Source: Streptococcus oralis subsp. tigurinus (lineage in GTDB: Bacteria; Bacillota; Bacilli; Lactobacillales; Streptococcaceae). From it: a DNA stretch of 64,000 bases. Shown here one piece after another: positions 1 through 64,000 of the stretch; positions within the stretch are counted from its first letter, which is position 1; each line of letters begins with the position of its first letter. The notes under the pieces are model-generated. The model was not told the DNA's origin, searched no databases, and was given only the letters and a program-made list of their open reading frames with translations. The position numbers and the translations under genes are program-made. The DNA is taken from assembly GCF_002356415.1 (NCBI RefSeq), contig NZ_AP018338.1, positions 1-64,000 of the forward strand, read 5' to 3'.

Positions 1-5
1 GGATT

Positions 6-12
6 CTCCTTT
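6..12 (-). promoter_or_regulatory. Ribosome binding site of the gene left of the window (probably dnaN)
   Basis: Read on the minus strand, the bases form AAAGGAG followed by five bases to the window edge, so a start codon should lie just outside. The gene after dnaA is normally dnaN (DNA polymerase sliding clamp). The coding sequence itself is not visible, so its identity is inferred from position only. Confidence 0.6.
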
Positions 13-58
13 ATTTTAGTATTAGAAAGTTAATAGTAATAATAGAGTGTGTGAATTC

Positions 59-151
59 TGTGGAAAACTGAGTTCTATTTAGTAAACTTAAGCTTCTAAG
101 CTTGTTTAAAAAATGTGGATAAAAAAGATAAGAAAGGAAAACTTATCCACA
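59..151. other. oriC: oriC, DnaA-box cluster downstream of dnaA
   Basis: Three DnaA-box-like 9-mers lie between dnaA and the expected dnaN: TGTGGAAAA at 59-67, TGTGGATAA at 114-122 and TTATCCACA at 143-151. The last two match the consensus TTATNCACA exactly, in opposite orientations. With the cluster upstream of dnaA this makes the origin bipartite, as in other Firmicutes. The region is AT-rich and non-coding. Confidence 0.8.
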
Positions 152-153
152 AG

Positions 154-1515
154 CTACTTAATTTTCTTTTTGATTGCTTCTATTTCTAAACGTAAATTAT
201 CGTCTTCGTCAATCAATGATTTGATTTTAGCATGGGCATGAATCACGGTGGTGTGATCCTTTCCGCCAAATTCTTTTCCGATTTTTGGAAGACTGTTATC
301 TGTCAGTTCTCTAGCTAGATACATAGCAACTTGACGCGCTAAAACGATATTTTGAACTCGTCTCGTACCCTTCATTTCTTTGACACTCACTCCATAAAAA
401 TTACCAACTTCAGTTTGGATTTTCTCAATTGGAATAACAAGTATCTGGCGGGCGTCTTGCTTACGTGCTCTAATAGCTTCCGCAGCAATATCAATAGTGA
501 TATCCTTAATCTTCTTCACTCTGGCAATTAAAGTGATATCGTTGATTGCTCCTTCCAGTTCTCGAACATTTGAGTCAAATTGGCCAGCCAAGTATTCCAG
601 AGTATCACTTTGGAAATGGTAATCCAAATGCTCTGTTTTACTTTGAAGAATGGCGATACGTGTCTCAAAGTCAGGAGGGGTGATATTTTGCGTCAATCCC
701 CAGCTAAAGCGCGTGACAAGCCTCTCCTCAAGGCCTTCTAGGTGTTTAGGACTTCGATCACTGGTTAGGACAATCTGTTTCTGCTTATCATGAAGAGCAT
801 TGAAGGTATTGAAAAATTCTTCCTGGGTTGCGACTTTTTTACCGCTGAGAGATTGGATATCATCAATCAATAAGAGATCAAGACTACGGTAAGTCTTTTT
901 GAACTTTTCCATTTCCCCAAGTCGCAAGTGTTCAAGAAAGTCGTTGATAAAGCTTTCGGCAGGAATGTATTTGACACGCGCATCAGGAATATTTTTCAAA
1001 ATCTCATTTCCAATCGCATTGAGCAAATGAGTCTTTCCAAGACCAGGTCCTCCATAGATGAAAAGAGGATTATAGGTCAGAGCTAAATCTTCAGATACAG
1101 CTAGTGCAGCTGACACCGCCCAAACATTCCCATCACCTTGAATAAAGTTATCAAAGGTATATTTTTCTTTTAATCCCGTTTCAGAATAGGGAATCGTTGG
1201 TAGTGTAGGTGTATAATCGTAAGTAGAGACACTATTTGTATCATTTACTTGAGGAGATTCTGTACTCTGAGGTTTAGTGAAAATATAGTGAGGTTTGATT
1301 TCAGAATCATAAATTTCAAAACCAGCAGCAATGATAATATCTTTTAATTGCTTTTCCCACACCATTTCCATCTCTGATCTCGGTAGAAATATAGTAGCTG
1401 TATTTTCTTCTACTTTGATAAGTTCAGCAGGTGTAGCATAGAAATCATACATAGATCGCGTCAATCTTTCTTGAGCAAATTCTAAAATACGATTCCAAAA
1501 TTGCTTTTCTTTCAA
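154..1515 (-). CDS. dnaA: Chromosomal replication initiator DnaA
   Basis: DnaA binds 9-mer boxes at oriC, unwinds the origin in its ATP form and loads the replicative helicase. The 453-residue protein has an N-terminal helicase-interaction domain (about 1-85), a variable linker, an AAA+ domain with Walker [10 protein letters not shown] at 155-163 and Walker B LLLIDDIQ, and a C-terminal helix-turn-helix with the signature [11 protein letters not shown]. The start codon is TTG at 1515, preceded by AAAGGAGG at good spacing. The protein closely matches the pneumococcal DnaA I remember. It is flanked on both sides by DnaA boxes, consistent with autoregulation. Confidence 0.98.
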
Positions 1516-1584
1516 CTATTTTTCCTCCTTTACTATGATTTTAGTAGTTTAGTGCTAGACTTATTTTACCATAGATAGTAGGAA

Positions 1585-1700
1585 TTTTCCACAGATTGTG
1601 GAAAAGAATCCACAATGTTAGTAGTATTTATCCACAGGTTGGGGATAAATAGATATTTCCTTGATTCAATAGGCTTTTTGATAAAAAAATTGGTGGATAA
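1585..1700. other. oriC: oriC, DnaA-box cluster upstream of dnaA
   Basis: Boxes seen: TTTTCCACA 1585-1593, TGTGGAAAA 1597-1605, GAATCCACA 1606-1614, TTATCCACA 1628-1636, TTGGGGATAA-like at about 1639-1648 and GGTGGATAA 1692-1700. They occur in both orientations in the dnaA-parB interval. This density is typical of the main origin segment. The dnaA promoter must lie in the same interval, so initiation and dnaA autoregulation probably share these boxes. Confidence 0.88.
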
Positions 1701-1713
1701 ATTTGTGGGTTGA

Positions 1714-1746
1714 GAAAATAAAAGAACAGCCTCATTTCAGGCTGTT
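1714..1746 (-). terminator. Terminator of htrA-parB
   Basis: An 8-bp stem (AACAGCCT at 1725-1732 with AGGCTGTT at 1739-1746, six-base loop) overlaps the parB stop codon. Read leftward it is followed by a T-rich tract. Confidence 0.75.
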
Positions 1747-2490
1747 AATAATTCTATCGTATTCTTCTTGACTTGAAAAAGAGATGACAATCTTTCCAGT
1801 ATCTTTTTTAGAAAGTTTAATTTCTACACTTAAACCTAGTAGTTTTTTTAATTTATCTTCTTCATCTTTGATGAAAGAATCGCTTTTTTTCTGCTTCTTT
1901 TTTTTTTTTTCTGTCAGTAGTGCTTCCAACCTTCTCACAGAAATATCTTCATTTTTGATTAGTTGGAAGAAATAGTCTTGCTGCTCTTTGTCCAAACCAA
2001 CTAGTGAACGTGCATGTGCTTGAGAAATGTTCCCATTTTCTACTTCAGCTAAGATATATTCTGGTAGGGAAAGTAAACGAATAAAATTAGTGATATAAGG
2101 TCGAGATTTCCCCATTTTATCGGCTATCTCAGTGTGAGTAAATCCTTTTTCTACTAGAGATTCATAGGCGCGTGCTTCTTCAACAGGATTTAAGTTTTCT
2201 CTCTGCAAATTTTCAATGATTGATTGAACCATCATTTCCTGATCTGATAGGTGTTTCACAACGGCTGGAATAGAGGTCAGACCAGCCAAGAGAGAAGCTC
2301 GATATCGTCTCTCTCCTGCAAGGATTTCATAACCAATTACAGGAGATTGACGAACGATGATTGGTTGGATGAGCCCATTTTCTTTGATTGACTGAGCCAA
2401 TTCTTTTAATTTTTCTACATCAAATTCTTTCCGAGGTTGGTAAGGATTTTTTTGTATTTCAGAGATAGAAATCATTTCAAATTTTTCCAT
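1732..2490 (-). CDS. parB: Chromosome partitioning protein ParB (Spo0J)
   Basis: ParB is a CTP-dependent clamp that loads at parS and spreads, organising the origin region and recruiting SMC condensin. The 252-residue protein has the N-terminal ParB/Spo0J domain with NPYQPRKEF and the CTP-binding GERRYRAS motif, a central helix-turn-helix (about 110-165), and a C-terminal dimerisation domain after a Lys-rich linker. Like pneumococcus, it is not paired with parA. It lies 57 bp downstream of htrA in the same direction. No clear Shine-Dalgarno sequence precedes the ATG. The linker is encoded partly by a run of 13 A on the coding strand (1898-1910). Two parS sites occur in this window. Confidence 0.97.
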   Translation of the reverse strand: MEKFEMISISEIQKNPYQPRKEFDVEKLKELAQSIKENGLIQPIIVRQSPVIGYEILAGERRYRASLLAGLTSIPAVVKHLSDQEMMVQSIIENLQRENLNPVEEARAYESLVEKGFTHTEIADKMGKSRPYITNFIRLLSLPEYILAEVENGNISQAHARSLVGLDKEQQDYFFQLIKNEDISVRRLEALLTEKKKKKQKKSDSFIKDEEDKLKKLLGLSVEIKLSKKDTGKIVISFSSQEEYDRIINSLK

Positions 2491-2547
2491 GATTCTACAC
2501 TAACATATCTTTTACTTTCTGTAAAGTTTTCTTTACACTGATGTCAA

Positions 2548-3738
2548 TTAACGTTCCAAATCACCAGAATTCTTATCTAGTTTTATAGAGGTTGTTTCCT
2601 CCTTACCATTACGGTAGTAGGTTATTTTTATAGTGTCTCCAATAGCATGGTTGTAAAGAGCATATTGTAAGTCTGTTGATGAAGTAATCTCTTTGTCGTC
2701 AACTTTAGTAATGACATCGTATTTTTGAAGATGTCCATTTGCAGGCATATTACTTTGAACAGATCGAACAACTACCCCTGAAGTGAGGCCACTTGGAATG
2801 TTTAGTTTTCTAAGATCATTAGCTCCAACGTTAGATAGATTGACCATTTGGATTCCAAGAGCAGGACGAGTCACTTTACCATCACTTTCAAGCTGTTTAA
2901 TAATATTTTGTACATCGTTTGAAGGAATTGCAAAACCAAGACCTTCCACAGATGTTCCACCATTACTTGCAATCTTACTTGATGTAATACCAATTACTTG
3001 TCCTTGAATATTTACAAGCGGACCACCAGAGTTACCAGGGTTAATGGCCGTATCTGTTTGAATGGCTTTTGTTGAAATAGCTTGACCATCTTCAGATTTT
3101 AGAGAAACATTTCGATTAAGACTTGAGATGATTCCCTGTGTAACTGTATTAGCATATTCTGAACCTAAAGGACTACCAATAGCAATCGCTGTTTCTCCAA
3201 CATTAAGTTGGCTTGAATCACCAAATTCTGCCACTGTTGTAACTTTTTCTGAAGAAATTTTTACGACAGCAATATCAGAGAAGGTATCCGATCCGATAAT
3301 TTCACCAGGAACTTTTGTACCATCAGCTAAGCGGATATCAACTTTTGAAGCTCCGTTAATAACGTGAGTATTTGTTACAATATAAGCATCATTTTCGTTC
3401 TTTCTATAGATGACACCTGATCCTTCACTTGCAATCTGTTGATTATCCGTATCAGAATTTGATTCTTCGGTTCCAAATACACTACTTTGTTTATTAGCAG
3501 AGTAAGTAATGACTGATACAACAGCATCCTTAATTTTATTCACTGCTTGAGTAGTTGAGTTTTCATTCTTGTATGATGTTTGAGTTACAGTGCCAGAATT
3601 ATTATTTGTAGCTTGATTTCCTTGTTTTTGATAAAGTTGTAATGTTACGAAACTTCCTAAGGCACCACTTAAAAATCCTATTAGAATGATTACAAGAACT
3701 TTAACTCCCTTTTTGTAAAATTTTTGTAAGTGTTTCAT
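2548..3738 (-). CDS. htrA: HtrA/DegP-type serine protease
   Basis: Membrane-anchored surface quality-control protease. In pneumococci it degrades misfolded exported proteins and competence pheromone, and so damps competence. The 396-residue protein has one N-terminal transmembrane anchor (about 12-34), a Ser/Thr/Asn-rich linker, a trypsin-like domain with catalytic His125 (TNTHVING), Asp155 (DIAVVKI) and Ser237 (GNSGGPL), and one C-terminal PDZ domain (about 285-385). A CiaR-type box overlaps its -35 region. It is cotranscribed with parB. Confidence 0.97.
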
Positions 3739-3769
3739 AAACGCCTCCGTTTGTTATTTATTTACTCAG

Positions 3770-3802
3770 ATTATAAACCTATTAACTTAATCCAAACTTA
3801 AA
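3770..3802 (-). promoter_or_regulatory. htrA promoter with CiaR box
   Basis: On the minus strand the sequence reads TTTAAG-N5-ATTAAG (3786-3802), the CiaR direct-repeat pattern, placed where the -35 would be. TATAAT lies at 3770-3775. A further CTTAAA half-site is at 3805-3810. CiaR boxes that replace the -35 are the known arrangement for activated CiaRH promoters, htrA among them. Confidence 0.75.
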
Positions 3803-3823
3803 AGCTTAAAGTTTTACACAAGT

Positions 3824-3832
3824 TGTGGATAA
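3824..3832 (+). other. Isolated DnaA box between htrA and rlmH
   Basis: TGTGGATAA is an exact reverse-orientation DnaA box in the htrA-rlmH interval, about 2.1 kb from the main cluster. It may titrate DnaA or affect the divergent promoters. One 9-mer can also occur by chance in AT-rich DNA. Confidence 0.5.
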
Positions 3833-3923
3833 CTCACCTTATTCTGTGAATTTAATAGTATTTTTGGATGATTTTTTTGTGTATAAGATGTGAAATGAAG
3901 TGTGTATATGATAGAATAGAAGA

Positions 3924-4403
3924 ATGAAAATAAAAATTGTAACAGTAGGAAAACTGAAAGAGAAATACTTAAAAGATGGTATTGCTGAGTATACCAAACG
4001 AATTTTACGTTTCGCCAAATTAGAAATGATTGAGCTCGCTGATGAGAAGACACCTGACAAAGCCAGTGAATTAGAAAATCAAAAAATTTTGGAAACAGAA
4101 GGCGCAAGAATTCTTTCTAAGGTTGGAGAAAGAGACTTTGTCGTTGTACTAGCCATTGAAGGAAAAACACTCTCCTCAGAGGAATTTAGTAAGCAACTAG
4201 AGCAGGCTTCTATAAAAGGATATTCAACTCTTACTTTTATCATTGGAGGAAGTTTAGGTCTAGCTCCTGTTGTAAAAAATAGGGCTAATCTTTCTGTCAG
4301 TTTCGGACGTTTAACCTTACCACATCAGTTAATGAGATTGGTTTTAATTGAACAAATTTACCGAGCTTTTACAATTCAGCAGGGATCTCCTTATCACAAA
4401 TAG
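3924..4403 (+). CDS. rlmH: 23S rRNA pseudouridine-1915 N3-methyltransferase RlmH
   Basis: SPOUT-class methyltransferase that modifies pseudouridine 1915 in helix 69 of 23S rRNA on the assembled 70S ribosome. At 159 residues it has the usual family length. The C-terminal knot carries the SAM-binding [11 protein letters not shown] segment, and the end is the conserved QGSPYHK. It sits between divergent htrA and the tRNA-Arg/comCDE block, as in pneumococcus. A TAGAAT -10-like element lies about ten bases upstream of the start, so the mRNA leader must be very short. Confidence 0.97.
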
Positions 4404-4446
4404 AAGATTGACTTAGCTCTTGTTTTTTGATAGAATGTTCATGTTA

Positions 4447-4520
4447 GGTCTCATAGCTCAGCTGGATAGAGCATTCGCCTTCTAAGCGAACGGTCGCAGG
4501 TTCGAATCCTGCTGGGATCA
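4447..4520 (+). tRNA. tRNA-Arg (UCU)
   Basis: A 74-nt cloverleaf. The acceptor GGTCTCA pairs with TGGGATC (two G-U pairs), the D stem is GCTC/GAGC, the anticodon stem TTCGC/GCGAA encloses CTTCTAA with anticodon TCT, and the T arm is GCAGG-TTCGAAT-CCTGC. The discriminator is A; CCA is not encoded. Confidence 0.96.
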
Positions 4521-4531
4521 ATTTTAGATGC

Positions 4532-4558
4532 AAAGCTGGGAGTTTTCCCAGCTTTTTT
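4532..4558 (+). terminator. Terminator after tRNA-Arg
   Basis: A 10-bp stem AAAGCTGGGA / TCCCAGCTTT with a GTTT loop is followed by T residues. It separates the tRNA transcript from the comCDE promoter. Confidence 0.85.
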
Positions 4559-4569
4559 CTTAAAAAAGT

Positions 4570-4636
4570 GCGTTTCAGGTGCAAAAATGTACAGTTGAGA
4601 AAAATTTTTTCTTACATGGTCTTCATTTTGTATAAT
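4570..4636 (+). promoter_or_regulatory. ComE-dependent promoter of comCDE
   Basis: The 9-bp direct repeats GCGTTTCAG (4570-4578) and ACAGTTGAG (4591-4599) are separated by exactly 12 bp, the architecture of pneumococcal early competence promoters bound by phosphorylated ComE. TATAAT follows at 4631-4636. There is no good -35, as expected for an activator-dependent promoter. This gives the comCDE positive feedback loop. Confidence 0.9.
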
Positions 4637-4640
4637 AGAT

Positions 4641-4658
4641 TTGTAAGTTAACTTACAA
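4641..4658. repeat. Perfect 18-bp palindrome in the comCDE leader
   Basis: TTGTAAGTT AACTTACAA is perfectly self-complementary and lies just after the likely transcription start and before the comC ribosome-binding site (GGAG at 4673-4676). It could be an operator or, in RNA, a hairpin. I know of no named regulator with this site. Confidence 0.5.
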
Positions 4659-4685
4659 GAAAAAAATAATACAGGAGATTTCATT

Positions 4686-4808
4686 ATGAAAAATACAGTA
4701 AAATTGGAACAATTTAAAGAGGTAACAGAGGCAGAATTGCAGGAGATTCGAGGTGGAGAAATTAGAAAGGAAAATAATTTTTTATTTTATTTTTTTAAAA
4801 GAAAGTAA
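4686..4808 (+). CDS. comC: Competence-stimulating peptide precursor ComC
   Basis: A 40-residue prepeptide with a double-glycine leader of 24 residues (ELQEIRGG) and a predicted mature pheromone of 16 residues, EIRKENNFLFYFFKRK. The family pattern is clear: acidic first residue, Arg at position 3, hydrophobic centre, basic tail. Pneumococcal CSPs have 17 residues with different cores, so this is another pherotype. ComAB (not in the window) would cleave and export it and ComD would sense it. The ATG follows ACAGGAG, and the stop is 12 bp before comD. Confidence 0.95.
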   Translation: MKNTVKLEQFKEVTEAELQEIRGGEIRKENNFLFYFFKRK

Positions 4809-4820
4809 AGGGAGAAAAGA

Positions 4821-6140
4821 ATGGATTTTTTCGCAATAATAAGCGTTATATTACATATTTTTATTACTAGTAAAAGTTATAATTTGATTTGTAATACAAC
4901 TAGAAAAGAACAATACTTCTTTATTTTTTACACAGTAATAGTAGAATTTGTAATTGAATTTTTCTTCTATTCTATATATTTAAGTGGACTAGGGATTGAA
5001 AAATTTTTATATCCATTTATTTTATACGCTTATTTTATATGGTTTAAAAAGTTTGATAAGTATAGGGGAGTATTCCTAAGTTTCTTGCTTTCTCTCTTAT
5101 ATCATAGTACTCATACTTTTATAGCTGTAACCCTATCCTCGATAACAGGTGATGAGCTTGCATTACACTATGAAAGTATATTCTTTCTAGTAGTATTGTT
5201 GTTGACTTATTTTGTTATTTTAAAAACAATTCGTTATTTTCATTTGGAAATAAAATATTTTGATAAAGATTATCTGTACCCTTTTTTAAAAAAAGTAATA
5301 GTTGCTTTCTTTGGTTTGCATATCTTATTGTTTGTTTCAGATATAGTAAGTACGATTCATCACTTAAATAGTTTTGGAAGTATTTTATCAACCATTGTTT
5401 TTATCTGTCTGCTATTAGTTTTCTTTGCAATGAATTCTTATAAGGTTCAAATTGAAAAAGAGATTGCCCTAAAGCAGAAGAAATTTGAACAAAAGTATTT
5501 ACAAACTTATACAGATGAGATTGTGGGTTTGTATAATGAGATTCGAGGTTTTCGTCATGACTATGCAGGGATGCTTGTCAGCATGCAAATGGCGATTGAC
5601 AGCGGAAATTTACACGAAATTGACAGGATTTACAACGAAGTCCTAGTAAAAGCAAATCAGAAATTGAGGTCAGACAAATATACTTACTTTGATTTAAATA
5701 ACATAGAAGATTCGGCTTTACGAAGTTTAATTGCTCAATCGATTGTATATGCACGAAATAATGATGTAGAGTTTACATTGGAAGTAAAAGATGTCATTAC
5801 TAGATTGTCAATGGATTTACTTGATCTTGTTCGCATCATGAGTATTTTATTAAATAATGCTGTTGAAGGTGCCGCAGATAGTTACTTGAAACAAATGGAA
5901 GTTGCAGTCATTAAAATGGATTTTGAAACAGTTATAGTTATCCAGAATTCATGTAAAATCACTATGACGCCTTCAGAAGATTTATTTGCCTTAGGTTTCT
6001 CTACCAAGGGAAGAAACAGAGGTCTAGGACTTAATAATGTCAAGGAGATCTTAGATAAGTATGACAACATTATTTTAGAAACAGAAATGGAAGACAACAC
6101 ATTTAGACAAATTATTAGATTTAAGAGAGAATTTGAATGA
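4821..6140 (+). CDS. comD: Competence pheromone receptor histidine kinase ComD
   Basis: HPK10-class sensor kinase of 439 residues. The N-terminal half is polytopic (about six or seven segments within 1-205) and binds CSP outside the cell; the C-terminal half is a kinase. Phospho-acceptor His246 lies in GFRHDYAG, the N box is LLNNAVEG (about 343-350), and the G box is GRNRGLGL (397-404). The stop overlaps the comE start by four bases (ATGA), indicating translational coupling. Its N-terminal half should be specific for the peptide encoded just upstream. Confidence 0.97.
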   Translation: MDFFAIISVILHIFITSKSYNLICNTTRKEQYFFIFYTVIVEFVIEFFFYSIYLSGLGIEKFLYPFILYAYFIWFKKFDKYRGVFLSFLLSLLYHSTHTFIAVTLSSITGDELALHYESIFFLVVLLLTYFVILKTIRYFHLEIKYFDKDYLYPFLKKVIVAFFGLHILLFVSDIVSTIHHLNSFGSILSTIVFICLLLVFFAMNSYKVQIEKEIALKQKKFEQKYLQTYTDEIVGLYNEIRGFRHDYAGMLVSMQMAIDSGNLHEIDRIYNEVLVKANQKLRSDKYTYFDLNNIEDSALRSLIAQSIVYARNNDVEFTLEVKDVITRLSMDLLDLVRIMSILLNNAVEGAADSYLKQMEVAVIKMDFETVIVIQNSCKITMTPSEDLFALGFSTKGRNRGLGLNNVKEILDKYDNIILETEMEDNTFRQIIRFKREFE

Positions 6141-6889
6141 AAGTATTAATTTTAGAAGATGTTATTGAACATCAAGTGAGACTAGAGAGAATATTAAATG
6201 AAATCTCGGAAGAATCGAATATTCCTATTTCATATAAGACAACAGGAAAAGTTCGTGAGTTTAAGGAATATATCGAAAATGATGAAGTAAACCAGCTTTA
6301 TTTCCTAGATATCGATATTTATGGAATTGAGAAAAAGGGATTTGAAGTGGCTCAGTTTATTCGTCATCACAATCCTTATGCTATTATTGTCTTTATTACC
6401 AGTCGATCTGAATTCGCTACTTTAACTTATAAGTATCAGGTATCAGCTTTAGATTTTGTAGATAAGGACATCAATGATGAATTGTTCAAAAAACGTATCG
6501 AGCAGAGTATTTTTTACACTAAGAGCATGCTGCTTGAAAACGAAGATGTTGTAGACTATTTTGATTACAACTATAAGGGAAATGATTTGAAAATTCCTTA
6601 CCATGATATTCTGTATATCGAAACAACAGGTGTTTCTCATAAATTGCGAATTATTGGTAAGAATTTTGCCAAAGAGTTTTATGGAACTATGACAGATATT
6701 CAGGAGAAGGACAAACATACTCAGCGATTTTATTGCTCCCATAAATCTTTCCTTGTCAATGTAGGAAATGTGAGAGAAATTGATCGAAAAAATTTAGAAG
6801 TTGTCTTTTATGAAGATCATCGTTGTCCTATTACCCGTTTGAAAGTTCGTAAACTAAAAGATATTCTAGAGAAAAAATCTAAAAAGTGA
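6137..6889 (+). CDS. comE: Competence response regulator ComE
   Basis: A 250-residue regulator with an N-terminal receiver domain (phospho-acceptor Asp58 in YFLDIDI) and a C-terminal LytTR DNA-binding domain (about 150-245). Phosphorylated by ComD, it activates comCDE, comAB and comX. Its own binding site is seen upstream of comC. The stop codon is followed directly by the -35 of the tRNA promoter. Confidence 0.97.
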   Translation: MKVLILEDVIEHQVRLERILNEISEESNIPISYKTTGKVREFKEYIENDEVNQLYFLDIDIYGIEKKGFEVAQFIRHHNPYAIIVFITSRSEFATLTYKYQVSALDFVDKDINDELFKKRIEQSIFYTKSMLLENEDVVDYFDYNYKGNDLKIPYHDILYIETTGVSHKLRIIGKNFAKEFYGTMTDIQEKDKHTQRFYCSHKSFLVNVGNVREIDRKNLEVVFYEDHRCPITRLKVRKLKDILEKKSKK

Positions 6890-6917
6890 TTGACAATAAG
6901 TAAGAAATTGATATAAT
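6890..6917 (+). promoter_or_regulatory. Promoter of tRNA-Glu / tRNA-Asn
   Basis: TTGACA at 6890-6895 and TATAAT at 6912-6917, spaced by 16 bp, begin at the base after the comE stop codon. Confidence 0.85.
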
Positions 6918-6940
6918 GGTTATATCTGCTACAGATAGAT

Positions 6941-7012
6941 GGTCCGTTGGTCAAGGGGTTAAGACACCGCCTTTTCACGGCGGTAACACGGGTTCGAATC
7001 CCGTACGGACTA
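6941..7012 (+). tRNA. tRNA-Glu (UUC)
   Basis: A 72-nt cloverleaf. The acceptor GGTCCGT pairs with ACGGACT, the anticodon stem CCGCC/GGCGG encloses TTTTCAC with anticodon TTC, and the T arm is ACGGG-TTCGAAT-CCCGT. CCA is not encoded. Confidence 0.96.
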
Positions 7013-7017
7013 TTTTA

Positions 7018-7091
7018 TCCGCCATAGCTCAGTTGGTAGTAGCGCATGACTGTTAATCATGATGTCGTAGGTTCGAGTCCTACTGGCGGAG
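7018..7091 (+). tRNA. tRNA-Asn (GUU)
   Basis: A 74-nt cloverleaf. The acceptor TCCGCCA pairs with TGGCGGA, the anticodon stem CATGA/TCATG encloses CTGTTAA with anticodon GTT, and the T arm is GTAGG-TTCGAGT-CCTAC. The discriminator is G. It lies five bases after tRNA-Glu and shares its promoter. Confidence 0.96.
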
Positions 7092-7097
7092 TTAGAT

Positions 7098-7125
7098 AAA
7101 AAGAACACCATCTGGTGTTCTTTTT
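7098..7125. terminator. Bidirectional terminator between tRNA-Asn and the TetR gene
   Basis: A 13-bp stem AAAAAGAACACCA / TGGTGTTCTTTTT with a two-base loop has T runs on both strands. It serves the converging transcripts. Confidence 0.88.
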
Positions 7126-7129
7126 ATTC

Positions 7130-7672
7130 TTAGTTTGTATCACCTAACATTTTCATAAGGAAGTCTGTCATTTCTTGCGGACTTTCTTTTTTCCCATGAG
7201 CAATCCAAGTCTGACAAACACCAAATAGGGCATTTGTTAGATAAATACTGCTATATTCTAACTCAATTGAATTTAGTTGTAGTTGCATAAAACGTTTCTG
7301 AAGATCAGTACTAAGCATAATATGCAGTTTATTTCTCAAAAAATTTTGGATTTCTTTGGTTCCATTTTCAGAAAGAAGAGCAGCCAGAAGTGGTTCTGAT
7401 TCTAGATATTCAAATACTTCTAGAATAGCATCTCTTTTATGATGAACATGTTTTTGGAAGATATATTCAAATGTATGAAATAACTTACTTTGATAGTGTT
7501 CAATCATATCATACTTATCCTTGTAATGAGTATAGAAGCTAGAACGACTAATTCCAGCTTTTTCTGCTAATTTAATTGTAGTAATTTGATCGAAGGGGTG
7601 ATCTATCAATAATTGAACCATGGCATTTTCAATATTTCTCTTTGTCTTTAATCGTTTGTTACTTTCTTTCAT
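7130..7672 (-). CDS. TetR/AcrR family transcriptional repressor
   Basis: A 180-residue regulator with an N-terminal helix-turn-helix (about 12-58, including TTIKLAEKAGISRSSFYTHY) and an all-helical ligand domain. It is divergent from a YhgE/Pip membrane-protein gene. Two copies of the inverted repeat TTTAGAC-N5-GTYTAAA lie in the shared intergenic region around the neighbour's promoter, the expected layout for repression of both genes. The inducer is unknown. Confidence 0.9.
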   Translation of the reverse strand: MKESNKRLKTKRNIENAMVQLLIDHPFDQITTIKLAEKAGISRSSFYTHYKDKYDMIEHYQSKLFHTFEYIFQKHVHHKRDAILEVFEYLESEPLLAALLSENGTKEIQNFLRNKLHIMLSTDLQKRFMQLQLNSIELEYSSIYLTNALFGVCQTWIAHGKKESPQEMTDFLMKMLGDTN

Positions 7673-7691
7673 AGTTTCTCCTTATGAACAA

Positions 7692-7787
7692 TTTAGACTA
7701 TATGTCTAAAAAATATTTTTTTATCTTGTAATTTAGATTTTTTAATGTATAATCTATTATATCAAAAATTTAGACAATATGTTTAAA
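7692..7787. promoter_or_regulatory. Divergent operator/promoter region with two TetR-type operators
   Basis: Operator 1 is TTTAGAC-TATAT-GTCTAAA (7692-7710, perfect arms). Operator 2 is TTTAGAC-AATAT-GTTTAAA (7769-7787, one mismatch). Between them lies TTGTAA (7726-7731), 16 bp, then TATAAT (7748-7753) for the rightward gene. Operator 2 lies just after the expected transcription start and overlaps an upstream ATG at 7779. Confidence 0.8.
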
Positions 7788-7799
7788 AAAGGAGGAAAT

Positions 7800-10454
7800 A
7801 TGTTTAAAGAATGGAAAGCAATTTTTAAAAAACCGACATTCATTATTGTAATGATAGGAATTTCTCTTATTCCAGCTTTATACAATATCATATTTTTATC
7901 GTCAATGTGGGATCCATATGGTAAAGTATCGGAGTTACCTGTAGCAGTTGTTAATAATGATAAGGAAGCTTCTTATAATGGACAGACAATGACAATAGGT
8001 GAAGACATGGTGTCTAATTTAAAAGAAAATAAGACTTTAGATTTTCATTTTGTCAATGAAGAAGAGGGGAAAAAGGGGCTAGATGATGGCGAATACTATA
8101 TGGTAGTAACTTTACCAAGTGACTTATCTGAAAAAGCTACTTCAATCCTAACAAATCACCCTGAACAGATGCAAATTGATTATCAAACTTCAAGTGGCCG
8201 TAGCTTTATTGCAAGTAAGATGAGTGATTCTGCAATGACACAATTAAAACAAACCGTCTCTACGAATGTAACTGAAACATATACTAAGGCACTATTTCAA
8301 AAAATGAGTGACTTGAAGTCTGGGATAAATAAAGCAGCTGATGGAAGTGAACAACTGGCTGATGGGACTAATCAGTTAGCAAAAGGAAGTCAAACATTGA
8401 CGGCAAATCTTAATACTCTAGCTAACTCAAGTGTAACTTTTTCAAATGGAGCTGATCAATTTACAAAAGGCATGTCTGCTTATGTATTTGCCATAGAGCA
8501 ATTACATCTTGGTTTAGGGGCTTTTAATAGTGGTTTACAAAGTTATACAAATGCCGTTTCACAAGTTGACACTGGACTTAGTCAATTATCTTCAAAAACT
8601 CCTGAGTTGGTGACAGGTATAAATCAGCTAAATACGGGCATAAAATCTTACACAGGTGGCGTTTCACAACTGGATGCAGGTCTCAGTCAATTTTCAGTTG
8701 GTGTAAATGCTTATGCAAGTAGTGTAGAAAAACTTTCCAGCGGAACGAGTCAATTATCTAACCAATCAGATACACTAAGAGATGGAATAGAGCAATTAAA
8801 TACTGGTATTAAAGAAATTTCAAGTCAATTGGAGTCCTCATCTCAACAGAATGAACAAATAACTCAATTGGCGACTAGTCTAGGGGAACTGAATAAAATA
8901 CTACAAGCTCTTACGATATCAGATACTACTCAACTGAAAAGTACATTATCAGAAGCTTTGCCAAATCTAACAACTCTTGCACAGGATATTGTGACTAAAA
9001 GTCAGACAGAACAAGAGAAAACTATTGTTAACCTTCAATCAACAGCTACTTATCAATCTCTTACAGAGGAACAAAAGAAAGAACTGACAGAAGCTATTTC
9101 TAAAAATTCTAATTCTACTATTGAGTCAGCAAAAACAATTTTAACGACAGTAGGGGGATTAAAAGAAAGTATAGAGAATTCAGAACAACAAGTATCTAAT
9201 CTATCTGATGTGCAGACGAAAGCAAATCAACTCTTACCTGCAGCATCTAGCTCCTTGACAACCTTGTCAAATGGATTTACAACATTACAAACTTCTGTAA
9301 ATAATCAGTTAGTTCCTGGAAGTCAGTCAATTGAAAAAGGAGTTGTAAACTATACTAAAGGATTGGATACTATTTCTATAGGTGCTAATCAACTAAGTGA
9401 AAAGAATGCAAGTTTAACAACTAGTCTAGATCAATTAGTTTCTGGATCAAGTAAGTTGACAGAAAACACATCAACCTTGACAGCTGGAGTAGATGCGTTA
9501 GCTGGAAAAGCTCCAGAATTAGTATCAAGTATAGAAAGTTTGTCATCTGGTTCTGCTCAATTGAATAATAAGAGTCCAGAGTTGATAGCAGGTATTACTA
9601 AATTACAATTTGGCTCTGGTCAATTAACAGATAAATCAACACAGTTACTTTCTGCAGCATCTCAACTAGGAAGTGGCGCTATGAAGATTGCAGATGGTGC
9701 TGGAAAACTAGCAGATGGTGGAACAACTTTAACCTCTAGTCTTGAAGATTTACAAACAGGAGTTGATTCATTAGGACAAGGATTAGGCAATGCTAATAAT
9801 CAACTCAAATCAGCTTCGACAGAATCTAAAAATGCAGAAACATTATCTGAACCTCTAGTTCTCTCAAAAACAGACAATGACCAAGTTCCTGTAAATGGGA
9901 TTGCCATGGCTCCTTATATGATATCAGTTGCTCTTTTTGTTGCTGCTATATCTACCAATATGATTTTTGCGAAGTTGCCTTCTGGACGTCATCCAGAGAG
10001 CCGTTGGGCTTGGTTGAAGTCTCGCTCTGAAATAAATGGGATTATAGCTGTCTTAGCAGGTGTTTTAGTTTATGGAGGTGTCCATCTTATCGGATTGACT
10101 GCGAACCATGAGATGAGGACCTTGATTCTAATTATAATCACAAGTTTAGCTTTCATGTCTATGGTTACAGCTTTAACAACTTGGAATAGCCGTATAGGAG
10201 CTTTCTTCTCTCTTATTTTACTTTTATTACAGTTAGCATCAAGTGCAGGGACTTATCCACTTGCTTTGACAAATGATTTCTTTAAAACTGTCAATCCATG
10301 GTTACCAATGAGTTACTCAGTATCAGGCTTACGACAAACAATCTCTATGACAGGAAATATTCATCATCAAGTAATTTTCCTTATTATAACTCTAGCCTTC
10401 TTTACTGTTTTAGGTATGCTGGCTTATCAACCTAAGAAGATGCAAGAGGATTAA
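7800..10454 (+). CDS. YhgE/Pip family membrane protein
   Basis: A large membrane protein (884 residues from this start) of the YhgE/Pip family. It has an N-terminal transmembrane segment (about 10-35), an extracytoplasmic domain with VAVVNNDKEA, a long stretch of degenerate LxxGxxQL-type repeats (about 170-660) likely to form helical rods, and a C-terminal block of about five to six membrane helices (about 700-875). Relatives include phage-infection protein Pip and the type VII secretion component EsaA. The start at 7800 is preferred because AAGGAGG lies just upstream; an ATG at 7779 sits in the operator. It is probably repressed by the divergent TetR protein. The substrate is unknown. Confidence 0.88.
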   Translation: MFKEWKAIFKKPTFIIVMIGISLIPALYNIIFLSSMWDPYGKVSELPVAVVNNDKEASYNGQTMTIGEDMVSNLKENKTLDFHFVNEEEGKKGLDDGEYYMVVTLPSDLSEKATSILTNHPEQMQIDYQTSSGRSFIASKMSDSAMTQLKQTVSTNVTETYTKALFQKMSDLKSGINKAADGSEQLADGTNQLAKGSQTLTANLNTLANSSVTFSNGADQFTKGMSAYVFAIEQLHLGLGAFNSGLQSYTNAVSQVDTGLSQLSSKTPELVTGINQLNTGIKSYTGGVSQLDAGLSQFSVGVNAYASSVEKLSSGTSQLSNQSDTLRDGIEQLNTGIKEISSQLESSSQQNEQITQLATSLGELNKILQALTISDTTQLKSTLSEALPNLTTLAQDIVTKSQTEQEKTIVNLQSTATYQSLTEEQKKELTEAISKNSNSTIESAKTILTTVGGLKESIENSEQQVSNLSDVQTKANQLLPAASSSLTTLSNGFTTLQTSVNNQLVPGSQSIEKGVVNYTKGLDTISIGANQLSEKNASLTTSLDQLVSGSSKLTENTSTLTAGVDALAGKAPELVSSIESLSSGSAQLNNKSPELIAGITKLQFGSGQLTDKSTQLLSAASQLGSGAMKIADGAGKLADGGTTLTSSLEDLQTGVDSLGQGLGNANNQLKSASTESKNAETLSEPLVLSKTDNDQVPVNGIAMAPYMISVALFVAAISTNMIFAKLPSGRHPESRWAWLKSRSEINGIIAVLAGVLVYGGVHLIGLTANHEMRTLILIIITSLAFMSMVTALTTWNSRIGAFFSLILLLLQLASSAGTYPLALTNDFFKTVNPWLPMSYSVSGLRQTISMTGNIHHQVIFLIITLAFFTVLGMLAYQPKKMQED

Positions 10455-10486
10455 AAAGATTGACCAAGGAATTGGTCAATCTTTTT
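10453..10486. terminator. Bidirectional terminator between converging genes
   Basis: A 15-bp stem AAAAAGATTGACCAA / TTGGTCAATCTTTTT with a GGAA loop. It overlaps the stop codons of both converging genes. Confidence 0.88.
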
Positions 10487-13028
10487 CTGTCTTAGATAAA
10501 TTTCGTCTGTGATTATAGATCCCAAAAAGAAGAAGGGCAGTTACTGAGCAGACTGCTCCAATAACAAAACCATTGGGAATAAAGGAAAGTGTAATGGTGC
10601 CTTTTCCCTTTGGGACATCAACTTTCATAAAACCAGTTTGAGCCTGCTTGATTTCAAGTTTTTCCCCATCTTGGTATGCAGACCAACCTTTGTCATAAGG
10701 TATAGTGAAGAAAATAGAAGTATCTTGTTTGACTTCATATGTAGCAAAGACTTTATTTTTAGAGGTGGATACTTCTATAGGTTGTTCTTTAATTTTTTGG
10801 ATTGCTTCAGTAAGAGCCTGAGTATCTAAACGATAGAAGGTTGGAGATTCAAATGACACCTGAGAATTTCCAGGGAAACTAACACTGATATTGAAAGTTT
10901 TTTGTTCTTCAGTATAACCCAAATTAAAGAAATTAAATGCATTGTCAGTTGTAAAAGTCTTTTTTTCACCGTTGACAATGATGTCAACTTTCTTTTGCTT
11001 GTCGTTTGTAAAATGAAGATTTGAAAAAGAGAGATAGACTTGGCTATTTTGAGGAACCTCAATTTGATAATCAATCTTTGCATCTTCATTCGCAGAACCT
11101 GTGATGCTCGATAAACCTTCAGAATTATCTGTTTTATCATATGCTATTTGGGAGAAGTAATCTAAGTTGAGATTAGCAAGCTGGTTTATAAATAAAGCCT
11201 GATTATCTAGAGTATGATTATTAAAGTTTACATCGGTGTAAATAGATTGAGTGGCAAAGGCAATGGGTAAAGAGAGTTGATTTTTATATAAGGTTAAATG
11301 ATCCTTTTGATAAATCTCTTGAAAGCCATACTTATCAAGTGAAGTTTCAGAAATATTGTACTGGATTCCAAATAAACTGTCTGCTAAAAGACTGTTATTT
11401 GCATAACGGAGATTGAGGTTGGTTCCAGAGGATTTGAATCCAAGTTTATCTAAACTAGTGCTAGCTGAACGATTTCGTACAGACGAGAATTGAGAGATTC
11501 CATTGTAATTAAATTTCATACTGTCATTTCCTGTCTGGATTTGCAGTTTTTCAGTACGTGTAAATGGATTGTCAATTTGGTTTATAATGGATTCCATAGC
11601 GGTGATATCTCTATTATAGGCGCTACGAGAAGCAAAGGCCCATTCTTTAGCTATTCCTTCCATTTGAGATGAAGCATTTAAGCTTATCTCAAATGTTATA
11701 AATAAAGACAAAAGAATTGCAAATAGATTTACAGAGATAAATTTTCTAATGACTGCAAGAAGTAAAAGAGCATAAACTAGTAGAAATTCAAGGGTGAGTA
11801 GGATATTCAAATCTGTTAAAAAAGAATAGTGTGATTTAAAGTATACAGTAGCCAAAAATCCTGCTAGTACAAGAAACAGTGAGAGAAATAGATTCCATAG
11901 CTTCAGTTCTTTCAGACGATTTAAGACCTCTGCTGCAGTATAAATTAACAGAGTAGAAAAAATCCAAGCATAGCGATGTAAAAACATATTTGGAGTATGC
12001 ATCCCCTGCCAAAATAAATCAAGTGCCTCTATGTAAAAGCTTGTTATTAAAAAAGTGAAGAAGATTGCATAGATAAGTTTCACGTGAAACCTTATGGATT
12101 TTATTGTGAAAAATAGAATGGTTAAAATAAAAGGAAGCAATCCAACAAAAATCATTGGGATAGATCCATACTTAGTTGTATCAAAAGATCCAATGAATTG
12201 TTTTGCGAAAATATCCAGATACCAACTACTATCTGTCTTTAATTTTGTGATGGCAGTTAACTTCTCCCCATGAGTTTGTAAATCAAACAATGTAGGAAGA
12301 GTCATAATCAAACTAGCCATTCCTGCTAAAAAGGAGGTAACAACAAAATCAAGAAAAGATGATCTTCGATTTTTAAAGTCCCATGAAATTTGGCAGAGAT
12401 ACCAGAAAATAAGAAACAATGCTGTCATATATCCAAAATAATAGTTTTGAATAAACAAGATTGACAGACTTGTAAAGTATAGCAGGCGCTTCTTTTCTGT
12501 TATAAGCATGTGTAAACCAGTTATAATTAAAGGAATCAGGATAAAAACATCTAGCCAGGTTTTTATCTCTAACTGACTAACGGTAAAGCTCATTAAAGCA
12601 TAGGAAGTAGATAAGGACAGTTTTAAAGATTTCGGAATATCTTTAAATAATCTATTTAGACTAAAGAAAGTTGACAGGCCAATCAATCCAAATTTTAATA
12701 GAGTTGTTAGATAAACAGCATCTGGCATATTCGACAGATTAAAAAAGTAAACCAGAGGTGAGAGAAAACTACCCAAGTAATAACTAGATAGAGCATAGAA
12801 ATTCAGTCCGAGGCCACTTGTAAAGGTGTAAAACAAACTACCATTTCCATGTAAAATATTTCGTAAAGCCATATCAAAAATAACGTATTGATGGAAACCG
12901 TCTCCTAATAGTGGAGATGTATCACTATTCCAGTAGATACCCTGAGATAGATATACCCCTAACATAATTACTAAAGGAATAATGAAAGAAATAAAATAGG
13001 TTCGATATGTTTTTAAAAATGATTTCAT
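10476..13028 (-). CDS. YfhO-family polytopic membrane protein
   Basis: An 850-residue protein with about 12-14 hydrophobic segments in residues 1-450, a large extracytoplasmic domain (about 460-820) and one last membrane helix before a basic tail. This is the YfhO layout, related to GT-C glycosyltransferases. In Bacillus a YfhO protein is implicated in glycosylating lipoteichoic acid. Which sugar is used here is unknown. A perfect parS site (12077-12090) lies inside the gene. The gene converges on the YhgE/Pip gene and lies downstream of the ABC-F gene. Confidence 0.82.
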   Translation of the reverse strand: MKSFLKTYRTYFISFIIPLVIMLGVYLSQGIYWNSDTSPLLGDGFHQYVIFDMALRNILHGNGSLFYTFTSGLGLNFYALSSYYLGSFLSPLVYFFNLSNMPDAVYLTTLLKFGLIGLSTFFSLNRLFKDIPKSLKLSLSTSYALMSFTVSQLEIKTWLDVFILIPLIITGLHMLITEKKRLLYFTSLSILFIQNYYFGYMTALFLIFWYLCQISWDFKNRRSSFLDFVVTSFLAGMASLIMTLPTLFDLQTHGEKLTAITKLKTDSSWYLDIFAKQFIGSFDTTKYGSIPMIFVGLLPFILTILFFTIKSIRFHVKLIYAIFFTFLITSFYIEALDLFWQGMHTPNMFLHRYAWIFSTLLIYTAAEVLNRLKELKLWNLFLSLFLVLAGFLATVYFKSHYSFLTDLNILLTLEFLLVYALLLLAVIRKFISVNLFAILLSLFITFEISLNASSQMEGIAKEWAFASRSAYNRDITAMESIINQIDNPFTRTEKLQIQTGNDSMKFNYNGISQFSSVRNRSASTSLDKLGFKSSGTNLNLRYANNSLLADSLFGIQYNISETSLDKYGFQEIYQKDHLTLYKNQLSLPIAFATQSIYTDVNFNNHTLDNQALFINQLANLNLDYFSQIAYDKTDNSEGLSSITGSANEDAKIDYQIEVPQNSQVYLSFSNLHFTNDKQKKVDIIVNGEKKTFTTDNAFNFFNLGYTEEQKTFNISVSFPGNSQVSFESPTFYRLDTQALTEAIQKIKEQPIEVSTSKNKVFATYEVKQDTSIFFTIPYDKGWSAYQDGEKLEIKQAQTGFMKVDVPKGKGTITLSFIPNGFVIGAVCSVTALLLFGIYNHRRNLSKTEKD
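12077..12090. other. parS: parS site inside the yfhO-like gene
   Basis: GTTTCACGTGAAAC is the core of the Firmicute parS palindrome (TGTTTCACGTGAAACA), perfect over 14 bp. It lies about 10.4 kb from the oriC boxes and should be a ParB loading site. Confidence 0.9.
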
Positions 13029-13048
13029 GTTACCTCGTAGAATGGTAG

Positions 13049-13079
13049 AAAACTCAGTTGGTTAACCCAACTGAGTTTT
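13049..13079 (-). terminator. Terminator after the ABC-F gene
   Basis: A 13-bp stem AAAACTCAGTTGG / CCAACTGAGTTTT lies just beyond the ABC-F stop and before the yfhO-like start. The T tract is short on both strands. Confidence 0.7.
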
Positions 13080-13089
13080 GAAGTCTTAT

Positions 13090-14712
13090 TTAGTCTTTCC
13101 AAAGGTCTTTGACTTTTGCTTGTACTTCTGCATTTTCTAGGAATTCATCATAGGTTTCATCGATACGATCGATGACGCCATTCTTAGACAAAACAATGAT
13201 ATGGTTTGCCAAAGTTTGAATGAACTCGTGGTCATGACTGGCAAAGATGATTGATTCTTTAAAGTTTTTTAATCCATCGTTTAAGCTTGAGATAGATTCC
13301 AAGTCCAAGTGATTTGTTGGATCATCAAGTACAAGGACATTTGATTTCAAAAGCATAAGTTTTGAAAGCATGACACGAACTTTTTCTCCTCCTGACAAGA
13401 CATTTACAGGTTTGTTAACCTCATCACCAGAGAAGAGCATACGACCAAGGAAACCACGTAAGAAGGTATTATCGTCTTCTTCTTTACTTGCAAATTGACG
13501 CAACCAGTCAAGAATTGATTCTCCTCCTGCAAAATCAGCAGAGTTATCTTTTGGCAAGTAAGAGCGACTAGTAGTAACTCCCCACTTAACCGTTCCTTCA
13601 TAGTCAATGTCCCCCATGATTGCACGAATTAGTGCAGTCGTTTGGATGTCATTTTGTCCAATAAGAGCCGTCTTATCACCTGGACGCAAGATGAAGCTGA
13701 TATTATCTAAAATAGTCTCGCCATCGATCTTGACAGTTAGATTTTCTACTGTCAAGAGATCGTTACCAATCTCACGCTCTGCTTTAAAGTTGATAAATGG
13801 GTATTTACGACTGGATGGAACAATTTCTTCTAATTCAATCTTGTCAAGCATTTTTTTACGAGACGTTGCCTGTCTTGACTTAGAAGCGTTGGCAGAGAAT
13901 CGAGCAACGAATTCTTGCAATTGCTTAATTTTTTCTTCCGCTTTGGCATTACGGTCTGCTAACAATTTGGTAGCAAGCTCAGAAGACTCTTTCCAGAAGT
14001 CATAGTTTCCGACATAGAGTTTGATTTTTCCAAAGTCAAGGTCGGCCATGTGAGTACATACTTTGTTGAGGAAGTGACGGTCATGGGATACAACGATGAC
14101 CGTGTTATCAAAGTCAATCAAGAAGTCTTCTAGCCATGTAATTGATTGGATATCCAAACCGTTGGTTGGCTCGTCCAAGAGCAGAACATCTGGTTTACCG
14201 AAAAGTGCTTTGGCAAGGAGAACTTTTACTTTTTCACCATTGGCTAATTCGCTCATATTTTGGTAGTGCAATTCTTCTGGAATATTCAGGTTTTGAAGTA
14301 GTTGAGATGCTTCACTTTCTGCTTCCCAACCTCCAAGTTCAGCAAACTCACCTTCGAGTTCAGCTGCGCGAACACCATCTTCATCGGAAAAATCTTCCTT
14401 CATGTAAATAGCATCTTTTTCCTTCATGATGCTATAGAGTTTTTCATTTCCCATGATAACTACATCAATTGCACGTTCATCTTCATAGTCAAAGTGATTT
14501 TGACGAAGAACAGAGAGACGTTCATCTGGACCAAGAGAGATATGACCAGTTGTAGGTTCGATATCACCAGCTAAGATTTTTAAGAATGTAGACTTCCCAG
14601 CACCATTAGCACCAATTAATCCATATGTATTTCCTTCTGTAAATTTGATGTTGACATCATCAAAAAGTTTGCGATCACTAAAACGTAGTGAAACATCAGA
14701 TACTGTAAGCAA
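13090..14712 (-). CDS. ABC-F family ATPase with one degenerate ATP site
   Basis: A soluble protein with two ABC domains joined by a linker, no membrane segment, and 540 residues: the ABC-F family (EttA/YbiT/Uup type), which acts on ribosomes. Domain 1 has Walker A GANGAGKST (34-42) and LDEP. Domain 2 has GQNDIQTT (352-359), lacking the Walker lysine, and LDDP in place of LDEP. The signatures are LANGE (156-160) in domain 1 and LSGGE (439-443) in domain 2. So the site formed by Walker A1 and signature 2 is intact while the other is degenerate. The start is TTG at 14712 after AGGAG; an in-frame ATG at 14787 lacks a ribosome-binding site. Confidence 0.9.
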   Translation of the reverse strand: MLTVSDVSLRFSDRKLFDDVNIKFTEGNTYGLIGANGAGKSTFLKILAGDIEPTTGHISLGPDERLSVLRQNHFDYEDERAIDVVIMGNEKLYSIMKEKDAIYMKEDFSDEDGVRAAELEGEFAELGGWEAESEASQLLQNLNIPEELHYQNMSELANGEKVKVLLAKALFGKPDVLLLDEPTNGLDIQSITWLEDFLIDFDNTVIVVSHDRHFLNKVCTHMADLDFGKIKLYVGNYDFWKESSELATKLLADRNAKAEEKIKQLQEFVARFSANASKSRQATSRKKMLDKIELEEIVPSSRKYPFINFKAEREIGNDLLTVENLTVKIDGETILDNISFILRPGDKTALIGQNDIQTTALIRAIMGDIDYEGTVKWGVTTSRSYLPKDNSADFAGGESILDWLRQFASKEEDDNTFLRGFLGRMLFSGDEVNKPVNVLSGGEKVRVMLSKLMLLKSNVLVLDDPTNHLDLESISSLNDGLKNFKESIIFASHDHEFIQTLANHIIVLSKNGVIDRIDETYDEFLENAEVQAKVKDLWKD

Positions 14713-14871
14713 TGTTTTTCTCCTACTAATATGTAATACATTTATTCTACTAGAAAAGAGAGAAATATTCAAATTTTTCTTTGTCAATTTTATGTCAACT
14801 AAGTTTACAGTTGTATTTACAGTGAATTGGCTCTTTGATTTAAATAATTTTCTGTTATTTTAACAAAAAAA

Positions 14872-14880
14872 TGCTATAAT
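14872..14880 (+). promoter_or_regulatory. Extended -10 promoter of trpS
   Basis: TGC-TATAAT forms an extended -10 element 28 bp before the trpS start. I see no T-box leader before this tRNA synthetase gene. Confidence 0.65.
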
Positions 14881-14908
14881 TGAAGAGACCATTTCGAAGG
14901 AGAAAAAA

Positions 14909-15934
14909 ATGACGAAACCCATTATTTTAACAGGAGACCGCCCAACAGGTAAACTGCATATTGGACATTATGTTGGGAGTCTTAAAAACAGAGTATTACT
15001 GCAGGAAGAAGACAAGTATGACATGTTTGTTTTTTTGGCGGACCAACAAGCATTGACAGATCACGCCAAAGACCCTCAAACGATTGTAGAATCGATTGGG
15101 AATGTTGCCTTAGATTACCTAGCAGTTGGATTAGATCCAAGTAAATCAACTATCTTTATTCAAAGCCAAATTCCAGAATTGGCTGAATTATCTATGTACT
15201 ATATGAATTTGGTGTCACTAGCTCGTTTGGAACGGAATCCGACAGTAAAAACAGAGATTGCTCAGAAAGGGTTTGGAGAAAGTATTCCGACAGGATTTTT
15301 GGTTTATCCGATTGCGCAAGCAGCAGATATTACTGCCTTCAAGGCTAATTATGTTCCTGTTGGGACAGATCAGAAACCAATGATTGAGCAAACTCGTGAG
15401 ATTGTTCGTTCCTTTAATCATGCTTATAATTGTGAGGTCTTGGTGGAGCCGGAAGGTATTTATCCAGGAAATGAGAGAGCAGGGCGTTTGCCAGGTTTAG
15501 ATGGAAATGCTAAAATGTCTAAATCCCTTAATAATGGTATTTATCTAGCAGATGATGCGGATACTTTGCGTAAAAAAGTCATGAGCATGTATACTGATCC
15601 GGATCATATTCGAGTGGAGGATCCAGGTAAGATTGAAGGAAATATGGTTTTCCATTATCTAGATGTGTTTGGTCGTCCAGAAGATGCTCAAGACATTGCA
15701 GAGATGAAAGAAAACTACCAACGTGGTGGTCTTGGTGATGTAAAGACGAAACGTTATCTACTTGAAATATTAGAACGGGAACTTGGCCCTATTCGTGAGC
15801 GCCGTATCGAATTTGCTAAGGATATGGGAGAAGTGTACAATATGCTTCAAAAAGGTAGTGAGAAAGCGCGTGAGGTTGCGGGGCAAACTCTATCTGAAGT
15901 TAAGGGAGCAATGGGAATAAATTATTTTAAATAA
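14909..15934 (+). CDS. trpS: Tryptophanyl-tRNA synthetase
   Basis: Class I aminoacyl-tRNA synthetase that charges tRNA-Trp, 341 residues. The HIGH motif appears as TGKLHIGH near residue 15 and the KMSKS motif as KMSKSLNNG in the second half. GAAGGAG precedes the ATG. Transcribed alone, with its own promoter and terminator. Confidence 0.97.
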
Positions 15935-15953
15935 TAGATAAAATATGAATCGT

Positions 15954-15993
15954 AAAACTATCTCTTCCATAGGATCACAGGGATAGTTTTTTT
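15954..15993 (+). terminator. Terminator of trpS
   Basis: A 9-bp stem AAAACTATC / GATAGTTTT (19-base loop) is followed by more T residues. Confidence 0.75.
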
Positions 15994-16015
15994 ATGATTT
16001 CTACCATAAATATAA

Positions 16016-16043
16016 TTGACAAATTTTCATAGAATGGTATGAT
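16016..16043 (+). promoter_or_regulatory. Promoter of guaB
   Basis: TTGACA at 16016-16021 and TATGAT at 16038-16043, with 16-bp spacing, lie about 54 bp before the guaB start. Confidence 0.75.
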
Positions 16044-16045
16044 AG

Positions 16046-17575
<1,530 letters not shown>

Positions 17576-17581
17576 GAAGTA

Positions 17582-17614
17582 AAAAAGAACTCCTGAAATT
17601 CAGGAGTTCTTTTT
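17582..17614. terminator. Bidirectional terminator between guaB and recF
   Basis: A 14-bp stem AAAAAGAACTCCTG / CAGGAGTTCTTTTT with a five-base loop; A and T runs on either side suit both converging genes. Confidence 0.88.
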
Positions 17615-17627
17615 GTTTACATAAGTG

Positions 17628-18725
17628 TCAACTTTGATTTACAGATATCTGACCGTTTTGAATATTGAAAATACTAAGGTTCTCTGGCAAGTTTTGTAAG
17701 TGATCCAAAGTTGTTATTGTGATAAAGGTTTGGATAGATTGAGAAATGGTTTCTAGTAATTTTAGTTGTCGTGTGTTGTCAAGTTCGCTCATAACATCGT
17801 CAAGCAAGAGTATTGGAGACTCGTTAGTAATGCTTTCCATTAGTTCAATCTCTGCTAGTTTGATAGAAAGAACAAGACTGCGATGTTGCCCTTGACTTCC
17901 AAAACTAGCATCCATACCATTGATATAGAAAGCAATGTCATCTCGATGAGGGCCAACACCAGTATTCTTTTTAAATAAATCTCTTGCTTTACTTTTCTCT
18001 AAAGCCATTTTAAAAGAATTCGTTAGCTGTTCTTCATCAGTGAAGTTGACAGATGATTGATAAAATATTGACAACTCTTCTAATTGATTTGAAATTTCTA
18101 AGTGTTTTTTTTGACCAAATTTCTCTAACTCTTTAATGAATTTTATCCGATGCTTTATGACGCGACAACCGTATTCTACTAACTGATCGTCTAAGACTGA
18201 CAGAAATGTTTCGTCAATCTTCTGGCTGGATTTTAGGTAAGTATTTCTTTGCTTGAGTATATGGTTATAGTTTGACAAGTCTGACAAGTAGATTGGTTTA
18301 ATTTGTCCCAGTTCAATGTCTATAAATTTTCGACGAACAGAGGGCGCTCCTTTAATTAACTGGAGATCTTCAGGTGCAAAGAGGACCACATTCATATGTC
18401 CGATATAGTCTGAGAGGCGAGCTTGCTTTAAGTGATTGACTTTAGTTACGCGCCCTTTTGGTGTTAAATCAATTTCTAGAGGGATAGAACCTGTTTTTTT
18501 CTGTAGCAAGCCAGAAAGATGGAGTTGTTCTTCATCAAAATGAATGAGATTTTTATCTGTCCGAGTACGATGGCTACGTGTTAAGGCCAAGAAATAGATT
18601 GCTTCTAGAATGTTGGTCTTTCCTTGTGCATTTTGACCTAGAAAGACGTTTAATTTTGGATTAAAATCAATTTTTGTCTCTTTGTAGTTTCGAAAGGTTT
18701 TTATTGTTAAATGTTGGAGCCACAT
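17628..18725 (-). CDS. recF: DNA replication and repair protein RecF
   Basis: SMC-like ATPase that, with RecO and RecR, loads RecA onto gapped DNA. The 365-residue protein has Walker [10 protein letters not shown] (30-38), a signature region near [10 protein letters not shown], and Walker [14 protein letters not shown]. Its start lies two bases after the S4-domain gene stop, so the two are cotranscribed. Here it is far from dnaA-dnaN, as in other streptococci. Confidence 0.97.
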
Positions 18726-18727
18726 GA

Positions 18728-19096
18728 TTATCTTCCTGGAAAACGTGGAGCTTGTTTGGTTTTAGGTGATAAAGTAGTTTTTTGTTTTTCTTTCTTTACA
18801 CCTTTATTCATATCTTTGACAAGTTTAGCAATCCGCTCTTTTTCAATTTTATCTGCTTGATATTCTTCTTGCTCTTTTAAACTTGGTTGTGTTAATGTGA
18901 TGTCAATCTTTAAATCAGGGATGTCAATTATATCTCCTATACGGATCTTTTTCCCACGTCTAGTTTCTAATTCACCATTAAAGTAAACTTGATGTTCCAT
19001 CAAAAAGGATTTAATAGCACCACCGCTTTGTATAATTCCAAGCTCTTTTAGGAGCGCTTGGAGCGTAATAAATTCTTCAAATAATTTGTATTCCAT
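18728..19096 (-). CDS. yaaA: S4-domain RNA-binding protein YaaA
   Basis: A 122-residue protein with an S4-like RNA-binding domain (about 15-75, including [19 protein letters not shown]) and a Lys/Arg-rich tail ending in RFPGR. In Bacillus the homologue sits between dnaN and recF. It is probably ribosome-related; the exact role is unknown. First gene of the recF operon. Confidence 0.85.
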
Positions 19097-19218
19097 AATT
19101 CACCTCAATCTATGGTATTATACCATATTTCTTAGAATTAAGTGAGCGAAATCACTGAAAATGAAAACGATTTTTCTTTTAAAAGCGATAAAGAGAATAA
19201 GAAATATTTTCCTTTTCG

Positions 19219-19248
19219 TGATATAATAGAACTCTATATGTAAGGAGG
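19219..19248 (+). promoter_or_regulatory. Promoter and ribosome binding site of the M16-rodZ-pgsA-ecf operon
   Basis: An extended -10 (TGA-TATAAT, 19219-19227) is followed by a near-perfect Shine-Dalgarno AAGGAGG at 19242-19248, six bases before the ATG. Confidence 0.7.
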
Positions 19249-19254
19249 TAAGGT

Positions 19255-20505
19255 ATGGAGTTAGTGCCTGGAATTTCAGCACATTTTGTTCAATCCAAAA
19301 AGTTTAAAACAAATAAAATCACTGTTCGTTTTACTGCTCCCTTATCTCTTGAGACAGTAGCAGGACGCATGTTAAGTGTGAGTATGTTGGAGACTGCCAA
19401 TAAAGCTTACCCAACTTCTCAAGCTTTTCGTAGATATTTAGCAAGTTTGTATGGGGCAGATATTTCTACGAGTGCTTATCGTAGGGGACAGGCACATGTT
19501 CTTGACTTAACCTTTACCTATGTACGAGATGAGTTTTTGAGTAAAAAAAATGTCTTGACTTCTCGAATTTTGGAATTGGTGAAACAGACTTTATTTGCCC
19601 CCTTAGCTCTAGATGGAGCTTTTGAGCCAACCTTGTTTGAAATTGAAAAAAAGCAATTATTGGCTAACTTAGCTACTGATATGGATGATTCATTTTATTT
19701 TGCTCATAAGGAGTTGGATAGCTTGTTCTTTCATGATGAGCGTCTTCAATTGAGATACAGTGATTTACGAAATAGCATTTCAAATGAGTCTCCTGAAAGT
19801 AGCTATACTTGCTTTCAAGATGCTTTGAAAAATGATCGAATTGATTTCTTTTTCTTAGGTGATTTTAATGAAGTAGAAATTACAGAATCGCTGAAGTCAT
19901 TGTCCTTTACAGCTAGAAAGAGCGATATTTCCATCCAGTACCATCAGTCTTATTCGAATGTTCTACAAGAAGGAATGGTTCAGAGAAATGTAGGACAATC
20001 TGTTTTGGAAATGGGCTATCATTCTCCTGTAAAATATGGTGATGATCAGCATCTGCCTATGCTTATTATGAATGGTTTGTTGGGTGAATTTGCACATTCG
20101 AAACTCTTTACAAACGTTCGTGAGAACGCTGGGATAGCCTATACTGTCTCTAGTCAATTGGATTTGTTTAGTGGTTTGTTAAGGATGTATGCAGGTATCA
20201 ATAGAGAAAATCGGAATCAAGCTAGAAAAATGATGAATCATCAGTTGATGGATTTGAAAAAGGGCAACTTTACAGATTTTGAGCTTGATCAAACCAAGGA
20301 GATGATTCGAAGATCTTTATTGATTGCTCAAGATAGTCAGCATACCCTAGTTGAAAGACTCTATTTATCTGTACTATTTGGAAAAGCGACTTTTGACATT
20401 GATCGGATGTTGGAAAGATTAGAGAGTGTCGATAAAGAAGCTGTATGTAAAGCTGCCAACAGTTTGAAGTTACAAGCGATTTACTTTATGGAAGGAGTAG
20501 AATGA
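19255..20505 (+). CDS. M16 peptidase-like protein lacking the zinc motif (YfmF type)
   Basis: A 416-residue protein with the two-lobed M16 (pitrilysin/insulinase) fold but no HxxEH zinc-binding motif in the N-terminal half. It is therefore expected to be the non-catalytic partner of the next gene, as in YfmF/YfmH and mitochondrial processing peptidase pairs. Its stop overlaps the next start by four bases, supporting a heterodimer. The physiological substrate is unknown. Confidence 0.87.
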   Translation: MELVPGISAHFVQSKKFKTNKITVRFTAPLSLETVAGRMLSVSMLETANKAYPTSQAFRRYLASLYGADISTSAYRRGQAHVLDLTFTYVRDEFLSKKNVLTSRILELVKQTLFAPLALDGAFEPTLFEIEKKQLLANLATDMDDSFYFAHKELDSLFFHDERLQLRYSDLRNSISNESPESSYTCFQDALKNDRIDFFFLGDFNEVEITESLKSLSFTARKSDISIQYHQSYSNVLQEGMVQRNVGQSVLEMGYHSPVKYGDDQHLPMLIMNGLLGEFAHSKLFTNVRENAGIAYTVSSQLDLFSGLLRMYAGINRENRNQARKMMNHQLMDLKKGNFTDFELDQTKEMIRRSLLIAQDSQHTLVERLYLSVLFGKATFDIDRMLERLESVDKEAVCKAANSLKLQAIYFMEGVE

Positions 20506-21785
20506 CGAGGGTTACTTTTGAAGAAAAATACTATCCTGCTGTAAAGGAAAGAGTGTACAAAACACAGTTGTCAAATGGGTTGACAGTTTCTTTACTTCCT
20601 AAACAAGATTTTAATGAGGTTTACGGGGTTGTAACGGTTCAATTTGGCTCTGTAGATGCAACTTATACCAGTTTGGAAAAAGGGTTATGTCATCATCCAG
20701 CAGGAATTGCCCATTTTCTTGAACATAAATTGTTTGAACGAGAAAACTCTAAGGATATAATGGCTACTTTTACTCGATTAGGTGCGGACAGTAATGCCTT
20801 TACAAGCTTTACTAAGACTAGTTATCTTTTTTCAACAATTGACCATTTATTAGATAATTTAGATTTGCTTGATGAGTTAGTTGGAGATGCTCATTTTACA
20901 GAAGAGTCTGTTTTGAGGGAACAAGATATTATCCAGCAAGAACGAGAAATGTACCAAGATGATCCAGATTCGCGTTTGTTTTTTGCAACATTAGCCAATC
21001 TTTATCCTGCTACTCCTTTAGCAACAGATATTGTTGGGAGTGAGAAATCAATTTCTGAGATTCAAGTTTCAAATTTAAAAGAGAATTTTACAGACTTTTA
21101 CAAACCTGTCAACATGTCACTGTTTTTGGTTGGAAATATTGATGTAAAAGTTGTTGAGGAATACTTTTCGAAAAAGGAAAAGAAGACTTTAGAACAGTTT
21201 ACAGTTACAAAAGAGAAACTACCCTTGCAGCCTGTGAAGCAAACCGATAGCCTTCGGATGGAAGTTTCTTCACCCAAACTTGCTGTTGCGATTAGAGGTA
21301 ATGGGCAAATAACAGAAGTGGAGTCTTATCGTTACAATATTTTATTGAAATTGCTATTTACGATGATGTTTGGTTGGACCTCGGATCGTTTTCAAAAGTT
21401 ATACGAGACAGGGAAGTTAGATGCGTCATTGTCACTAGAGGTTGAGGTAAATAGTCGCTTTCATTTTGTGATATTGACGATGGATACCAAGGAACCTGTT
21501 TCTTTGTCGCACCAGTTTCGGAAAGCGATTCGTCAGTTTAGTAGTGATGCAGATATTACTGAGGAGCATCTCGATCTTGTTAAGAGTGAGATGTTTGGAG
21601 AATTTTTCAGTAGTATGAACTCTTTGGAATTTATTGCAACTCAATACGAGCCGATGGATCGCGGAGAAACAATTTTTGATTATCCGAAAATTTTACAGGA
21701 AATTACTTTGGAAGATGTTCTTGAAGCTGGGCATCGTTTGATTGATAATGGTGATCTAGTTGATTTTACAATTTTTCCAGCCTAA
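20502..21785 (+). CDS. M16 family zinc metallopeptidase (YfmH type)
   Basis: A 427-residue peptidase with the inverted zinc motif HFLEH (His71, Glu74, His75) and a downstream acidic cluster EREMYQDD (about 147) supplying the third ligand. Predicted cytoplasmic, with no signal peptide. Translationally coupled to the preceding inactive paralogue and followed by rodZ. Confidence 0.92.
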   Translation: MTRVTFEEKYYPAVKERVYKTQLSNGLTVSLLPKQDFNEVYGVVTVQFGSVDATYTSLEKGLCHHPAGIAHFLEHKLFERENSKDIMATFTRLGADSNAFTSFTKTSYLFSTIDHLLDNLDLLDELVGDAHFTEESVLREQDIIQQEREMYQDDPDSRLFFATLANLYPATPLATDIVGSEKSISEIQVSNLKENFTDFYKPVNMSLFLVGNIDVKVVEEYFSKKEKKTLEQFTVTKEKLPLQPVKQTDSLRMEVSSPKLAVAIRGNGQITEVESYRYNILLKLLFTMMFGWTSDRFQKLYETGKLDASLSLEVEVNSRFHFVILTMDTKEPVSLSHQFRKAIRQFSSDADITEEHLDLVKSEMFGEFFSSMNSLEFIATQYEPMDRGETIFDYPKILQEITLEDVLEAGHRLIDNGDLVDFTIFPA

Positions 21786-21821
21786 ATAAGGCAAGAACAC
21801 TAGAAAGAAGGAATGGTAAGT

Positions 21822-22643
21822 ATGAGAAAAAAAACAATTGGCGAGGTTCTGCGTTTAGCTAGAATTAACCAAGGATTGAGTTTAGAAGAATTGCAGGAAA
21901 AAACTGAAATTCAGTTGAATTTTCTAGAAGCAATGGAGGCGGATGATTTCGATCAACTTCCTAGCACTTTTTACGCTCGTTCTTTTTTAAGAAAATATGC
22001 TTGGGCAGTAGAGTTAGATGAAAGAATTGTCTTGGATGCCTATGATTCAGGTAGTATGATCACCTATGAAGAGGTCGATGTTGATGAAGAAGCTCTGTCT
22101 GGTCGTAGACGGTCAAATAAGAAAAAAACGTCTTATCTCCCTTTGTTTTATTTTGTGCTATTTGCTTTATCAATTTTAATTTTTGTGACTTACTATGTTT
22201 GGAACTACATCCAAACTCAGCCAAGTCCTTCGTCAGCTAGTTATAGTGTTGTCAACTCAACTAGTTCCACAACCTCAACTAGTTCATCTTCTAGTGGTCA
22301 GACGTCTAGCTCATCTTCTACTACGGAATCAACTATTACAGTGTCAGGCGAAGGAAACCGCATTGAAGCTCGCTATAAAACGAGCAAGGAAACAGCTACG
22401 GTTCAGCTGACTGTTTCGGATGCAACTAGCTGGGTAAGTGTTTCAGGAAGTGAACTTGAAGGTGGTGTGACCTTGTCATCAGACAATAAAAACGCAAAAA
22501 CAACAGTTTCGACGAAAGAACCTGTGACGATTACTTTGGGTGTAGTGAAGGGAGTTTCTTTAACTGTGGACAATCAAACAATCGATACCTCGAAACTGAC
22601 AACTCAGACTGGAACTGTAACACTTACATTTACTACAGATTAA
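21822..22643 (+). CDS. rodZ: RodZ-like cytoskeletal/cell-shape protein
   Basis: A 273-residue bitopic protein with an N-terminal RodZ-type helix-turn-helix (about 1-75), a basic linker, one transmembrane helix (about 103-125), a long Ser/Thr-rich extracellular linker and a C-terminal DUF4115-like beta domain. It is a component of the peripheral peptidoglycan elongation machinery. The ATG at 21822 is preferred over 21813 because AGAAGGA is immediately adjacent to the latter. Confidence 0.9.
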   Translation: MRKKTIGEVLRLARINQGLSLEELQEKTEIQLNFLEAMEADDFDQLPSTFYARSFLRKYAWAVELDERIVLDAYDSGSMITYEEVDVDEEALSGRRRSNKKKTSYLPLFYFVLFALSILIFVTYYVWNYIQTQPSPSSASYSVVNSTSSTTSTSSSSSGQTSSSSSTTESTITVSGEGNRIEARYKTSKETATVQLTVSDATSWVSVSGSELEGGVTLSSDNKNAKTTVSTKEPVTITLGVVKGVSLTVDNQTIDTSKLTTQTGTVTLTFTTD

Positions 22644-22653
22644 GGAAAAATCA

Positions 22654-23199
22654 ATGAAAAAAGAACAAATTCCTAATGTATTAACTATTGGTAGAATTCT
22701 CTTTATACCTCTCTTTATTCTTATTTTGACTTTGGGCCATTCACAAGGCAGTCATTTGCTAGCAGCGATCATCTTTGCAGTTGCTAGTGTAACGGATTAT
22801 CTTGATGGCTACCTTGCTCGTAAATGGAATGTAGTCAGCAATTTTGGAAAATTTGCTGATCCGATGGCTGATAAGCTGTTGGTTATGTCAGCTTTTATCA
22901 TGTTAATTGAGTTAGGTATGGCTCCAGCTTGGGTTGTTGCTATTATCATTTGTCGTGAACTTGCGGTGACAGGCTTGCGCTTGTTGCTTGTTGAGACGGG
23001 AGGGACAGTTCTAGCAGCAGCTATGCCAGGGAAAATCAAGACCTTTAGTCAGATGTTTGCCATTATCTTTTTGCTCTTACATTGGAATTTAATTGGTCAG
23101 CTGTTGCTTTATATCGCTTTGTTTTTCACTATCTACTCTGGTTATGATTATTTTAAGGGTAGCGCTCATGTATTCAAAGGAACATTTGGTTCAAAATGA
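22654..23199 (+). CDS. pgsA: CDP-diacylglycerol--glycerol-3-phosphate 3-phosphatidyltransferase
   Basis: Makes phosphatidylglycerol phosphate, the precursor of phosphatidylglycerol. This 181-residue integral membrane enzyme carries the CDP-alcohol phosphatidyltransferase motif DG-x2-AR-x8-G-x3-D-x3-D in the segment starting DGYLARKWN. The stop overlaps the ecfA1 start. Confidence 0.96.
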   Translation: MKKEQIPNVLTIGRILFIPLFILILTLGHSQGSHLLAAIIFAVASVTDYLDGYLARKWNVVSNFGKFADPMADKLLVMSAFIMLIELGMAPAWVVAIIICRELAVTGLRLLLVETGGTVLAAAMPGKIKTFSQMFAIIFLLLHWNLIGQLLLYIALFFTIYSGYDYFKGSAHVFKGTFGSK

Positions 23200-24023
23200 A
23201 ATCGATTATTGAAGTAAAAGATCTGTCTTTTCGTTATAAGGAAGACCAGGATCATTATGATGTTAATAATGTCTCGTTTCACGTGAAACGGGGAGAATGG
23301 CTTTCGATTGTAGGTCATAACGGGAGTGGGAAATCGACAACTATCCGTTTGATTGATGGATTGCTTGAAGCAGAGTCTGGGGAAATCTGGATAGATGGGC
23401 AATTGTTGTCCTCTGAGAATGTTTGGGACTTGCGTCGACAAATTGGTATGGTTTTTCAAAATCCAGATAACCAATTTGTGGGGGCGACTGTTGAAGATGA
23501 TGTTGCCTTTGGTTTAGAAAATCAGGGACTTCCTCGTGAAGAAATGAAGAAGAGAGTGGCCGAATCTTTGGAGTTGGTAGGGATGCTGGACTTTAAGAAG
23601 AGAGAACCAGCTCGTTTATCTGGTGGACAAAAACAGCGTGTGGCTATTGCGGGAGTTGTTGCCCTGAGACCAGCTATTTTGATTTTGGACGAGGCTACAA
23701 GTATGTTGGATCCTGAGGGACGCAGAGAACTGATTCAGACAGTTCAAGAGATTCGAAAAGACCACCAGATGACAGTCGTCTCCATTACACATGATTTAGA
23801 GGAAGTTGCGATGAGTGACCGTGTCTTGGTCATGAAAAAAGGCCAAGTGGAGTCAACCAGCAGCCCAAGAGAACTTTTTTCTCGGGATGACCTTGACCAG
23901 ATAGGGTTGGATGAACCTTTTACTAATCAATTGAGAGAATCTTTGAGAGAGACTGGTTATCAGTTGCCGGATGGCTATTTGACAGAAGGAGAGCTAGAGG
24001 ACAAGTTATGGGAATTACTCTAG
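23196..24023 (+). CDS. ecfA1: Energy-coupling factor transporter ATPase EcfA1
   Basis: First ATPase of the ECF module that powers uptake of vitamins and other micronutrients through interchangeable S components. The 275-residue protein has Walker [10 protein letters not shown] (about 40-48), the Q loop [11 protein letters not shown], signature LSGGQKQR and Walker B LILDEA. It overlaps pgsA by four bases and ecfA2 by 16. A perfect parS palindrome (23276-23289) is built into its coding sequence. Confidence 0.96.
23276..23289. other. parS: parS site inside ecfA1
   Basis: GTTTCACGTGAAAC with flanking C and G gives a perfect 16-bp palindrome (23275-23290). It encodes the residues SFHVKR of EcfA1. 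Second parS in the window, about 21.6 kb from oriC. Confidence 0.9.
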
Positions 24024-24847
24024 AAAATGTGAGCTTTACCTATCAAGAGGGAACTCCCCTATCTTCATCAGCCTTGACTGATGTTTCTTTGACGATTGAG
24101 GATGGTTCCTATACAGCTTTAGTAGGGCACACAGGTAGTGGAAAATCAACGATTTTACAGCTTTTAAATGGCCTATTGGTACCAAGTAAGGGTTCTGTTC
24201 AAGTTTTTGATACTGTCATTACCCCTACATCAACCAATAAAGAAATTCGCCAGATTCGAAAGCAAGTCGGTCTAGTGTTTCAATTTGCTGAAAATCAGAT
24301 TTTCGAAGAGACTGTTTTAAAAGATGTTGCGTTTGGACCACAAAATTTTGGAGTTTCTGAGGAAGAAGCACAGAAAATTGCGCGTGAAAAGTTAGACTTG
24401 GTGGGCATTGATGAGTCACTCTTTGAGAGGAGTCCATTTGAACTTTCGGGTGGCCAGATGAGACGTGTGGCCATAGCAGGTATGCTGGCCATGGAGCCAA
24501 CTGTCTTGGTTTTGGATGAGCCGACAGCAGGGCTAGATCCTTTGGGCAGAAAAGAATTGATGACCTTGTTTAAAGAACTCCACCTTTCTGGAATGACAAT
24601 CGTCTTGGTAACGCATTTGATGGATGATGTAGCTGCATATGCTGATCAGGTCTATGTTATGGAAAAGGGGCGTTTGGTCAAAAGTGGCAAACCGTGCGAA
24701 GTTTTCCAAGATGTAGCCTCTATGGAAAAAGTACAGTTAGGTGTGCCTAAAATCACAGCCTTTTGTAAACGTTTGGCAGATAGGGGTGTAGCTTTTAAAA
24801 AACTGCCAATCAAGATAGAGGAGTTTAAGGAGTCGCTAAATGGATAG
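24008..24847 (+). CDS. ecfA2: Energy-coupling factor transporter ATPase EcfA2
   Basis: Second ATPase of the ECF module, 279 residues: Walker [10 protein letters not shown] (about 39-47), signature LSGGQMRR, Walker B VLVLDEPT. Pairs with EcfA1 and couples to EcfT. The start lies inside the end of ecfA1. Confidence 0.96.
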
Positions 24848-25634
24848 TATGATTTTAGGACGTTATATACCAGGAGATTCCATCATTCATCGCTTGGATC
24901 CCCGTAGTAAATTGCTCGCTATGATCCTGTTGATTTTGATTGTATTTTGGGCCAATAATCCCCTCACCAATCTCATTCTGTTTGTAGCGACAGGTATATT
25001 TATCGCTTTGTCAGGCGTTTCTCTCTCATTTTTCGTTCAGGGATTAAAATCCATGTTCTTCCTGATTGCTTTTACGACTCTTTTTCAGCTCTTTTTCATT
25101 TCAAGTGGAAATGTCTTATTTGAGTTTTCTTTTATAAGAATAACGGATTATGCTTTGCAACAAGCTGGGATCATTTTCTGTCGTTTTGTGTTGATTATTT
25201 TCTTTTCAACTTTGCTAACGTTAACGACCATGCCTTTGAGTTTGGCAGCTGCAGTTGAATCTCTCTTAGCGCCTCTAAAACGCGTGAAAGTTCCTGTTCA
25301 TGAAATTGGTCTCATGTTATCAATGAGTTTGCGTTTTGTTCCAACCTTGATGGATGACACGACGCGAATTATGAATGCTCAAAAAGCGCGTGGGGTTGAC
25401 TTTGGCGAAGGTAGCATCGTTCAAAAAGTAAAGGCTATGATTCCGATTTTAATTCCTCTTTTTGCTACTAGTTTAAAACGTGCAGATTCATTGGCAATAG
25501 CCATGGAAGCGCGTGGTTATCAGGGAGGAAAGGGTAGAAGTCAGTATAGACAGTTGAGATGGAGTCAAAAGGATACACTGGCGATTCTTGTGATTCTGGT
25601 GCTGGGATGTTTCTTATTTTTCTTAAAATCTTAG
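24840..25634 (+). CDS. ecfT: Energy-coupling factor transporter transmembrane protein EcfT
   Basis: A 264-residue protein with about five to six membrane helices and coupling-helix motifs with Ala-Arg-Gly signatures (QKARGVDFG and MEARGYQGG), which dock onto EcfA1/A2. AAGGAG lies before the ATG inside the end of ecfA2. Confidence 0.95.
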
Positions 25635-25694
25635 CAGGTTTGTAGGATTGATAAGAAGCTCACAGTAGCAGATTTTTAGTATAAAGGTAGGAAT

Positions 25695-26510
25695 ATGAAC
25701 CGTTTTAAAAAATCAAAATATCTAATCATCGTTTTTGTCACAGTTCTCGCAGTTTCTGTACTATTAGTGACAACTTATTCAAGTGCTATTGTGACGAAAC
25801 TAGGAGATGGGATCTCTTTAGTGGATAGAATTGTCCAAAAACCCTTTCAGTGGTTTGACGATTTCAAATCGGATTTGGACCATTTGACGCAGACTTATAA
25901 TGAAAATGAAAGCTTAAAAAAGCAACTCTACAAACTAGAAGTGGAGTCTAATCAATCAGAAAGTTTAAAAACTGAAAATGAACAACTACGTCAGTTGCTG
26001 GATATGAAGTCAAAATTGCAGGCTACAAAAAATTTAGCAGCAGATGTGATTACGCGCTCACCAGTATTTTGGAAGCAAGAGTTAACGATAGATGTAGGAA
26101 GTTCAAAGGGTGCTTCTGAAAATATGTTGGCCATTGCAAACGGGGGGTTGATTGGTAGTGTTTCAAAAGTAGAGGAGCATTCAACAACAATCAACTTGCT
26201 GACAAACACTGAAAATTCCGACAAAATTTCAGTTAAAATCTTGCATGGTTCTACTGAAATTTACGGAATCATCGTTGGTTATGACAAGGAAACCGAACTG
26301 CTTAAAATTAATCAATTAAATAGTAACAGCGACATTAGCACCGGAGACAAGGTGACTACAGGGGGACTCGGAAACTTCAATGTTAAGGATATTCCTATTG
26401 GGGAGGTTGTTGCCACAACTCATAGCAGTGATTATCTAACACGAGAGGTGACAGTAAAGTTAAGTGCTGATACTAAAGATCTTCATGTGGTAGAGTTAGT
26501 GGGGAATTAG
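25695..26510 (+). CDS. mreC: Rod shape-determining protein MreC
   Basis: A 271-residue bitopic protein with an N-terminal membrane helix (about 10-30), a coiled coil (about 65-110) and a beta-rich extracellular domain. It scaffolds peripheral (side-wall) peptidoglycan synthesis with MreD, PBP2b and RodA. It is two bases upstream of mreD. No mreB is nearby, as usual for ovococci. Confidence 0.95.
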   Translation: MNRFKKSKYLIIVFVTVLAVSVLLVTTYSSAIVTKLGDGISLVDRIVQKPFQWFDDFKSDLDHLTQTYNENESLKKQLYKLEVESNQSESLKTENEQLRQLLDMKSKLQATKNLAADVITRSPVFWKQELTIDVGSSKGASENMLAIANGGLIGSVSKVEEHSTTINLLTNTENSDKISVKILHGSTEIYGIIVGYDKETELLKINQLNSNSDISTGDKVTTGGLGNFNVKDIPIGEVVATTHSSDYLTREVTVKLSADTKDLHVVELVGN

Positions 26511-26512
26511 CA

Positions 26513-27007
26513 ATGAGACTGTTAAAACAAGTTGGTATTTTCTTTTTACTTCCTTTTCTTGTGCTAATTGATGCACATATTGGTCAATTAGTAGAATCCT
26601 TTTATCCACATTTTCACTTAGCCAGTCATTTTCTGTTTTTATTTCTCTTGTTTGAGACAATCGAAGTGTCAGAGTATCTCTATCTAGCTTATTGCTGTAT
26701 AGTAGGTTTGGTGTACGATATCTATTTTTTCCACTTGATAGGAATTGCGACACTTTTATTTATCTTGATAGGTGCCTCACTTCACAAGTTTAATAGTGTG
26801 ACTTTGTTGAACCGTTGGACGAGAATGTTAACAATAGTTGTGATGAGCTTCCTATTTGATATGGGTAGTTATCTCCTGGCCCTTGCTATGGGACTGACAG
26901 TAGAATCAATGCCAGTTTTCATTGTCTACAGTCTTGTCCCATCAATGATTTTAAACTTTTTGTGGATGGTGATTTTCCAGTATATTTTTGAAAAATATTA
27001 TCTATAA
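26513..27007 (+). CDS. mreD: Rod shape-determining protein MreD
   Basis: A 164-residue protein with about five hydrophobic helices, immediately after mreC and in the same operon. Membrane partner of MreC in cell elongation. Identified by order, length and topology as well as sequence. Confidence 0.92.
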   Translation: MRLLKQVGIFFLLPFLVLIDAHIGQLVESFYPHFHLASHFLFLFLLFETIEVSEYLYLAYCCIVGLVYDIYFFHLIGIATLLFILIGASLHKFNSVTLLNRWTRMLTIVVMSFLFDMGSYLLALAMGLTVESMPVFIVYSLVPSMILNFLWMVIFQYIFEKYYL

Positions 27008-27021
27008 GAAAGAAATAAAAA

Positions 27022-27065
27022 TGTAACAAAGGCGTAATATTTATTATGTCTTTTTCTGGTATACT
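27022..27065 (+). promoter_or_regulatory. pcsB promoter with WalR-like box
   Basis: TGTAAC-N5-CGTAAT (27022-27038) is one base off the WalR/VicR direct repeat TGTWAH-N5-TGTWAH. An extended -10 TGG-TATACT lies at 27057-27065. WalRK control of pcsB is established in pneumococcus. Confidence 0.7.
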
Positions 27066-27100
27066 AGTAATGTCTTAAATAGAAGGAGTATCTACACAAT

Positions 27101-28330
27101 ATGAAGAAAAAAATCTTAGCGTCACTTTTATTAAGTACAGTATTGGTTTCACAAGCAGCGGTATTAACGACTGTTCACGCTGAAACAACTGATGAAAAAA
27201 TTGCTGCTCAAGATAGTAAGATTAGTGACTTGACAGCTCAACAAAAAGAAGCTCAACAACAGGTAGATGAAATCCAAACGCAAGTTACAGCTATTCAAAC
27301 ACAGCAAGCAAACTTGCAAGCTGAAAATGAAACACTACAAGCGGAATCTAAAAAACTTGAAGGAGAAATTACAGAGCTCTCTAAGAATATTGTTGCTCGT
27401 AATGAATCTTTGGAAAAACAAGCACGTAGCGCACAAACAAACGGTGCTGCAACTAGCTATATCAACACAATTGTAAATTCAAAATCAATTACAGAAGCTA
27501 TTTCCCGTGTTGCGGCTATGAGCGAGATTGTATCGGCTAACAACAAAATGTTAGAGCAACAAAAAGCTGATAAAAAATCAATCTCAGAAAAACAAGTCGC
27601 AAATAATGAAGCAATCAATACTGTCATTGCGAACCAACAAACGCTTGCTGACGATGCACAGACATTGACAACAAAACAGGCGGAATTAAAAGTTGCTGAG
27701 TTAAACCTTGCTGCAGAGAAAGCTACTGCAGAAGGCGAGAAAGCTACTTTGTTGGAACAAAAAGCAGCAGCTGAAGCAGAAGCAAAAGCAGCAGCTGAAG
27801 CAGAGGCAGCTTATAAAGCACGTCAAACAAGTCAACAAGAATCAGTTGTTGCTTCTGGAAACACAAGTTTCTCAGCTCAAGTGCAAGCAACATCTACATC
27901 AACGTCAGCATCAGCATCTGATGACGAGGACTCAAGCTACACTCCAGCACCTACACCTACTCCAACTCCTACTAGACAACGTCCAACATACAGTACAAAT
28001 GCTTCAAGTTATCCAACTGGTGAATGTACTTGGGGAGCTAAAACATTAGCACCTTGGGCTGGAGATTACTGGGGTAACGGAGCACAGTGGGCTACAAGTG
28101 CAGCAGCTGCAGGTTTCCGTACTGGTTCTCAACCACAAGTTGGTGCGATTGCATGTTGGAATGATGGTGGCTATGGACACGTAGCGGTTGTTACAGCAGT
28201 TGATTCAACTACTCGTATTCAAGTATCAGAATCAAACTATGGTGGAGATCGTACAATCGGTAACAAACGTGGATGGTTCAACCCAACTACAACATCTGAA
28301 GGTTATGTTACTTACATTTATCCAAACTAA
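27101..28330 (+). CDS. pcsB: Peptidoglycan hydrolase PcsB (CHAP domain)
   Basis: Secreted cell-separation hydrolase activated by FtsEX at the septum. The 409-residue protein has a signal peptide (cleavage about after Ala27, VHA-ETT), a long Gln/Glu/Ala-rich coiled coil (about 30-240), a low-complexity linker with PTPTPTP (about 280-300), and a C-terminal CHAP domain with likely catalytic Cys309 (GECTWG) and His360 (GYGHVA). It follows mreCD and has its own promoter with a WalR-like box. Confidence 0.96.
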
Positions 28331-28341
28331 TGAATGAAACG

Positions 28342-28366
28342 AAGAGGCTCGATTTGAGCCTCTTTT
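28342..28366 (+). terminator. Terminator of pcsB
   Basis: A 9-bp stem AAGAGGCTC / GAGCCTCTT with a five-base loop, then T residues. Confidence 0.85.
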
Positions 28367-28409
28367 ATTATTTTTAATCGAGAGCAAGATCGAAATCTAT
28401 CAAAATCAC

Positions 28410-28438
28410 TTGAAAATATCGCTAAAATGTGGTAGAAT
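28410..28438 (+). promoter_or_regulatory. Promoter of rpsB-tsf
   Basis: TTGAAA at 28410-28415 and TAGAAT at 28433-28438, 17-bp spacing. Confidence 0.75.
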
Positions 28439-28467
28439 GAAACTTGTCGTGTAAACGATAATACTCA

Positions 28468-28525
28468 TTCTTGATGAATTGTGAAACTGTTGCCCTCGGG
28501 TCGTTTTGCAAGTTGAAATCAAGAA
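28468..28525 (+). ncRNA. Structured leader of rpsB (candidate S2 autoregulatory element)
   Basis: An 8-bp closing stem TTCTTGAT (28468-28475) / ATCAAGAA (28518-28525) encloses a region with AACT/AGTT and CCC-TC-GGG pairings. It ends about 15 bases before the rpsB Shine-Dalgarno. Ribosomal-protein operons often carry such leaders for feedback by the encoded protein. I cannot assign it to a named family, so this is a structural inference. Confidence 0.5.
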
Positions 28526-28554
28526 GAGGAAAAAAACAAAAAGGAGAAATACTC

Positions 28555-29322
28555 ATGGCAGTAATTTCAATGAAACAACTTCTTGAGGCTGGTGTACACT
28601 TTGGTCACCAAACTCGTCGCTGGAACCCTAAGATGGCTAAGTACATCTTCACTGAACGTAACGGAATCCACGTTATCGACTTGCAACAAACTGTAAAATA
28701 CGCTGACCAAGCATACGACTTCATGCGTGATGCTGCGGCTAACGATGCAGTTGTATTGTTTGTTGGTACTAAGAAACAAGCTGCTGATGCTGTTAAGGAA
28801 GAAGCAGAACGTTCAGGTCAATACTACATCAACCACCGTTGGTTGGGTGGAACTCTTACGAACTGGGGAACTATCCAAAAACGTATTGCTCGTTTGAAAG
28901 AAATCAAACGCATGGAAGAAGAAGGAATCTTTGATGTTCTTCCTAAGAAAGAAGTTGCACTTCTTAACAAACAACGTGCACGTCTTGAAAAATTCTTGGG
29001 TGGTATCGAAGACATGCCTCGTATCCCAGATGTAATGTACGTAGTTGACCCACATAAAGAACAAATCGCTGTTAAAGAAGCTAAAAAATTGGGAATCCCA
29101 GTTGTAGCGATGGTTGACACAAACACTGATCCAGACGATATCGATGTAATCATCCCAGCTAACGATGACGCTATCCGCGCGGTTAAATTGATCACAGCTA
29201 AATTGGCTGACGCTATCATCGAAGGACGTCAAGGTGAAGATGCAGCAGAATTTGAAGCTTCAGAAGCTCAAGCTGACTCAATCGAAGAAATCGTTGAAGT
29301 TGTAGAAGGCGACAACGCTTAA
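28555..29322 (+). CDS. rpsB: 30S ribosomal protein S2
   Basis: Protein of the 30S head-body junction, 255 residues from the ATG at 28555, which follows AAGGAG at good spacing. The N-terminus is typical ([15 protein letters not shown]), with the conserved [10 protein letters not shown] and the acidic tail common in streptococci. An in-frame upstream extension to 28471 runs through the leader and has no ribosome-binding site. Cotranscribed with tsf. Confidence 0.98.
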
Positions 29323-29343
29323 TTCAAATAAGTAATCATTACC

Positions 29344-29379
29344 TAGGAGGGCGGGGCTTAGCCCGGCTCTCCTATTTTT
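29344..29379 (+). terminator. Attenuator-like hairpin between rpsB and tsf
   Basis: TAGGAG...CTCCTA with an inner GGGC-TTA-GCCC stem is followed by TTTTTA. It probably causes partial termination or processing, since tsf has no obvious promoter of its own. Confidence 0.65.
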
Positions 29380-29400
29380 AAAAAATATAGGAGAATCAAA

Positions 29401-30441
29401 ATGGCAGAAATTACAGCTAAACTTGTTAAAGAGTTGCGTGAAAAATCTGGTGCTGGTGTTATGGACGCTAAGAAAGCATTGGTTGAAGTTGAAGGTGATA
29501 TCGAAAAAGCAATCGAATTGCTTCGTGAAAAAGGTATGGCTAAGGCAGCTAAGAAAGCTGACCGTGTTGCAGCTGAAGGTTTGACTGGTGTATTTGTTAA
29601 CGGTAACGTTGCAGCAGTAGTTGAAGTAAATGCTGAAACTGACTTCGTTGCGAAAAACGCTCAATTCGTTGAGTTGGTAAATGCAACAGCTAAAGTAATT
29701 GCTGAAGGTAAACCAGCGAACAACGAAGAAGCACTTGCTTTGACAATGCCTTCAGGTGAAACTCTTGAAGCAGCCTATGTATCTGCAACAGCTACAATCG
29801 GTGAAAAAATCTCATTCCGTCGTTTTGCTTTGCTTGAAAAAACAGATGCGCAACACTTTGGAGCATACCAACACAATGGTGGTCGAATTGGTGTTATCTC
29901 TGTTATTGAAGGTGGAGACGAAGCGCTTGCTAAACAAATCTCAATGCACATTGCTGCGATGAAACCAACAGTTCTTTCTTACAAAGAATTGGATGAGCAG
30001 TTCGTTAAAGATGAGTTGGCACAATTGAACCACGTGATTGACCAAGATAATGATAGCCGTGCAATGGTTGGTAAACCAGCTCTTCCACACTTGAAATATG
30101 GATCAAAAGCTCAATTGACTGATGAAGTGATTGCTCAAGCTGAAGAAGATATCAAAGCTGAATTGGTTGCAGAAGGCAAACCGGAAAAAATCTGGGATAA
30201 AATCATCCCAGGTAAAATGGATCGCTTCATGCTTGACAACACTAAAGTTGACCAAGCATACACACTTCTTGCACAAGTATACATCATGGATGACAGCAAG
30301 ACGGTTGAAGCCTACCTTGATTCAGTTAACGCTTCAGTAGTTGAGTTCGCTCGCTTTGAAGTTGGTGAAGGTATCGAAAAAGCTGCAAATGATTTTGAAG
30401 CTGAAGTTGCAGCTACAATGGCAGCAGCCTTGAATAACTAA
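29401..30441 (+). CDS. tsf: Elongation factor Ts
   Basis: Nucleotide exchange factor for EF-Tu. The 346-residue protein has an N-terminal UBA-like domain ([20 protein letters not shown]), the motif ETDFVAKN, and dimerisation domains. Length and sequence fit streptococcal EF-Ts. AGGAGAATCAAA precedes the ATG. Confidence 0.98.
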
Positions 30442-30471
30442 AGAATCTGAAACAAAATAGTTCTCAGCCAC

Positions 30472-30513
30472 AAAAAAGCTAGAGGTTTCCAATTGAGGAA
30501 CTCTAGCTTTTTA
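30472..30513 (+). terminator. Terminator of tsf
   Basis: AAAAAGCTAGAG pairs with CTCTAGCTTTTT (30501-30512), with inner pairing of the TTTCC and GGAAC parts. Confidence 0.85.
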
Positions 30514-30678
30514 ATTTTGACTCCTTCTCTTATTGTATTTTAAGAGGTTATTGGCCATGAGTATGAATCCCATGTTAATTCTCACTTGACGCTTACCTCT
30601 CAGATTACATCTCGTGTAACCCCAGCAAGCCTTTATCTGCCCCAAAACTTTGTTTTAGAGAATAGGCTCTATATGAGT
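30511..30678 (-). pseudogene. 3' remnant of an IS1182-type transposase gene
   Basis: Reverse translation gives IEPIL-stop-NKVLGQIKACWGYTR and then CNLRGKRQVRINMGF, ILMANNLLKYNKRRSQN and a stop. This is the C-terminal HxEPxFGxIK...GYxRxxLRG pattern of IS1182-family DDE transposases. Only about 55 codons remain and an in-frame TAA interrupts them. Its 3' end abuts the tsf terminator. No intact terminal inverted repeats were recognised. Confidence 0.8.
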
Positions 30679-30681
30679 ATA

Positions 30682-30704
30682 TAAAAAGCCCTTTAATAAG
30701 GGCT
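30682..30704 (-). terminator. Terminator of cysK
   Basis: On the minus strand AGCCCTT-ATTA-AAGGGCT is followed by TTTTTAT. Confidence 0.8.
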
Positions 30705-30720
30705 AAGTGCATTTAGGAGA

Positions 30721-31647
30721 CTACACTTCAAATTCGTAGAGTGCTGTAGACAAATAACGTTCGCCGTTATCTGGTGCTAAAGCAAGAACTTTCTTCTCTG
30801 TACCTAATTTCTTGGCAACCTCAATTGCCCCGTAAATTGCTGCAGCTGAAGAAATCCCAACAAGGAAGCCTTCTTTTCCACCAATTTCACGTCCGAGTGC
30901 TAGAGCATCATCTGACGTTACGCGGACGATACCATCATAGGCTTTTGTATCAAGGGTTTCAGGAATAAATCCAGCTGAGATGCCTTGAATTTTGTGAGGT
31001 CCTGGTTTTTCACCAGACAAGATAGCTGACTCGTCTGCCTCAACTGCATAAACTTGAATGTTTGAATTTGCTGCTTTAAGAGCGTGAGAAACACCTGAGA
31101 TCGTTCCACCGGTGCCAACACCACCCACAAAAGCATCTAGTCCATCAGAACCGAAAGCAGCCAGTATTTCAGCTCCTGTTGTTCTTTCGTGCACTTCTGG
31201 ATTAGCTGGATTATTAAATTGGAGGGGAAGGAAGCTGTCACGTTCAGCGGCGATTTCCTGAGCTTTGGCAATAGCCCCTTTCATTCCTTCACTTCCAGGA
31301 GTAAGGACGAGTTCAGCACCATAGGCTTGGATAATCTTACGTCGTTCCACACTCATCGTTTCAGGCATGACGATAACAACTTTATATCCTTTAGCGGCAC
31401 CAACCCATGAAAGACCGATACCAGTGTTTCCACTCGTTGCTTCAACAATGGTAGCACCCGGTTTTAGAATACCATCTTGTTCTGCTTTTTCAATCATACT
31501 AAGGGCAATACGGTCTTTTACTGACGATCCAGGGTTAAAAGCTTCTAGTTTAACATAGACGTCTGCAGCACCCTCTGGAACAATGTTGTTGAGTTTAACA
31601 ATCGGTGTTTGTCCAATTAGTTCAGTGATATTATTATAAATAGTCAT
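30721..31647 (-). CDS. cysK: Cysteine synthase (O-acetylserine sulfhydrylase)
   Basis: PLP enzyme that makes cysteine from O-acetylserine and sulfide. The 308-residue protein has PLP Lys44 in SSVKDRIAL, the substrate loop TSGNTG and the phosphate-binding GVGTGGT. It could be CysK or the related CysM; the overall match fits CysK. Transcribed leftward from its own promoter to its own terminator. Confidence 0.95.
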
Positions 31648-31676
31648 AGATATACCTCTTTGTATAAGATGATACT

Positions 31677-31705
31677 AGTATAACGCGCTCAAGGCTATTT
31701 GTAAA
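31677..31705 (-). promoter_or_regulatory. Promoter of cysK
   Basis: On the minus strand TTTACA (31700-31705), 17 bp, TATACT (31677-31682). Confidence 0.7.
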
Positions 31706-31711
31706 ATATAG

Positions 31712-31740
31712 AAATCCTATCAAAGTGATAGGATTTTTTT
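31712..31740 (-). terminator. Terminator of the yigZ-PH gene pair
   Basis: A 10-bp stem AAATCCTATC / GATAGGATTT with an AAAGT loop lies just beyond the PH-domain gene stop. The stronger T run is on the plus strand, so it may also act rightward. Confidence 0.65.
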
Positions 31741-31743
31741 ATA

Positions 31744-32187
31744 TCAAAGGTCTAAGCCATTAATTTTTAATCGATTGTGATAAGCCAATTCTAATAAATA
31801 GGTGTAAAGCGGAAGGATGTCCGTTTTTTTAGGGAATTCAAATTTATGGAAACTCAGATGCTCATTATGTGCTTTTAGAAAGACATTTTCTAAATAAGTG
31901 ATCGTAATCTCACTATCATCTATACCTGCTCCAGCAGTTTCCATTTCAACGTTTACAATGTTCATCAAAAAGAGTGACTTAACAGACATCTTGCGACCAG
32001 TGGCACCTTGCTTATCTGTAAAGATGATACGGATATTTGTAAAAATAATTGAATCGCGAATAAGTTTATATCCACTTTGAATTTCTTCATTCTCTAGTAG
32101 ATATTGTCCATATTCTTTGATAAGAGTCTCTTTGTTTTCCTCGCTGAAGTTACCAGCAAGTCCTTGAATAAATTTTCCAAACGCCAT
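31744..32187 (-). CDS. Bacterial PH-domain protein (YvbH-like)
   Basis: A 147-residue cytoplasmic protein resembling the bacterial pleckstrin-homology-like family (bPH_1): alternating beta strands, the KLIRDSIIFTNIRIIFTDKQ segment and a C-terminal helix. No catalytic residues are evident. Function unknown. It lies 15 bp downstream of yigZ in the same direction and probably shares its transcript. Confidence 0.75.
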   Translation of the reverse strand: MAFGKFIQGLAGNFSEENKETLIKEYGQYLLENEEIQSGYKLIRDSIIFTNIRIIFTDKQGATGRKMSVKSLFLMNIVNVEMETAGAGIDDSEITITYLENVFLKAHNEHLSFHKFEFPKKTDILPLYTYLLELAYHNRLKINGLDL

Positions 32188-32202
32188 GTATTTCTCCTTT
32201 GT

Positions 32203-32838
32203 TTACACTAAGTTTACAGGGACTTCAACTTCTCGTAAACCTTGATCCGTTAAAGTAACCTTTCCATTAAAAAACTCTACAAGAGCAGCCTTGATATTTT
32301 CTTTCTCTTCCTTATCAACATAAATCATTGTATCAACTTGATCTGTAAAGTTTGTATCCAGCTCCATGAGATTATGTTCTTTAAGAAAATTGCCATATTC
32401 TTGATACTGAGTGTAAGACATCTGAATGGCTATGCCAGCCTGTTCTTTGATTTCAATAATGCCAATTTTTTTGACAGCCAAGGCCACACTACCTGCATAA
32501 GCACGAATTAAACCACCAGCACCTAGTTTGATGCCACCAAAATAGCGGGTAACTACTACACAGACATTGGTAAGATTATGATTTTCTAAGACTCCGAGCA
32601 TAGGGACTCCAGCAGTACCACTAGGCTCCCCATCATCACTCGTACGCTTGATTTCACTGCGTTCCCCTACAATAAAAGCAGAGCAGTTATGGGTGGCTTT
32701 ATAGTGTTCTTTTTTGATGGTAGTGATAAAATCACGGGCCTCTTCTTCGCTATAAATACGCTTGACATGGCAGATAAAACGGGATTTTTTGATTTCTTCT
32801 TGGACCTGCCCATCCTCTTTAATTGTTCTAAATTCCAT
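32203..32838 (-). CDS. yigZ: YigZ/IMPACT family protein
   Basis: A 211-residue protein with the N-terminal UPF0029/Impact domain (SRFICHVKRI...HNCSAFIVG and the SDDGEPSGTAG motif) and a C-terminal DUF1949-like ferredoxin domain. The eukaryotic relative IMPACT counters GCN2 activation; bacterial function is uncertain. Divergent from comFA. Confidence 0.9.
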   Translation of the reverse strand: MEFRTIKEDGQVQEEIKKSRFICHVKRIYSEEEARDFITTIKKEHYKATHNCSAFIVGERSEIKRTSDDGEPSGTAGVPMLGVLENHNLTNVCVVVTRYFGGIKLGAGGLIRAYAGSVALAVKKIGIIEIKEQAGIAIQMSYTQYQEYGNFLKEHNLMELDTNFTDQVDTMIYVDKEEKENIKAALVEFFNGKVTLTDQGLREVEVPVNLV

Positions 32839-32879
32839 GATTTAATTGTACTAAAAAAATACCTAAAGTGCGAGATTTT

Positions 32880-32887
32880 TACGAATA
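32880..32887 (+). promoter_or_regulatory. ComX (cin) box of comFA
   Basis: TACGAATA is an exact match to the pneumococcal late-competence combox recognised by sigma factor ComX, preceded by a T tract. It ends only seven bases before the comFA ATG, so the transcript would start at or next to the start codon. Confidence 0.9.
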
Positions 32888-32894
32888 TTAAAGT

Positions 32895-34193
32895 ATGAAA
32901 GTAAATCCAAATTACCTCGGTCGCTTGTTTACTGAGAAAGAATTAACTGAAGAGGAACGACAGATGGCGGTGAAACTGCCGGCAATGAGAAAAGAGAAGG
33001 GGAAATTGCTTTGTCAACGTTGTAATAGTACGATTCTAGAGGAATGGTATCTGCCTATCGGTGCCTACTATTGCAGGGAGTGTTTACTGATGAAGCGAGT
33101 CAGGAGTGATCAAGCTTTATACTATTTTCCGCAGGAAGATTTTCCTAAGCAAGATGTTCTCAAATGGCGTGGTCAGTTAACCCCTTTTCAGGAAAAGGTG
33201 TCAGAGGGATTGATTCGAGCAGTCGAAAAGAAAGAACCGACTTTAGTTCATGCTGTAACAGGAGCTGGAAAGACGGAGATGATTTATCAGGTTGTGGCCA
33301 AAGTGATTGATGAAGGTGGTGCAGTTTGTTTGGCCAGCCCTCGAATCGATGTGTGTTTGGAGCTGTATAAACGACTACAGAATGACTTTGCTTGTGAGAT
33401 AGCACTACTTCATGGTGAGTCAGAACCCTATTTTCGAACACCACTAGTTGTTGCAACAACTCATCAGTTATTAAAATTTTATCATGCTTTTGATTTGTTG
33501 ATAGTGGATGAGGTAGATGCCTTTCCTTATGTTGACAATCAAATGCTTTACCATACTGTAAAGAATAGTGTAAAGGAGAATGGCATGAGAATCTTTTTAA
33601 CAGCTACATCTACTGATGAGTTAGATAGGAAGGTTCGCACAGGAGAATTAAAAAGATTAAGCTTGCCGAGACGGTTTCATGGAAATCCTTTGATTATTCC
33701 TAAACCAGTCTGGTTATCGGATTTTAATCGCTGTTTAGAGAAAAGTCAGTTATCACCTAAGTTAAAGACCTATATTGAGAAACAGAGAAGAACAGGTTAT
33801 CCATTGCTGATTTTTGCATCAGAGATTAAGAAAGGTGAGGGACTAAAAGAAATACTAAAGGTGCATTTCCCGAATGAGAGCATTGGCTTTGTATCTTCTG
33901 TCACAGAAGATCGATTAGAGCAAGTACAAGCTTTTCGAGACGGAGAACTAACAATACTGATCAGTACGACAATATTGGAACGCGGAGTTACCTTCCCTTG
34001 TGTAGATGTTTTCGTAGTAGAAGCTAATCATCGTCTCTTTACCAAGTCTAGCTTGATTCAGATTGGTGGGCGAGTTGGGCGTAGTATGGACAGACCAACT
34101 GGTGAGTTGCTCCTCTTTCATGATGGATTAAATACTTCCATCAAAAAGGCAATCAAGGAAATCAAGCAGATGAACATGGAGGCAGGTTTATGA
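32895..34193 (+). CDS. comFA: Competence protein ComFA, DNA-translocating ATPase
   Basis: DEAD-like superfamily 2 ATPase that helps drive transforming single-stranded DNA through ComEC. The 432-residue protein has a four-Cys zinc finger near the N-terminus (CQRC...CREC), Walker A TGAGKTEM (about 122-129), the DEVD box VDEVDAFP, TAT motif LTATST, and the helicase C motif GGRVGR. It overlaps comFC by four bases. No Shine-Dalgarno precedes the ATG, and the combox position suggests a leaderless mRNA. Confidence 0.96.
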   Translation: MKVNPNYLGRLFTEKELTEEERQMAVKLPAMRKEKGKLLCQRCNSTILEEWYLPIGAYYCRECLLMKRVRSDQALYYFPQEDFPKQDVLKWRGQLTPFQEKVSEGLIRAVEKKEPTLVHAVTGAGKTEMIYQVVAKVIDEGGAVCLASPRIDVCLELYKRLQNDFACEIALLHGESEPYFRTPLVVATTHQLLKFYHAFDLLIVDEVDAFPYVDNQMLYHTVKNSVKENGMRIFLTATSTDELDRKVRTGELKRLSLPRRFHGNPLIIPKPVWLSDFNRCLEKSQLSPKLKTYIEKQRRTGYPLLIFASEIKKGEGLKEILKVHFPNESIGFVSSVTEDRLEQVQAFRDGELTILISTTILERGVTFPCVDVFVVEANHRLFTKSSLIQIGGRVGRSMDRPTGELLLFHDGLNTSIKKAIKEIKQMNMEAGL

Positions 34194-34855
34194 ACTGTTT
34201 ATTATGTGGACAGACTACCAAGTGTGAGCTGACTTTTAGTAGTCTCTTCCTTTTGAAGGATGACTGCAGTTATCTTTGCTTAGCTTGTGCTTCTAGTTTT
34301 GAGAAGATTGGTGAGAAATATTGTCCAAACTGTATGAAAACAGGGGTGTCAACTCAGTGTCAAGATTGTAAACTTTGGTGTAAAGAAGGAGTGCAGGTTG
34401 ATCATAAGGCGATTTTTACCTATAATCAAGCTATGAAAGACTTTTTCAGTCAATATAAGTTTGATGGCGATTTTTTGCTTAGAAAAGTTTTTGCTTCTGT
34501 TCTTGCTGAGGAGCTGAAACAGTATAGAGGTTATCAATTTGTTATAATTCCCCTAAGTCCTGAAAGATTGCTTGAGAGGGGATTTAATCAGGTTGAAGGT
34601 TTGGTTGAGGCAGCAGGCTTTTCTTTTAAAGATATATTAGGAAAAAGAGAAGAGAGTGCTAGTTCCTCTAAAAGCCGTTTGGAAAGGTTGACTACTGAAA
34701 TTCCATTTTTTATTAAAAATGGAATCTCACTTCCTAAGAAGAAGATTTTGCTGATTGATGACATCTATACAACAGGGGCAACTGTGAATCGTGTGAAACG
34801 ACTTCTGGAAGAAGCGGGTGCTTTGGAAGTTAAAACTTTTTCCCTTGTAAGATGA
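34190..34855 (+). CDS. comFC: Competence protein ComFC (phosphoribosyltransferase-like)
   Basis: A 221-residue protein with N-terminal zinc-finger cysteines (CLLCGQ...C, YCPNC, CQDC) and a type I phosphoribosyltransferase domain with the PRPP motif ILLIDDIYTTGAT. It partners ComFA in transformation. Translationally coupled to comFA and under the same ComX box. Confidence 0.95.
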   Translation: MNCLLCGQTTKCELTFSSLFLLKDDCSYLCLACASSFEKIGEKYCPNCMKTGVSTQCQDCKLWCKEGVQVDHKAIFTYNQAMKDFFSQYKFDGDFLLRKVFASVLAEELKQYRGYQFVIIPLSPERLLERGFNQVEGLVEAAGFSFKDILGKREESASSSKSRLERLTTEIPFFIKNGISLPKKKILLIDDIYTTGATVNRVKRLLEEAGALEVKTFSLVR

Positions 34856-34864
34856 GGAAAAAAT

Positions 34865-34893
34865 TTGCAAAATGAAAATGAAAGCGCTATAAT
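34865..34893 (+). promoter_or_regulatory. hpf promoter overlapped by a cre site
   Basis: TTGCAA (34865-34870), 17 bp, TATAAT (34888-34893). TGAAAGCGCTATAA (34879-34892) matches the CcpA consensus TGWAANCGNTNWCA at 13 of 14 positions and covers the -10, so glucose repression is predicted. Confidence 0.65.
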
Positions 34894-34934
34894 ATAGTTA
34901 GAAAAACAAAAATGTTTAGAAAGAAGGTACTTAT

Positions 34935-35483
34935 ATGATTAAATATAGTATCCGTGGTGAAAACCTAGAAGTAACAGAAGCGATTCGTGATTATGTAGTT
35001 TCTAAACTCGAAAAGATCGAAAAGTATTTTCAACCTGAGCAAGAGTTGGATGCACGTGTGAATTTGAAAGTTTACCGTGAAAAAACAGCAAAAGTTGAAG
35101 TAACGATTCCACTTGGATCTATTACTCTCCGTGCAGAAGATATTTCTCAAGATATGTATGGCTCTATCGATCTTGTAACTGATAAAATTGAACGTCAAAT
35201 TCGTAAAAATAAAACAAAAATCGAACGGAAGAATAAAAATAAAGTTGCGACAAGCCAACTCTTTACAGATGCCCTAATTGAAGATGAAAATGTTGTGCAA
35301 CCAAAAGTAGTTCGTTCAAAACAAATTGATTTAAAACCAATGGATTTAGAAGAAGCGCTTCTTCAAATGGATTTATTGGGACATGATTTCTTTATCTATG
35401 TAGATGTAGAAGATCAAACAACAAATGTTTTGTATCGTCGTGAAGATGGTGAGGTTGGTTTGCTCGAAGTAAAAGAATCATAA
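34935..35483 (+). CDS. hpf: Ribosome hibernation promoting factor, long form
   Basis: A 182-residue protein with the N-terminal S30AE domain (about 1-100) and C-terminal dimerisation domain (about 125-180, with MDLEEALLQMDLLGHDFF). The long form joins 70S ribosomes into inactive 100S dimers in starvation. A predicted cre site over its promoter fits that role. Downstream of comFC but with its own promoter and terminator. Confidence 0.95.
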   Translation: MIKYSIRGENLEVTEAIRDYVVSKLEKIEKYFQPEQELDARVNLKVYREKTAKVEVTIPLGSITLRAEDISQDMYGSIDLVTDKIERQIRKNKTKIERKNKNKVATSQLFTDALIEDENVVQPKVVRSKQIDLKPMDLEEALLQMDLLGHDFFIYVDVEDQTTNVLYRREDGEVGLLEVKES

Positions 35484-35502
35484 AATTGAAATAACTAATA
35501 AG

Positions 35503-35533
35503 AGTGGTTTACTGATTTGTAAACCACTTTTTC
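35503..35533 (+). terminator. Terminator of hpf
   Basis: A 10-bp stem AGTGGTTTAC / GTAAACCACT, six-base loop, followed by TTTTTC. Confidence 0.85.
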
Positions 35534-35592
35534 TTGTGCCTATAAGTAAGTAGAAAAACGAGGAAATCCTTGATAAAACAGTCAGAATCGGA

Positions 35593-35638
35593 CCCTATAA
35601 TCTGAACTTATAGGGGTGTTTATATTTATTAAGTAGAC
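35593..35638. promoter_or_regulatory. Shared LysR-type operator block, copy A (before the acyl-CoA dehydrogenase operon)
   Basis: The inverted repeat CCCTATAA-N7-TTATAGGG (35593-35615) contains T-N11-A, the LysR-type recognition signature. Fourteen bases after TTATAG comes ATTAAGTAGAC (35628-35638). The same core (CTATAA-N7-TTATAG), the same 14-base spacing and the same ATTAAGTAGAC recur at 39234-39277 before the second operon. Its centre is about 65 bp before the predicted transcription start. Confidence 0.7.
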
Positions 35639-35707
35639 AAAATAATACCCTAAGGGATAGAATGGGGTTGTCAACAAATAGCGAATACAAAAATGTAAGC
35701 GCTCTTA
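35634..35707 (+). promoter_or_regulatory. Promoter and cre-like site of the acyl-CoA dehydrogenase operon
   Basis: TAGACA (35634-35639), 18 bp, TAGAAT (35658-35663). TGTAAGCGCTCTTA (35694-35707) matches the cre consensus at 13 of 14 positions and lies just downstream of the start, a roadblock position for CcpA. Confidence 0.6.
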
Positions 35708-35730
35708 TAACAATTAAAGGAGTCATGACT

Positions 35731-36939
35731 ATGGCAACAAAAGAAGAAATTTTACGCGAACTATATCCTGAAGACCTTTTTCACTATGCGGATGGTCTAA
35801 CTTTGGGAGAAGCAGAGGTTTTACAAGAAACTCGCCGTTTGATTGAGAAACATCTCCGTCCGGTTATTAATGAATACTGGGAAAAACCTGATTTTCCTTT
35901 TGAAGAATTCTATGCTGTAGCTAAGGGCGCTCAAATTATGAACAATCCAAAATTGTTTGAGGGACGTGAAGGTAGCTGGAAACCATCTGAACTTTATATT
36001 GCCTTCTTGTATCTTGAACTTGCTCGCTTCGATGCTTCTATGGCAACATTCTACACTGTTCATGGCGGACTTTGCTACAACACAATTCTCTTGGGTGGTG
36101 ATGAGCGTCAACAAAAAGAATTTCTTCCAAAACTAGCTGCATTTGATTGGCAAGGTTGCTTCGCTTTAACTGAACCTCTTTCAGGTTCTGATATTGCTGG
36201 AGGACTTGCAACTACTGCAGAACGTGTTGGAGACAAGTGGATTCTAAATGGTGAAAAACGCTGGATTGGTGGTTCAGATACTGCGGATGTCGTTCCTGTA
36301 TTTGCTCGTGATGTTGCGGATGGCAAGGTGAAATGCTTTATCGTTCGTAAGGGAGCTCCTGGATATCATGCAGAACCAATCCCACATAAGATTGCTCTTC
36401 GTTGTGTCCGCAATGGCCATATTACTATGAAGAATGTAGAGGTTCCAGATTCAGACCGTTTGGTAAATATCAATGGTTTTGGTGATGTAGCCCGCATCTT
36501 GACCTTCACTCGTGCGGACGTTGCTCACATTGCTATGGGAGTGACTTGTGGATCTTATGTAGCAGCTCTTAAATATGCTAAAGATCGTGAACAGTTCAAA
36601 CGTCCAATTGCCAAATTCCAAATTGTTCAAGAAAAATTGGCTCGTATGCAGGCAAATGCTGTAGCAGTTATTGCTTATTCAACTCGTATTGCTGAGATGC
36701 AAGAGAAAGGGAATGAATTGATGCTTAACTCGGCTCTTGCTAAGATGCACAATTCCTTGGTGATGCGCGAAACAGTTGCCCTTGCTCGTGAAACTTGCGG
36801 AGGTAATGGTATTACGCTTGAGACAGACGTTGCTCGTTTCTTTGCAGATGCTGAATCAATCTATACCTATGAAGGTTCACACGAAGTGAATGCCTTAATT
36901 GTTGGTCGTGAGATTACTGGACTAGGTGCCTTTGTTTAA
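35731..36939 (+). CDS. Acyl-CoA dehydrogenase, glutaryl-CoA dehydrogenase / ACX4-like
   Basis: FAD enzyme that removes two hydrogens from an acyl-CoA, 402 residues. The FAD-binding stretch FALTEPLSGSD and the C-terminal TYEGSHEVNALIVGRE are present. Glu381 in that last motif is the predicted catalytic base, in the arrangement of glutaryl-CoA dehydrogenase and plant ACX4. The start at 35731 has AAGGAG eight bases upstream; ATGs at 35725 and 35662 are less likely. First gene of acd-hbd-thl. No ETF genes are seen, so the electron acceptor is open: a distant ETF, or oxygen as in ACX4. Substrate inferred only as short-chain. Confidence 0.88.
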   Translation: MATKEEILRELYPEDLFHYADGLTLGEAEVLQETRRLIEKHLRPVINEYWEKPDFPFEEFYAVAKGAQIMNNPKLFEGREGSWKPSELYIAFLYLELARFDASMATFYTVHGGLCYNTILLGGDERQQKEFLPKLAAFDWQGCFALTEPLSGSDIAGGLATTAERVGDKWILNGEKRWIGGSDTADVVPVFARDVADGKVKCFIVRKGAPGYHAEPIPHKIALRCVRNGHITMKNVEVPDSDRLVNINGFGDVARILTFTRADVAHIAMGVTCGSYVAALKYAKDREQFKRPIAKFQIVQEKLARMQANAVAVIAYSTRIAEMQEKGNELMLNSALAKMHNSLVMRETVALARETCGGNGITLETDVARFFADAESIYTYEGSHEVNALIVGREITGLGAFV

Positions 36940-36945
36940 TGTCAG

Positions 36946-36980
36946 AAGGGCGATTGAAGGATTTTTGTTCAATCGTCCTT
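36946..36980 (+). other. Intercistronic hairpin between acd and hbd
   Basis: A 13-bp stem AAGGGCGATTGAA / TTCAATCGTCCTT (one G-U pair) with a nine-base loop and no T run after it. More likely an mRNA processing or stability element than a terminator. Confidence 0.6.
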
Positions 36981-37022
36981 GCTTCATGCACTGGATTTTT
37001 GTAGAATAAGAAGGAGAAAATA

Positions 37023-37868
37023 ATGATATCTAAGGTGATGATTATTGGTTCTGGTCAAATGGGAAGCGGAATTGCTCAAGTATTTGCTCAGGCTGGTTTT
37101 ACAGTTTACTTAAACGATATTAAAGAAGAATTTGTTCAAAGAGGTTTGAACAATATCACAAAACAATTGGAACGTTCAGTTGAAAAAGGACGGATGTCTG
37201 CGGATGAGAAGAATCAGGTATTGGCCAATTTGCTTCCATCTGTTTCATATGAAGATGCGAAACAAGTCCAATTGGTGATTGAAGCTGCAACTGAGAATCG
37301 TGAGATTAAGTTGAATATTTTCAAACAATTGGATGAATTGACTGATCCTAAAACTATCTTAGCATCAAACACATCCTCTTTGTCAATCACGGATATAGCT
37401 GCTGCTACTAAACATCAGGAGCGCGTGATTGGAATGCACTTCTTTAATCCTGCCCCAATCATGAAACTTGTAGAGGTTATTAAGGCCTTGCAGACTTCAG
37501 AAGAAGTGGTTCAGGCGGTTCGTGAACTGACAGTGAAAATTGGTAAAACACCAGTTGATGTTAAAGATTCTTATGGTTTTGTTGTGAACAGAATTTTGAT
37601 TCCTATGATCAATGAAGCCATTTACATTCTAGGTGAAGGAGTGGCTAGTGCCGAGGAAATCGATGAAGCGATGAAACTTGGTGCAAATCATCCTATTGGA
37701 CCTTTGGCTCTTGCTGACTTGATTGGATTGGATGTTTGTTTGGCTATTATGGGCGTCCTAAACCAAGGGTTTGGCGATCAAAAATACCGTCCTGCCCCTC
37801 TTCTTAAGAAAATGGTCGAAGCAGGAAAATTGGGACGGAAGACAAAAGAAGGCTTCTTTACTTACTAG
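37023..37868 (+). CDS. hbd: 3-hydroxyacyl-CoA (3-hydroxybutyryl-CoA) dehydrogenase
   Basis: NAD(P)-dependent interconversion of 3-hydroxyacyl-CoA and 3-oxoacyl-CoA. The 281-residue protein has an N-terminal Rossmann fold (GSGQMGSGIA), active-site His139 (GMHFFNPAP) and Glu151, and a helical dimerisation domain. Length fits the clostridial Hbd/PaaH type. AAGGAG precedes the ATG. Between acd and thl in the first operon. Confidence 0.93.
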   Translation: MISKVMIIGSGQMGSGIAQVFAQAGFTVYLNDIKEEFVQRGLNNITKQLERSVEKGRMSADEKNQVLANLLPSVSYEDAKQVQLVIEAATENREIKLNIFKQLDELTDPKTILASNTSSLSITDIAAATKHQERVIGMHFFNPAPIMKLVEVIKALQTSEEVVQAVRELTVKIGKTPVDVKDSYGFVVNRILIPMINEAIYILGEGVASAEEIDEAMKLGANHPIGPLALADLIGLDVCLAIMGVLNQGFGDQKYRPAPLLKKMVEAGKLGRKTKEGFFTY

Positions 37869-37886
37869 ACACTGATGGAGGTAGTC

Positions 37887-39065
37887 ATGAAAGACGTAGT
37901 TATTGTTTCGGCAGTGCGAACACCTTTAGGTTCCTTTGGCGGGAGCTTGAAGAATGTTTCTGCTGTTGATTTGGGATCTTTGGTAATTAAGAGTGCTTTG
38001 GAAAAAGCGAATATTAAACCAGAACAGGTAGATGAAGTGATTATGGGGAATGTCCTAGGCGCAGGTTTAGGCCAAAACGTGGCTCGCCAAATGAGTATTC
38101 ATGCTGGGCTTCCTGAATATATACCAGCCTTTACCATTAATAAGGTTTGTGGTTCCGGTTTGAAGGCAGTGCAGTTAGCTGCTCAAGCGATTAAGTGTGG
38201 AGATGCAGATATTGTCGTGGCTGGTGGTGCAGAAAACATGAGCCAGGCTCCATATGTTTTGCCAAGCTTCCGTTGGGGTGGCCGTATGGGAGATTCGAAA
38301 GTGGTAGATACCATGATTAAGGATGGTTTGTCTGATGCCTTTAATGACTACCATATGGGGATTACAGCTGAGAATGTGGCAGAAGAATATGGTATTAGCC
38401 GGGATGATCAAGATGCGCTTGCTTTGGAATCACAGAAACGAGCAGTGGCGGCTATAGAATCTGGACGCTTTAAGGAAGAGATTGTTCCAGTGGTTATTCC
38501 TCAACGTAAAGGCGATCCTATCGTCTTTGATACAGATGAATTTCCTAGAAAAGATGCTAGCTTGGAGAGTCTGTCTAAGCTACGTCCTGTTTTCAAAAAA
38601 GACGGTTCTGTTACAGCGGGGAATGCCTCAGGTATCAATGACGGAGCTGCAGCTGTCTTGGTCATGAGTGCTGAAAAAGCTGAAGAATTGGGACTTCCAG
38701 TCATTGCTCGCATTCGTTCGTATGCAAGTGCAGGTTTGGATCCTAAGATTATGGGATGTGGACCGATTTATGCGACTCGCAAAGCTCTTGAAAAAGGTAA
38801 TTTGACAGTTGATGATCTCGACTTGATCGAGTCAAATGAAGCCTTTGCTGCTCAGGCTTGTGCGGTTGGGAAAACACTTGGCTTTAACACAGATATTGTC
38901 AATGTCAATGGTGGCGCGATTGCTCTTGGTCACCCAATTGGGGCTTCAGGTTGCCGTATCCTAGTGACTCTGGTACATGAGATGATGAAACGTGATGCTA
39001 AAACTGGTTTAGCTACTCTCTGTATCGGAGGAGGGATGGGAACAGCCCTCATCGTTGAACGTTAG
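37887..39065 (+). CDS. thlA: Acetyl-CoA acetyltransferase (thiolase)
   Basis: Condenses two acetyl-CoA to acetoacetyl-CoA or runs the reverse thiolysis. The 392-residue protein has nucleophile Cys88 (KVCGSGLKA), the NEAFAAQ motif, His349 (LGHPIGASG) and Cys379 (CIGGGMG). The start at 37887 follows GGAGG at five bases; an upstream in-frame GTG/ATG region is less suitable. Last gene of operon 1, before a strong terminator. Confidence 0.95.
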
Positions 39066-39145
39066 TTATTAGAAAACTGAACGTCATTTCCTCTTTTTCA
39101 ATATTACGATTACAAAATGAGATATTGATCCGATCTCATAGTTAC

Positions 39146-39200
39146 ATACCTTATCAAGTGTCTTTCTCTAAAAGGGCTTGATAAGGTATTTTTATTTTTC
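39146..39200 (+). terminator. Terminator of acd-hbd-thl
   Basis: A 13-bp stem ATACCTTATCAAG / CTTGATAAGGTAT (18-base loop) followed by TTTTTATTTTT. The 318-bp gap between thl and ech holds this terminator and the ech promoter/operator. Confidence 0.9.
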
Positions 39201-39233
39201 TAAAACTTTAAGGTTGGATTGGATGACCATATA

Positions 39234-39277
39234 CTATAAGCTGGACTTATAGGTATATAAATAAAGATTAAGTAGAC
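39234..39277. promoter_or_regulatory. Shared LysR-type operator block, copy B (before ech-ctfAB)
   Basis: CTATAA-GCTGGAC-TTATAG (39234-39252), 14 bases, ATTAAGTAGAC (39267-39277). Core, spacing and second block match copy A at 35593. The centre is about 65 bp upstream of the predicted transcription start. Confidence 0.7.
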
Positions 39278-39324
39278 GGATGGGGAAAAAAGGGATATGA
39301 TGAAAATGTAAGCTCTTACATTTT
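39273..39324 (+). promoter_or_regulatory. ech promoter and cre-like palindrome
   Basis: TAGACG (39273-39278), 17 bp, TATGAT (39296-39301). The long palindrome AAAATGTAAG-CT-CTTACATTTT (39303-39324) contains TGTAAGCTCTTACA, one base from the ideal cre TGTAAGCGCTTACA, at the transcription start. Confidence 0.6.
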
Positions 39325-39384
39325 GTGTTGGTATTTGTTGACGCTGTACTCTGTACTCAAAATAAATCAAGTAGGAGCAGAACA

Positions 39385-40164
39385 ATGAGTAAAACTGTTT
39401 TATTAGAGGTTAAGAATGGTCTTGGCTATCTAACAATTAACCGTCCATCAGCTTTGAACGCCTTAAGTTCAGAAGTCTTAAAGGATTTGAATCTCGTTTT
39501 AGACCAAATTGAAGCAAGCGAGGACATTCGTGTTGTCATTGTGACTGGTCAAGGGGAGAAAGCATTTGTCGCGGGAGCAGACATTAAAGAGATGGACCAA
39601 ATGTCTCCAATTCAGGCTCATGAATACATGACCTATGCGAACGACACCTTTACCCGCTTATCTGAATTGACCCAGCCAACTATTTCAGTATTGAATGGTT
39701 ATGCTTTGGGAGGCGGCTTGGAATTAGCTCTTTCAACTGATATCCGAATCGGCTATGACAAGACAATGGTTGGTTTCCCTGAAGTTGGCTTGGGAATCAT
39801 TCCTGGTTTTGCAGGTACCCAAAGAATGTCTCGTTTGATTGGTACTAGTAAAACAAAGGAATTAATCTTTACTGCTAGAATGGTTAAAGGACAAGAAGCA
39901 TATGATCTTGGAATTCTTAATAAGTTGGTAGAAGCAGAAGAACTATTGCCTGCAGCAGAAGAGCTGGCGGCAGCGATTATGAAAAATGCCCCGCTAGCAG
40001 TTGAAAAAGCTAAACATATTATCCAAGTTGGCTCAGAACTCCCTCTGAAAAATGCTATTCGTTTGGAAACAGAAGCGGAAGCTCTTCTCTTCTCTACAGA
40101 AGATAAAGTTGAAGGAATGCGCGCATTTGTTGAAAAACGTAAAGCCGTATTCAATCGTAAATAA
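39385..40164 (+). CDS. Enoyl-CoA hydratase (crotonase family)
   Basis: Reversible hydration of enoyl-CoA such as crotonyl-CoA to 3-hydroxyacyl-CoA. The 259-residue protein has the oxyanion-hole motif AFVAGADIKEM, Glu113 (GGGLELAL) and Glu133 (FPEVGLG), the two catalytic glutamates of true hydratases. The start at 39385 follows TAGGAG. First gene of ech-ctfA-ctfB. Together with hbd and thl it completes the four-carbon section of the pathway. Confidence 0.93.
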   Translation: MSKTVLLEVKNGLGYLTINRPSALNALSSEVLKDLNLVLDQIEASEDIRVVIVTGQGEKAFVAGADIKEMDQMSPIQAHEYMTYANDTFTRLSELTQPTISVLNGYALGGGLELALSTDIRIGYDKTMVGFPEVGLGIIPGFAGTQRMSRLIGTSKTKELIFTARMVKGQEAYDLGILNKLVEAEELLPAAEELAAAIMKNAPLAVEKAKHIIQVGSELPLKNAIRLETEAEALLFSTEDKVEGMRAFVEKRKAVFNRK

Positions 40165-40180
40165 AAGTTGAGGTGTTAGT

Positions 40181-40906
40181 ATGAAAGCTGTTTTATCATT
40201 ACAAGAAGCTATTTCTAAAGTTAAATCAGGTGATGTCGTTGGGATTTCAGGGTTCCTTGCCGTTGGTGAACCATTGGAATTGATCGAAGAATTGGTTAGA
40301 CAAAATCAACAAGATTTGACTTTGGTTTCAGTTGTTACTTCACATCCAGGTAAAGAAGTGGGTGTTGGACGTCTCTGTGAAAACCACCAAGTTAAGAAAT
40401 ATGTTGCTGCTCACATCGGAACATCTCCTGCTGCTCAAAAAGCATACTTTAGTGGAGAAATGGAAGTAGAATTTACTCCAATGGGTACCGTTGTTGAACG
40501 TCTTCACGCTGCTGGAGCAGGTCTTGGAGGAGTTTTGACACCGACTGGAGTTGGTACAATTCTAGAAAACGAACATGAAAAAGTAGTTCGTAATGGTCGC
40601 GAGTACCTTATTTATGACCCTCTAAAACTTGACGTAGCATTGATTAAAGCTACAAAAGCTGACAAGTATGGAAACTTGTACATTGATGGTACAACTAAGA
40701 ACATTTCATTGCAACTTGCTCTTGCGGCAGATACAGTTATCGTTGAAACAAATGAAATTGTTGAAGTTGGTGAAATTAAACCGGATGATATTTACATCCC
40801 TGGTATCCTTGTTGACTATGTAGTCCAAGGCTTAACTCCAGAAGAACACCATAAGATGATGGGCGACCTCTGGACAGAGACTAACAAATTAGCGGGGGTA
40901 AAATAA
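40181..40906 (+). CDS. ctfA: CoA-transferase subunit A (AtoD/CtfA-like)
   Basis: Alpha subunit of a 3-oxoacid / acetate CoA-transferase, 241 residues, with the family-1 N-terminal GDVVGISGFL motif and the central GVGTILENEHEK region. It moves CoA between an acyl-CoA and a free acid. One base upstream of the beta subunit gene. Specificity for acetoacetate, butyrate or acetate cannot be read from sequence. Confidence 0.92.
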   Translation: MKAVLSLQEAISKVKSGDVVGISGFLAVGEPLELIEELVRQNQQDLTLVSVVTSHPGKEVGVGRLCENHQVKKYVAAHIGTSPAAQKAYFSGEMEVEFTPMGTVVERLHAAGAGLGGVLTPTGVGTILENEHEKVVRNGREYLIYDPLKLDVALIKATKADKYGNLYIDGTTKNISLQLALAADTVIVETNEIVEVGEIKPDDIYIPGILVDYVVQGLTPEEHHKMMGDLWTETNKLAGVK

Positions 40907-40907
40907 T

Positions 40908-41558
40908 ATGAAACCAAAAGAAATTATTGCAAGACGTGTTGCTCTTGAATTTAAAGATGGTGATGTTGTAAACCTTGGATTTGGTATTCCAAATGCTTCT
41001 GCAGACTTCATCCCAGAAGGTGTTAACGTAATTCTTCAAGCTGAAAACGGTGCCCTTCGATTTGGGGAAACACCGACTAAAGATAACTACAATCCAAACC
41101 TAGCAAACTCAGGTGGTGCGCCAATCACTCTTCTTCCAGGAGCTGCTTTGTTTGATTTGCAAACATCATTTGCAATTATTCGTGGTGGTCACGTTGATGC
41201 GACTGTTCTTGGAGCTCTTGAAGTAAGCCAAGATGGAAGCATTGCTAACTGGATTATCCCAGGAAAATTTGCACCTGGTATGGGTGGAGCGATGGACCTT
41301 TTGGTAGGTGCTAAGCGCGTAATCGGAGCAATCCAACATACTACAGGTGGTGAATCTAAACTCTTGAAAGAGTGCACATTGCCTCTATCAGCTAAAGGAG
41401 TATTGGATCTTGTCATAACAGAACTAGCTGTTTTTGGATTCCAAGATGGTAAATTCTTATTGAAAGAGTTGGCTCCTGGTGTGACATTAGAAGAAGTTCT
41501 TGAAAAAACAGCTGGGGAAGTCATTGTCTCAGAAGACTTAAAGACGATGCCGATTTAA
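40908..41558 (+). CDS. ctfB: CoA-transferase subunit B (AtoA/CtfB-like)
   Basis: Beta subunit, 216 residues, with the glutamate that forms the CoA-thioester intermediate, Glu46 in QAENGALRFG. The GGHVDATVLGALEV and PGKFAPGMGGAMDLL regions are typical. Last gene of operon 2. I see no terminator after it, so some read-through to lysR is possible. Confidence 0.93.
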   Translation: MKPKEIIARRVALEFKDGDVVNLGFGIPNASADFIPEGVNVILQAENGALRFGETPTKDNYNPNLANSGGAPITLLPGAALFDLQTSFAIIRGGHVDATVLGALEVSQDGSIANWIIPGKFAPGMGGAMDLLVGAKRVIGAIQHTTGGESKLLKECTLPLSAKGVLDLVITELAVFGFQDGKFLLKELAPGVTLEEVLEKTAGEVIVSEDLKTMPI

Positions 41559-41587
41559 GCAAAAAAAGAACTATTTTCTACTCAGTG

Positions 41588-41626
41588 TGTTATAATATAA
41601 ACTAGATAGTATTGTAAGCGCTTTAT
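41588..41626 (+). promoter_or_regulatory. lysR promoter with cre-like sequence
   Basis: Extended -10 TGT-TATAAT (41588-41596). TGTAAGCGCTTTAT (41613-41626) has the intact cre core with two mismatches at the 3' end. Confidence 0.45.
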
Positions 41627-41670
41627 ATATAACGTTAAAATGAAGTATTCAAAATGTTATTTCGATAAGA

Positions 41671-41718
41671 AAGTCAGTAGACAACTATTAAACACTAGAA
41701 TAGTTGTCTAATTGACTT
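41671..41718. repeat. Long inverted repeat upstream of lysR
   Basis: AAGTCA-gt-AGACAACTATT, nine bases, AATAGTTGTCT-aat-TGACTT: 11-bp perfect inner arms and 6-bp outer arms. It ends 35 bp before the GTG start. No T run follows. It may be an operator, possibly for autoregulation, or an RNA hairpin in the leader. Confidence 0.65.
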
Positions 41719-41753
41719 GCTAAAATAGTGAAGGAAAGCTAGGTGATGGGTAA

Positions 41754-42662
41754 GTGGATATTATCCAAATGAACTATTTCATCAATATCATAGAATGCGG
41801 ATGCAACCTTTCCATTGCTGCAAAGAAGATTCACATTAGTCAATCAGCCTTGAGTCAATTCGTGACAAATTTTGAAGCAGCTGAAGGGGTTCAATTATTC
41901 AATCGCAAGAATGGAAGATTAGAAAGTTTAACAGAGGCGGGACGCAAGATTTATCGTTATGCGACCGAGATTGTTAATCGACATGAAGAAATGCTTTCCA
42001 TGATCCATATAGAAGCTCAAAAGCAAAAAGGCACCATTAATCTTGGTATTCCATCCTTGATTTTACGAGTTTATTTTGCTAGTGCCTTGCCGCATTTTCT
42101 GAAAAATAATCCTCATATCCATATCCAGGTTACGGAAGGTGGAGGGAAGGAAATTCGTCAAAAAATGGTTGATGGAGATTTGAATTTCTCTATTCTGATA
42201 GAGCCTACGAGCTTGGATGCTAAAAAATATGAACAACATATCATTCAATTGGATGAATACGTTGCTTATATGGATAAGGATCATCCGCTGGCTCAGAAAA
42301 GCTTGTTGGAATGGTCTGATATTGCTAGTTATGAATTGGCAACCTTCAACAAAACATTTACGACTTATGATTTAGTGACAGAAAAACTTCGTTCGCAACG
42401 AATTGAGGCTAAATTTGCTTATCTTTCCTCTACTTGGGACTTCTTAGTTGAATCAACTCATCAGACAGATTTGATTGCCCTTTTGCCAAGGCCGGTTGAA
42501 TTTTTTGTGGACAAGAGTCGTTTTAAGGCGGTTAGATTCAAGGATCCGATTCCATTTAATATTTGGTTTTGTAGACCCTATAAAAACTCCTACAATGAAG
42601 TAGAGTCTTATGTGTATGAAGAATTGTTGAAAGATTATTACCAACCGTTTTCTGACAACTAA
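41754..42662 (+). CDS. LysR-family transcriptional regulator of the acyl-CoA cluster
   Basis: A 302-residue LysR-type regulator with an N-terminal winged helix (about 1-60, AAKKIHISQSALSQFVTNFE) and a periplasmic-binding-like effector domain (about 90-295). The start is GTG at 41754 (AGGTGA upstream); the N-terminus MDIIQMNYF fits the family. It is the prime candidate to bind the two identical T-N11-A operators before acd and ech. The inducer is unknown, probably a pathway acyl-CoA or acid. Confidence 0.9.
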   Translation: MDIIQMNYFINIIECGCNLSIAAKKIHISQSALSQFVTNFEAAEGVQLFNRKNGRLESLTEAGRKIYRYATEIVNRHEEMLSMIHIEAQKQKGTINLGIPSLILRVYFASALPHFLKNNPHIHIQVTEGGGKEIRQKMVDGDLNFSILIEPTSLDAKKYEQHIIQLDEYVAYMDKDHPLAQKSLLEWSDIASYELATFNKTFTTYDLVTEKLRSQRIEAKFAYLSSTWDFLVESTHQTDLIALLPRPVEFFVDKSRFKAVRFKDPIPFNIWFCRPYKNSYNEVESYVYEELLKDYYQPFSDN

Positions 42663-42677
42663 GATGAGGTGAATGCG

Positions 42678-43790
42678 ATGACCTATAATGACGTGCTGGC
42701 GCGAGAATTGAAGGCAGACGTGAAAGTGTTGATTCGGGACTATTTCAAGTCTCGTGAGGATGAACAACAGTTCCCTAGAGAATTACTTTATCAGTTTATC
42801 GAGCAATTTGATATCTTTTCCTTGCTTTTAGATAGTCAAGATTCTGTTTTGAGAACTGAGTTTTTGACCTTTATTCGCTTGATTTCAAAAGATTTCCCTG
42901 CTTTTTCTGCTGTTCTACTAACTCAGGCATGTTATGGTATCTATCCTATTTTACGATATGGGAGTCAGGAACAACAATCGCGTTATGTAGAACCCTTAGT
43001 AAGGGGAGAAATCTTAGCTGGCTTGGGATTTTCTGAAGGAAAATTGATGGACAGCTTGGAGGTTATTGAAACAACTGCAAGGAAAACAGAAACAGGTTGG
43101 TCTTTAACTGGGAAGAAGTCAATTGTATCAAATTGTCGCTATACAGATATTTTGTTAATCTTAGCCAAGGTTCAGGAAGCTAACGGACAAGATGGATACG
43201 GATTTTTCATTGTTGATACGACTCGACCGGGAGTTGCTTTTGGAGATGATATTACAAAACCTGGTTTACAGGGCTTACCTGTGAATTCGGTAACTTTTGA
43301 TCAGGTCAAATTGCCAGAAGATAGTTTGCTAGGATTGACCTTAAATGGGGAAAGTCAGTTAAATGATATTATCAAAAAATTACAGCTTGGATTAAGCGCA
43401 ATCTCTATCGGTATCTCTGAGGGAGCTTTTGAAAAAGGTCTGGCTTTTGTAAAGGTCAAAAGAGGATTTGGGAAACGATTAATCGATGCGACAGTCTATC
43501 AACATCAATTTGCAGAATTGTATACTAAGCTGTGTGCGGCTGAATCTTACTTTGCCTCCTACAAGGATAGGATGAAGGAGGATTCACTCTTTATATCTCA
43601 AATAAAACTTTATACGACAAAAGTAGCAATTGAGATTTCTGAGGAAATTATTAGATTAATTGGACCTTTTCAAACCTTGGATGACATCCCCATAGACCGT
43701 TATCTAAAGGATGCCAAAACGATTGAAATCTATGGAAAATCTGGGGATTCGATTCGCAAAAGAATAGCAGCCCAATGGATAAAGGAGTAA
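42678..43790 (+). CDS. Acyl-CoA dehydrogenase-like protein lacking the usual catalytic Glu
   Basis: A 370-residue protein with the acyl-CoA dehydrogenase fold: helical N-domain, middle beta domain (GLGFSEGKLMDS...WSLTGKKSIVSN) and C-terminal helical domain. In the C-terminal motif IYEGTxxIQR the sequence is IYGKSGDSIR, so the base Glu of short/medium-chain enzymes is Gly353. It may be inactive, use another base, or act on a different substrate. The start at 42678 follows GATGAGG; a GTG at 42669 overlaps that site. Between lysR and a lactonase gene, probably cotranscribed. Confidence 0.82.
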   Translation: MTYNDVLARELKADVKVLIRDYFKSREDEQQFPRELLYQFIEQFDIFSLLLDSQDSVLRTEFLTFIRLISKDFPAFSAVLLTQACYGIYPILRYGSQEQQSRYVEPLVRGEILAGLGFSEGKLMDSLEVIETTARKTETGWSLTGKKSIVSNCRYTDILLILAKVQEANGQDGYGFFIVDTTRPGVAFGDDITKPGLQGLPVNSVTFDQVKLPEDSLLGLTLNGESQLNDIIKKLQLGLSAISIGISEGAFEKGLAFVKVKRGFGKRLIDATVYQHQFAELYTKLCAAESYFASYKDRMKEDSLFISQIKLYTTKVAIEISEEIIRLIGPFQTLDDIPIDRYLKDAKTIEIYGKSGDSIRKRIAAQWIKE

Positions 43791-43793
43791 AGC

Positions 43794-44711
43794 ATGGCAG
43801 AACTCACCTTACAGGAATATCAATTTCATGATATGAAACTGATATGGCTACGTGGAGCCGATAAATTGACGGATGCAGGGACTCTTTTTGGTCCGGTTCC
43901 GAAAGTTGTGTGGTCTCGTTACTACCCAACAAATGATGCTAATATGATGGCGGAATTGACGGATCCTATTTTGATCCAGTACAAGGGTAAAAATTACTTG
44001 ATAGATGCAAGTTTTGATACGGCAAAATTATCCGATAAACAAAGGCGCAATTTAGGAATCTTGTCTGAAAGTCGTGTAGAAGAAAGTTTAGCTCTTTTAG
44101 GGCTCTCGCCTGAAGATATTGACATCGTGCTGATGACACATATGCATCACGATCATTCTGGTGGCTTGACGCATGTGAATGATCAAGGGAAGCTGGTTTC
44201 CAAGTATTCAAACGCCAAGATTATTGTGAATGATGTCGAATGGTATGAGATGAGAAACCCTAATAATCGAACGCGGGGAACTTATCTGAGAGAAAATTGG
44301 GAACCGATTCAAGATCAGGTGACGACTTTCTCGGAGTATATCAATGTCATTCCAGAAATCCAAATGATTCACACAAGTGGTCACAGCAATGGCCACAGTA
44401 TTATCTTGCTCAAACAGGGGAAAGATACGATGATCCATATGGGGGACTTGATGTTATCACATGTTCATCGAAATCCTCTCTGGGTTCCAGCAGTTGATGA
44501 TTATCCTATGAAGTCAATTTTAGCCAAAGAGAAGTGGTTGCGTCAGGCTTTTGAGAATCATTACAAGTTTTTCTTTTACCATGATCAATTTTTCGCGGTA
44601 GTAGAGTTTGACAAGGAAGGGAAGGAATTTGTAGATTATGTTCTACGTTCTCGCCCCCCACTGATTCCTTTTACAGATCAGCAGGATCGTAAGCCAGACT
44701 TCTTAGGATAG
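43794..44711 (+). CDS. ytnP: Metallo-beta-lactamase fold lactonase, YtnP-like
   Basis: A 305-residue dinuclear zinc hydrolase with the HMHHDHSGG motif (His116, His118, Asp120, His121), a later His in TSGHSNGHS, and YHDQF. It closely resembles Bacillus YtnP, a quorum-quenching lactonase active on acyl-homoserine lactones and interfering with streptomycete signalling. AAAGGAG six bases before the ATG. Its place in an acyl-CoA cluster suggests a lactone or hydroxyacid substrate; that is inference. Confidence 0.85.
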   Translation: MAELTLQEYQFHDMKLIWLRGADKLTDAGTLFGPVPKVVWSRYYPTNDANMMAELTDPILIQYKGKNYLIDASFDTAKLSDKQRRNLGILSESRVEESLALLGLSPEDIDIVLMTHMHHDHSGGLTHVNDQGKLVSKYSNAKIIVNDVEWYEMRNPNNRTRGTYLRENWEPIQDQVTTFSEYINVIPEIQMIHTSGHSNGHSIILLKQGKDTMIHMGDLMLSHVHRNPLWVPAVDDYPMKSILAKEKWLRQAFENHYKFFFYHDQFFAVVEFDKEGKEFVDYVLRSRPPLIPFTDQQDRKPDFLG

Positions 44712-44740
44712 CAGAATATGAGGAGACAAATGTAACATTT

Positions 44741-44789
44741 TCTTGTTGACGGGGATAATGGTGCATCATGCATCCATTTGCCAACAAGA
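44741..44789 (+). other. Structured leader before the FabK paralogue
   Basis: TCTTGTTG (44741-44748) pairs with CAACAAGA (44782-44789) and encloses a second imperfect hairpin ATGGTGCAT-C-ATGCATCCAT (TGCAT/ATGCA perfect). It ends about 13 bases before the AAAGGAGG ribosome-binding site. It may be a regulatory leader or processing site; no known riboswitch class was recognised. Confidence 0.4.
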
Positions 44790-44817
44790 ATCAACAGAAA
44801 ATAAAAGGAGGACTCAT

Positions 44818-45756
44818 ATGTCAATTACAAAACTTTTACAGATTCAATATCCAATTTTCCAAGGGGCTATGGCTCAAATCTCGCACTATCAACTAGCAGC
44901 AGCTGTTTCTGAGGCTGGAGGTCTGGGAATTATCGCTTCGGGTGGTATGACCGGAGAACAGTTGCGAGAAGAAATTCGTGAACTGAGAAAGTTGACAGAT
45001 AAGCCTTTTGGTGTCAACATCATGTTGATGATGAAAAATATCAAGGATATTGTGACCGTTATCATCGAAGAAAAGGTTCCAGTGGTAACTACAGGTGCAG
45101 GAACTCCTAAGCATATCATGCCTTACTTGAAAGAAGCAGGAATCAAGGTTATTCCAGTTATTGCCAGTGTCAAGCATGCTCAAAAAATGCAAGAATTGGG
45201 AGTTGATGCTGTAATCGCTGAGGGTTCAGAAGCTGGTGGCCATATTGGAGAGACCAATACAATGGCTCTTATCCCACAAATCGTTGATGCGGTAACAATT
45301 CCAGTCATTGCTGCAGGAGGTGTGGCAGATGGTCGTGGACTTGCTGCGGCGATTGCCCTAGGTGCACAAGGGGTTCAAATGGGAACAGTTTTTCTTGCTT
45401 CAGAAGAATGCCCAATTTCTCCAGCCTATAAAGAAGCTATTTTGGCGGCAAGTGATACAGCAACTGCGGTTACAGGCCGCATTGCGGGAGCGCCAGTTCG
45501 TTGTATTCGCAATGAGATGACGGATCACTACATTGAATTAGAGCAGAAAGGTACAAACCGAGAGGAACTGGAAGAAATTACGATCGGTTCTCTATCTAAG
45601 GCTGTCTATGAAGGTGATACAGTTCATGGTTCAATGATGAGCGGACAAATTGCGGGTTTGGTGAAAGACATCAAACCATGTAAGGCTATTTTAGAATCAA
45701 TTGTGAAACAGGCGCAAGAGTGCCTACAAGACATTCGACTAGAATTAGGTGAATAA
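44818..45756 (+). CDS. FabK-like flavin enoyl reductase / nitronate monooxygenase family (paralogue)
   Basis: A 312-residue FMN TIM-barrel protein closely resembling pneumococcal FabK (enoyl-ACP reductase II): IFQGAMAQISHYQLAAAVSE, KPFGVNIML, VVTTGAG, EAGGHIG with the catalytic-type His, and PVIAAGGVADG. The normal fabK sits in the fab operon, so this is probably a second copy at the end of the acyl-CoA cluster. It may reduce an enoyl-CoA, or act as a nitronate monooxygenase. The start at 44818 follows AAAGGAGG. Confidence 0.85.
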   Translation: MSITKLLQIQYPIFQGAMAQISHYQLAAAVSEAGGLGIIASGGMTGEQLREEIRELRKLTDKPFGVNIMLMMKNIKDIVTVIIEEKVPVVTTGAGTPKHIMPYLKEAGIKVIPVIASVKHAQKMQELGVDAVIAEGSEAGGHIGETNTMALIPQIVDAVTIPVIAAGGVADGRGLAAAIALGAQGVQMGTVFLASEECPISPAYKEAILAASDTATAVTGRIAGAPVRCIRNEMTDHYIELEQKGTNREELEEITIGSLSKAVYEGDTVHGSMMSGQIAGLVKDIKPCKAILESIVKQAQECLQDIRLELGE

Positions 45757-45792
45757 TTTAGTCTAGGTAGAAGATTCTGTAATACTGAGGAG

Positions 45793-45826
45793 AAAGGAGA
45801 GCGAGGTATTTGCTCTCCTTTTTTAT
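45793..45826 (+). terminator. Terminator at the end of the acyl-CoA cluster
   Basis: A 10-bp stem AAAGGAGAGC / GCTCTCCTTT with a nine-base loop, followed by T residues. Confidence 0.88.
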
Positions 45827-45903
45827 ATAGGGTTTCTTTAAGAGAATCTTGCTATAATAAAAGCAGTACTTTCTCTTTAAAGGTCGCTTTTTAAGGGCAT
45901 TTG

Positions 45904-45912
45904 TGATATAAT
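45904..45912 (+). promoter_or_regulatory. Extended -10 promoter of gdpP-rplI
   Basis: TGA-TATAAT lies 20 bp before the chosen gdpP start. It rules out an earlier in-frame ATG at 45914, which would lie before or at the transcription start. Confidence 0.65.
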
Positions 45913-45931
45913 AATGCGCAAGAGGTTTAGA

Positions 45932-47905
45932 ATGAAAAAAAATAATTTAACTCCGAATTCTGCGATTCTACTAGGGATTGCAACTTTCGGAACCTTAACA
46001 ATGCTGATTATTTTTTCACAAAATAATGTTGTAACAATCAGTGTCTTGTTTTTATTTGTACTTCTTTATCTGCTTTTATTTGTCTGGCAAAAAAAACAGT
46101 ATGAAAAGAGCGAAATTGAACAAATCCAATACGTAAATCATCAAGCTGAAAATAGCTTGAGTACTTTGCTTGATCAAATGCCGGTGGGAGTCCTGAAATT
46201 AGACTTATCTAGTGGCGAAGTGGAATGGTTTAATCCCTATGCTGAGCTGATTTTGACGAATGAAGAAGGGGAAATTGATGTTGAATTAATTCAAACCATC
46301 ATCAAGGCTTCTGTTGGGAATCCTGGTTCGTATGCTACCTTGGGCGAAACACGGTATGCTGTTCATATGGACAAGGCTTCGGGTGTTTTGTATTTCTTTG
46401 ACGTTTCAGGGGAATACGAAGCAACTGTTGAATTGGTAACGAGTCGACCAGTGATTGGGGTCATCTCGGTAGATAATTACGATGATTTGGAGGATGCGAC
46501 GTCTGACTCTGATATCAGCCATATCAATAGCTTTGTAGCTAATTTTGTTTCAGAATTTGCTAGTAAGTATGCTATGTTTTCTCGCCGTGTGGGGATGGAT
46601 CGTTTTTATTTATTCACAGATTACACAGTACTCGAGGAATTGATGAATGATAAATTCTCTGTTATTGATAGTTTCCGAGAAGAATCAAAACAGAGGCAAC
46701 TGGCCCTAACCTTAAGTATGGGATTTTCTTATGGTGATGGAAATCATGAAGAGATAGGGAAAATTGCCTTGCTCAACTTGAACTTAGCAGAAGTTCGCGG
46801 TGGTGACCAGGTGGTGGTCAAGGAAAATAACGAAACCAAGAATCCTGTCTACTTTGGTGGAGGAACTGCTGCATCTATCAAACGTACTCGTACACGTACC
46901 AGAGCCATGATGACAGCAATTTCTGATAAGATTCGAAGTGTTGACCAGGTTTTTGTAGTCGGTCATAAAAATCTAGATATGGATGCTTTGGGCTCTGCTG
47001 TTGGTATGCAGTTGTTTGCAAGTAATATTATTGAGAACAGTTATGCTGTCTACGATGCAGACCATATGCCAGCAGATATCGAGCGTGCTATTCAGTTCTT
47101 GAAGAAGGAAGATATCACGAAACTCTTATCTCTTACAGATGCGATGAAGCTAGTTACAAACCGTTCATTATTGATTCTGGTGGATCATTCCAAGACGGCT
47201 CTGACCTTGTCAAAAGATTTTTATGATTTGTTCACTCAAACTATTGTTATTGACCATCATAGACGTGATCAGGATTTCCCTGATAATGCAGTCATCACCT
47301 ATATTGAAAGTGGGGCAAGTAGTGCCAGTGAGCTGGTCACAGAATTGATTCAGTTCCAAAATTCTAAGAAGAATCGTTTGAGTCGTATGCAGGCCAGTGT
47401 TTTGATGGCTGGTATGATGCTGGATACCAAGAATTTCACATCTCGCGTGACGAGCCGAACCTTTGATGTGGCTAGCTATCTGAGAACACGGGGAAGTGAC
47501 AGTATTGCTATCCAGGAGATTGCTGCGACAGATTTTGAAGAATACCGCGAAGTGAATGAACTCATTTTACAAGGTCGTAAGTTGGGTTCAGATGTCTTAA
47601 TTGCCCAAGCTAAGGATTCGACCACTTATGACACAGTTGTCATCAGTAAGGCTGCCGATGCTATGTTGGCCATGTCCGGTATTGAAGCCAGCTTCGTTCT
47701 AGCGAAAAATACACAAGGATTTATCTCAATCTCAGCTCGAAGTCGCAGTAAAATCAATGTTCAACGCATTATGGAAGAGTTGGGCGGCGGTGGCCACTTT
47801 AATCTAGCTGCTGCGCAAATCGAGAATATGAGTCTGTCAGAAGCAGGAGAAAAATTGACTCAACTTGTCTTGGATGAACTAAAGGAAAAGGAGAAAGAAG
47901 AATGA
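45932..47905 (+). CDS. gdpP: Cyclic-di-AMP phosphodiesterase GdpP (Pde1)
   Basis: Degrades c-di-AMP to pApA and so sets turgor, potassium uptake and beta-lactam tolerance. The 657-residue protein has two N-terminal membrane helices (about 10-55), a PAS-like domain (about 85-150), a degenerate GGDEF domain (about 170-300), and DHH ([20 protein letters not shown]) and DHHA1 ([10 protein letters not shown]) domains. The start at 45932 follows AGAGG. Overlaps rplI by four bases. Confidence 0.96.
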
Positions 47906-48354
47906 AAGTAATCTTTTTAGCAGATGTCAAAGGAAAAGGGAAAAAAGGCGAAATCAAGGAAGTGCCAACTGGTTACGCTCAAAATTTCCTGATTAAAAAG
48001 AATTTGGCCAAGGAAGCAACTGCTCAAGCAGTAGGCGAGTTGCGTGGAAAACAAAAATCTGAAGAAAAAGCCCATGCAGAGATGATTGCTGAAGCAAAAG
48101 CCATCAAGGCCAAGCTAGAAGCAGAAGAAACTGTTGTAGAGTTTGTTGAAAAGGTTGGGCCAGATGGTCGTACATTTGGTTCCATCACCAACAAGAAGAT
48201 TGCAGAAGAATTGCAAAAGCAATTTGGTATCAAGATTGACAAGCGCAATATTCAAGTGCAAGCACCAATTCGAGCAGTAGGTTTGATTGATGTACCAGTG
48301 AAGATCTATCAAGATGTTACAAGTGTCATCAATCTTCGTGTAAAAGAAGGTTAA
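47902..48354 (+). CDS. rplI: 50S ribosomal protein L9
   Basis: A 150-residue L9 with the N-terminal rRNA-binding domain ([21 protein letters not shown]), a long connecting helix and the C-terminal domain. Translationally coupled to gdpP (ATGA overlap), the common gdpP-rplI-dnaB order. Confidence 0.98.
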
Positions 48355-48397
48355 GTTTACAACTTCTTGACAAGATTGTAAAAGGAAGGAAAGTCGG

Positions 48398-49750
48398 ATG
48401 GCAGAAGTAGAGGAACTGCGAGTTCAACCTCAGGATATTTTGGCAGAACAATCTGTTTTGGGGGCTATTTTCATAGATGAGAGTAAGCTCGTTTTTGTCC
48501 GAGAATACATTGATTCCCGTGACTTCTTTAAGTATGCCCATCGGTTGATTTTCCAAGCGATGATAGACTTGTCGGATCGTGGGGAAGCGATTGATGCGAC
48601 GACGGTTCGGACGATTTTGGATAGTCAAGGTGATCTCCAAAATATTGGTGGCCTGTCCTATCTTGTCGAAATTGTCAACTCTGTACCAACTTCAGCTAAT
48701 GCAGAATATTATGCTAAAATCGTAGCCGAAAAGGCTATGCTACGTCGCTTGATTTCCAAGTTGACAGAGTCTGTCAACCAAGCCTATGAGGCTTCTAAGC
48801 CTGCAGATGAAATCATCGCTCAGGCTGAAAAGGGACTCATTGATGTTAGCGAAAACGCCAATCGTAGTGGGTTCAAGAATATTCGCGATATTTTAAATAT
48901 CAACTTTGGGAACTTAGAAGTTCGGTCACAACAAACAACGGATATCACTGGTATTGCAACGGGCTATCGAGATTTGGACCATATGACGACAGGTCTCCAC
49001 GAGGAGGAGCTAATTATCCTAGCGGCGCGACCAGCGGTTGGTAAGACGGCCTTTGCCTTGAATATTGCTCAGAACATTGGGACTAAGTTGGACAAGACGG
49101 TAGCTATCTTTTCACTGGAAATGGGTGCGGAAAGTCTAGTAGACCGTATGTTGGCGGCCGAAGGCTTGGTGGAGTCTCATTCTATCCGTACAGGTCAATT
49201 GACTGATGAGGAGTGGCAAAAGTATACCATTGCTCAAGGGAACCTAGCCAACGCGAGTATCTATATCGATGATACGCCAGGGATTCGAATCACGGAAATT
49301 CGTTCGCGCTCACGTAAACTGGCTCAAGAAACAGGCAATCTAGGCTTGATTTTGATCGACTACCTACAGCTTATCACAGGGACTGGTCGTGAGAACCGCC
49401 AACAAGAAGTCTCTGAAATTTCTCGTCAGTTGAAAATCCTAGCTAAGGAGCTAAAGGTTCCAGTCATTGCTCTCAGTCAGTTATCTCGTGGTGTGGAACA
49501 GCGTCAGGATAAGAGACCAGTCTTGTCTGATATTCGTGAATCGGGTTCCATTGAGCAGGATGCGGATATCGTAGCCTTTCTATATCGTGACGACTATTAT
49601 GATCGTGCGGGTGAAGAAGAGGAAGGAATTCCAAATAACAAGGTAGAGGTTATCATCGAGAAAAACCGTAGTGGGGCTCGTGGAACGGTGGAATTGATTT
49701 TCCAAAAAGAATACAATAAATTTTCAAGTATCTCAAAGAGGGAGGCATAA
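48398..49750 (+). CDS. dnaB: Replicative DNA helicase DnaB (DnaC in Bacillus nomenclature)
   Basis: Hexameric 5'-3' helicase of the replication fork. The 450-residue protein has the N-terminal primase-interaction domain (about 1-150), a linker, and a RecA-like motor with Walker A ARPAVGKTAFA (about 212-222), Walker B LILIDYLQL and the arginine-finger region ending VEVIIEKNRSGARG. One base upstream of the veg-like gene. Confidence 0.97.
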   Translation: MAEVEELRVQPQDILAEQSVLGAIFIDESKLVFVREYIDSRDFFKYAHRLIFQAMIDLSDRGEAIDATTVRTILDSQGDLQNIGGLSYLVEIVNSVPTSANAEYYAKIVAEKAMLRRLISKLTESVNQAYEASKPADEIIAQAEKGLIDVSENANRSGFKNIRDILNINFGNLEVRSQQTTDITGIATGYRDLDHMTTGLHEEELIILAARPAVGKTAFALNIAQNIGTKLDKTVAIFSLEMGAESLVDRMLAAEGLVESHSIRTGQLTDEEWQKYTIAQGNLANASIYIDDTPGIRITEIRSRSRKLAQETGNLGLILIDYLQLITGTGRENRQQEVSEISRQLKILAKELKVPVIALSQLSRGVEQRQDKRPVLSDIRESGSIEQDADIVAFLYRDDYYDRAGEEEEGIPNNKVEVIIEKNRSGARGTVELIFQKEYNKFSSISKREA

Positions 49751-49751
49751 G

Positions 49752-50027
49752 ATGTCAGATGCATTTACAGATGTAGCCAAGATGAAAAAAATCAAAGAAG
49801 AGATCAAGGCGCATGAGGGACAAGTCGTTGAAATGACTTTGGAAAATGGCCGTAAGCGCCAAAAAAACAGACTGGGTAAGTTAATTGAGGTTTATCCATC
49901 TTTATTTATCGTTGAATTTGGGGATGTTGAAGGAGACAAACAAGCCAATGTTTATGTTGAATCCTTCACCTACTCAGATATCTTAACAGAGAAGAATTTG
50001 ATTCATTATCTAGACCAAGAATCCTAA
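49752..50027 (+). CDS. veg: Veg family protein
   Basis: A 91-residue protein with an SH3-like beta fold (HEGQVVEMTLENGRKRQKNR...GKLIEVYPSLFIVEF), resembling Bacillus Veg, which influences biofilm formation. Function in streptococci unknown. Cotranscribed with dnaB and followed by a terminator. Confidence 0.88.
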   Translation: MSDAFTDVAKMKKIKEEIKAHEGQVVEMTLENGRKRQKNRLGKLIEVYPSLFIVEFGDVEGDKQANVYVESFTYSDILTEKNLIHYLDQES

Positions 50028-50031
50028 AATG

Positions 50032-50054
50032 AAGTGAGCTTTGCTCACTTTTTT
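50032..50054 (+). terminator. Terminator of the gdpP-veg operon
   Basis: An 8-bp stem AAGTGAGC / GCTCACTT with a TTT loop and a T run. Confidence 0.88.
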
Positions 50055-50062
50055 CTTTTTCT

Positions 50063-50091
50063 TTCGAATAGTATAAACGAGGGTAACCTCG
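50063..50091 (+). promoter_or_regulatory. ComX box and 5'-terminal hairpin of cbpD
   Basis: TTCGAATA (50063-50070) after a long T/C tract fits the combox consensus TNCGAATA. About seven bases later CGAGG-GTAA-CCTCG (50078-50091) forms a five-base-pair hairpin with a GNRA-type loop at the predicted mRNA 5' end. Confidence 0.75.
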
Positions 50092-50117
50092 GAAATTTAT
50101 ATTATTAAGGAGAATGA

Positions 50118-51227
50118 ATGACGTTTTTTAAATCAGGAGTTAAGAAGAGTAGATGTACTCAGTTGAGTGTAGGGCTGGCTACTTTGTTCGTTACGAGTAC
50201 CTTTTTGTTTGGTGGGGAATCGGTTCAAGCCGACAGTGTAGCGCGTGGAGATGATTATCCGCTTCACTACAAAAATGGTAGTGTAGAAATCGACCAGTGG
50301 CGGATGTATTCTCGCCAGTGTACCTCTTTTGCGGCCTTTCGTTTGAGTAGTGTAAATGGCTTTGAGATTCCTCCTGCTTACGGAAATGCGAATGAATGGG
50401 GACATCGTGCAAGGCGAGAAGGCTACCGTGTGGATACTAAGCCAGAAGTTGGAGCTATTGCTTGGTCGACAGAAGGTTATTATGGGCACGTGGCCTGGGT
50501 ATCAAATGTATCAGGGGATACGATTGAAATCGAAGAGTATAACTATGGGGTTCGAGAAAAGTATAACCGTCGAAAAGTCAAGGCTAGTTCGATGACAGGT
50601 TTTATTCATTTCAGGGATTTATCAGCTACCCATAGTGTGAGTGAGGGTTCTCGTAACTCAGAGCTTCCGTCCAGCGGGACAATAGTATTCACGGGGAAAT
50701 CGCCGATTATGGACCAACCGTCAAGTACAGGACAGGTTATTGATTACTATTATGCTGGTGAGAGTGTGAGTTATGATCAAGTTCTTGAAAAGGATGGTTA
50801 TAAGTGGCTCGGCTATCTATCCTACAGTGGTGCTAGAAGATATGTGCAGTATGCAGAGTTAAGCAATACAGAGAAAGGCTGGAAAAAAGAAGGAGGGAGT
50901 TGGTATTACCGAGAGAATGGTAAGCTAGTGATAGGCTGGAAAAAAGTTAACGACAATTGGTATCATTTAAAAGAAAATGGGGCCATGTCAACTGGCTGGA
51001 TTAAGGATGGCTCTCACTGGTATTATCTAAAGGCTTCAGGTGAGATGCAGACGGGATGGCTCAAGGAAAATGGAACATGGTATTATTTGGAGAGTTCAGG
51101 GGCTATGAAGTCTAGCCAGTGGTTCCAAGTAGGAGGAAAGTATTACTACGTTAATGCTTCAGGGGCTTTAGCAGTGAATACCACTGTGGATGGCTATCAA
51201 GTAGATAGTAACGGAGCTAGAATCTAG
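50118..51227 (+). CDS. cbpD: Choline-binding murein hydrolase CbpD (competence fratricide effector)
   Basis: Secreted by competent cells to lyse non-competent relatives and release DNA. The 369-residue protein has a signal peptide (about 1-38, ending VQA), a CHAP domain with Cys68 (YSRQCTSF) and His124 (YYGHVAW), one SH3b domain (about 190-250), and about four C-terminal choline-binding repeats (GWKKE, GWIKDGSHWYYL and similar), which imply phosphocholine-decorated teichoic acid. The pneumococcal CbpD I recall is longer, with two SH3b domains. A ComX box lies upstream. Confidence 0.95.
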   Translation: MTFFKSGVKKSRCTQLSVGLATLFVTSTFLFGGESVQADSVARGDDYPLHYKNGSVEIDQWRMYSRQCTSFAAFRLSSVNGFEIPPAYGNANEWGHRARREGYRVDTKPEVGAIAWSTEGYYGHVAWVSNVSGDTIEIEEYNYGVREKYNRRKVKASSMTGFIHFRDLSATHSVSEGSRNSELPSSGTIVFTGKSPIMDQPSSTGQVIDYYYAGESVSYDQVLEKDGYKWLGYLSYSGARRYVQYAELSNTEKGWKKEGGSWYYRENGKLVIGWKKVNDNWYHLKENGAMSTGWIKDGSHWYYLKASGEMQTGWLKENGTWYYLESSGAMKSSQWFQVGGKYYYVNASGALAVNTTVDGYQVDSNGARI

Positions 51228-51236
51228 AAAGAATAT

Positions 51237-51295
51237 AAAAAAGAGGACTTCATTACCATTTGCCTATTCTTTCCGATGGTATTTTTCCCCTCTTT
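51237..51295 (+). terminator. Terminator-like hairpin after cbpD
   Basis: AAAGAGG pairs with CCTCTTT around an inner TACCAT / ATGGTA stem. It lies between the cbpD stop and the polA promoter. Confidence 0.6.
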
Positions 51296-51299
51296 CCTT

Positions 51300-51305
51300 T
51301 ATAAT
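51300..51305 (+). promoter_or_regulatory. -10 element of polA
   Basis: TATAAT ends six bases before the polA ATG at 51312, so transcription would begin at about the start codon. The -35 is weak. Confidence 0.45.
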
Positions 51306-51311
51306 GGGTGT

Positions 51312-53945
51312 ATGGACAAGAAAAAATTATTATTAATTGATGGATCTTCTGTTGCTTTTCGAGCTTTTTTTGCGCTCTATCAGCAGTTGGATCGTTTTAA
51401 AAATGCTAATGGCCTTCATACCAATGCAATCTATGGCTTTCAACTCATGTTGAATCATGTCATAGAGCGGGTTGAGCCCAGCCATGTTTTGGTAGCTTTT
51501 GATGCTGGTAAGACGACTTTTAGAACAGAGATGTATGCAGACTACAAGGGTGGCCGTGCTAAAACTCCAGATGAGTTTCGTGAGCAATTTCCCTTCATTC
51601 GTGAGTTGTTAGACCATCTTGGGATTCGCCATTATGAGTTGGCCCAGTATGAAGCCGATGATATCATCGGGACTCTAGGCCGTTTGGCTGAGAAGGATTC
51701 TTTTGATGTGACTATCGTTAGCGGAGACAAGGACTTGATCCAGTTGACGGATGAGCATACGGTGGTCGAGATTTCCAAAAAAGGTGTGGCTGAGTTTGAG
51801 GCCTTTACGCCGGACTATCTCATGGAAAAGATGGGCCTCACGCCAGCTCAGTTCATTGATCTTAAGGCTCTTATGGGGGATAAGTCTGATAATATACCTG
51901 GTGTCACCAAGATTGGTGAAAAGACGGGCATTAAGCTCTTGTTAGAACATGGGTCTCTTGAAGGTATTTATGAAAATATCGATAGCATGAAGGCTTCTAA
52001 GATGAAGGAAAATCTCATCAATGACAAGGAACAAGCCTTCCTGTCTAAAACCTTGGCGACTATTGAGACTCAGGCACCGATTGAGATTGGCCTTGATGAT
52101 TTGCTCTATAGTGGACCAGATGTGGAAAATCTCGGAAAATTCTACGATGAGATGGGCTTCAAACAGCTCAAGCAAGCCTTAAATATTTCATCAACGGATG
52201 CGCCTGAAAACTTGGATTTCACTATTGTTGACCACGTCAGTCAAGACATGCTGAGTGCAGACTCTATCTTCCACTTTGAGCTTTTTGGTGAGAACTACCA
52301 TACAGATGACTTGGTTGGTTTTGCATGGTCTTGTGGAGACAAGCTCTATGCTACAGATAAACTTGAGCTCTTGCAGGAACCGATTTTCAAGGAATTTTTA
52401 GAAAAAACGCCTCTGAAAGTGTATGATTTTAAGAAAGCCAAAGTCCTCTTAAATCGTTTTGGTTTGAATTTACAGGCCCCTGCTTTTGATAGTCGCTTGG
52501 CCAAATACCTTCTCTCTACTGTCGAGAATAATGAAATTTCAACAATCGCGAGTCTCTATGGTCAAACTTACATGGTCGATGATGAGACCTTCTACGGCAA
52601 GGGGGTCAAGAAGGCCATCCCTGAGAGAGAGAAATTCTTGGAGCATTTGGCTCGCAAGGTTACTGTATTGGTTGAGACCGAACCTGTTTTACTTGAAAAA
52701 ATCAGTGAACATGGACAGTTAGACCTTCTCTATGACATGGAGCAGCCTCTGGCCTTTGTCCTTGCCAAGATGGAAATTGCTGGTATCAAGGTCAAAAAAG
52801 ATACTTTGATCGAGATGCAGGCTGAAAATGAACTTGTCATTGAAAAACTGACTCAAGAGATTTATGAGCTGGCTGGTGAGGAGTTTAATATCAACTCGCC
52901 TAAACAGCTTGGTGAACTACTTTTTGAAAAGTTAGGTCTCCCCCTCGAATACACTAAGAAAACCAAGACAGGTTACTCAACAGCGGTGGATGTGCTAGAG
53001 CGCCTAGCCCCTATTGTGCCAATTGTTAAGAAAATTCTAGACTACCGTCAGATTGCTAAGATTCAATCGACTTATGTGGTTGGCTTGCAGGATTGGATTT
53101 TAGATGATGGCAAGATTCACACGCGCTATGTACAGGATTTGACCCAGACAGGTCGTCTGTCTAGTGTGGATCCAAACTTGCAAAATATTCCTGTTCGTTT
53201 GGAACAAGGTCGCTTGATTCGTAAGGCTTTTGTGCCAGAGTGGGAGGATAGTGTACTACTCAGCTCGGACTATTCACAGATTGAGTTGCGCGTTTTGGCG
53301 CATATCTCTAAGGATGAGCACTTGATTAAGGCTTTCCAAGAGGGAGCCGATATCCATACCTCAACAGCTATGCGTGTTTTTGGAATTGAACGCCCTGAGG
53401 ATGTGACTCCAAATGACCGTCGCAATGCCAAGGCTGTTAACTTTGGAGTGGTTTACGGGATTTCAGATTTTGGTTTGGCAAACAATCTTGGTATTAGTCG
53501 TAAGAAGGCCAAAGCCTACATTGATACCTATTTTGAACGTTTTCCTGGAATCAAAAACTATATGGAAGAAGTGGTACGTGAGGCGCGTGATAAGGGCTAT
53601 GTAGAGACCCTTTTCAAGCGTCGTCGAGAGCTACCAGATATCAATTCGCGCAACTTTAACATTCGTGGTTTTGCAGAGCGGACAGCTATCAACTCTCCTA
53701 TCCAAGGTTCGGCGGCGGATATTCTCAAAATTGCTATGATTCAGCTAGACAAAGCTCTAGTTGAAGGTGGCTATCAGACCAAGATGCTCTTGCAAGTGCA
53801 TGATGAAATCGTCCTTGAGGTTCCAAAATCAGAACTAGAAGCCGTCAAAACTCTAGTGAAACAAACCATGGAAGAAGCCATCCAGCTCAGTGTCCCACTC
53901 ATTGCTGATGAGAATGAAGGAGCAACCTGGTACGAGGCTAAATAA
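51312..53945 (+). CDS. polA: DNA polymerase I
   Basis: Okazaki-fragment processing and repair polymerase, 877 residues. The N-terminal 5'-3' exonuclease (about 1-300, with YEADDIIGTL and GDKSDNIPG) is followed by a 3'-5' exonuclease-like domain that appears to lack the catalytic acidic set, and a polymerase domain with motif A DYSQIELR, motif B RRNAKAVNFGVVYG and motif C QVHDEIV. The ATG at 51312 is chosen: the protein MDKKKLLLIDGSS fits the family, and an in-frame extension to 51276 crosses the promoter. Confidence 0.97.
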   Translation: MDKKKLLLIDGSSVAFRAFFALYQQLDRFKNANGLHTNAIYGFQLMLNHVIERVEPSHVLVAFDAGKTTFRTEMYADYKGGRAKTPDEFREQFPFIRELLDHLGIRHYELAQYEADDIIGTLGRLAEKDSFDVTIVSGDKDLIQLTDEHTVVEISKKGVAEFEAFTPDYLMEKMGLTPAQFIDLKALMGDKSDNIPGVTKIGEKTGIKLLLEHGSLEGIYENIDSMKASKMKENLINDKEQAFLSKTLATIETQAPIEIGLDDLLYSGPDVENLGKFYDEMGFKQLKQALNISSTDAPENLDFTIVDHVSQDMLSADSIFHFELFGENYHTDDLVGFAWSCGDKLYATDKLELLQEPIFKEFLEKTPLKVYDFKKAKVLLNRFGLNLQAPAFDSRLAKYLLSTVENNEISTIASLYGQTYMVDDETFYGKGVKKAIPEREKFLEHLARKVTVLVETEPVLLEKISEHGQLDLLYDMEQPLAFVLAKMEIAGIKVKKDTLIEMQAENELVIEKLTQEIYELAGEEFNINSPKQLGELLFEKLGLPLEYTKKTKTGYSTAVDVLERLAPIVPIVKKILDYRQIAKIQSTYVVGLQDWILDDGKIHTRYVQDLTQTGRLSSVDPNLQNIPVRLEQGRLIRKAFVPEWEDSVLLSSDYSQIELRVLAHISKDEHLIKAFQEGADIHTSTAMRVFGIERPEDVTPNDRRNAKAVNFGVVYGISDFGLANNLGISRKKAKAYIDTYFERFPGIKNYMEEVVREARDKGYVETLFKRRRELPDINSRNFNIRGFAERTAINSPIQGSAADILKIAMIQLDKALVEGGYQTKMLLQVHDEIVLEVPKSELEAVKTLVKQTMEEAIQLSVPLIADENEGATWYEAK

Positions 53946-53955
53946 GAAAGTTATG

Positions 53956-53990
53956 AAAGAGTTTGAAGCATTTGCCTTCAAACTCTTTTT
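53956..53990 (+). terminator. Terminator of polA
   Basis: A 13-bp stem AAAGAGTTTGAAG / CTTCAAACTCTTT, seven-base loop, then T residues. Confidence 0.88.
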
Positions 53991-54014
53991 CATGGTTTTC
54001 TGTAAGCAGTTTCC

Positions 54015-54043
54015 TTGACATCTTACTTGTTTTGCGTTATCAT
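54015..54043 (+). promoter_or_regulatory. Promoter of the TPP-riboswitch operon
   Basis: TTGACA (54015-54020), 17 bp, TATCAT (54038-54043). Confidence 0.7.
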
Positions 54044-54058
54044 ATGTCCATATAATAT

Positions 54059-54145
<87 letters not shown>

Positions 54146-54156
54146 TCGAATTCTGC

Positions 54157-54190
54157 ACCTTTTCCGTATATATGGGAAAGGTTTTTCTTT
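54157..54190 (+). terminator. Riboswitch expression-platform terminator
   Basis: A 9-bp stem ACCTTTTCC / GGGAAAGGT (one G-T pair) with an eight-base loop, then TTTTTCTTTTT. Confidence 0.85.
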
Positions 54191-54224
54191 TTGTCAAAAG
54201 GAAACCTGAGAAAAGGAGGTTTTT

Positions 54225-54515
54225 ATGAAAGCAAGCATTGCCTTGCAAGTTTTGCCCTTATCACAGGGGATTGATCGAATTGGTATTATCGATCAAGTGA
54301 TTGCTTATCTGCAAGCTCAGTCCGTGACCATGGTGGTGACACCATTTGAAACGGTCTTGGAAGGGGAGTTTGATGAGCTTATGCGCATTCTCAAAGAAGC
54401 GCTTGAAGTGGCCGGGCAGGAGGCAGATAATGTCTTTGCCAATGTCAAAATAAATGTGGGAGAGATTTTAAGCATTGATGAGAAACTTGAAAAGTATGAT
54501 GAGACGACAGATTAG
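54225..54515 (+). CDS. Thiamine-binding protein (MTH1187/YqgV family)
   Basis: A 96-residue cytoplasmic protein of the thiamine-binding DUF77/YqgV family with a ferredoxin-like fold (MKASIALQVLPLSQG, MVVTPFETVLEG). It probably binds thiamine or its HMP moiety and may assist the transporter. AAAAGGAGG precedes the ATG. Its end overlaps the permease gene. First gene after the TPP riboswitch. Confidence 0.85.
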   Translation: MKASIALQVLPLSQGIDRIGIIDQVIAYLQAQSVTMVVTPFETVLEGEFDELMRILKEALEVAGQEADNVFANVKINVGEILSIDEKLEKYDETTD

Positions 54516-55236
54516 TCTTTTGGGATTTCTCGGAGTCTTGTCGGTCTGGCAGTTAGCGGGAATATTCAAACTTTTACCCAAGTTTATCCTGCCAACTCCT
54601 TTTGAAATTCTCCAGGCCTTTGTTCGCGACAGAGAATTTCTCTGGCACCATAGCTGGGCGACCTTGAGAGTGGCTTTACTAGGTCTAATTTTGGGAGTTT
54701 TGATTGCCTGTCTCATGGCTGTGCTCATGGATAGTCTGACTTGGCTTAATGATCTGATTTACCCTATGATGGTGGTTATCCAGACCATTCCGACCATTGC
54801 GATAGCTCCTATCTTGGTCTTGTGGCTAGGTTATGGGATTTTGCCCAAGATTGTCTTGATTATTCTGACGACAACCTTCCCTATCATTGTCAGTATCTTG
54901 GACGGTTTTAGACATTGTGACAAGGATATGCTGACCTTGTTTAGTCTGATGCGTGCAAACCCTTGGCAAATCCTGTGGCATTTTAAAATTCCGGTTAGCC
55001 TGCCTTACTTTTATGCAGGTCTGAGAGTCAGTGTCTCCTACGCCTTTATCACAACCGTGGTATCTGAGTGGTTGGGAGGTTTTGAGGGTCTTGGTGTTTA
55101 TATGATTCAGTCAAAAAAACTGTTTCAGTATGATACCATGTTTGCCATTATTATTCTGGTGTCGATTATCAGCCTTTTGGGTATGAAATTGGTCGATGTT
55201 AGTGAAAAATATGTGATTAAATGGAAACGTCCCTAA
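54478..55236 (+). CDS. thiX: Thiamine-precursor ABC transporter permease (ThiX-like)
   Basis: A 252-residue permease of the BPD_transp_1 (SsuC/TauC) family with about six membrane helices and the coupling motif EWLGGFEGLGVYM. Transports HMP or a related thiamine precursor. The start is uncertain: ATG at 54478, or MMRRQ at 54496/54499; all lie within the preceding gene and lack a strong ribosome-binding site. In the thiXYZ operon. Confidence 0.9.
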   Translation: MRNLKSMMRRQISLLGFLGVLSVWQLAGIFKLLPKFILPTPFEILQAFVRDREFLWHHSWATLRVALLGLILGVLIACLMAVLMDSLTWLNDLIYPMMVVIQTIPTIAIAPILVLWLGYGILPKIVLIILTTTFPIIVSILDGFRHCDKDMLTLFSLMRANPWQILWHFKIPVSLPYFYAGLRVSVSYAFITTVVSEWLGGFEGLGVYMIQSKKLFQYDTMFAIIILVSIISLLGMKLVDVSEKYVIKWKRP

Positions 55237-55274
55237 GATAAGGATGTTTTAGAAAAAGAAAAGAGGAAATGAAA

Positions 55275-56282
55275 ATGAAGAAAACATGGAAAGTGTTTTT
55301 AACGCTTGTAACGGCTCTTGTAGCTGTCGTGCTGGTGGCTTGTGGCCAAGGGACTGCTTCTAAGGACAACAAAGAAGCAGAACTCAAGAAGATTGACTTT
55401 ATCCTAGACTGGACGCCAAATACCAACCACACAGGGCTGTATGTTGCCAAGGAAAAAGGTTATTTCAAAGAAGCTGGAGTGGATGTTGATTTGAAATTGC
55501 CACCAGAAGAAAGCTCATCTGACTTGGTAATCAATGGCAAGGCACCATTTGCTATCTATTTCCAAGACTACATGGCTAAGAAATTGGAAAAAGGGGCAGA
55601 AATCACTGCCGTTGCTGCTATCGTAGAACATAATACATCAGGAATCATCTCTCGTAAATCTGACAATGTAAGCAGTCCAAAGGACTTGGTTGGTAAGAAA
55701 TACGGTACTTGGAATGACCCAACGGAGCTAGCTATGTTGAAAACATTAGTAGAATCACAAGGTGGAGACTTTGAGAAGGTCGAAAAAGTACCAAACAACG
55801 ACTCAAACTCCATCACACCGATTGCCAATGGTGTCTTTGACACTGCTTGGATTTACTACGGTTGGGATGGTATTCTTGCCAAATCTCAAGGCGTAGATGC
55901 TAACTTCATGTACTTGAAAGACTATGTCAAGGAGTTTGACTACTACTCACCCGTTATCATCGCAAACAACGACTATCTAAAAGACAACAAGGAAGAAGCT
56001 CGCAAAGTCATCCAAGCCATCAAAAAAGGCTACCAATACGCTATGGAACACCCAGAAGACGCTGCCGATATCCTCATTAAGAATGCCCCTGAACTCAAAG
56101 AAAAACGTGACTTTGTCATCGAATCTCAAAAATACTTGTCAAAAGAATATGCAAGCGACAAGGAAAAATGGGGACAATTTGATGCTGCTCGCTGGAATGC
56201 CTTCTACAAATGGGACAAAGAAAATGGTATCCTTAAAGAAGACTTGACAGACAAAGGCTTCACTAACGAATTTGTAAAATAA
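55275..56282 (+). CDS. thiY: Thiamine-precursor substrate-binding lipoprotein (ThiY/NMT1 family)
   Basis: A 335-residue lipoprotein with lipobox LVAC (about 20-23) and an NMT1/THI5-like periplasmic-binding fold (DFILDWTPNTNHTGLYVAKE), typical of HMP or formylaminopyrimidine binding. The start at 55275 has GAGG at proper spacing; an ATG at 55269 is too close. Overlaps the ATPase gene start by one base. Confidence 0.95.
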   Translation: MKKTWKVFLTLVTALVAVVLVACGQGTASKDNKEAELKKIDFILDWTPNTNHTGLYVAKEKGYFKEAGVDVDLKLPPEESSSDLVINGKAPFAIYFQDYMAKKLEKGAEITAVAAIVEHNTSGIISRKSDNVSSPKDLVGKKYGTWNDPTELAMLKTLVESQGGDFEKVEKVPNNDSNSITPIANGVFDTAWIYYGWDGILAKSQGVDANFMYLKDYVKEFDYYSPVIIANNDYLKDNKEEARKVIQAIKKGYQYAMEHPEDAADILIKNAPELKEKRDFVIESQKYLSKEYASDKEKWGQFDAARWNAFYKWDKENGILKEDLTDKGFTNEFVK

Positions 56283-57010
56283 TGACAGAAATTAGACTCG
56301 AACATGTAAGTTATGCCTATGGCGATGAAAAGATTTTAGAGGACATCAACCTGCAGGTGACTTCGGGTGAAGTGGTTTCTATCCTAGGTCCAAGTGGTGT
56401 TGGAAAGACCACCCTCTTTAACCTAATCGCTGGGATTTTAGAAGTCCAGTCTGGGCGAATTATCCTTGATGGCGAAGAAAATCCCAAGGGGCACGTGAGT
56501 TATATGCTGCAAAAGGATCTCCTCTTGGAGCACAAGACGGTTCTTGGCAATATCATCCTGCCCCTCTTGATTCAAAAGGTGGATAAGGCGGAGGCCATCG
56601 CCCGAGCGGATGAAATCCTTGCGACCTTTCAGCTGACAGCTGTACGGGACAAGTATCCTCATGAACTTAGCGGTGGGATGCGTCAGCGTGTGGCCTTGCT
56701 TCGGACCTACCTTTTCGGGCACAAGCTCTTTCTCTTGGATGAGGCCTTTAGCGCCTTGGATGAGATGACCAAGATGGAACTCCACGCTTGGTACCTTAAG
56801 ATTCATAAGCAGCTGCAGCTGACGACCCTCATCATCACGCATAGTATCGAAGAGGCCCTCAATCTCAGCGACCGCATCTATATCTTGAAAAATCGTCCCG
56901 GGCAAATTGTTTCAGAAATTAAACTAGATTGGTCTGAAAACGAGGACAAGGAAGTCCAAAAAATTGCCTACAAACGTCAAATCTTGGCGGAATTGGGATT
57001 AAATATTTAG
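56282..57010 (+). CDS. thiZ: Thiamine-precursor ABC transporter ATPase (ThiZ-like)
   Basis: A 242-residue ATPase: Walker A GPSGVGKTT (about 36-44), signature LSGGMRQR, Walker B LFLLDEAFSALDE. Completes the transporter. In pneumococcus, as I recall, ctsR-clpC lies next to it; here an integrated element follows. Confidence 0.95.
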   Translation: MTEIRLEHVSYAYGDEKILEDINLQVTSGEVVSILGPSGVGKTTLFNLIAGILEVQSGRIILDGEENPKGHVSYMLQKDLLLEHKTVLGNIILPLLIQKVDKAEAIARADEILATFQLTAVRDKYPHELSGGMRQRVALLRTYLFGHKLFLLDEAFSALDEMTKMELHAWYLKIHKQLQLTTLIITHSIEEALNLSDRIYILKNRPGQIVSEIKLDWSENEDKEVQKIAYKRQILAELGLNI

Positions 57011-57016
57011 AAAAAT

Positions 57017-57060
57017 AGGGAGTTGGTGAAGATTATTCTTTACTTGCTCCCTTTTCCTTT
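57017..57060 (+). terminator. Terminator of the thi operon
   Basis: AGGGAG (57017-57022) pairs with CTCCCT (57047-57052), with inner GTGAAG/CTTTAC pairing, then a T-rich tract. Confidence 0.6.
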
Positions 57061-57073
57061 TAAAAAATCAAAA

Positions 57074-57104
57074 ATTTCGGTATAATAGTCAATTATACCG
57101 AAAT
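57074..57104. repeat. Perfect 13-bp inverted repeat at the chromosome-element junction
   Basis: ATTTCGGTATAAT, five bases, ATTATACCGAAAT. Each arm contains TATAAT in promoter orientation on opposite strands. It lies between thiZ and the integrase 3' end, where the left attachment site must be. Confidence 0.7.
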
Positions 57105-57109
57105 CATTC

Positions 57110-57166
57110 TATAATCGTTGATACATAAGGGTTTTATGTATCGCTTTTTTTATTTTGTGGACTTTT
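57110..57166. other. Probable left attachment region (attL) of the integrated element
   Basis: The integrase gene ends at 57167 pointing towards this junction, as in most integrase-first elements. A hairpin GATACATAA / TTATGTATC (57120-57142) followed by GC and a T run could terminate transcription from both sides. The core sequence cannot be fixed because the right end lies outside the window. Confidence 0.35.
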
Positions 57167-58333
57167 TTAAGAACTTTTTATTTTTTCGAGGGCAGTTTCA
57201 AAGAATGAGACTGCTCTTTTTTGGTTCTCTTTTGATAAATGGCTGTAAGTATCCATAGTTACAGATATTTTTGCATGGCCAAGCCGTGTCTGTATTTCCT
57301 TGTATGGCAGGCCAGCATTAAGCAAGATACTAGCGTGAGTGTGTCGGAAAGCATGAAAGCCTAAATCAGTACAGTTAGCGTTTTTTAAGTGCTTATGTAG
57401 GCGATAATCAAGCTTTCGAGTATTGATATAGTTGTCAAAGCTATCAGAGAATACTTTCTCATAGGTTAAGCCAATGTTTCTACCGTTTTCTGCTTGTCTT
57501 GCTCGGTAGAGACGAAGCATGAGCACTGTTTTATGATCGATATCTAGAACTCTATAGCTTGATTTTGTCTTAGGACTGTTTACCTGGTTTAAAATGTTGA
57601 GTGTTTTATTAATATCGATCGTTCCGTTCTGCAGGTCAATATCAGACCATTCCAGGGCCAGACATTCACGGATACGCAGTCCAGTAGCTAGGAGCGTTTT
57701 ATAAAGCACAGTATCATAAAAATTGATAAAGGTATTTTCTAGGTTATCGAGATAGAAGAGAAAGCTTTTAAGTTCCTGATCTTGAAAGTATTTAATTTCT
57801 TGTTTATCTCTGGTTATCTTTCTAGGAATGACAATATCACGAGTAGGGTTATTGTCTAATGCTTGGATAGAAACCCCATACTGTAGAATACGTTTATTTA
57901 AGGCGTGAAGATGATTGTATTCTTTATACCCCGTTCCGTCCTGATTATACTCATCCGCCCACTTATTTACTTGAGTTTGGATAATAACAGGAGTAAGTTT
58001 ATCTAGTTTGTAAGTACCAAATGAGGGCAAGAGGTAGTTATTTAAGCAACCTTTTATCTTAATCTGCGTATTAGTCTTTACGGTATGCTGGTAGGTTTGC
58101 CAAAACAAGTCCACAAGTTCGCTATAGGTTGTTATATGCGAGCGTTGTTTCCGTGTAGAGCCGTTTTTCTCAAATTCTACCTTAGCCTGGGTGGCTTTGT
58201 TTTTGAGTTCTTTTTTTGTTCGTGCTGATATGGTAGTCTTGACCTTTTTTCCAGTCACAGAATCAATGCCAAGATAGATACTAGAGCGGTAGACTGCTGA
58301 TCCGTCTTTTTTCGTGTGTTGTGTGATTTTCAT
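57167..58333 (-). CDS. int: Tyrosine recombinase (phage/island integrase)
   Basis: A 388-residue site-specific recombinase with an N-terminal arm-binding domain (about 1-60), a SAM-like core-binding domain (about 68-165) and a catalytic domain with Arg220 (TGLRIRE), Lys256, His327-x2-Arg330 (HAFRH), His353 (LGHAK) and nucleophile Tyr363 (DTYSHL). The start at 58333 follows AAAAGGAG. Faces outwards at the left end of the element. Confidence 0.96.
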   Translation of the reverse strand: MKITQHTKKDGSAVYRSSIYLGIDSVTGKKVKTTISARTKKELKNKATQAKVEFEKNGSTRKQRSHITTYSELVDLFWQTYQHTVKTNTQIKIKGCLNNYLLPSFGTYKLDKLTPVIIQTQVNKWADEYNQDGTGYKEYNHLHALNKRILQYGVSIQALDNNPTRDIVIPRKITRDKQEIKYFQDQELKSFLFYLDNLENTFINFYDTVLYKTLLATGLRIRECLALEWSDIDLQNGTIDINKTLNILNQVNSPKTKSSYRVLDIDHKTVLMLRLYRARQAENGRNIGLTYEKVFSDSFDNYINTRKLDYRLHKHLKNANCTDLGFHAFRHTHASILLNAGLPYKEIQTRLGHAKISVTMDTYSHLSKENQKRAVSFFETALEKIKSS

Positions 58334-58355
58334 GGTTTTAACTCCTTTTCCATCA

Positions 58356-58384
58356 GCAGGCAAGCAATTAGAAAAGGTTTTGAA
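58356..58384 (+). repeat. 29-bp element repeat, copy 1
   Basis: Begins GCAGGCAAGCAATTAGAAAA and ends GGTTTTGAA; identical to 62917-62945. A related copy (TAGAAAAGGTTTTGA then x-TTTATA) is at 60358. This copy lies upstream of int on the opposite strand and has no ORF after it. The rest of 58385-58597 holds no gene I can support: AT-rich DNA including the TCTAATAGTCTATTAGA-like inverted repeat near 58515-58530. Confidence 0.85.
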
Positions 58385-58602
58385 TTTATAGAGTGTAATA
58401 AATCACAAGTACGTTATTGTTTTTACAATATTTCTAATAATTTTTTATTGATAGTTTTTAGAAGTTGACTATCACTTCTAAAAATTATAAAATAGTGTTG
58501 AAGAATGTGTCTTTTTCTAATAGTCTATTAGAACCTGCCTTCTCGCCCACTCTGACGATAGTTTTCTGCTAATTCTTGCAGTCCTCTATCGTTTTTTTTT
58601 GT

Positions 58603-60198
58603 CTAAATTATATCCCCGTTTTTAAGTAAGTCATAAGCTAATAATAGTCTTCTTTGAGCAGATAAGTCACTCACTCTATTAAAGTAGCTTTCTCTTAAAT
58701 TTGGAAGAATATTACTGTTTATGAAATCTAAAACACTGTCTACCGAAAATTTATTAATATTATAGGTAATCAATTCTAGCTTTGCTAATTTTGGAGAAGA
58801 TAATCGTAAAATATCTTCTATTTTATCATATTCTTTTTGATAAGCTTTAGGAATAGAATCGATTAAATTATCTAATTTCCCCATAATGGAAATTCTTCTT
58901 TCTATTTTTTCTATTTCTTTAGGAGATAGGAAAGAATACTTATTTAAATCAACATTTTTTAGGTATTTTACTAAAGGAATTCTTGTCTGGGTATTTTCAT
59001 TTGCAATAAAACGAAGTGCAACTTCGGGTAAAAAAGTAGCACCATCTTTAAAATAATCCTCCACATAATCAATAAAATCAGGGTTAACAAACATATTTTT
59101 TTTATCCCCTAATGCTACAATAATGCGACGTTTTTGAATATCTTCAGGTAAGGTATCAAGATTTTCAGCACTAACAAGAAAGTTATCTAATTCACCTTTT
59201 TCTCCAAAAGTCACAACAATTTTTTTAATCGCTGATTCAAACTTACTAACTTCGTAAGGAGTTAATCCCTGATTAATCTTGCCTATTTCCTGAAAAAGTC
59301 TCAAATAATTATTAGTTTTTAGTATAGAGTGAGAGATATTTATTGAAGGGTTATTGATTATTAGCTCATCAAAAACATCTATATCTTCGTGGTATTCAAC
59401 TACAGTAATTCTGTTAGTATTTTTTCGTAGGTCGTCATTAGGTAACTGAGAAGCAAAATCAGTTAAAAGTTTCTGTACATTTCTATCAGAAAGCGAATAA
59501 CCTATAAAAATAATTGGAGAATTGATAAGATTTGAAAGGATTTTAGCACTAATTAATATCGAGTTTTTATCATAACTGTTATAATCTTCCTCAGTTATAA
59601 CAATACTTGAAGGATCGTTTACATCACCATGAATTTTAAATAATTCAGACCAGTTAAAAGTTTCATCAAAGAATCCTTTTTGGCCAACATAAATAGTTGG
59701 TTTTTGATTTATCGATTCTAGTAAATCTTCTGTTAAGGTGTCATAATTTGTGGTCACGATAACCTTTGCTTTCGATAGAAATATTTTATACTCCTCTAGT
59801 TCTTCTTTCATTTCTTCTTTGATTGTGTATTCAGAGAATCTTTTGGTAATCGAAAAATTGAAAGGAGAAATTTTATTCACGTAAGCTTCCTGAATTGTTA
59901 GGCCATCAAGTGTTATTTTGTTGCTATAAAATAAATCGTCGTACTGCTTTTTTATGTAACTTGCAGTTTTGATATTTATTAAAAATTGTCTTTTATCCTC
60001 CAGAGTACTTTTTATTTCATCGTCATTCTGCTCTAAATTTCTCATATATTGGTAAATATTTTGATTTTCATTAAGTTGTTCCCAATACTCTTCGAGAAGA
60101 TTAGACCAAGTAGGGAAATTTTCTAAGTATCTTTTAGACATTCCTGATCCAATAAAAACGATAGGATAACTATTATTTTCAATAATATCTTTAATCAT
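58603..60198 (-). CDS. SIR2-domain protein, putative anti-phage NADase
   Basis: A 531-residue protein with an N-terminal SIR2-like Rossmann domain (about 1-300): FIGSGMSKRYLENFPTW, VTTNYDTLTE with Asn at about 151, FKIHGDVNDPSSIV with His at about 190, and FIGYSLSDRNVQ. These are the NAD-binding and catalytic positions of defence SIR2 proteins such as ThsA and DSR, which deplete NAD on infection. The C-terminal 230 residues match no domain I recognise and may be the sensor. It lies between int and the repressor, a usual cargo site. A TTG at 60201 precedes the ATG chosen here (GGGGG upstream). Confidence 0.82.
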   Translation of the reverse strand: MIKDIIENNSYPIVFIGSGMSKRYLENFPTWSNLLEEYWEQLNENQNIYQYMRNLEQNDDEIKSTLEDKRQFLINIKTASYIKKQYDDLFYSNKITLDGLTIQEAYVNKISPFNFSITKRFSEYTIKEEMKEELEEYKIFLSKAKVIVTTNYDTLTEDLLESINQKPTIYVGQKGFFDETFNWSELFKIHGDVNDPSSIVITEEDYNSYDKNSILISAKILSNLINSPIIFIGYSLSDRNVQKLLTDFASQLPNDDLRKNTNRITVVEYHEDIDVFDELIINNPSINISHSILKTNNYLRLFQEIGKINQGLTPYEVSKFESAIKKIVVTFGEKGELDNFLVSAENLDTLPEDIQKRRIIVALGDKKNMFVNPDFIDYVEDYFKDGATFLPEVALRFIANENTQTRIPLVKYLKNVDLNKYSFLSPKEIEKIERRISIMGKLDNLIDSIPKAYQKEYDKIEDILRLSSPKLAKLELITYNINKFSVDSVLDFINSNILPNLRESYFNRVSDLSAQRRLLLAYDLLKNGDII

Positions 60199-60244
60199 CA
60201 AATTATCCCCCTGATTTTTTTAAAAAATTAGTAAGTATGATTAA

Positions 60245-60261
60245 ATTGTGGTTTACACAAT
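60245..60261. promoter_or_regulatory. Operator-like inverted repeat upstream of the SIR2 gene
   Basis: ATTGTG-GTTTA-CACAAT lies 47 bp before the SIR2 gene start, in the position of a promoter. No regulator can be assigned. Confidence 0.35.
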
Positions 60262-60357
60262 ATTTTAAAACTATGTTTCTATGTTTTTAATATGTACCTA
60301 AAAGTGTTATTACTTGTATATTTTTTTATATATCTTTATATTTCTTTTTCTTTTAGA

Positions 60358-60378
60358 TAGAAAAGGTTTTGAGTTTAT
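60358..60378 (+). repeat. Partial third copy of the element repeat
   Basis: TAGAAAAGGTTTTGA, then one variable base and TTTATA, matches copy 1 over about 21 positions with one mismatch. It supplies the purine-rich ribosome-binding stretch of the small ORF at 60382. Confidence 0.6.
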
Positions 60379-60381
60379 ACC

Positions 60382-60477
60382 ATGCGAGGAGCTACGAGAA
60401 TGCCCCTATTTTCGATTTTAAGCAGTCAGACGGCAATTGTACCAGATAAGAAAATAAAGCGCTTATGGGGCTTATAA
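60382..60477 (+). CDS. Small hypothetical protein (31 residues)
   Basis: ORF MRGATRMPLFSILSSQTAIV followed by PDKKIKRLWGL, on the opposite strand to its neighbours and starting four bases after the partial element repeat. Basic, no domain. Support is the repeat-borne ribosome-binding site and analogy with the ORF at 62948; it could be fortuitous. Confidence 0.4.
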   Translation: MRGATRMPLFSILSSQTAIVPDKKIKRLWGL

Positions 60478-60487
60478 AAGATATTAA

Positions 60488-60757
60488 TTAGATAATCTTC
60501 TCAAATACCATTGTAGCCTGGATACGGTCACCACCGCCTAGTCCTTTGCTTCCGCCATTGGCGGTTGTGATTGTATGCAGGCGATAACCTTTTGAAGCTT
60601 GTTTATTGATAACATCTTCTAATTCTGTAAGGTTTCCTGATCTAGTGCCGAAAAACTTTTCTTTCAATGTTACCTGAAGGACAACGTAGTGTAGTCCATT
60701 TACTCCAGATGCAGTAGAAAAACTACCTTCTTGTTTTACAGTATCAAAAAATCCCAT
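60488..60757 (-). CDS. DUF4177 domain-containing protein
   Basis: An 89-residue protein with the DUF4177 pattern: beta strand HYVVLQVTLKEKFFG, helix LTELEDVINKQASKGYRLH, then strand TITTANGG...IQATMVFEKI. Function unknown. Common beside repressors in streptococcal phages and islands. It follows the repressor gene in the same direction (34-bp gap), so it is probably expressed in the quiescent state. Confidence 0.75.
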   Translation of the reverse strand: MGFFDTVKQEGSFSTASGVNGLHYVVLQVTLKEKFFGTRSGNLTELEDVINKQASKGYRLHTITTANGGSKGLGGGDRIQATMVFEKII

Positions 60758-60791
60758 GGGGGTTACTCCTTGTTATACATATTTTTATTTG

Positions 60792-61373
60792 TTATTTATC
60801 TGACAACGATTTTAATAGGTTTAACACAATCTGTTTATCTTCTTCAGATAGAAAGATGAAGTTTACCAATAATTGAACCTCTTGAGGGTTTAATGTTCCA
60901 AGAGTAAATAGAAAATCATTAAGTTTTTGCTCTGCTTCATTAATAATCTTATCATCTGATAAGTATTTTTCTATGTCATGCTTGCTTAACTCGTTAAAAT
61001 TTGGAATGAGACTTTTTAAAATTTCTTCACGATACCTATTTAGAAAATCTTCCCCTTTTAAAGTTAATAGATTCTCAGTACCATCAGCCGTTTTTAATTC
61101 ATAGTATGCTCTAAAAGCTTTAAAAAAAGCTTCATCTGAACCATCTTTTTGACTAAGTTCTTTTACGGTTTCAATAAAATTATCTTCATGGCCTAAAAGC
61201 TGACCAATGCTAACTTTAAAATGTTCTGCTAATTTTTGTAAGTATTCATATTTAATTTTTAATTCTGTTTCTTTTTCCCAACGGGATATAGTCATCTCTG
61301 ATACTCCAAGAAGTTCAGCAAGTGTCTTCTGGGTATCCCCGTTCTTTTTTCGTAACTCTTGTAATCTGTTCAT
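60792..61373 (-). CDS. CI-like phage repressor (XRE family)
   Basis: A 193-residue protein with an N-terminal XRE helix-turn-helix (about 1-60: TQKTLAELLGVSEMTISRWE) and an acidic helical C-terminal part without a recognisable LexA/S24 self-cleavage motif. It may therefore be inactivated by an antirepressor rather than by RecA, as Stl is in satellites. Divergent from the Cro-like gene across a region with three operators. Confidence 0.88.
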   Translation of the reverse strand: MNRLQELRKKNGDTQKTLAELLGVSEMTISRWEKETELKIKYEYLQKLAEHFKVSIGQLLGHEDNFIETVKELSQKDGSDEAFFKAFRAYYELKTADGTENLLTLKGEDFLNRYREEILKSLIPNFNELSKHDIEKYLSDDKIINEAEQKLNDFLFTLGTLNPQEVQLLVNFIFLSEEDKQIVLNLLKSLSDK

Positions 61374-61415
61374 TGTATATTACCTCAAAATAATTATAAC
61401 ACAAAAAAACAATTT

Positions 61416-61491
61416 TTAACAAAAATGTTAGAAATTGTTGACAACTAACATTTTATTTAGTAAAATACAAGAGAACTAACAAAAATGTTAG
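61416..61491. promoter_or_regulatory. CI/Cro switch with three operators and divergent promoters
   Basis: Operators: O1 TTAACAAAAATGTTAG (61416-61431), O2 TAACATTTTATTTA (61446-61459, imperfect), O3 CTAACAAAAATGTTAG (61476-61491, perfect). The rightward promoter is TTGACA (61438-61443), 17 bp, TAAAAT (61461-61466); O2 fills the spacer and O3 lies at the start of transcription. A leftward -10 lies at 61393-61398, with O1 over its -35. Confidence 0.85.
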
Positions 61492-61511
61492 AAAAGAAAG
61501 GAGAAATATCA

Positions 61512-61697
61512 TTGCTTATTACCTCAACACAAGCAAAAGCAATCCGCCGAAAGCAAGCAGACAAAAAATTGACTGGTAAGCAAGCAGGCGAGGAAATCGG
61601 AGTTACACAAGTTACCTATCGAAAAATTCGAGACGGTGGCGAAGTAAAGCCGAGCATTTACCAAAAAGCCATGCAGTGGCTTGCTGAAGATTATTAG
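61512..61697 (+). CDS. Cro-like small DNA-binding protein
   Basis: A 61-residue protein with a helix-turn-helix (KLTGKQAGEEIGVTQVTYRKI). First gene right of the switch, so probably the early Cro-type regulator. The start is TTG at 61512 after AAAGGAG; the in-frame ATG at 61485 lies inside operator O3 and has no ribosome-binding site. Confidence 0.78.
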   Translation: MLITSTQAKAIRRKQADKKLTGKQAGEEIGVTQVTYRKIRDGGEVKPSIYQKAMQWLAEDY

Positions 61698-61740
61698 AAA
61701 GGAGTCAACTAATCACTATTTTAGTTTATATTTACAGATT

Positions 61741-61901
61741 TCTTGTATAGTGCTTTAGCACTGAAGATTGATTTATCAGACTAGCTAACTATTCGCTAGA
61801 TTAAGATGCTTGCTACCTATGGCAGTATCAAGGATTTATAACGGTTTTGTCTCCTATCTCAATTAGTAAATCCATATGATACTGTTTTAAGTGGCAAGCA
61901 T
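61741..61901 (+). ncRNA. Candidate structured RNA in the early region of the element
   Basis: Three successive hairpins. First, AGTGC-TTTA-GCACT (61749-61762). Second, CTAGC...GCTAG (61781-61799). Third, a long nested one: ATGCTTGCTAC / GTGGCAAGCAT (61806-61816 with 61891-61901), CAGTATCA / TGATACTG (61823-61830 with 61877-61884) and GGATTTA / TAAATCC (61832-61838 with 61867-61873). The loop contains TCTCCT, complementary to Shine-Dalgarno sequences. No convincing ORF occupies 61698-61951. Confidence 0.55.
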
Positions 61902-61951
61902 GAGCAAAAAGAAGAAAGGAAACTTATTATTTAAGTGTAGAAATTTTAAGA

Positions 61952-62206
61952 ATGGACAATAATATAGAATTTGAAACAATTACTAACAGCAAGGGTTTTC
62001 CAATTCCCAAGTATTTCAAGGATTTTAAAAAGCTAGTTGAGAAAGACAGACAACTAGCCGAATATCTTTGTATGAACTATGAGGACTTAGAAAGTGAAGA
62101 CCTGGGCGCATTTCTTGAAACAGTGGAGCAGGGACTCAGTTGGATTCTGGATCTTATCGAAAGTAAAGACTTGCTATATAAACCCAAGTCAGGGAAAAAA
62201 GCATGA
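61952..62206 (+). CDS. Hypothetical acidic protein of the element
   Basis: An 84-residue acidic protein (FPIPKYFKDFKKLVEKDRQL, LESEDLGAFLETVEQGLSWI), predicted all-helical, soluble, with no domain I recognise. Directly after the structured region, in the early rightward transcript. The ribosome-binding site is weak. Confidence 0.65.
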   Translation: MDNNIEFETITNSKGFPIPKYFKDFKKLVEKDRQLAEYLCMNYEDLESEDLGAFLETVEQGLSWILDLIESKDLLYKPKSGKKA

Positions 62207-62227
62207 AAAAGACAACAAAAAAAGTCA

Positions 62228-62292
62228 CTTGCTCAAATTTTGGTCGAGGAGAGCAAGCGACAATAAATTGGTATAGATATTTTTTCTATACC
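62228..62292 (+). other. Two consecutive hairpins between small element genes
   Basis: CTTGCTC (62228-62234) / GAGCAAG (62251-62257) and GGTATAGA (62270-62277) / TCTATACC (62285-62292). The second may be a weak terminator. They sit between the ORFs ending at 62206 and starting at 62324. Confidence 0.5.
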
Positions 62293-62323
62293 TTGATTAT
62301 AGCATAGAAAGACAAGGTACACA

Positions 62324-62491
62324 ATGGGAAAGAAACACCAATCAGTAAAATTTAAGGATATTGCTGAAAAATTGCCTGAACTAGAGGGCAAAAACTTAGA
62401 AGAAATTGCTAGAGTGCTAGGCTACCGTAACCTAGACAGTTGCAAGGTTAATCTTTACAATCTCAGACAAAACAAGCGACTAGGTTTTTAA
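62324..62491 (+). CDS. Small hypothetical protein, helix-turn-helix-like (55 residues)
   Basis: ORF beginning MGKKHQSVKFKDIAEKLPEL, with LEEIARVLGYRNLDSCKVNL and a basic end. The pattern helix-turn-LEEIARVLGY resembles a small DNA-binding fold. GACAAGGTACACA lies before the ATG. In the early gene row of the element. Confidence 0.6.
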   Translation: MGKKHQSVKFKDIAEKLPELEGKNLEEIARVLGYRNLDSCKVNLYNLRQNKRLGF

Positions 62492-62525
62492 AGTAGAAAA
62501 AGGAGTTTACACTAAGTTTGAACTC

Positions 62526-62753
62526 TTGGACGATACTGTAAAAGAAGAACTGGAAGACAAGGAACTTGGGGAACGTGGTCGCTGTTTGAAGAGCGTAGAC
62601 AGATACAAGGCTATGTTAAATGCTTTTTCTATCGCCTTTGATAGTACGGTCAAGGCGGAAACCAGACAAAAAGCAGGACACGACGGCTTGAAAGCCTTGG
62701 ATAGAATACCAGATAAACATTACGCCCTACTTTATGACATGATGGAGAGTTAG
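62526..62753 (+). CDS. Hypothetical protein of the element (75 residues)
   Basis: An acidic N-terminus (DDTVKEELEDKELGERGR) and a basic helical remainder (RYKAMLNAFSIAFDS). The start is uncertain: the first usable codon is TTG at 62526 with no close ribosome-binding site, although the frame is open and protein-like upstream (EKGVYTKFELLDD) as far as 62484. The original ATG may have been lost. Confidence 0.6.
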   Translation: MDDTVKEELEDKELGERGRCLKSVDRYKAMLNAFSIAFDSTVKAETRQKAGHDGLKALDRIPDKHYALLYDMMES

Positions 62754-62755
62754 GG

Positions 62756-62905
62756 ATGGAAGAAAAGACACATTTTGCTAGATTCATGCGTAGAGCTATG
62801 GAGTTAGCAAGGCAATTACATAGCAAAGAAATCCAACGTGATGATTTTGATAGAGCCTGGAAAAGATTAGGCGATCAAATCGAAAACGAAACAAAGACAA
62901 ACTAA
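62756..62905 (+). CDS. Small hypothetical protein (49 residues)
   Basis: MEEKTHFARFMRRAMELARQ...DDFDRAWKRLGDQIE; basic, helical, two bases after the previous stop with GGAG in the preceding gene end. Tight packing supports a real gene; function unknown. Confidence 0.6.
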   Translation: MEEKTHFARFMRRAMELARQLHSKEIQRDDFDRAWKRLGDQIENETKTN

Positions 62906-62916
62906 AAAACCGAAGT

Positions 62917-62945
62917 GCAGGCAAGCAATTAGAAAAGGTTTTGAA
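62917..62945 (+). repeat. 29-bp element repeat, copy 2
   Basis: Identical over 29 bp to copy 1 at 58356 and in the same orientation. Here it ends three bases before an ATG and provides GAAAAGG as ribosome-binding site for the ORF at 62948. Confidence 0.85.
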
Positions 62946-62947
62946 AA

Positions 62948-63076
62948 ATGAGTGCTGACACGGCGACTCTAAGCACTTGTTTAGAAAAAATGTGGGTGAT
63001 TACCCACGATTACCCACGAAACATCACTACATGCGTCCGCCAACTTGGGGCAATCGCCCAGCGTTTGGAGTGGTGA
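62948..63076 (+). CDS. Small hypothetical protein (42 residues)
   Basis: MSADTATLSTCLEKMWVITH, then DYPRNITTCVRQLGAIAQRLEW. Its DNA contains a GTGGGT-GATT-ACCCAC hairpin (62992-63007) and a tandem GATTACCCAC. The ribosome-binding site lies in the 29-bp repeat. GC content is higher than its neighbours, hinting at a conserved or mobile unit. Confidence 0.5.
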   Translation: MSADTATLSTCLEKMWVITHDYPRNITTCVRQLGAIAQRLEW

Positions 63077-63122
63077 TAATTCAGTATAGGAAACGGCAAG
63101 AAAAAGGATAACAAAGCAAAAA

Positions 63123-63326
63123 ATGACAATAACAAACTTAAAAATAAATACACAAGCAGACCTTGACAATCTAATGTCTGAGGTCAAAGCAGAAAGTCCA
63201 AACCTCTTTCAATTCATAAGTGATTTTATCAATAAAAAAGTATCCATAGAAGAAGTGGAAGCCTTTCTAAAAATGGAACATGAAATACAACAGTTATACA
63301 TCAAGAATTACAAAGCGAGGACATAG
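63123..63326 (+). CDS. Hypothetical protein of the element (67 residues)
   Basis: MTITNLKINTQADLDNLMSE...INKKVSIEEVEAFLKMEHEI; acidic, helical, no known domain. One base before the next gene. Confidence 0.6.
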   Translation: MTITNLKINTQADLDNLMSEVKAESPNLFQFISDFINKKVSIEEVEAFLKMEHEIQQLYIKNYKART

Positions 63327-63327
63327 C

Positions 63328-63537
63328 ATGAATGAACTAGAATTAACGAATATACAGGCTCTTTTCTCTAGCGTGGTACTTATTGGTTTACTGGTTTATC
63401 TAAACCACCGAGACCGCAAAAAAAGCGTCCAGATTGAGCGAGAAAATAGACAGATGAAAGAAACACCTAGCGAGGATTTAAGTCCTTGCTACGGACGATA
63501 TATTCAGCTTGCAGGGGTGAGACCGTGGGGGTGCTAG
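63328..63537 (+). CDS. Small single-pass membrane protein
   Basis: A 69-residue protein with one hydrophobic helix (about 10-27, LFSSVVLIGLLVYL) followed by a basic stretch NHRDRKKS, suggesting N-out, C-in topology. The start at 63328 follows GCGAGGACATAGC; an in-frame ATG at 63280 lies inside the previous gene. Confidence 0.6.
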   Translation: MNELELTNIQALFSSVVLIGLLVYLNHRDRKKSVQIERENRQMKETPSEDLSPCYGRYIQLAGVRPWGC

Positions 63538-63538
63538 T

Positions 63539-63808
63539 ATGTTTGAAAAAATGATTGAGGATCTAAAGTCGAATATTCTGGAATCAGTGGAACGGTATCT
63601 AAAGAACCATGAAAAAATTCCTCCAAAGAAGTTGAATTTGATTAGTAAAACGGAACTTAAGAAAGAGTTAAATATAGGTGATAAAACCCTGAGTAGTTGG
63701 GAACATGCAGGTTTACGACAATATATTCCACCAATCGAGGATACTAGAAAGGCTTATTATAAAATTTCCGAAGTTCTCAAGTTCTTGGGGGTGGAAGAAT
63801 GCGAGTGA
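63539..63808 (+). CDS. Helix-turn-helix excisionase-like protein
   Basis: An 89-residue protein whose second half (LISKTELKKELNIGDKTLSSWEHAGLRQYIPP, split here as two segments) resembles MerR/excisionase winged helix-turn-helix proteins in phage early operons. GGGGGTG precedes the ATG. It could direct excision or regulate replication genes. Confidence 0.65.
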   Translation: MFEKMIEDLKSNILESVERYLKNHEKIPPKKLNLISKTELKKELNIGDKTLSSWEHAGLRQYIPPIEDTRKAYYKISEVLKFLGVEECE

Positions 63809-64000
63809 TCGAGTTGATTTTATCAGCTGACAAATTAGCATTATTTGCCTTTCTTAAGTCTACCCCTACCCAAGTTTGGAAGAATGGAAACTATTATAAG
63901 TTTGTCTACTATGAGCCAATAGGTGAGGGGTTGACGGATTTTCGTTACAAAGGCTTATATGTGGCTATCAGAGACGAAAAAAGTGATAGGGAAGGCTGGG
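63799..64000 (+). CDS. Hypothetical protein, cut by the window end
   Basis: Open from an ATG at 63799, which overlaps the previous gene by ten bases, to the last base (67 codons visible: MRVIELILSADKLALFAFLK and on). GGGGGTGGA is its ribosome-binding site. The overlap and codon usage support a real gene; no domain is visible in the part present. Confidence 0.6.
   Translation, partial: MRVIELILSADKLALFAFLKSTPTQVWKNGNYYKFVYYEPIGEGLTDFRYKGLYVAIRDEKSDREGW

Follow-up and report, generated by a model that had tools for sequence, protein, structure and literature searches.

A candidate oxygen-dependent pathway for short-chain acid oxidation in an accessory gene block of Streptococcus oralis subsp. 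tigurinus

An accessory gene block of S. oralis subsp. tigurinus probably encodes a pathway that oxidises short-chain acids to acetyl-CoA with oxygen and independently of electron-transfer flavoprotein (ETF). Its most likely substrates are C4 acids, such as butyrate or crotonate. The usual description of streptococci is that of sugar fermenters not known for beta-oxidation. The observations behind this reading are the gene content of the block, the absence of ETF, the clade and residues of the putative oxidase FadE, a pair of operator-like sites and the accessory nature of the block; from these we infer the substrate and direction of the pathway, O2 as acceptor and H2O2 as product, LysR as the binding protein, the transcripts, and the roles of ACAD2, YtnP and FabK2. 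In the proposed pathway, the CoA-transferase would activate the acid using acetyl-CoA or acetoacetyl-CoA as CoA donor, and FadE, as an ACX4-type oxidase, would convert butyryl-CoA to crotonyl-CoA, with two electrons passing via FAD directly to O2 to yield H2O2. Hydration by Crt and oxidation by HBD, with formation of NADH, would follow, after which thiolase would convert acetoacetyl-CoA to two acetyl-CoA.

Gene content and distribution of the block

Within the window, i.e. the entire 64,000-nucleotide stretch that was analysed, the hpf–gdpP interval (35.6-45.8 kb) holds ten intact open reading frames, uninterrupted and all on one strand (Table 1). Both the reading frames and their family assignments uphold the original prediction of an approximately 10-kb acyl-CoA cluster between these two genes, and the profile scores agree with its proposed C4 set of thiolase, HBD, crotonase and two-subunit CoA-transferase accompanied by a LysR regulator. 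The block edges were set from flank homology (blastn), which stops at 35531-35547 and restarts at 45870-45876 in the empty-site relatives (L044-L071); the left edge given previously, 35593, corresponds to an operator-like palindrome. In other loci an MFS transporter gene sits between thl and crt, and the corresponding gap of the window holds no trace of a remnant. None of the ten reading frames of this block encodes an acid transporter, which counts against the proposed pathway.

Table 1. Features of the hpf–gdpP region (window coordinates)
Feature	Position	Strand	Remarks
hpf (left flank, outside block)	34935..35483	+	gdpP neighbour in empty-site relatives
accessory block, approximate edges	35536..45871	.	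homology with empty-site relatives
operator-like palindrome CTATAA-N7-TTATAG, copy 1	35595..35613	.	114 bp before fadE
fadE, putative ACX4-type acyl-CoA oxidase/dehydrogenase	35728..36939	+	probable start 35728; ORF opens 35662
hbd, 3-hydroxybutyryl-CoA dehydrogenase	37023..37868	+	PRK05808, 454 bits, cut-off 408
thl, acetyl-CoA acetyltransferase (thiolase)	37875..39065	+	TIGR01930, 515 bits, cut-off 241
operator-like palindrome, copy 2	39234..39252	.	132 bp before crt
crt, enoyl-CoA hydratase	39385..40164	+	corrected start 39385, probable; ORF opens 39325
ctfA, 3-oxoacid/acetate CoA-transferase subunit A	40181..40906	+	TIGR02429, 179 bits, cut-off 128.5
ctfB, CoA-transferase subunit B	40908..41558	+	TIGR02428, 266 bits, cut-off 243.6
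lysR, LysR-family regulator	41769..42662	+	nearest model CidR, below cut-off; corrected start 41769, probable; ORF opens 41754
acad2, ACAD-fold protein without catalytic glutamate	42678..43790	+	GTG start possible at 42669
ytnP-like metallo-beta-lactamase-fold lactonase	43794..44711	+	HxHxDH metal motif intact
fabK2, FabK-like FMN enoyl reductase paralogue	44821..45756	+	corrected start 44821, probable; ORF opens 44743
gdpP (right flank, outside block)	45914..47905	+	

Judged by what we take to be their defining motifs, the catalytic residues of the thiolase, crotonase, HBD, CoA-transferase, lactonase and FabK proteins are intact. The Crt protein matches Pfam ECH_1 with 204 bits (cut-off 27), its best NCBIfam model scoring below cut-off, and Thl is the only strong Thiolase_N match of the genome (377 bits), the two others, at 36 and 26 bits, being taken to be fatty-acid synthesis enzymes. 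Two ACAD-like proteins had also been predicted, and both do have the ACAD fold; however, by its active site ACAD2 is not a working dehydrogenase. Glycine occupies its catalytic-Glu position in 32/32 distinct orthologues (sequences below 330 aa, among them the broken L028 copy, were left out of this count, as were L040 and the different protein of L041), and the second (IVD) position likewise lacks Glu, with both positions (MCAD, IVD) placed where we presume the ACAD catalytic glutamates to lie. Nitroalkane oxidase and class-D monooxygenase are less likely identities for ACAD2, since the 50 listed fold matches belong to the ACAD family and include neither.

Of 284 Streptococcus genomes, 42 have a FadE-type gene and 242 have none, and in fetched close relatives the site is either empty or occupied by a lone thiolase. 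Using our own group labels, set by gdpP identity, hpf adjoins gdpP in all 12 mitis/infantis-like non-carriers fetched, while a lone thiolase lies between the two genes in all 16 oralis-like ones. These results bear out the prediction of an accessory block at this site, nor is the block conserved there in all mitis-group species: among 27 genomes whose FadE is at least 93% identical, coordinates place the gene beside gdpP in 14 and elsewhere in 13. The sole record named S. pneumoniae (strain SMRU824) carries the block at the hpf–gdpP site, and its FadE identity adjoins that of S. thalassemiae. An isoprenoid need as explanation for the lone thiolase of oralis-like strains is weakened by the 12 mitis/infantis-like non-carriers, which have no thiolase match apart from one of 22 bits.

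FadE and the absence of ETF

The window FadE (403 aa) passes the NCBIfam model Staph_DH_FadE (NF052270) over its full length, with 664.9 bits against a curated cut-off of 600. In our phylogeny, FadE and the plant short-chain acyl-CoA oxidase ACX4 form one clade (support 100/98), apart from GCDH and Bcd, and two alternative topologies were rejected (p-AU 0.002 and 0.003). Gly181 and Asn229 of FadE match the two ACX4 residues linked to oxygen reactivity. The catalytic Glu, the gatekeeper Gly and an Asn at the ACX4 Asn255 position occur together in 53/53 homologues, counting identical proteins once and omitting rows shorter than 340 aa, and in 120/120 homologues in another count, and the Gly/Asn pair was found in none of 40 ACADs from ETF-positive Bacilli. 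Furthermore, the FadE flavin motif reads K-R-W-I-G, which departs from the K-x-W/F-I-T of ETF-dependent acyl-CoA dehydrogenases. Counting against the oxidase reading, a lone Thr-to-Gly change in Mcd reportedly yielded only weak oxidase activity, a comparison that is inexact because ordinary ACADs carry Thr at the second position, where Mcd has Glu. FadE and ACX4 also retain the Trp for which Phe was substituted in the engineered oxidase. The signature by itself also does not track the absence of ETF, because one clade member from outside the Bacilli (L023, Microbacteriaceae) sits in an ETF-positive genome.

A profile search of this genome for ETF (PF01012) gave no matches, and ETF is missing from all 42 Streptococcus FadE carriers as well as from all 14 staphylococcal-type FadE genomes sampled. 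Across 358 Bacilli genomes, ETF was found in 0/21 FadE carriers versus 256/337 others, although such counts are not independent events because the carriers fall in five family labels. We lean toward the view that FadE bears the wrong name in streptococci, in staphylococcal-type bacteria and in related lineages without ETF, and is an ACX4-type acyl-CoA oxidase, such that beta-oxidation in these low-GC bacteria would run on O2 and produce H2O2 at each turn, replacing the ETF/quinone branch. Within the titles and abstracts of the open-licence literature, we found none that interprets the FadE of staphylococci or streptococci as an acyl-CoA oxidase.

Operator-like sites and alternative readings

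Only two exact copies of the palindrome exist genome-wide, one upstream of fadE and the other upstream of crt. The palindrome appears to have the shape of a LysR box (T-N11-A), and LysR probably governs two transcripts, fadE-hbd-thl and crt-ctfA-ctfB, via the copy ahead of each. The operator case rests upon the genome-wide placement of the exact sites because matches with two mismatches are at chance level (4 in the window versus 4.4 expected). Weighing against the proposal, the exact operator is missing from the block in 9 of 26 carriers examined, including all six cristatus-like ones. Cre-like matches at 35694 and 41613 provide only a lead toward CcpA control, as shuffles yield three or more in 16/100.

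Several other readings of the block can be weighed against the oxidase pathway. FadE could be a true dehydrogenase delivering electrons to neither ETF nor O2, but to some other acceptor, such as an unrecognised flavoprotein or a quinone- or NAD-linked partner, in which case the block would still degrade short-chain acids. This is unlikely: the absence of ETF taken alone is compatible with it, and fermentative carriers may often live at low oxygen, but no candidate partner recurs among the window block genes, of which staphylococcal-type loci share with FadE only the CoA-transferase, HBD/FadB-like and thiolase homologues; moreover, every homologue seen has the Gly/Asn pair of the oxidase, and FadE lies inside the ACX4 clade. 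Rather unlikely as well is the degradation of a lactone or other substituted acid, whereby YtnP would open the ring, ACAD2 would perform unusual chemistry and the C4 enzymes would finish. In favour of it, streptococci and three genomes from a different family within the order (L089-L091) have lysR, acad2 and ytnP in company with fadE, thl, hbd and crt, and the Gly of ACAD2 is invariant; yet ACAD2 could just as well be degenerate or have a regulatory role, and the YtnP-like protein scores 364.2 bits, under the NF047919 cut-off of 425.

The original prediction offered either degradation of short-chain acids or butyrate production, of which degradation is the better supported. Butyrate formation via an acyl-CoA dehydrogenase is not supported, because ETF or an equivalent is needed and is absent here and because FadE falls in the oxidase clade; production through FadE is accordingly unlikely. 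In a different route, FabK2 would reduce crotonyl-CoA and the CoA-transferase would release butyrate, making synthesis from acetyl-CoA a sink for NADH; we regard this as very unlikely. FabK2 (428 bits, model cut-off 453) keeps the EGxExGGHxG motif of FabK and is again a neighbour of FadE in the S. suis-like loci L027, L028 and L030-L032, a FabK-like gene of 39% identity, perhaps not an orthologue, adjoins a FadE in L088, and thiolase, HBD, Crt and CoA-transferase can all work in reverse. Conversely, FadE cannot perform the synthesis without ETF, the oxidase of the same block would reverse the reduction, and no FabK2 appeared in what was fetched of L029 and of the cristatus-like, anginosus-like and S. 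entericus-like loci, all with FadE (the L024 and L025 stretches stop within ytnP or close to it). Least probable is a role of the block in 3-hydroxybutyrate or polyhydroxybutyrate metabolism instead of acid oxidation for energy. PHA synthase (TIGR01836) exceeds its cut-off in 6 of 284 Streptococcus genomes, all of them FadE carriers; in these S. suis-like genomes the class III gene lies near FadE (within about 4 kb in five genomes and at about 17 kb in G084), and PhaE-like and hydratase-like genes accompany it in L027, the locus examined. However, 36 of the 42 FadE carriers have no PHA synthase above cut-off, and its lack of any match in this genome led us to reject a polyhydroxybutyrate role here.

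Known systems and significance of an oxygen-using FadE

The window FadE shares both its clade and its oxidase residues with Arabidopsis ACX4, a peroxisomal short-chain acyl-CoA oxidase (PDB 2ix5, 2ix6), whereas it is a bacterial protein without an organelle, a putative oxidase encoded in a block with the other C4 enzymes. The clostridial butyrate pathway, thl-hbd-crt-bcd-etfBA, has thiolase, HBD, crotonase and CoA-transferase in common with the block, which in contrast has no Etf and a FadE outside the Bcd clade, so that electrons would go to oxygen rather than come from NADH. The short-chain acid catabolism system atoDAEB shares an AtoDA-like CoA-transferase and a thiolase; by comparison, the block adds a full beta-oxidation spiral for saturated acids and has no AtoE-type transporter among its ten reading frames. 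Staphylococcal fadXDEBA is a fatty-acid degradation operon (PMC12369327, PMC13170264), and its FadE belongs to the same family as that of the window (NF052270 passed). The same oxidase residues were found in the staphylococcal-type FadE of 12 fetched loci. That operon includes FadD, a fused FadB and FadX, none of which is among the ten reading frames of the block, which instead has separate HBD, Crt and CtfAB as well as LysR, ACAD2, YtnP and FabK2. These differences in gene content suggest short-chain rather than long-chain acids as substrates.

S. aureus was, according to published abstracts, long believed to have no working fatty-acid degradation pathway, and word searches of two papers on that pathway, covering their main text, returned nothing on the destination of FadE electrons. 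If correct, an oxygen-using FadE would supply that destination, make the use of fatty acids dependent on oxygen and connected with peroxide stress, and account for beta-oxidation in bacteria without ETF. For oral streptococci, the butyrate of neighbouring anaerobes would then feed the cells and at the same time give them a second source of H2O2, and with FabK2 as a crotonyl-CoA reductase, the block could even run an NADH-to-O2 cycle.

Residues and genomic context of a probable oxidase-type FadE

Acyl-CoA dehydrogenases (ACADs) normally require electron-transfer flavoprotein (ETF), and a PF01012 profile search found no ETF in the window genome. In Streptococcus, the same profile matched only two of 284 genomes, G035 and G110; in both, the ETF genes adjoin a distant ACAD of their own and no FadE-type gene is present. 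As a separate observation, these ETF-adjacent ACADs (L040 in G035 and L041 in G110) show Ser in one and Cys in the other in place of the standard catalytic Glu, in an uncertain alignment. When the same 358 Bacilli genomes were searched for both FadE and ETF and the lists matched by hand, FadE-type scores were bimodal, with 23 matches of at least 381 bits, spread over 21 genomes, and the next at 170 bits. ETF occurred in 0 of the 21 carriers versus 256 of the 337 other genomes. As the carriers span five family labels (f1, f2, f6, f14 and f45), they represent a handful of lineages rather than 21 independent events. Carriers from Atopostipes and the Aerococcaceae (L019–L021) are without ETF as well. 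It is near certain that FadE, the first enzyme of the block, operates without ETF, provided that it is functional at all in these genomes.

Excerpts from Burgener et al. (PMC6017585) describe the engineering of an ACAD into an oxidase. Exchange of Thr317, the named dioxygen gatekeeper in a K-x-W/F-I-T motif, for Gly was alone enough to confer oxidase activity, albeit low relative to native dehydrogenase activity, and it cut electron transfer to ETF. The best variant combines three changes, among them Glu377 to Asn, which mimics Asn255 of the plant short-chain acyl-CoA oxidase ACX4; the third, Trp315 to Phe, is found in neither ACX4 nor FadE. By our own position mapping from chain numbering, FadE naturally carries K-R-W-I-G (Gly181) together with Asn229 at the ACX4 Asn255 position, i.e. 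the ACX4 pattern. This pattern is found in all 53 distinct FadE locus sequences and in all of the best 120 database homologues listed, out of 5141 that passed E 1e-80 among 7999 scored candidates. For comparison, 40 ACADs from 40 ETF-positive Bacilli were taken from near the top of the FadE match list and are thus among the most FadE-like; they carry Thr (38/40) or Ser (2/40) at the gatekeeper and Thr at the second position without exception. Thr likewise occupies both positions in five further ACADs of ETF-positive Bacilli (L100–L102), three GCDH structures, 2dvl and C. difficile Bcd. A distant Microbacteriaceae relative (L023) exhibits the oxidase pattern despite the presence of ETF in its genome.

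Organization and putative operators of the block

The hpf–gdpP interval of the window consists of ten uninterrupted ORFs on one strand. NCBIfam and Pfam identify the products as FadE, 3-hydroxybutyryl-CoA dehydrogenase (HBD), thiolase, crotonase, CoA-transferase subunits A and B, LysR, a second ACAD-fold protein, a YtnP-like lactonase and a FabK-like protein, with intact motifs for thiolase, crotonase, HBD, CoA-transferase, lactonase and FabK chemistry. With our own start assignments, gaps are short (1–16 bp) inside hbd-thl, crt-ctfA-ctfB and lysR-acad2-ytnP and longer 3' of fadE (83 bp) and 5' of crt (319 bp), the lysR ORF (195 bp) and fabK2 (109 bp). We infer approximately three transcripts, which would be fadE-hbd-thl, crt-ctfA-ctfB and lysR-acad2-ytnP-(fabK2).

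The palindrome CTATAA-N7-TTATAG has exactly two copies in the 1.89 Mb genome, one lying 114 bp ahead of fadE and the other 132 bp ahead of crt, against an expectation of 0.56 from window base composition and one copy of a reversed control pattern. Among 38 hand-chosen genomes (26 carriers and 12 non-carriers), manual counting placed 27 of 37 exact sites inside the block, in 17 of the 26 carriers; sites in related blocks are co-inherited. The other 10 are scattered over whole genomes, including 3 in the non-carriers. The control pattern yielded 32 sites in these genomes by manual count, and therefore the signal is the clustering in the block, not the total number. No exact palindrome was found in the block of nine of the 26 carriers (six cristatus-like and three S. 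suis-like). LysR-type boxes follow a T-N11-A rule, which the geometry of the palindrome fits, and the block LysR is the natural candidate for the predicted binder. Separately, two cre-like sequences, not above chance level in the window, resemble a CcpA site that has been reported in staphylococcal fad.

Distribution and putative gain or loss of the block

FadE-type genes (at least 375 bits) are present in 42 of 284 Streptococcus genomes, after exclusion of three distant matches (G035, G110 and G176) from a raw tally of 45. By coordinates, 14 of the 27 closest FadE genes (at least 93% identity) adjoin gdpP and 13 lie elsewhere. Among the named carriers are records under the labels S. oralis, S. 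cristatus, S. infantis, S. timonensis, S. thalassemiae, S. pseudopneumoniae and S. anginosus, plus one S. pneumoniae (strain SMRU824). We compared 40 stretches upstream of gdpP, 34 from FadE-less genomes and six from carriers with the block elsewhere, using our own group labels based on gdpP identity. In 12, mitis- or infantis-like, hpf directly adjoins gdpP; in 16, oralis-like, a lone thiolase lies between them; in the other 12, the six carriers among them, hpf was not found within the stretch.

S. oralis subsp. tigurinus AZ_3a (L002) retains fadE, a split hbd and thl, followed by gdpP, and its right-hand junction is the same as in most lone-thiolase strains. S. pseudopneumoniae 75_SPSE (L016) has a decayed second thiolase right of a complete block. 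This remnant and the split hbd of the shortened block resemble footprints of block change. Thiolase copies probably acted as recombination points for block gain or loss. Because thl is 81–85% identical to that of the window in infantis-, cristatus- and anginosus-like blocks while fadE is 93–98% identical, the thiolase history, as read from these sequences, is different from that of fadE.

Coordinates of features in the window and in related loci
Feature	Locus	Position	Remarks
Homology of block-less relatives stops	window	35531-35547	
Homology of block-less relatives restarts	window	45870-45876	
cre-like TGTAAGCGCT	window	35694-35707	before fadE
cre-like TGTAAGCGCT	window	41613-41626	before lysR
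hbd in two pieces	L002	11296-12164	
Right-hand junction of L002 and most lone-thiolase strains	window	39082 to 45872	
Decayed second thiolase	L016	20790-21209	
Possible PHA locus	L027 (G261, S. suis-like)	12908-16835	class III PHA synthase PhaC, PhaE-like and MaoC-type hydratase-like genes adjoining
Second FadE-type cluster of G261	L035	G261:C1:158000-177999	two transporter-like ORFs and a CaiB-like CoA-transferase (called by eye)

Related loci and the proposed pathway

All 12 fetched f14/f45 loci, which we term staphylococcal-type, share the order CoA-transferase, a gap of ~1.6 kb with room for a candidate fadD, FadE, FadB-like and thiolase. All four FadE proteins scanned match the staphylococcal FadE model above its cut-off; the single CoA-transferase scanned does so with the FadX model. 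A separate streptococcal lineage (L036–L039, from G274, G152, G010 and G151) carries a fadXDEBA-like set, in which the L036 FadD exceeds the cut-off of its staphylococcal model (790.6 bits against 650) and FadX (491) and FadE (495) score below theirs. In S. suis-like G261, the PhaC region is a possible polyhydroxybutyrate locus in streptococci; PhaC exceeds its cut-off in six of 284 genomes (G261, G260, G264, G265, G084 and G133). One transporter-like ORF of the second G261 cluster was scanned and had no NCBIfam match at 1e-10.

In the proposed pathway, a short-chain acid would receive CoA by CoA transfer, FadE would oxidize the acyl-CoA with O2, and hydration, NAD-linked oxidation and thiolysis would then yield acetyl-CoA. 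We consider it quite probable that O2 is the electron acceptor of FadE, and likely, with slightly less confidence, that the whole block degrades short-chain acids. Some bacterial acyl-CoA oxidases are known, from actinobacteria. The pathway kind and enzyme family are already known. As precedents, excerpts from PMC8593149 describe a bacterium in which an acyl-CoA oxidase can replace ETF-linked ACADs, with octanoic acid used, butyric acid used late and oleic acid not used, and those from PMC9637915 report induction of an ACX4 and catalase on butyrate. The staphylococcal fad paper PMC12369327, in its searched main text, terms FadE an acyl-CoA dehydrogenase and contains none of the words oxygen, electron, oxidase, hydrogen peroxide and H2O2; likewise absent are oxidase, electron and hydrogen peroxide from the searched text of PMC13170264. 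Relative to titles and abstracts of the open-licence literature, two points appear to be new: the oxidase-type nature of FadE in ETF-less low-GC bacteria, and its presence in oral streptococci as an accessory, separately regulated block.
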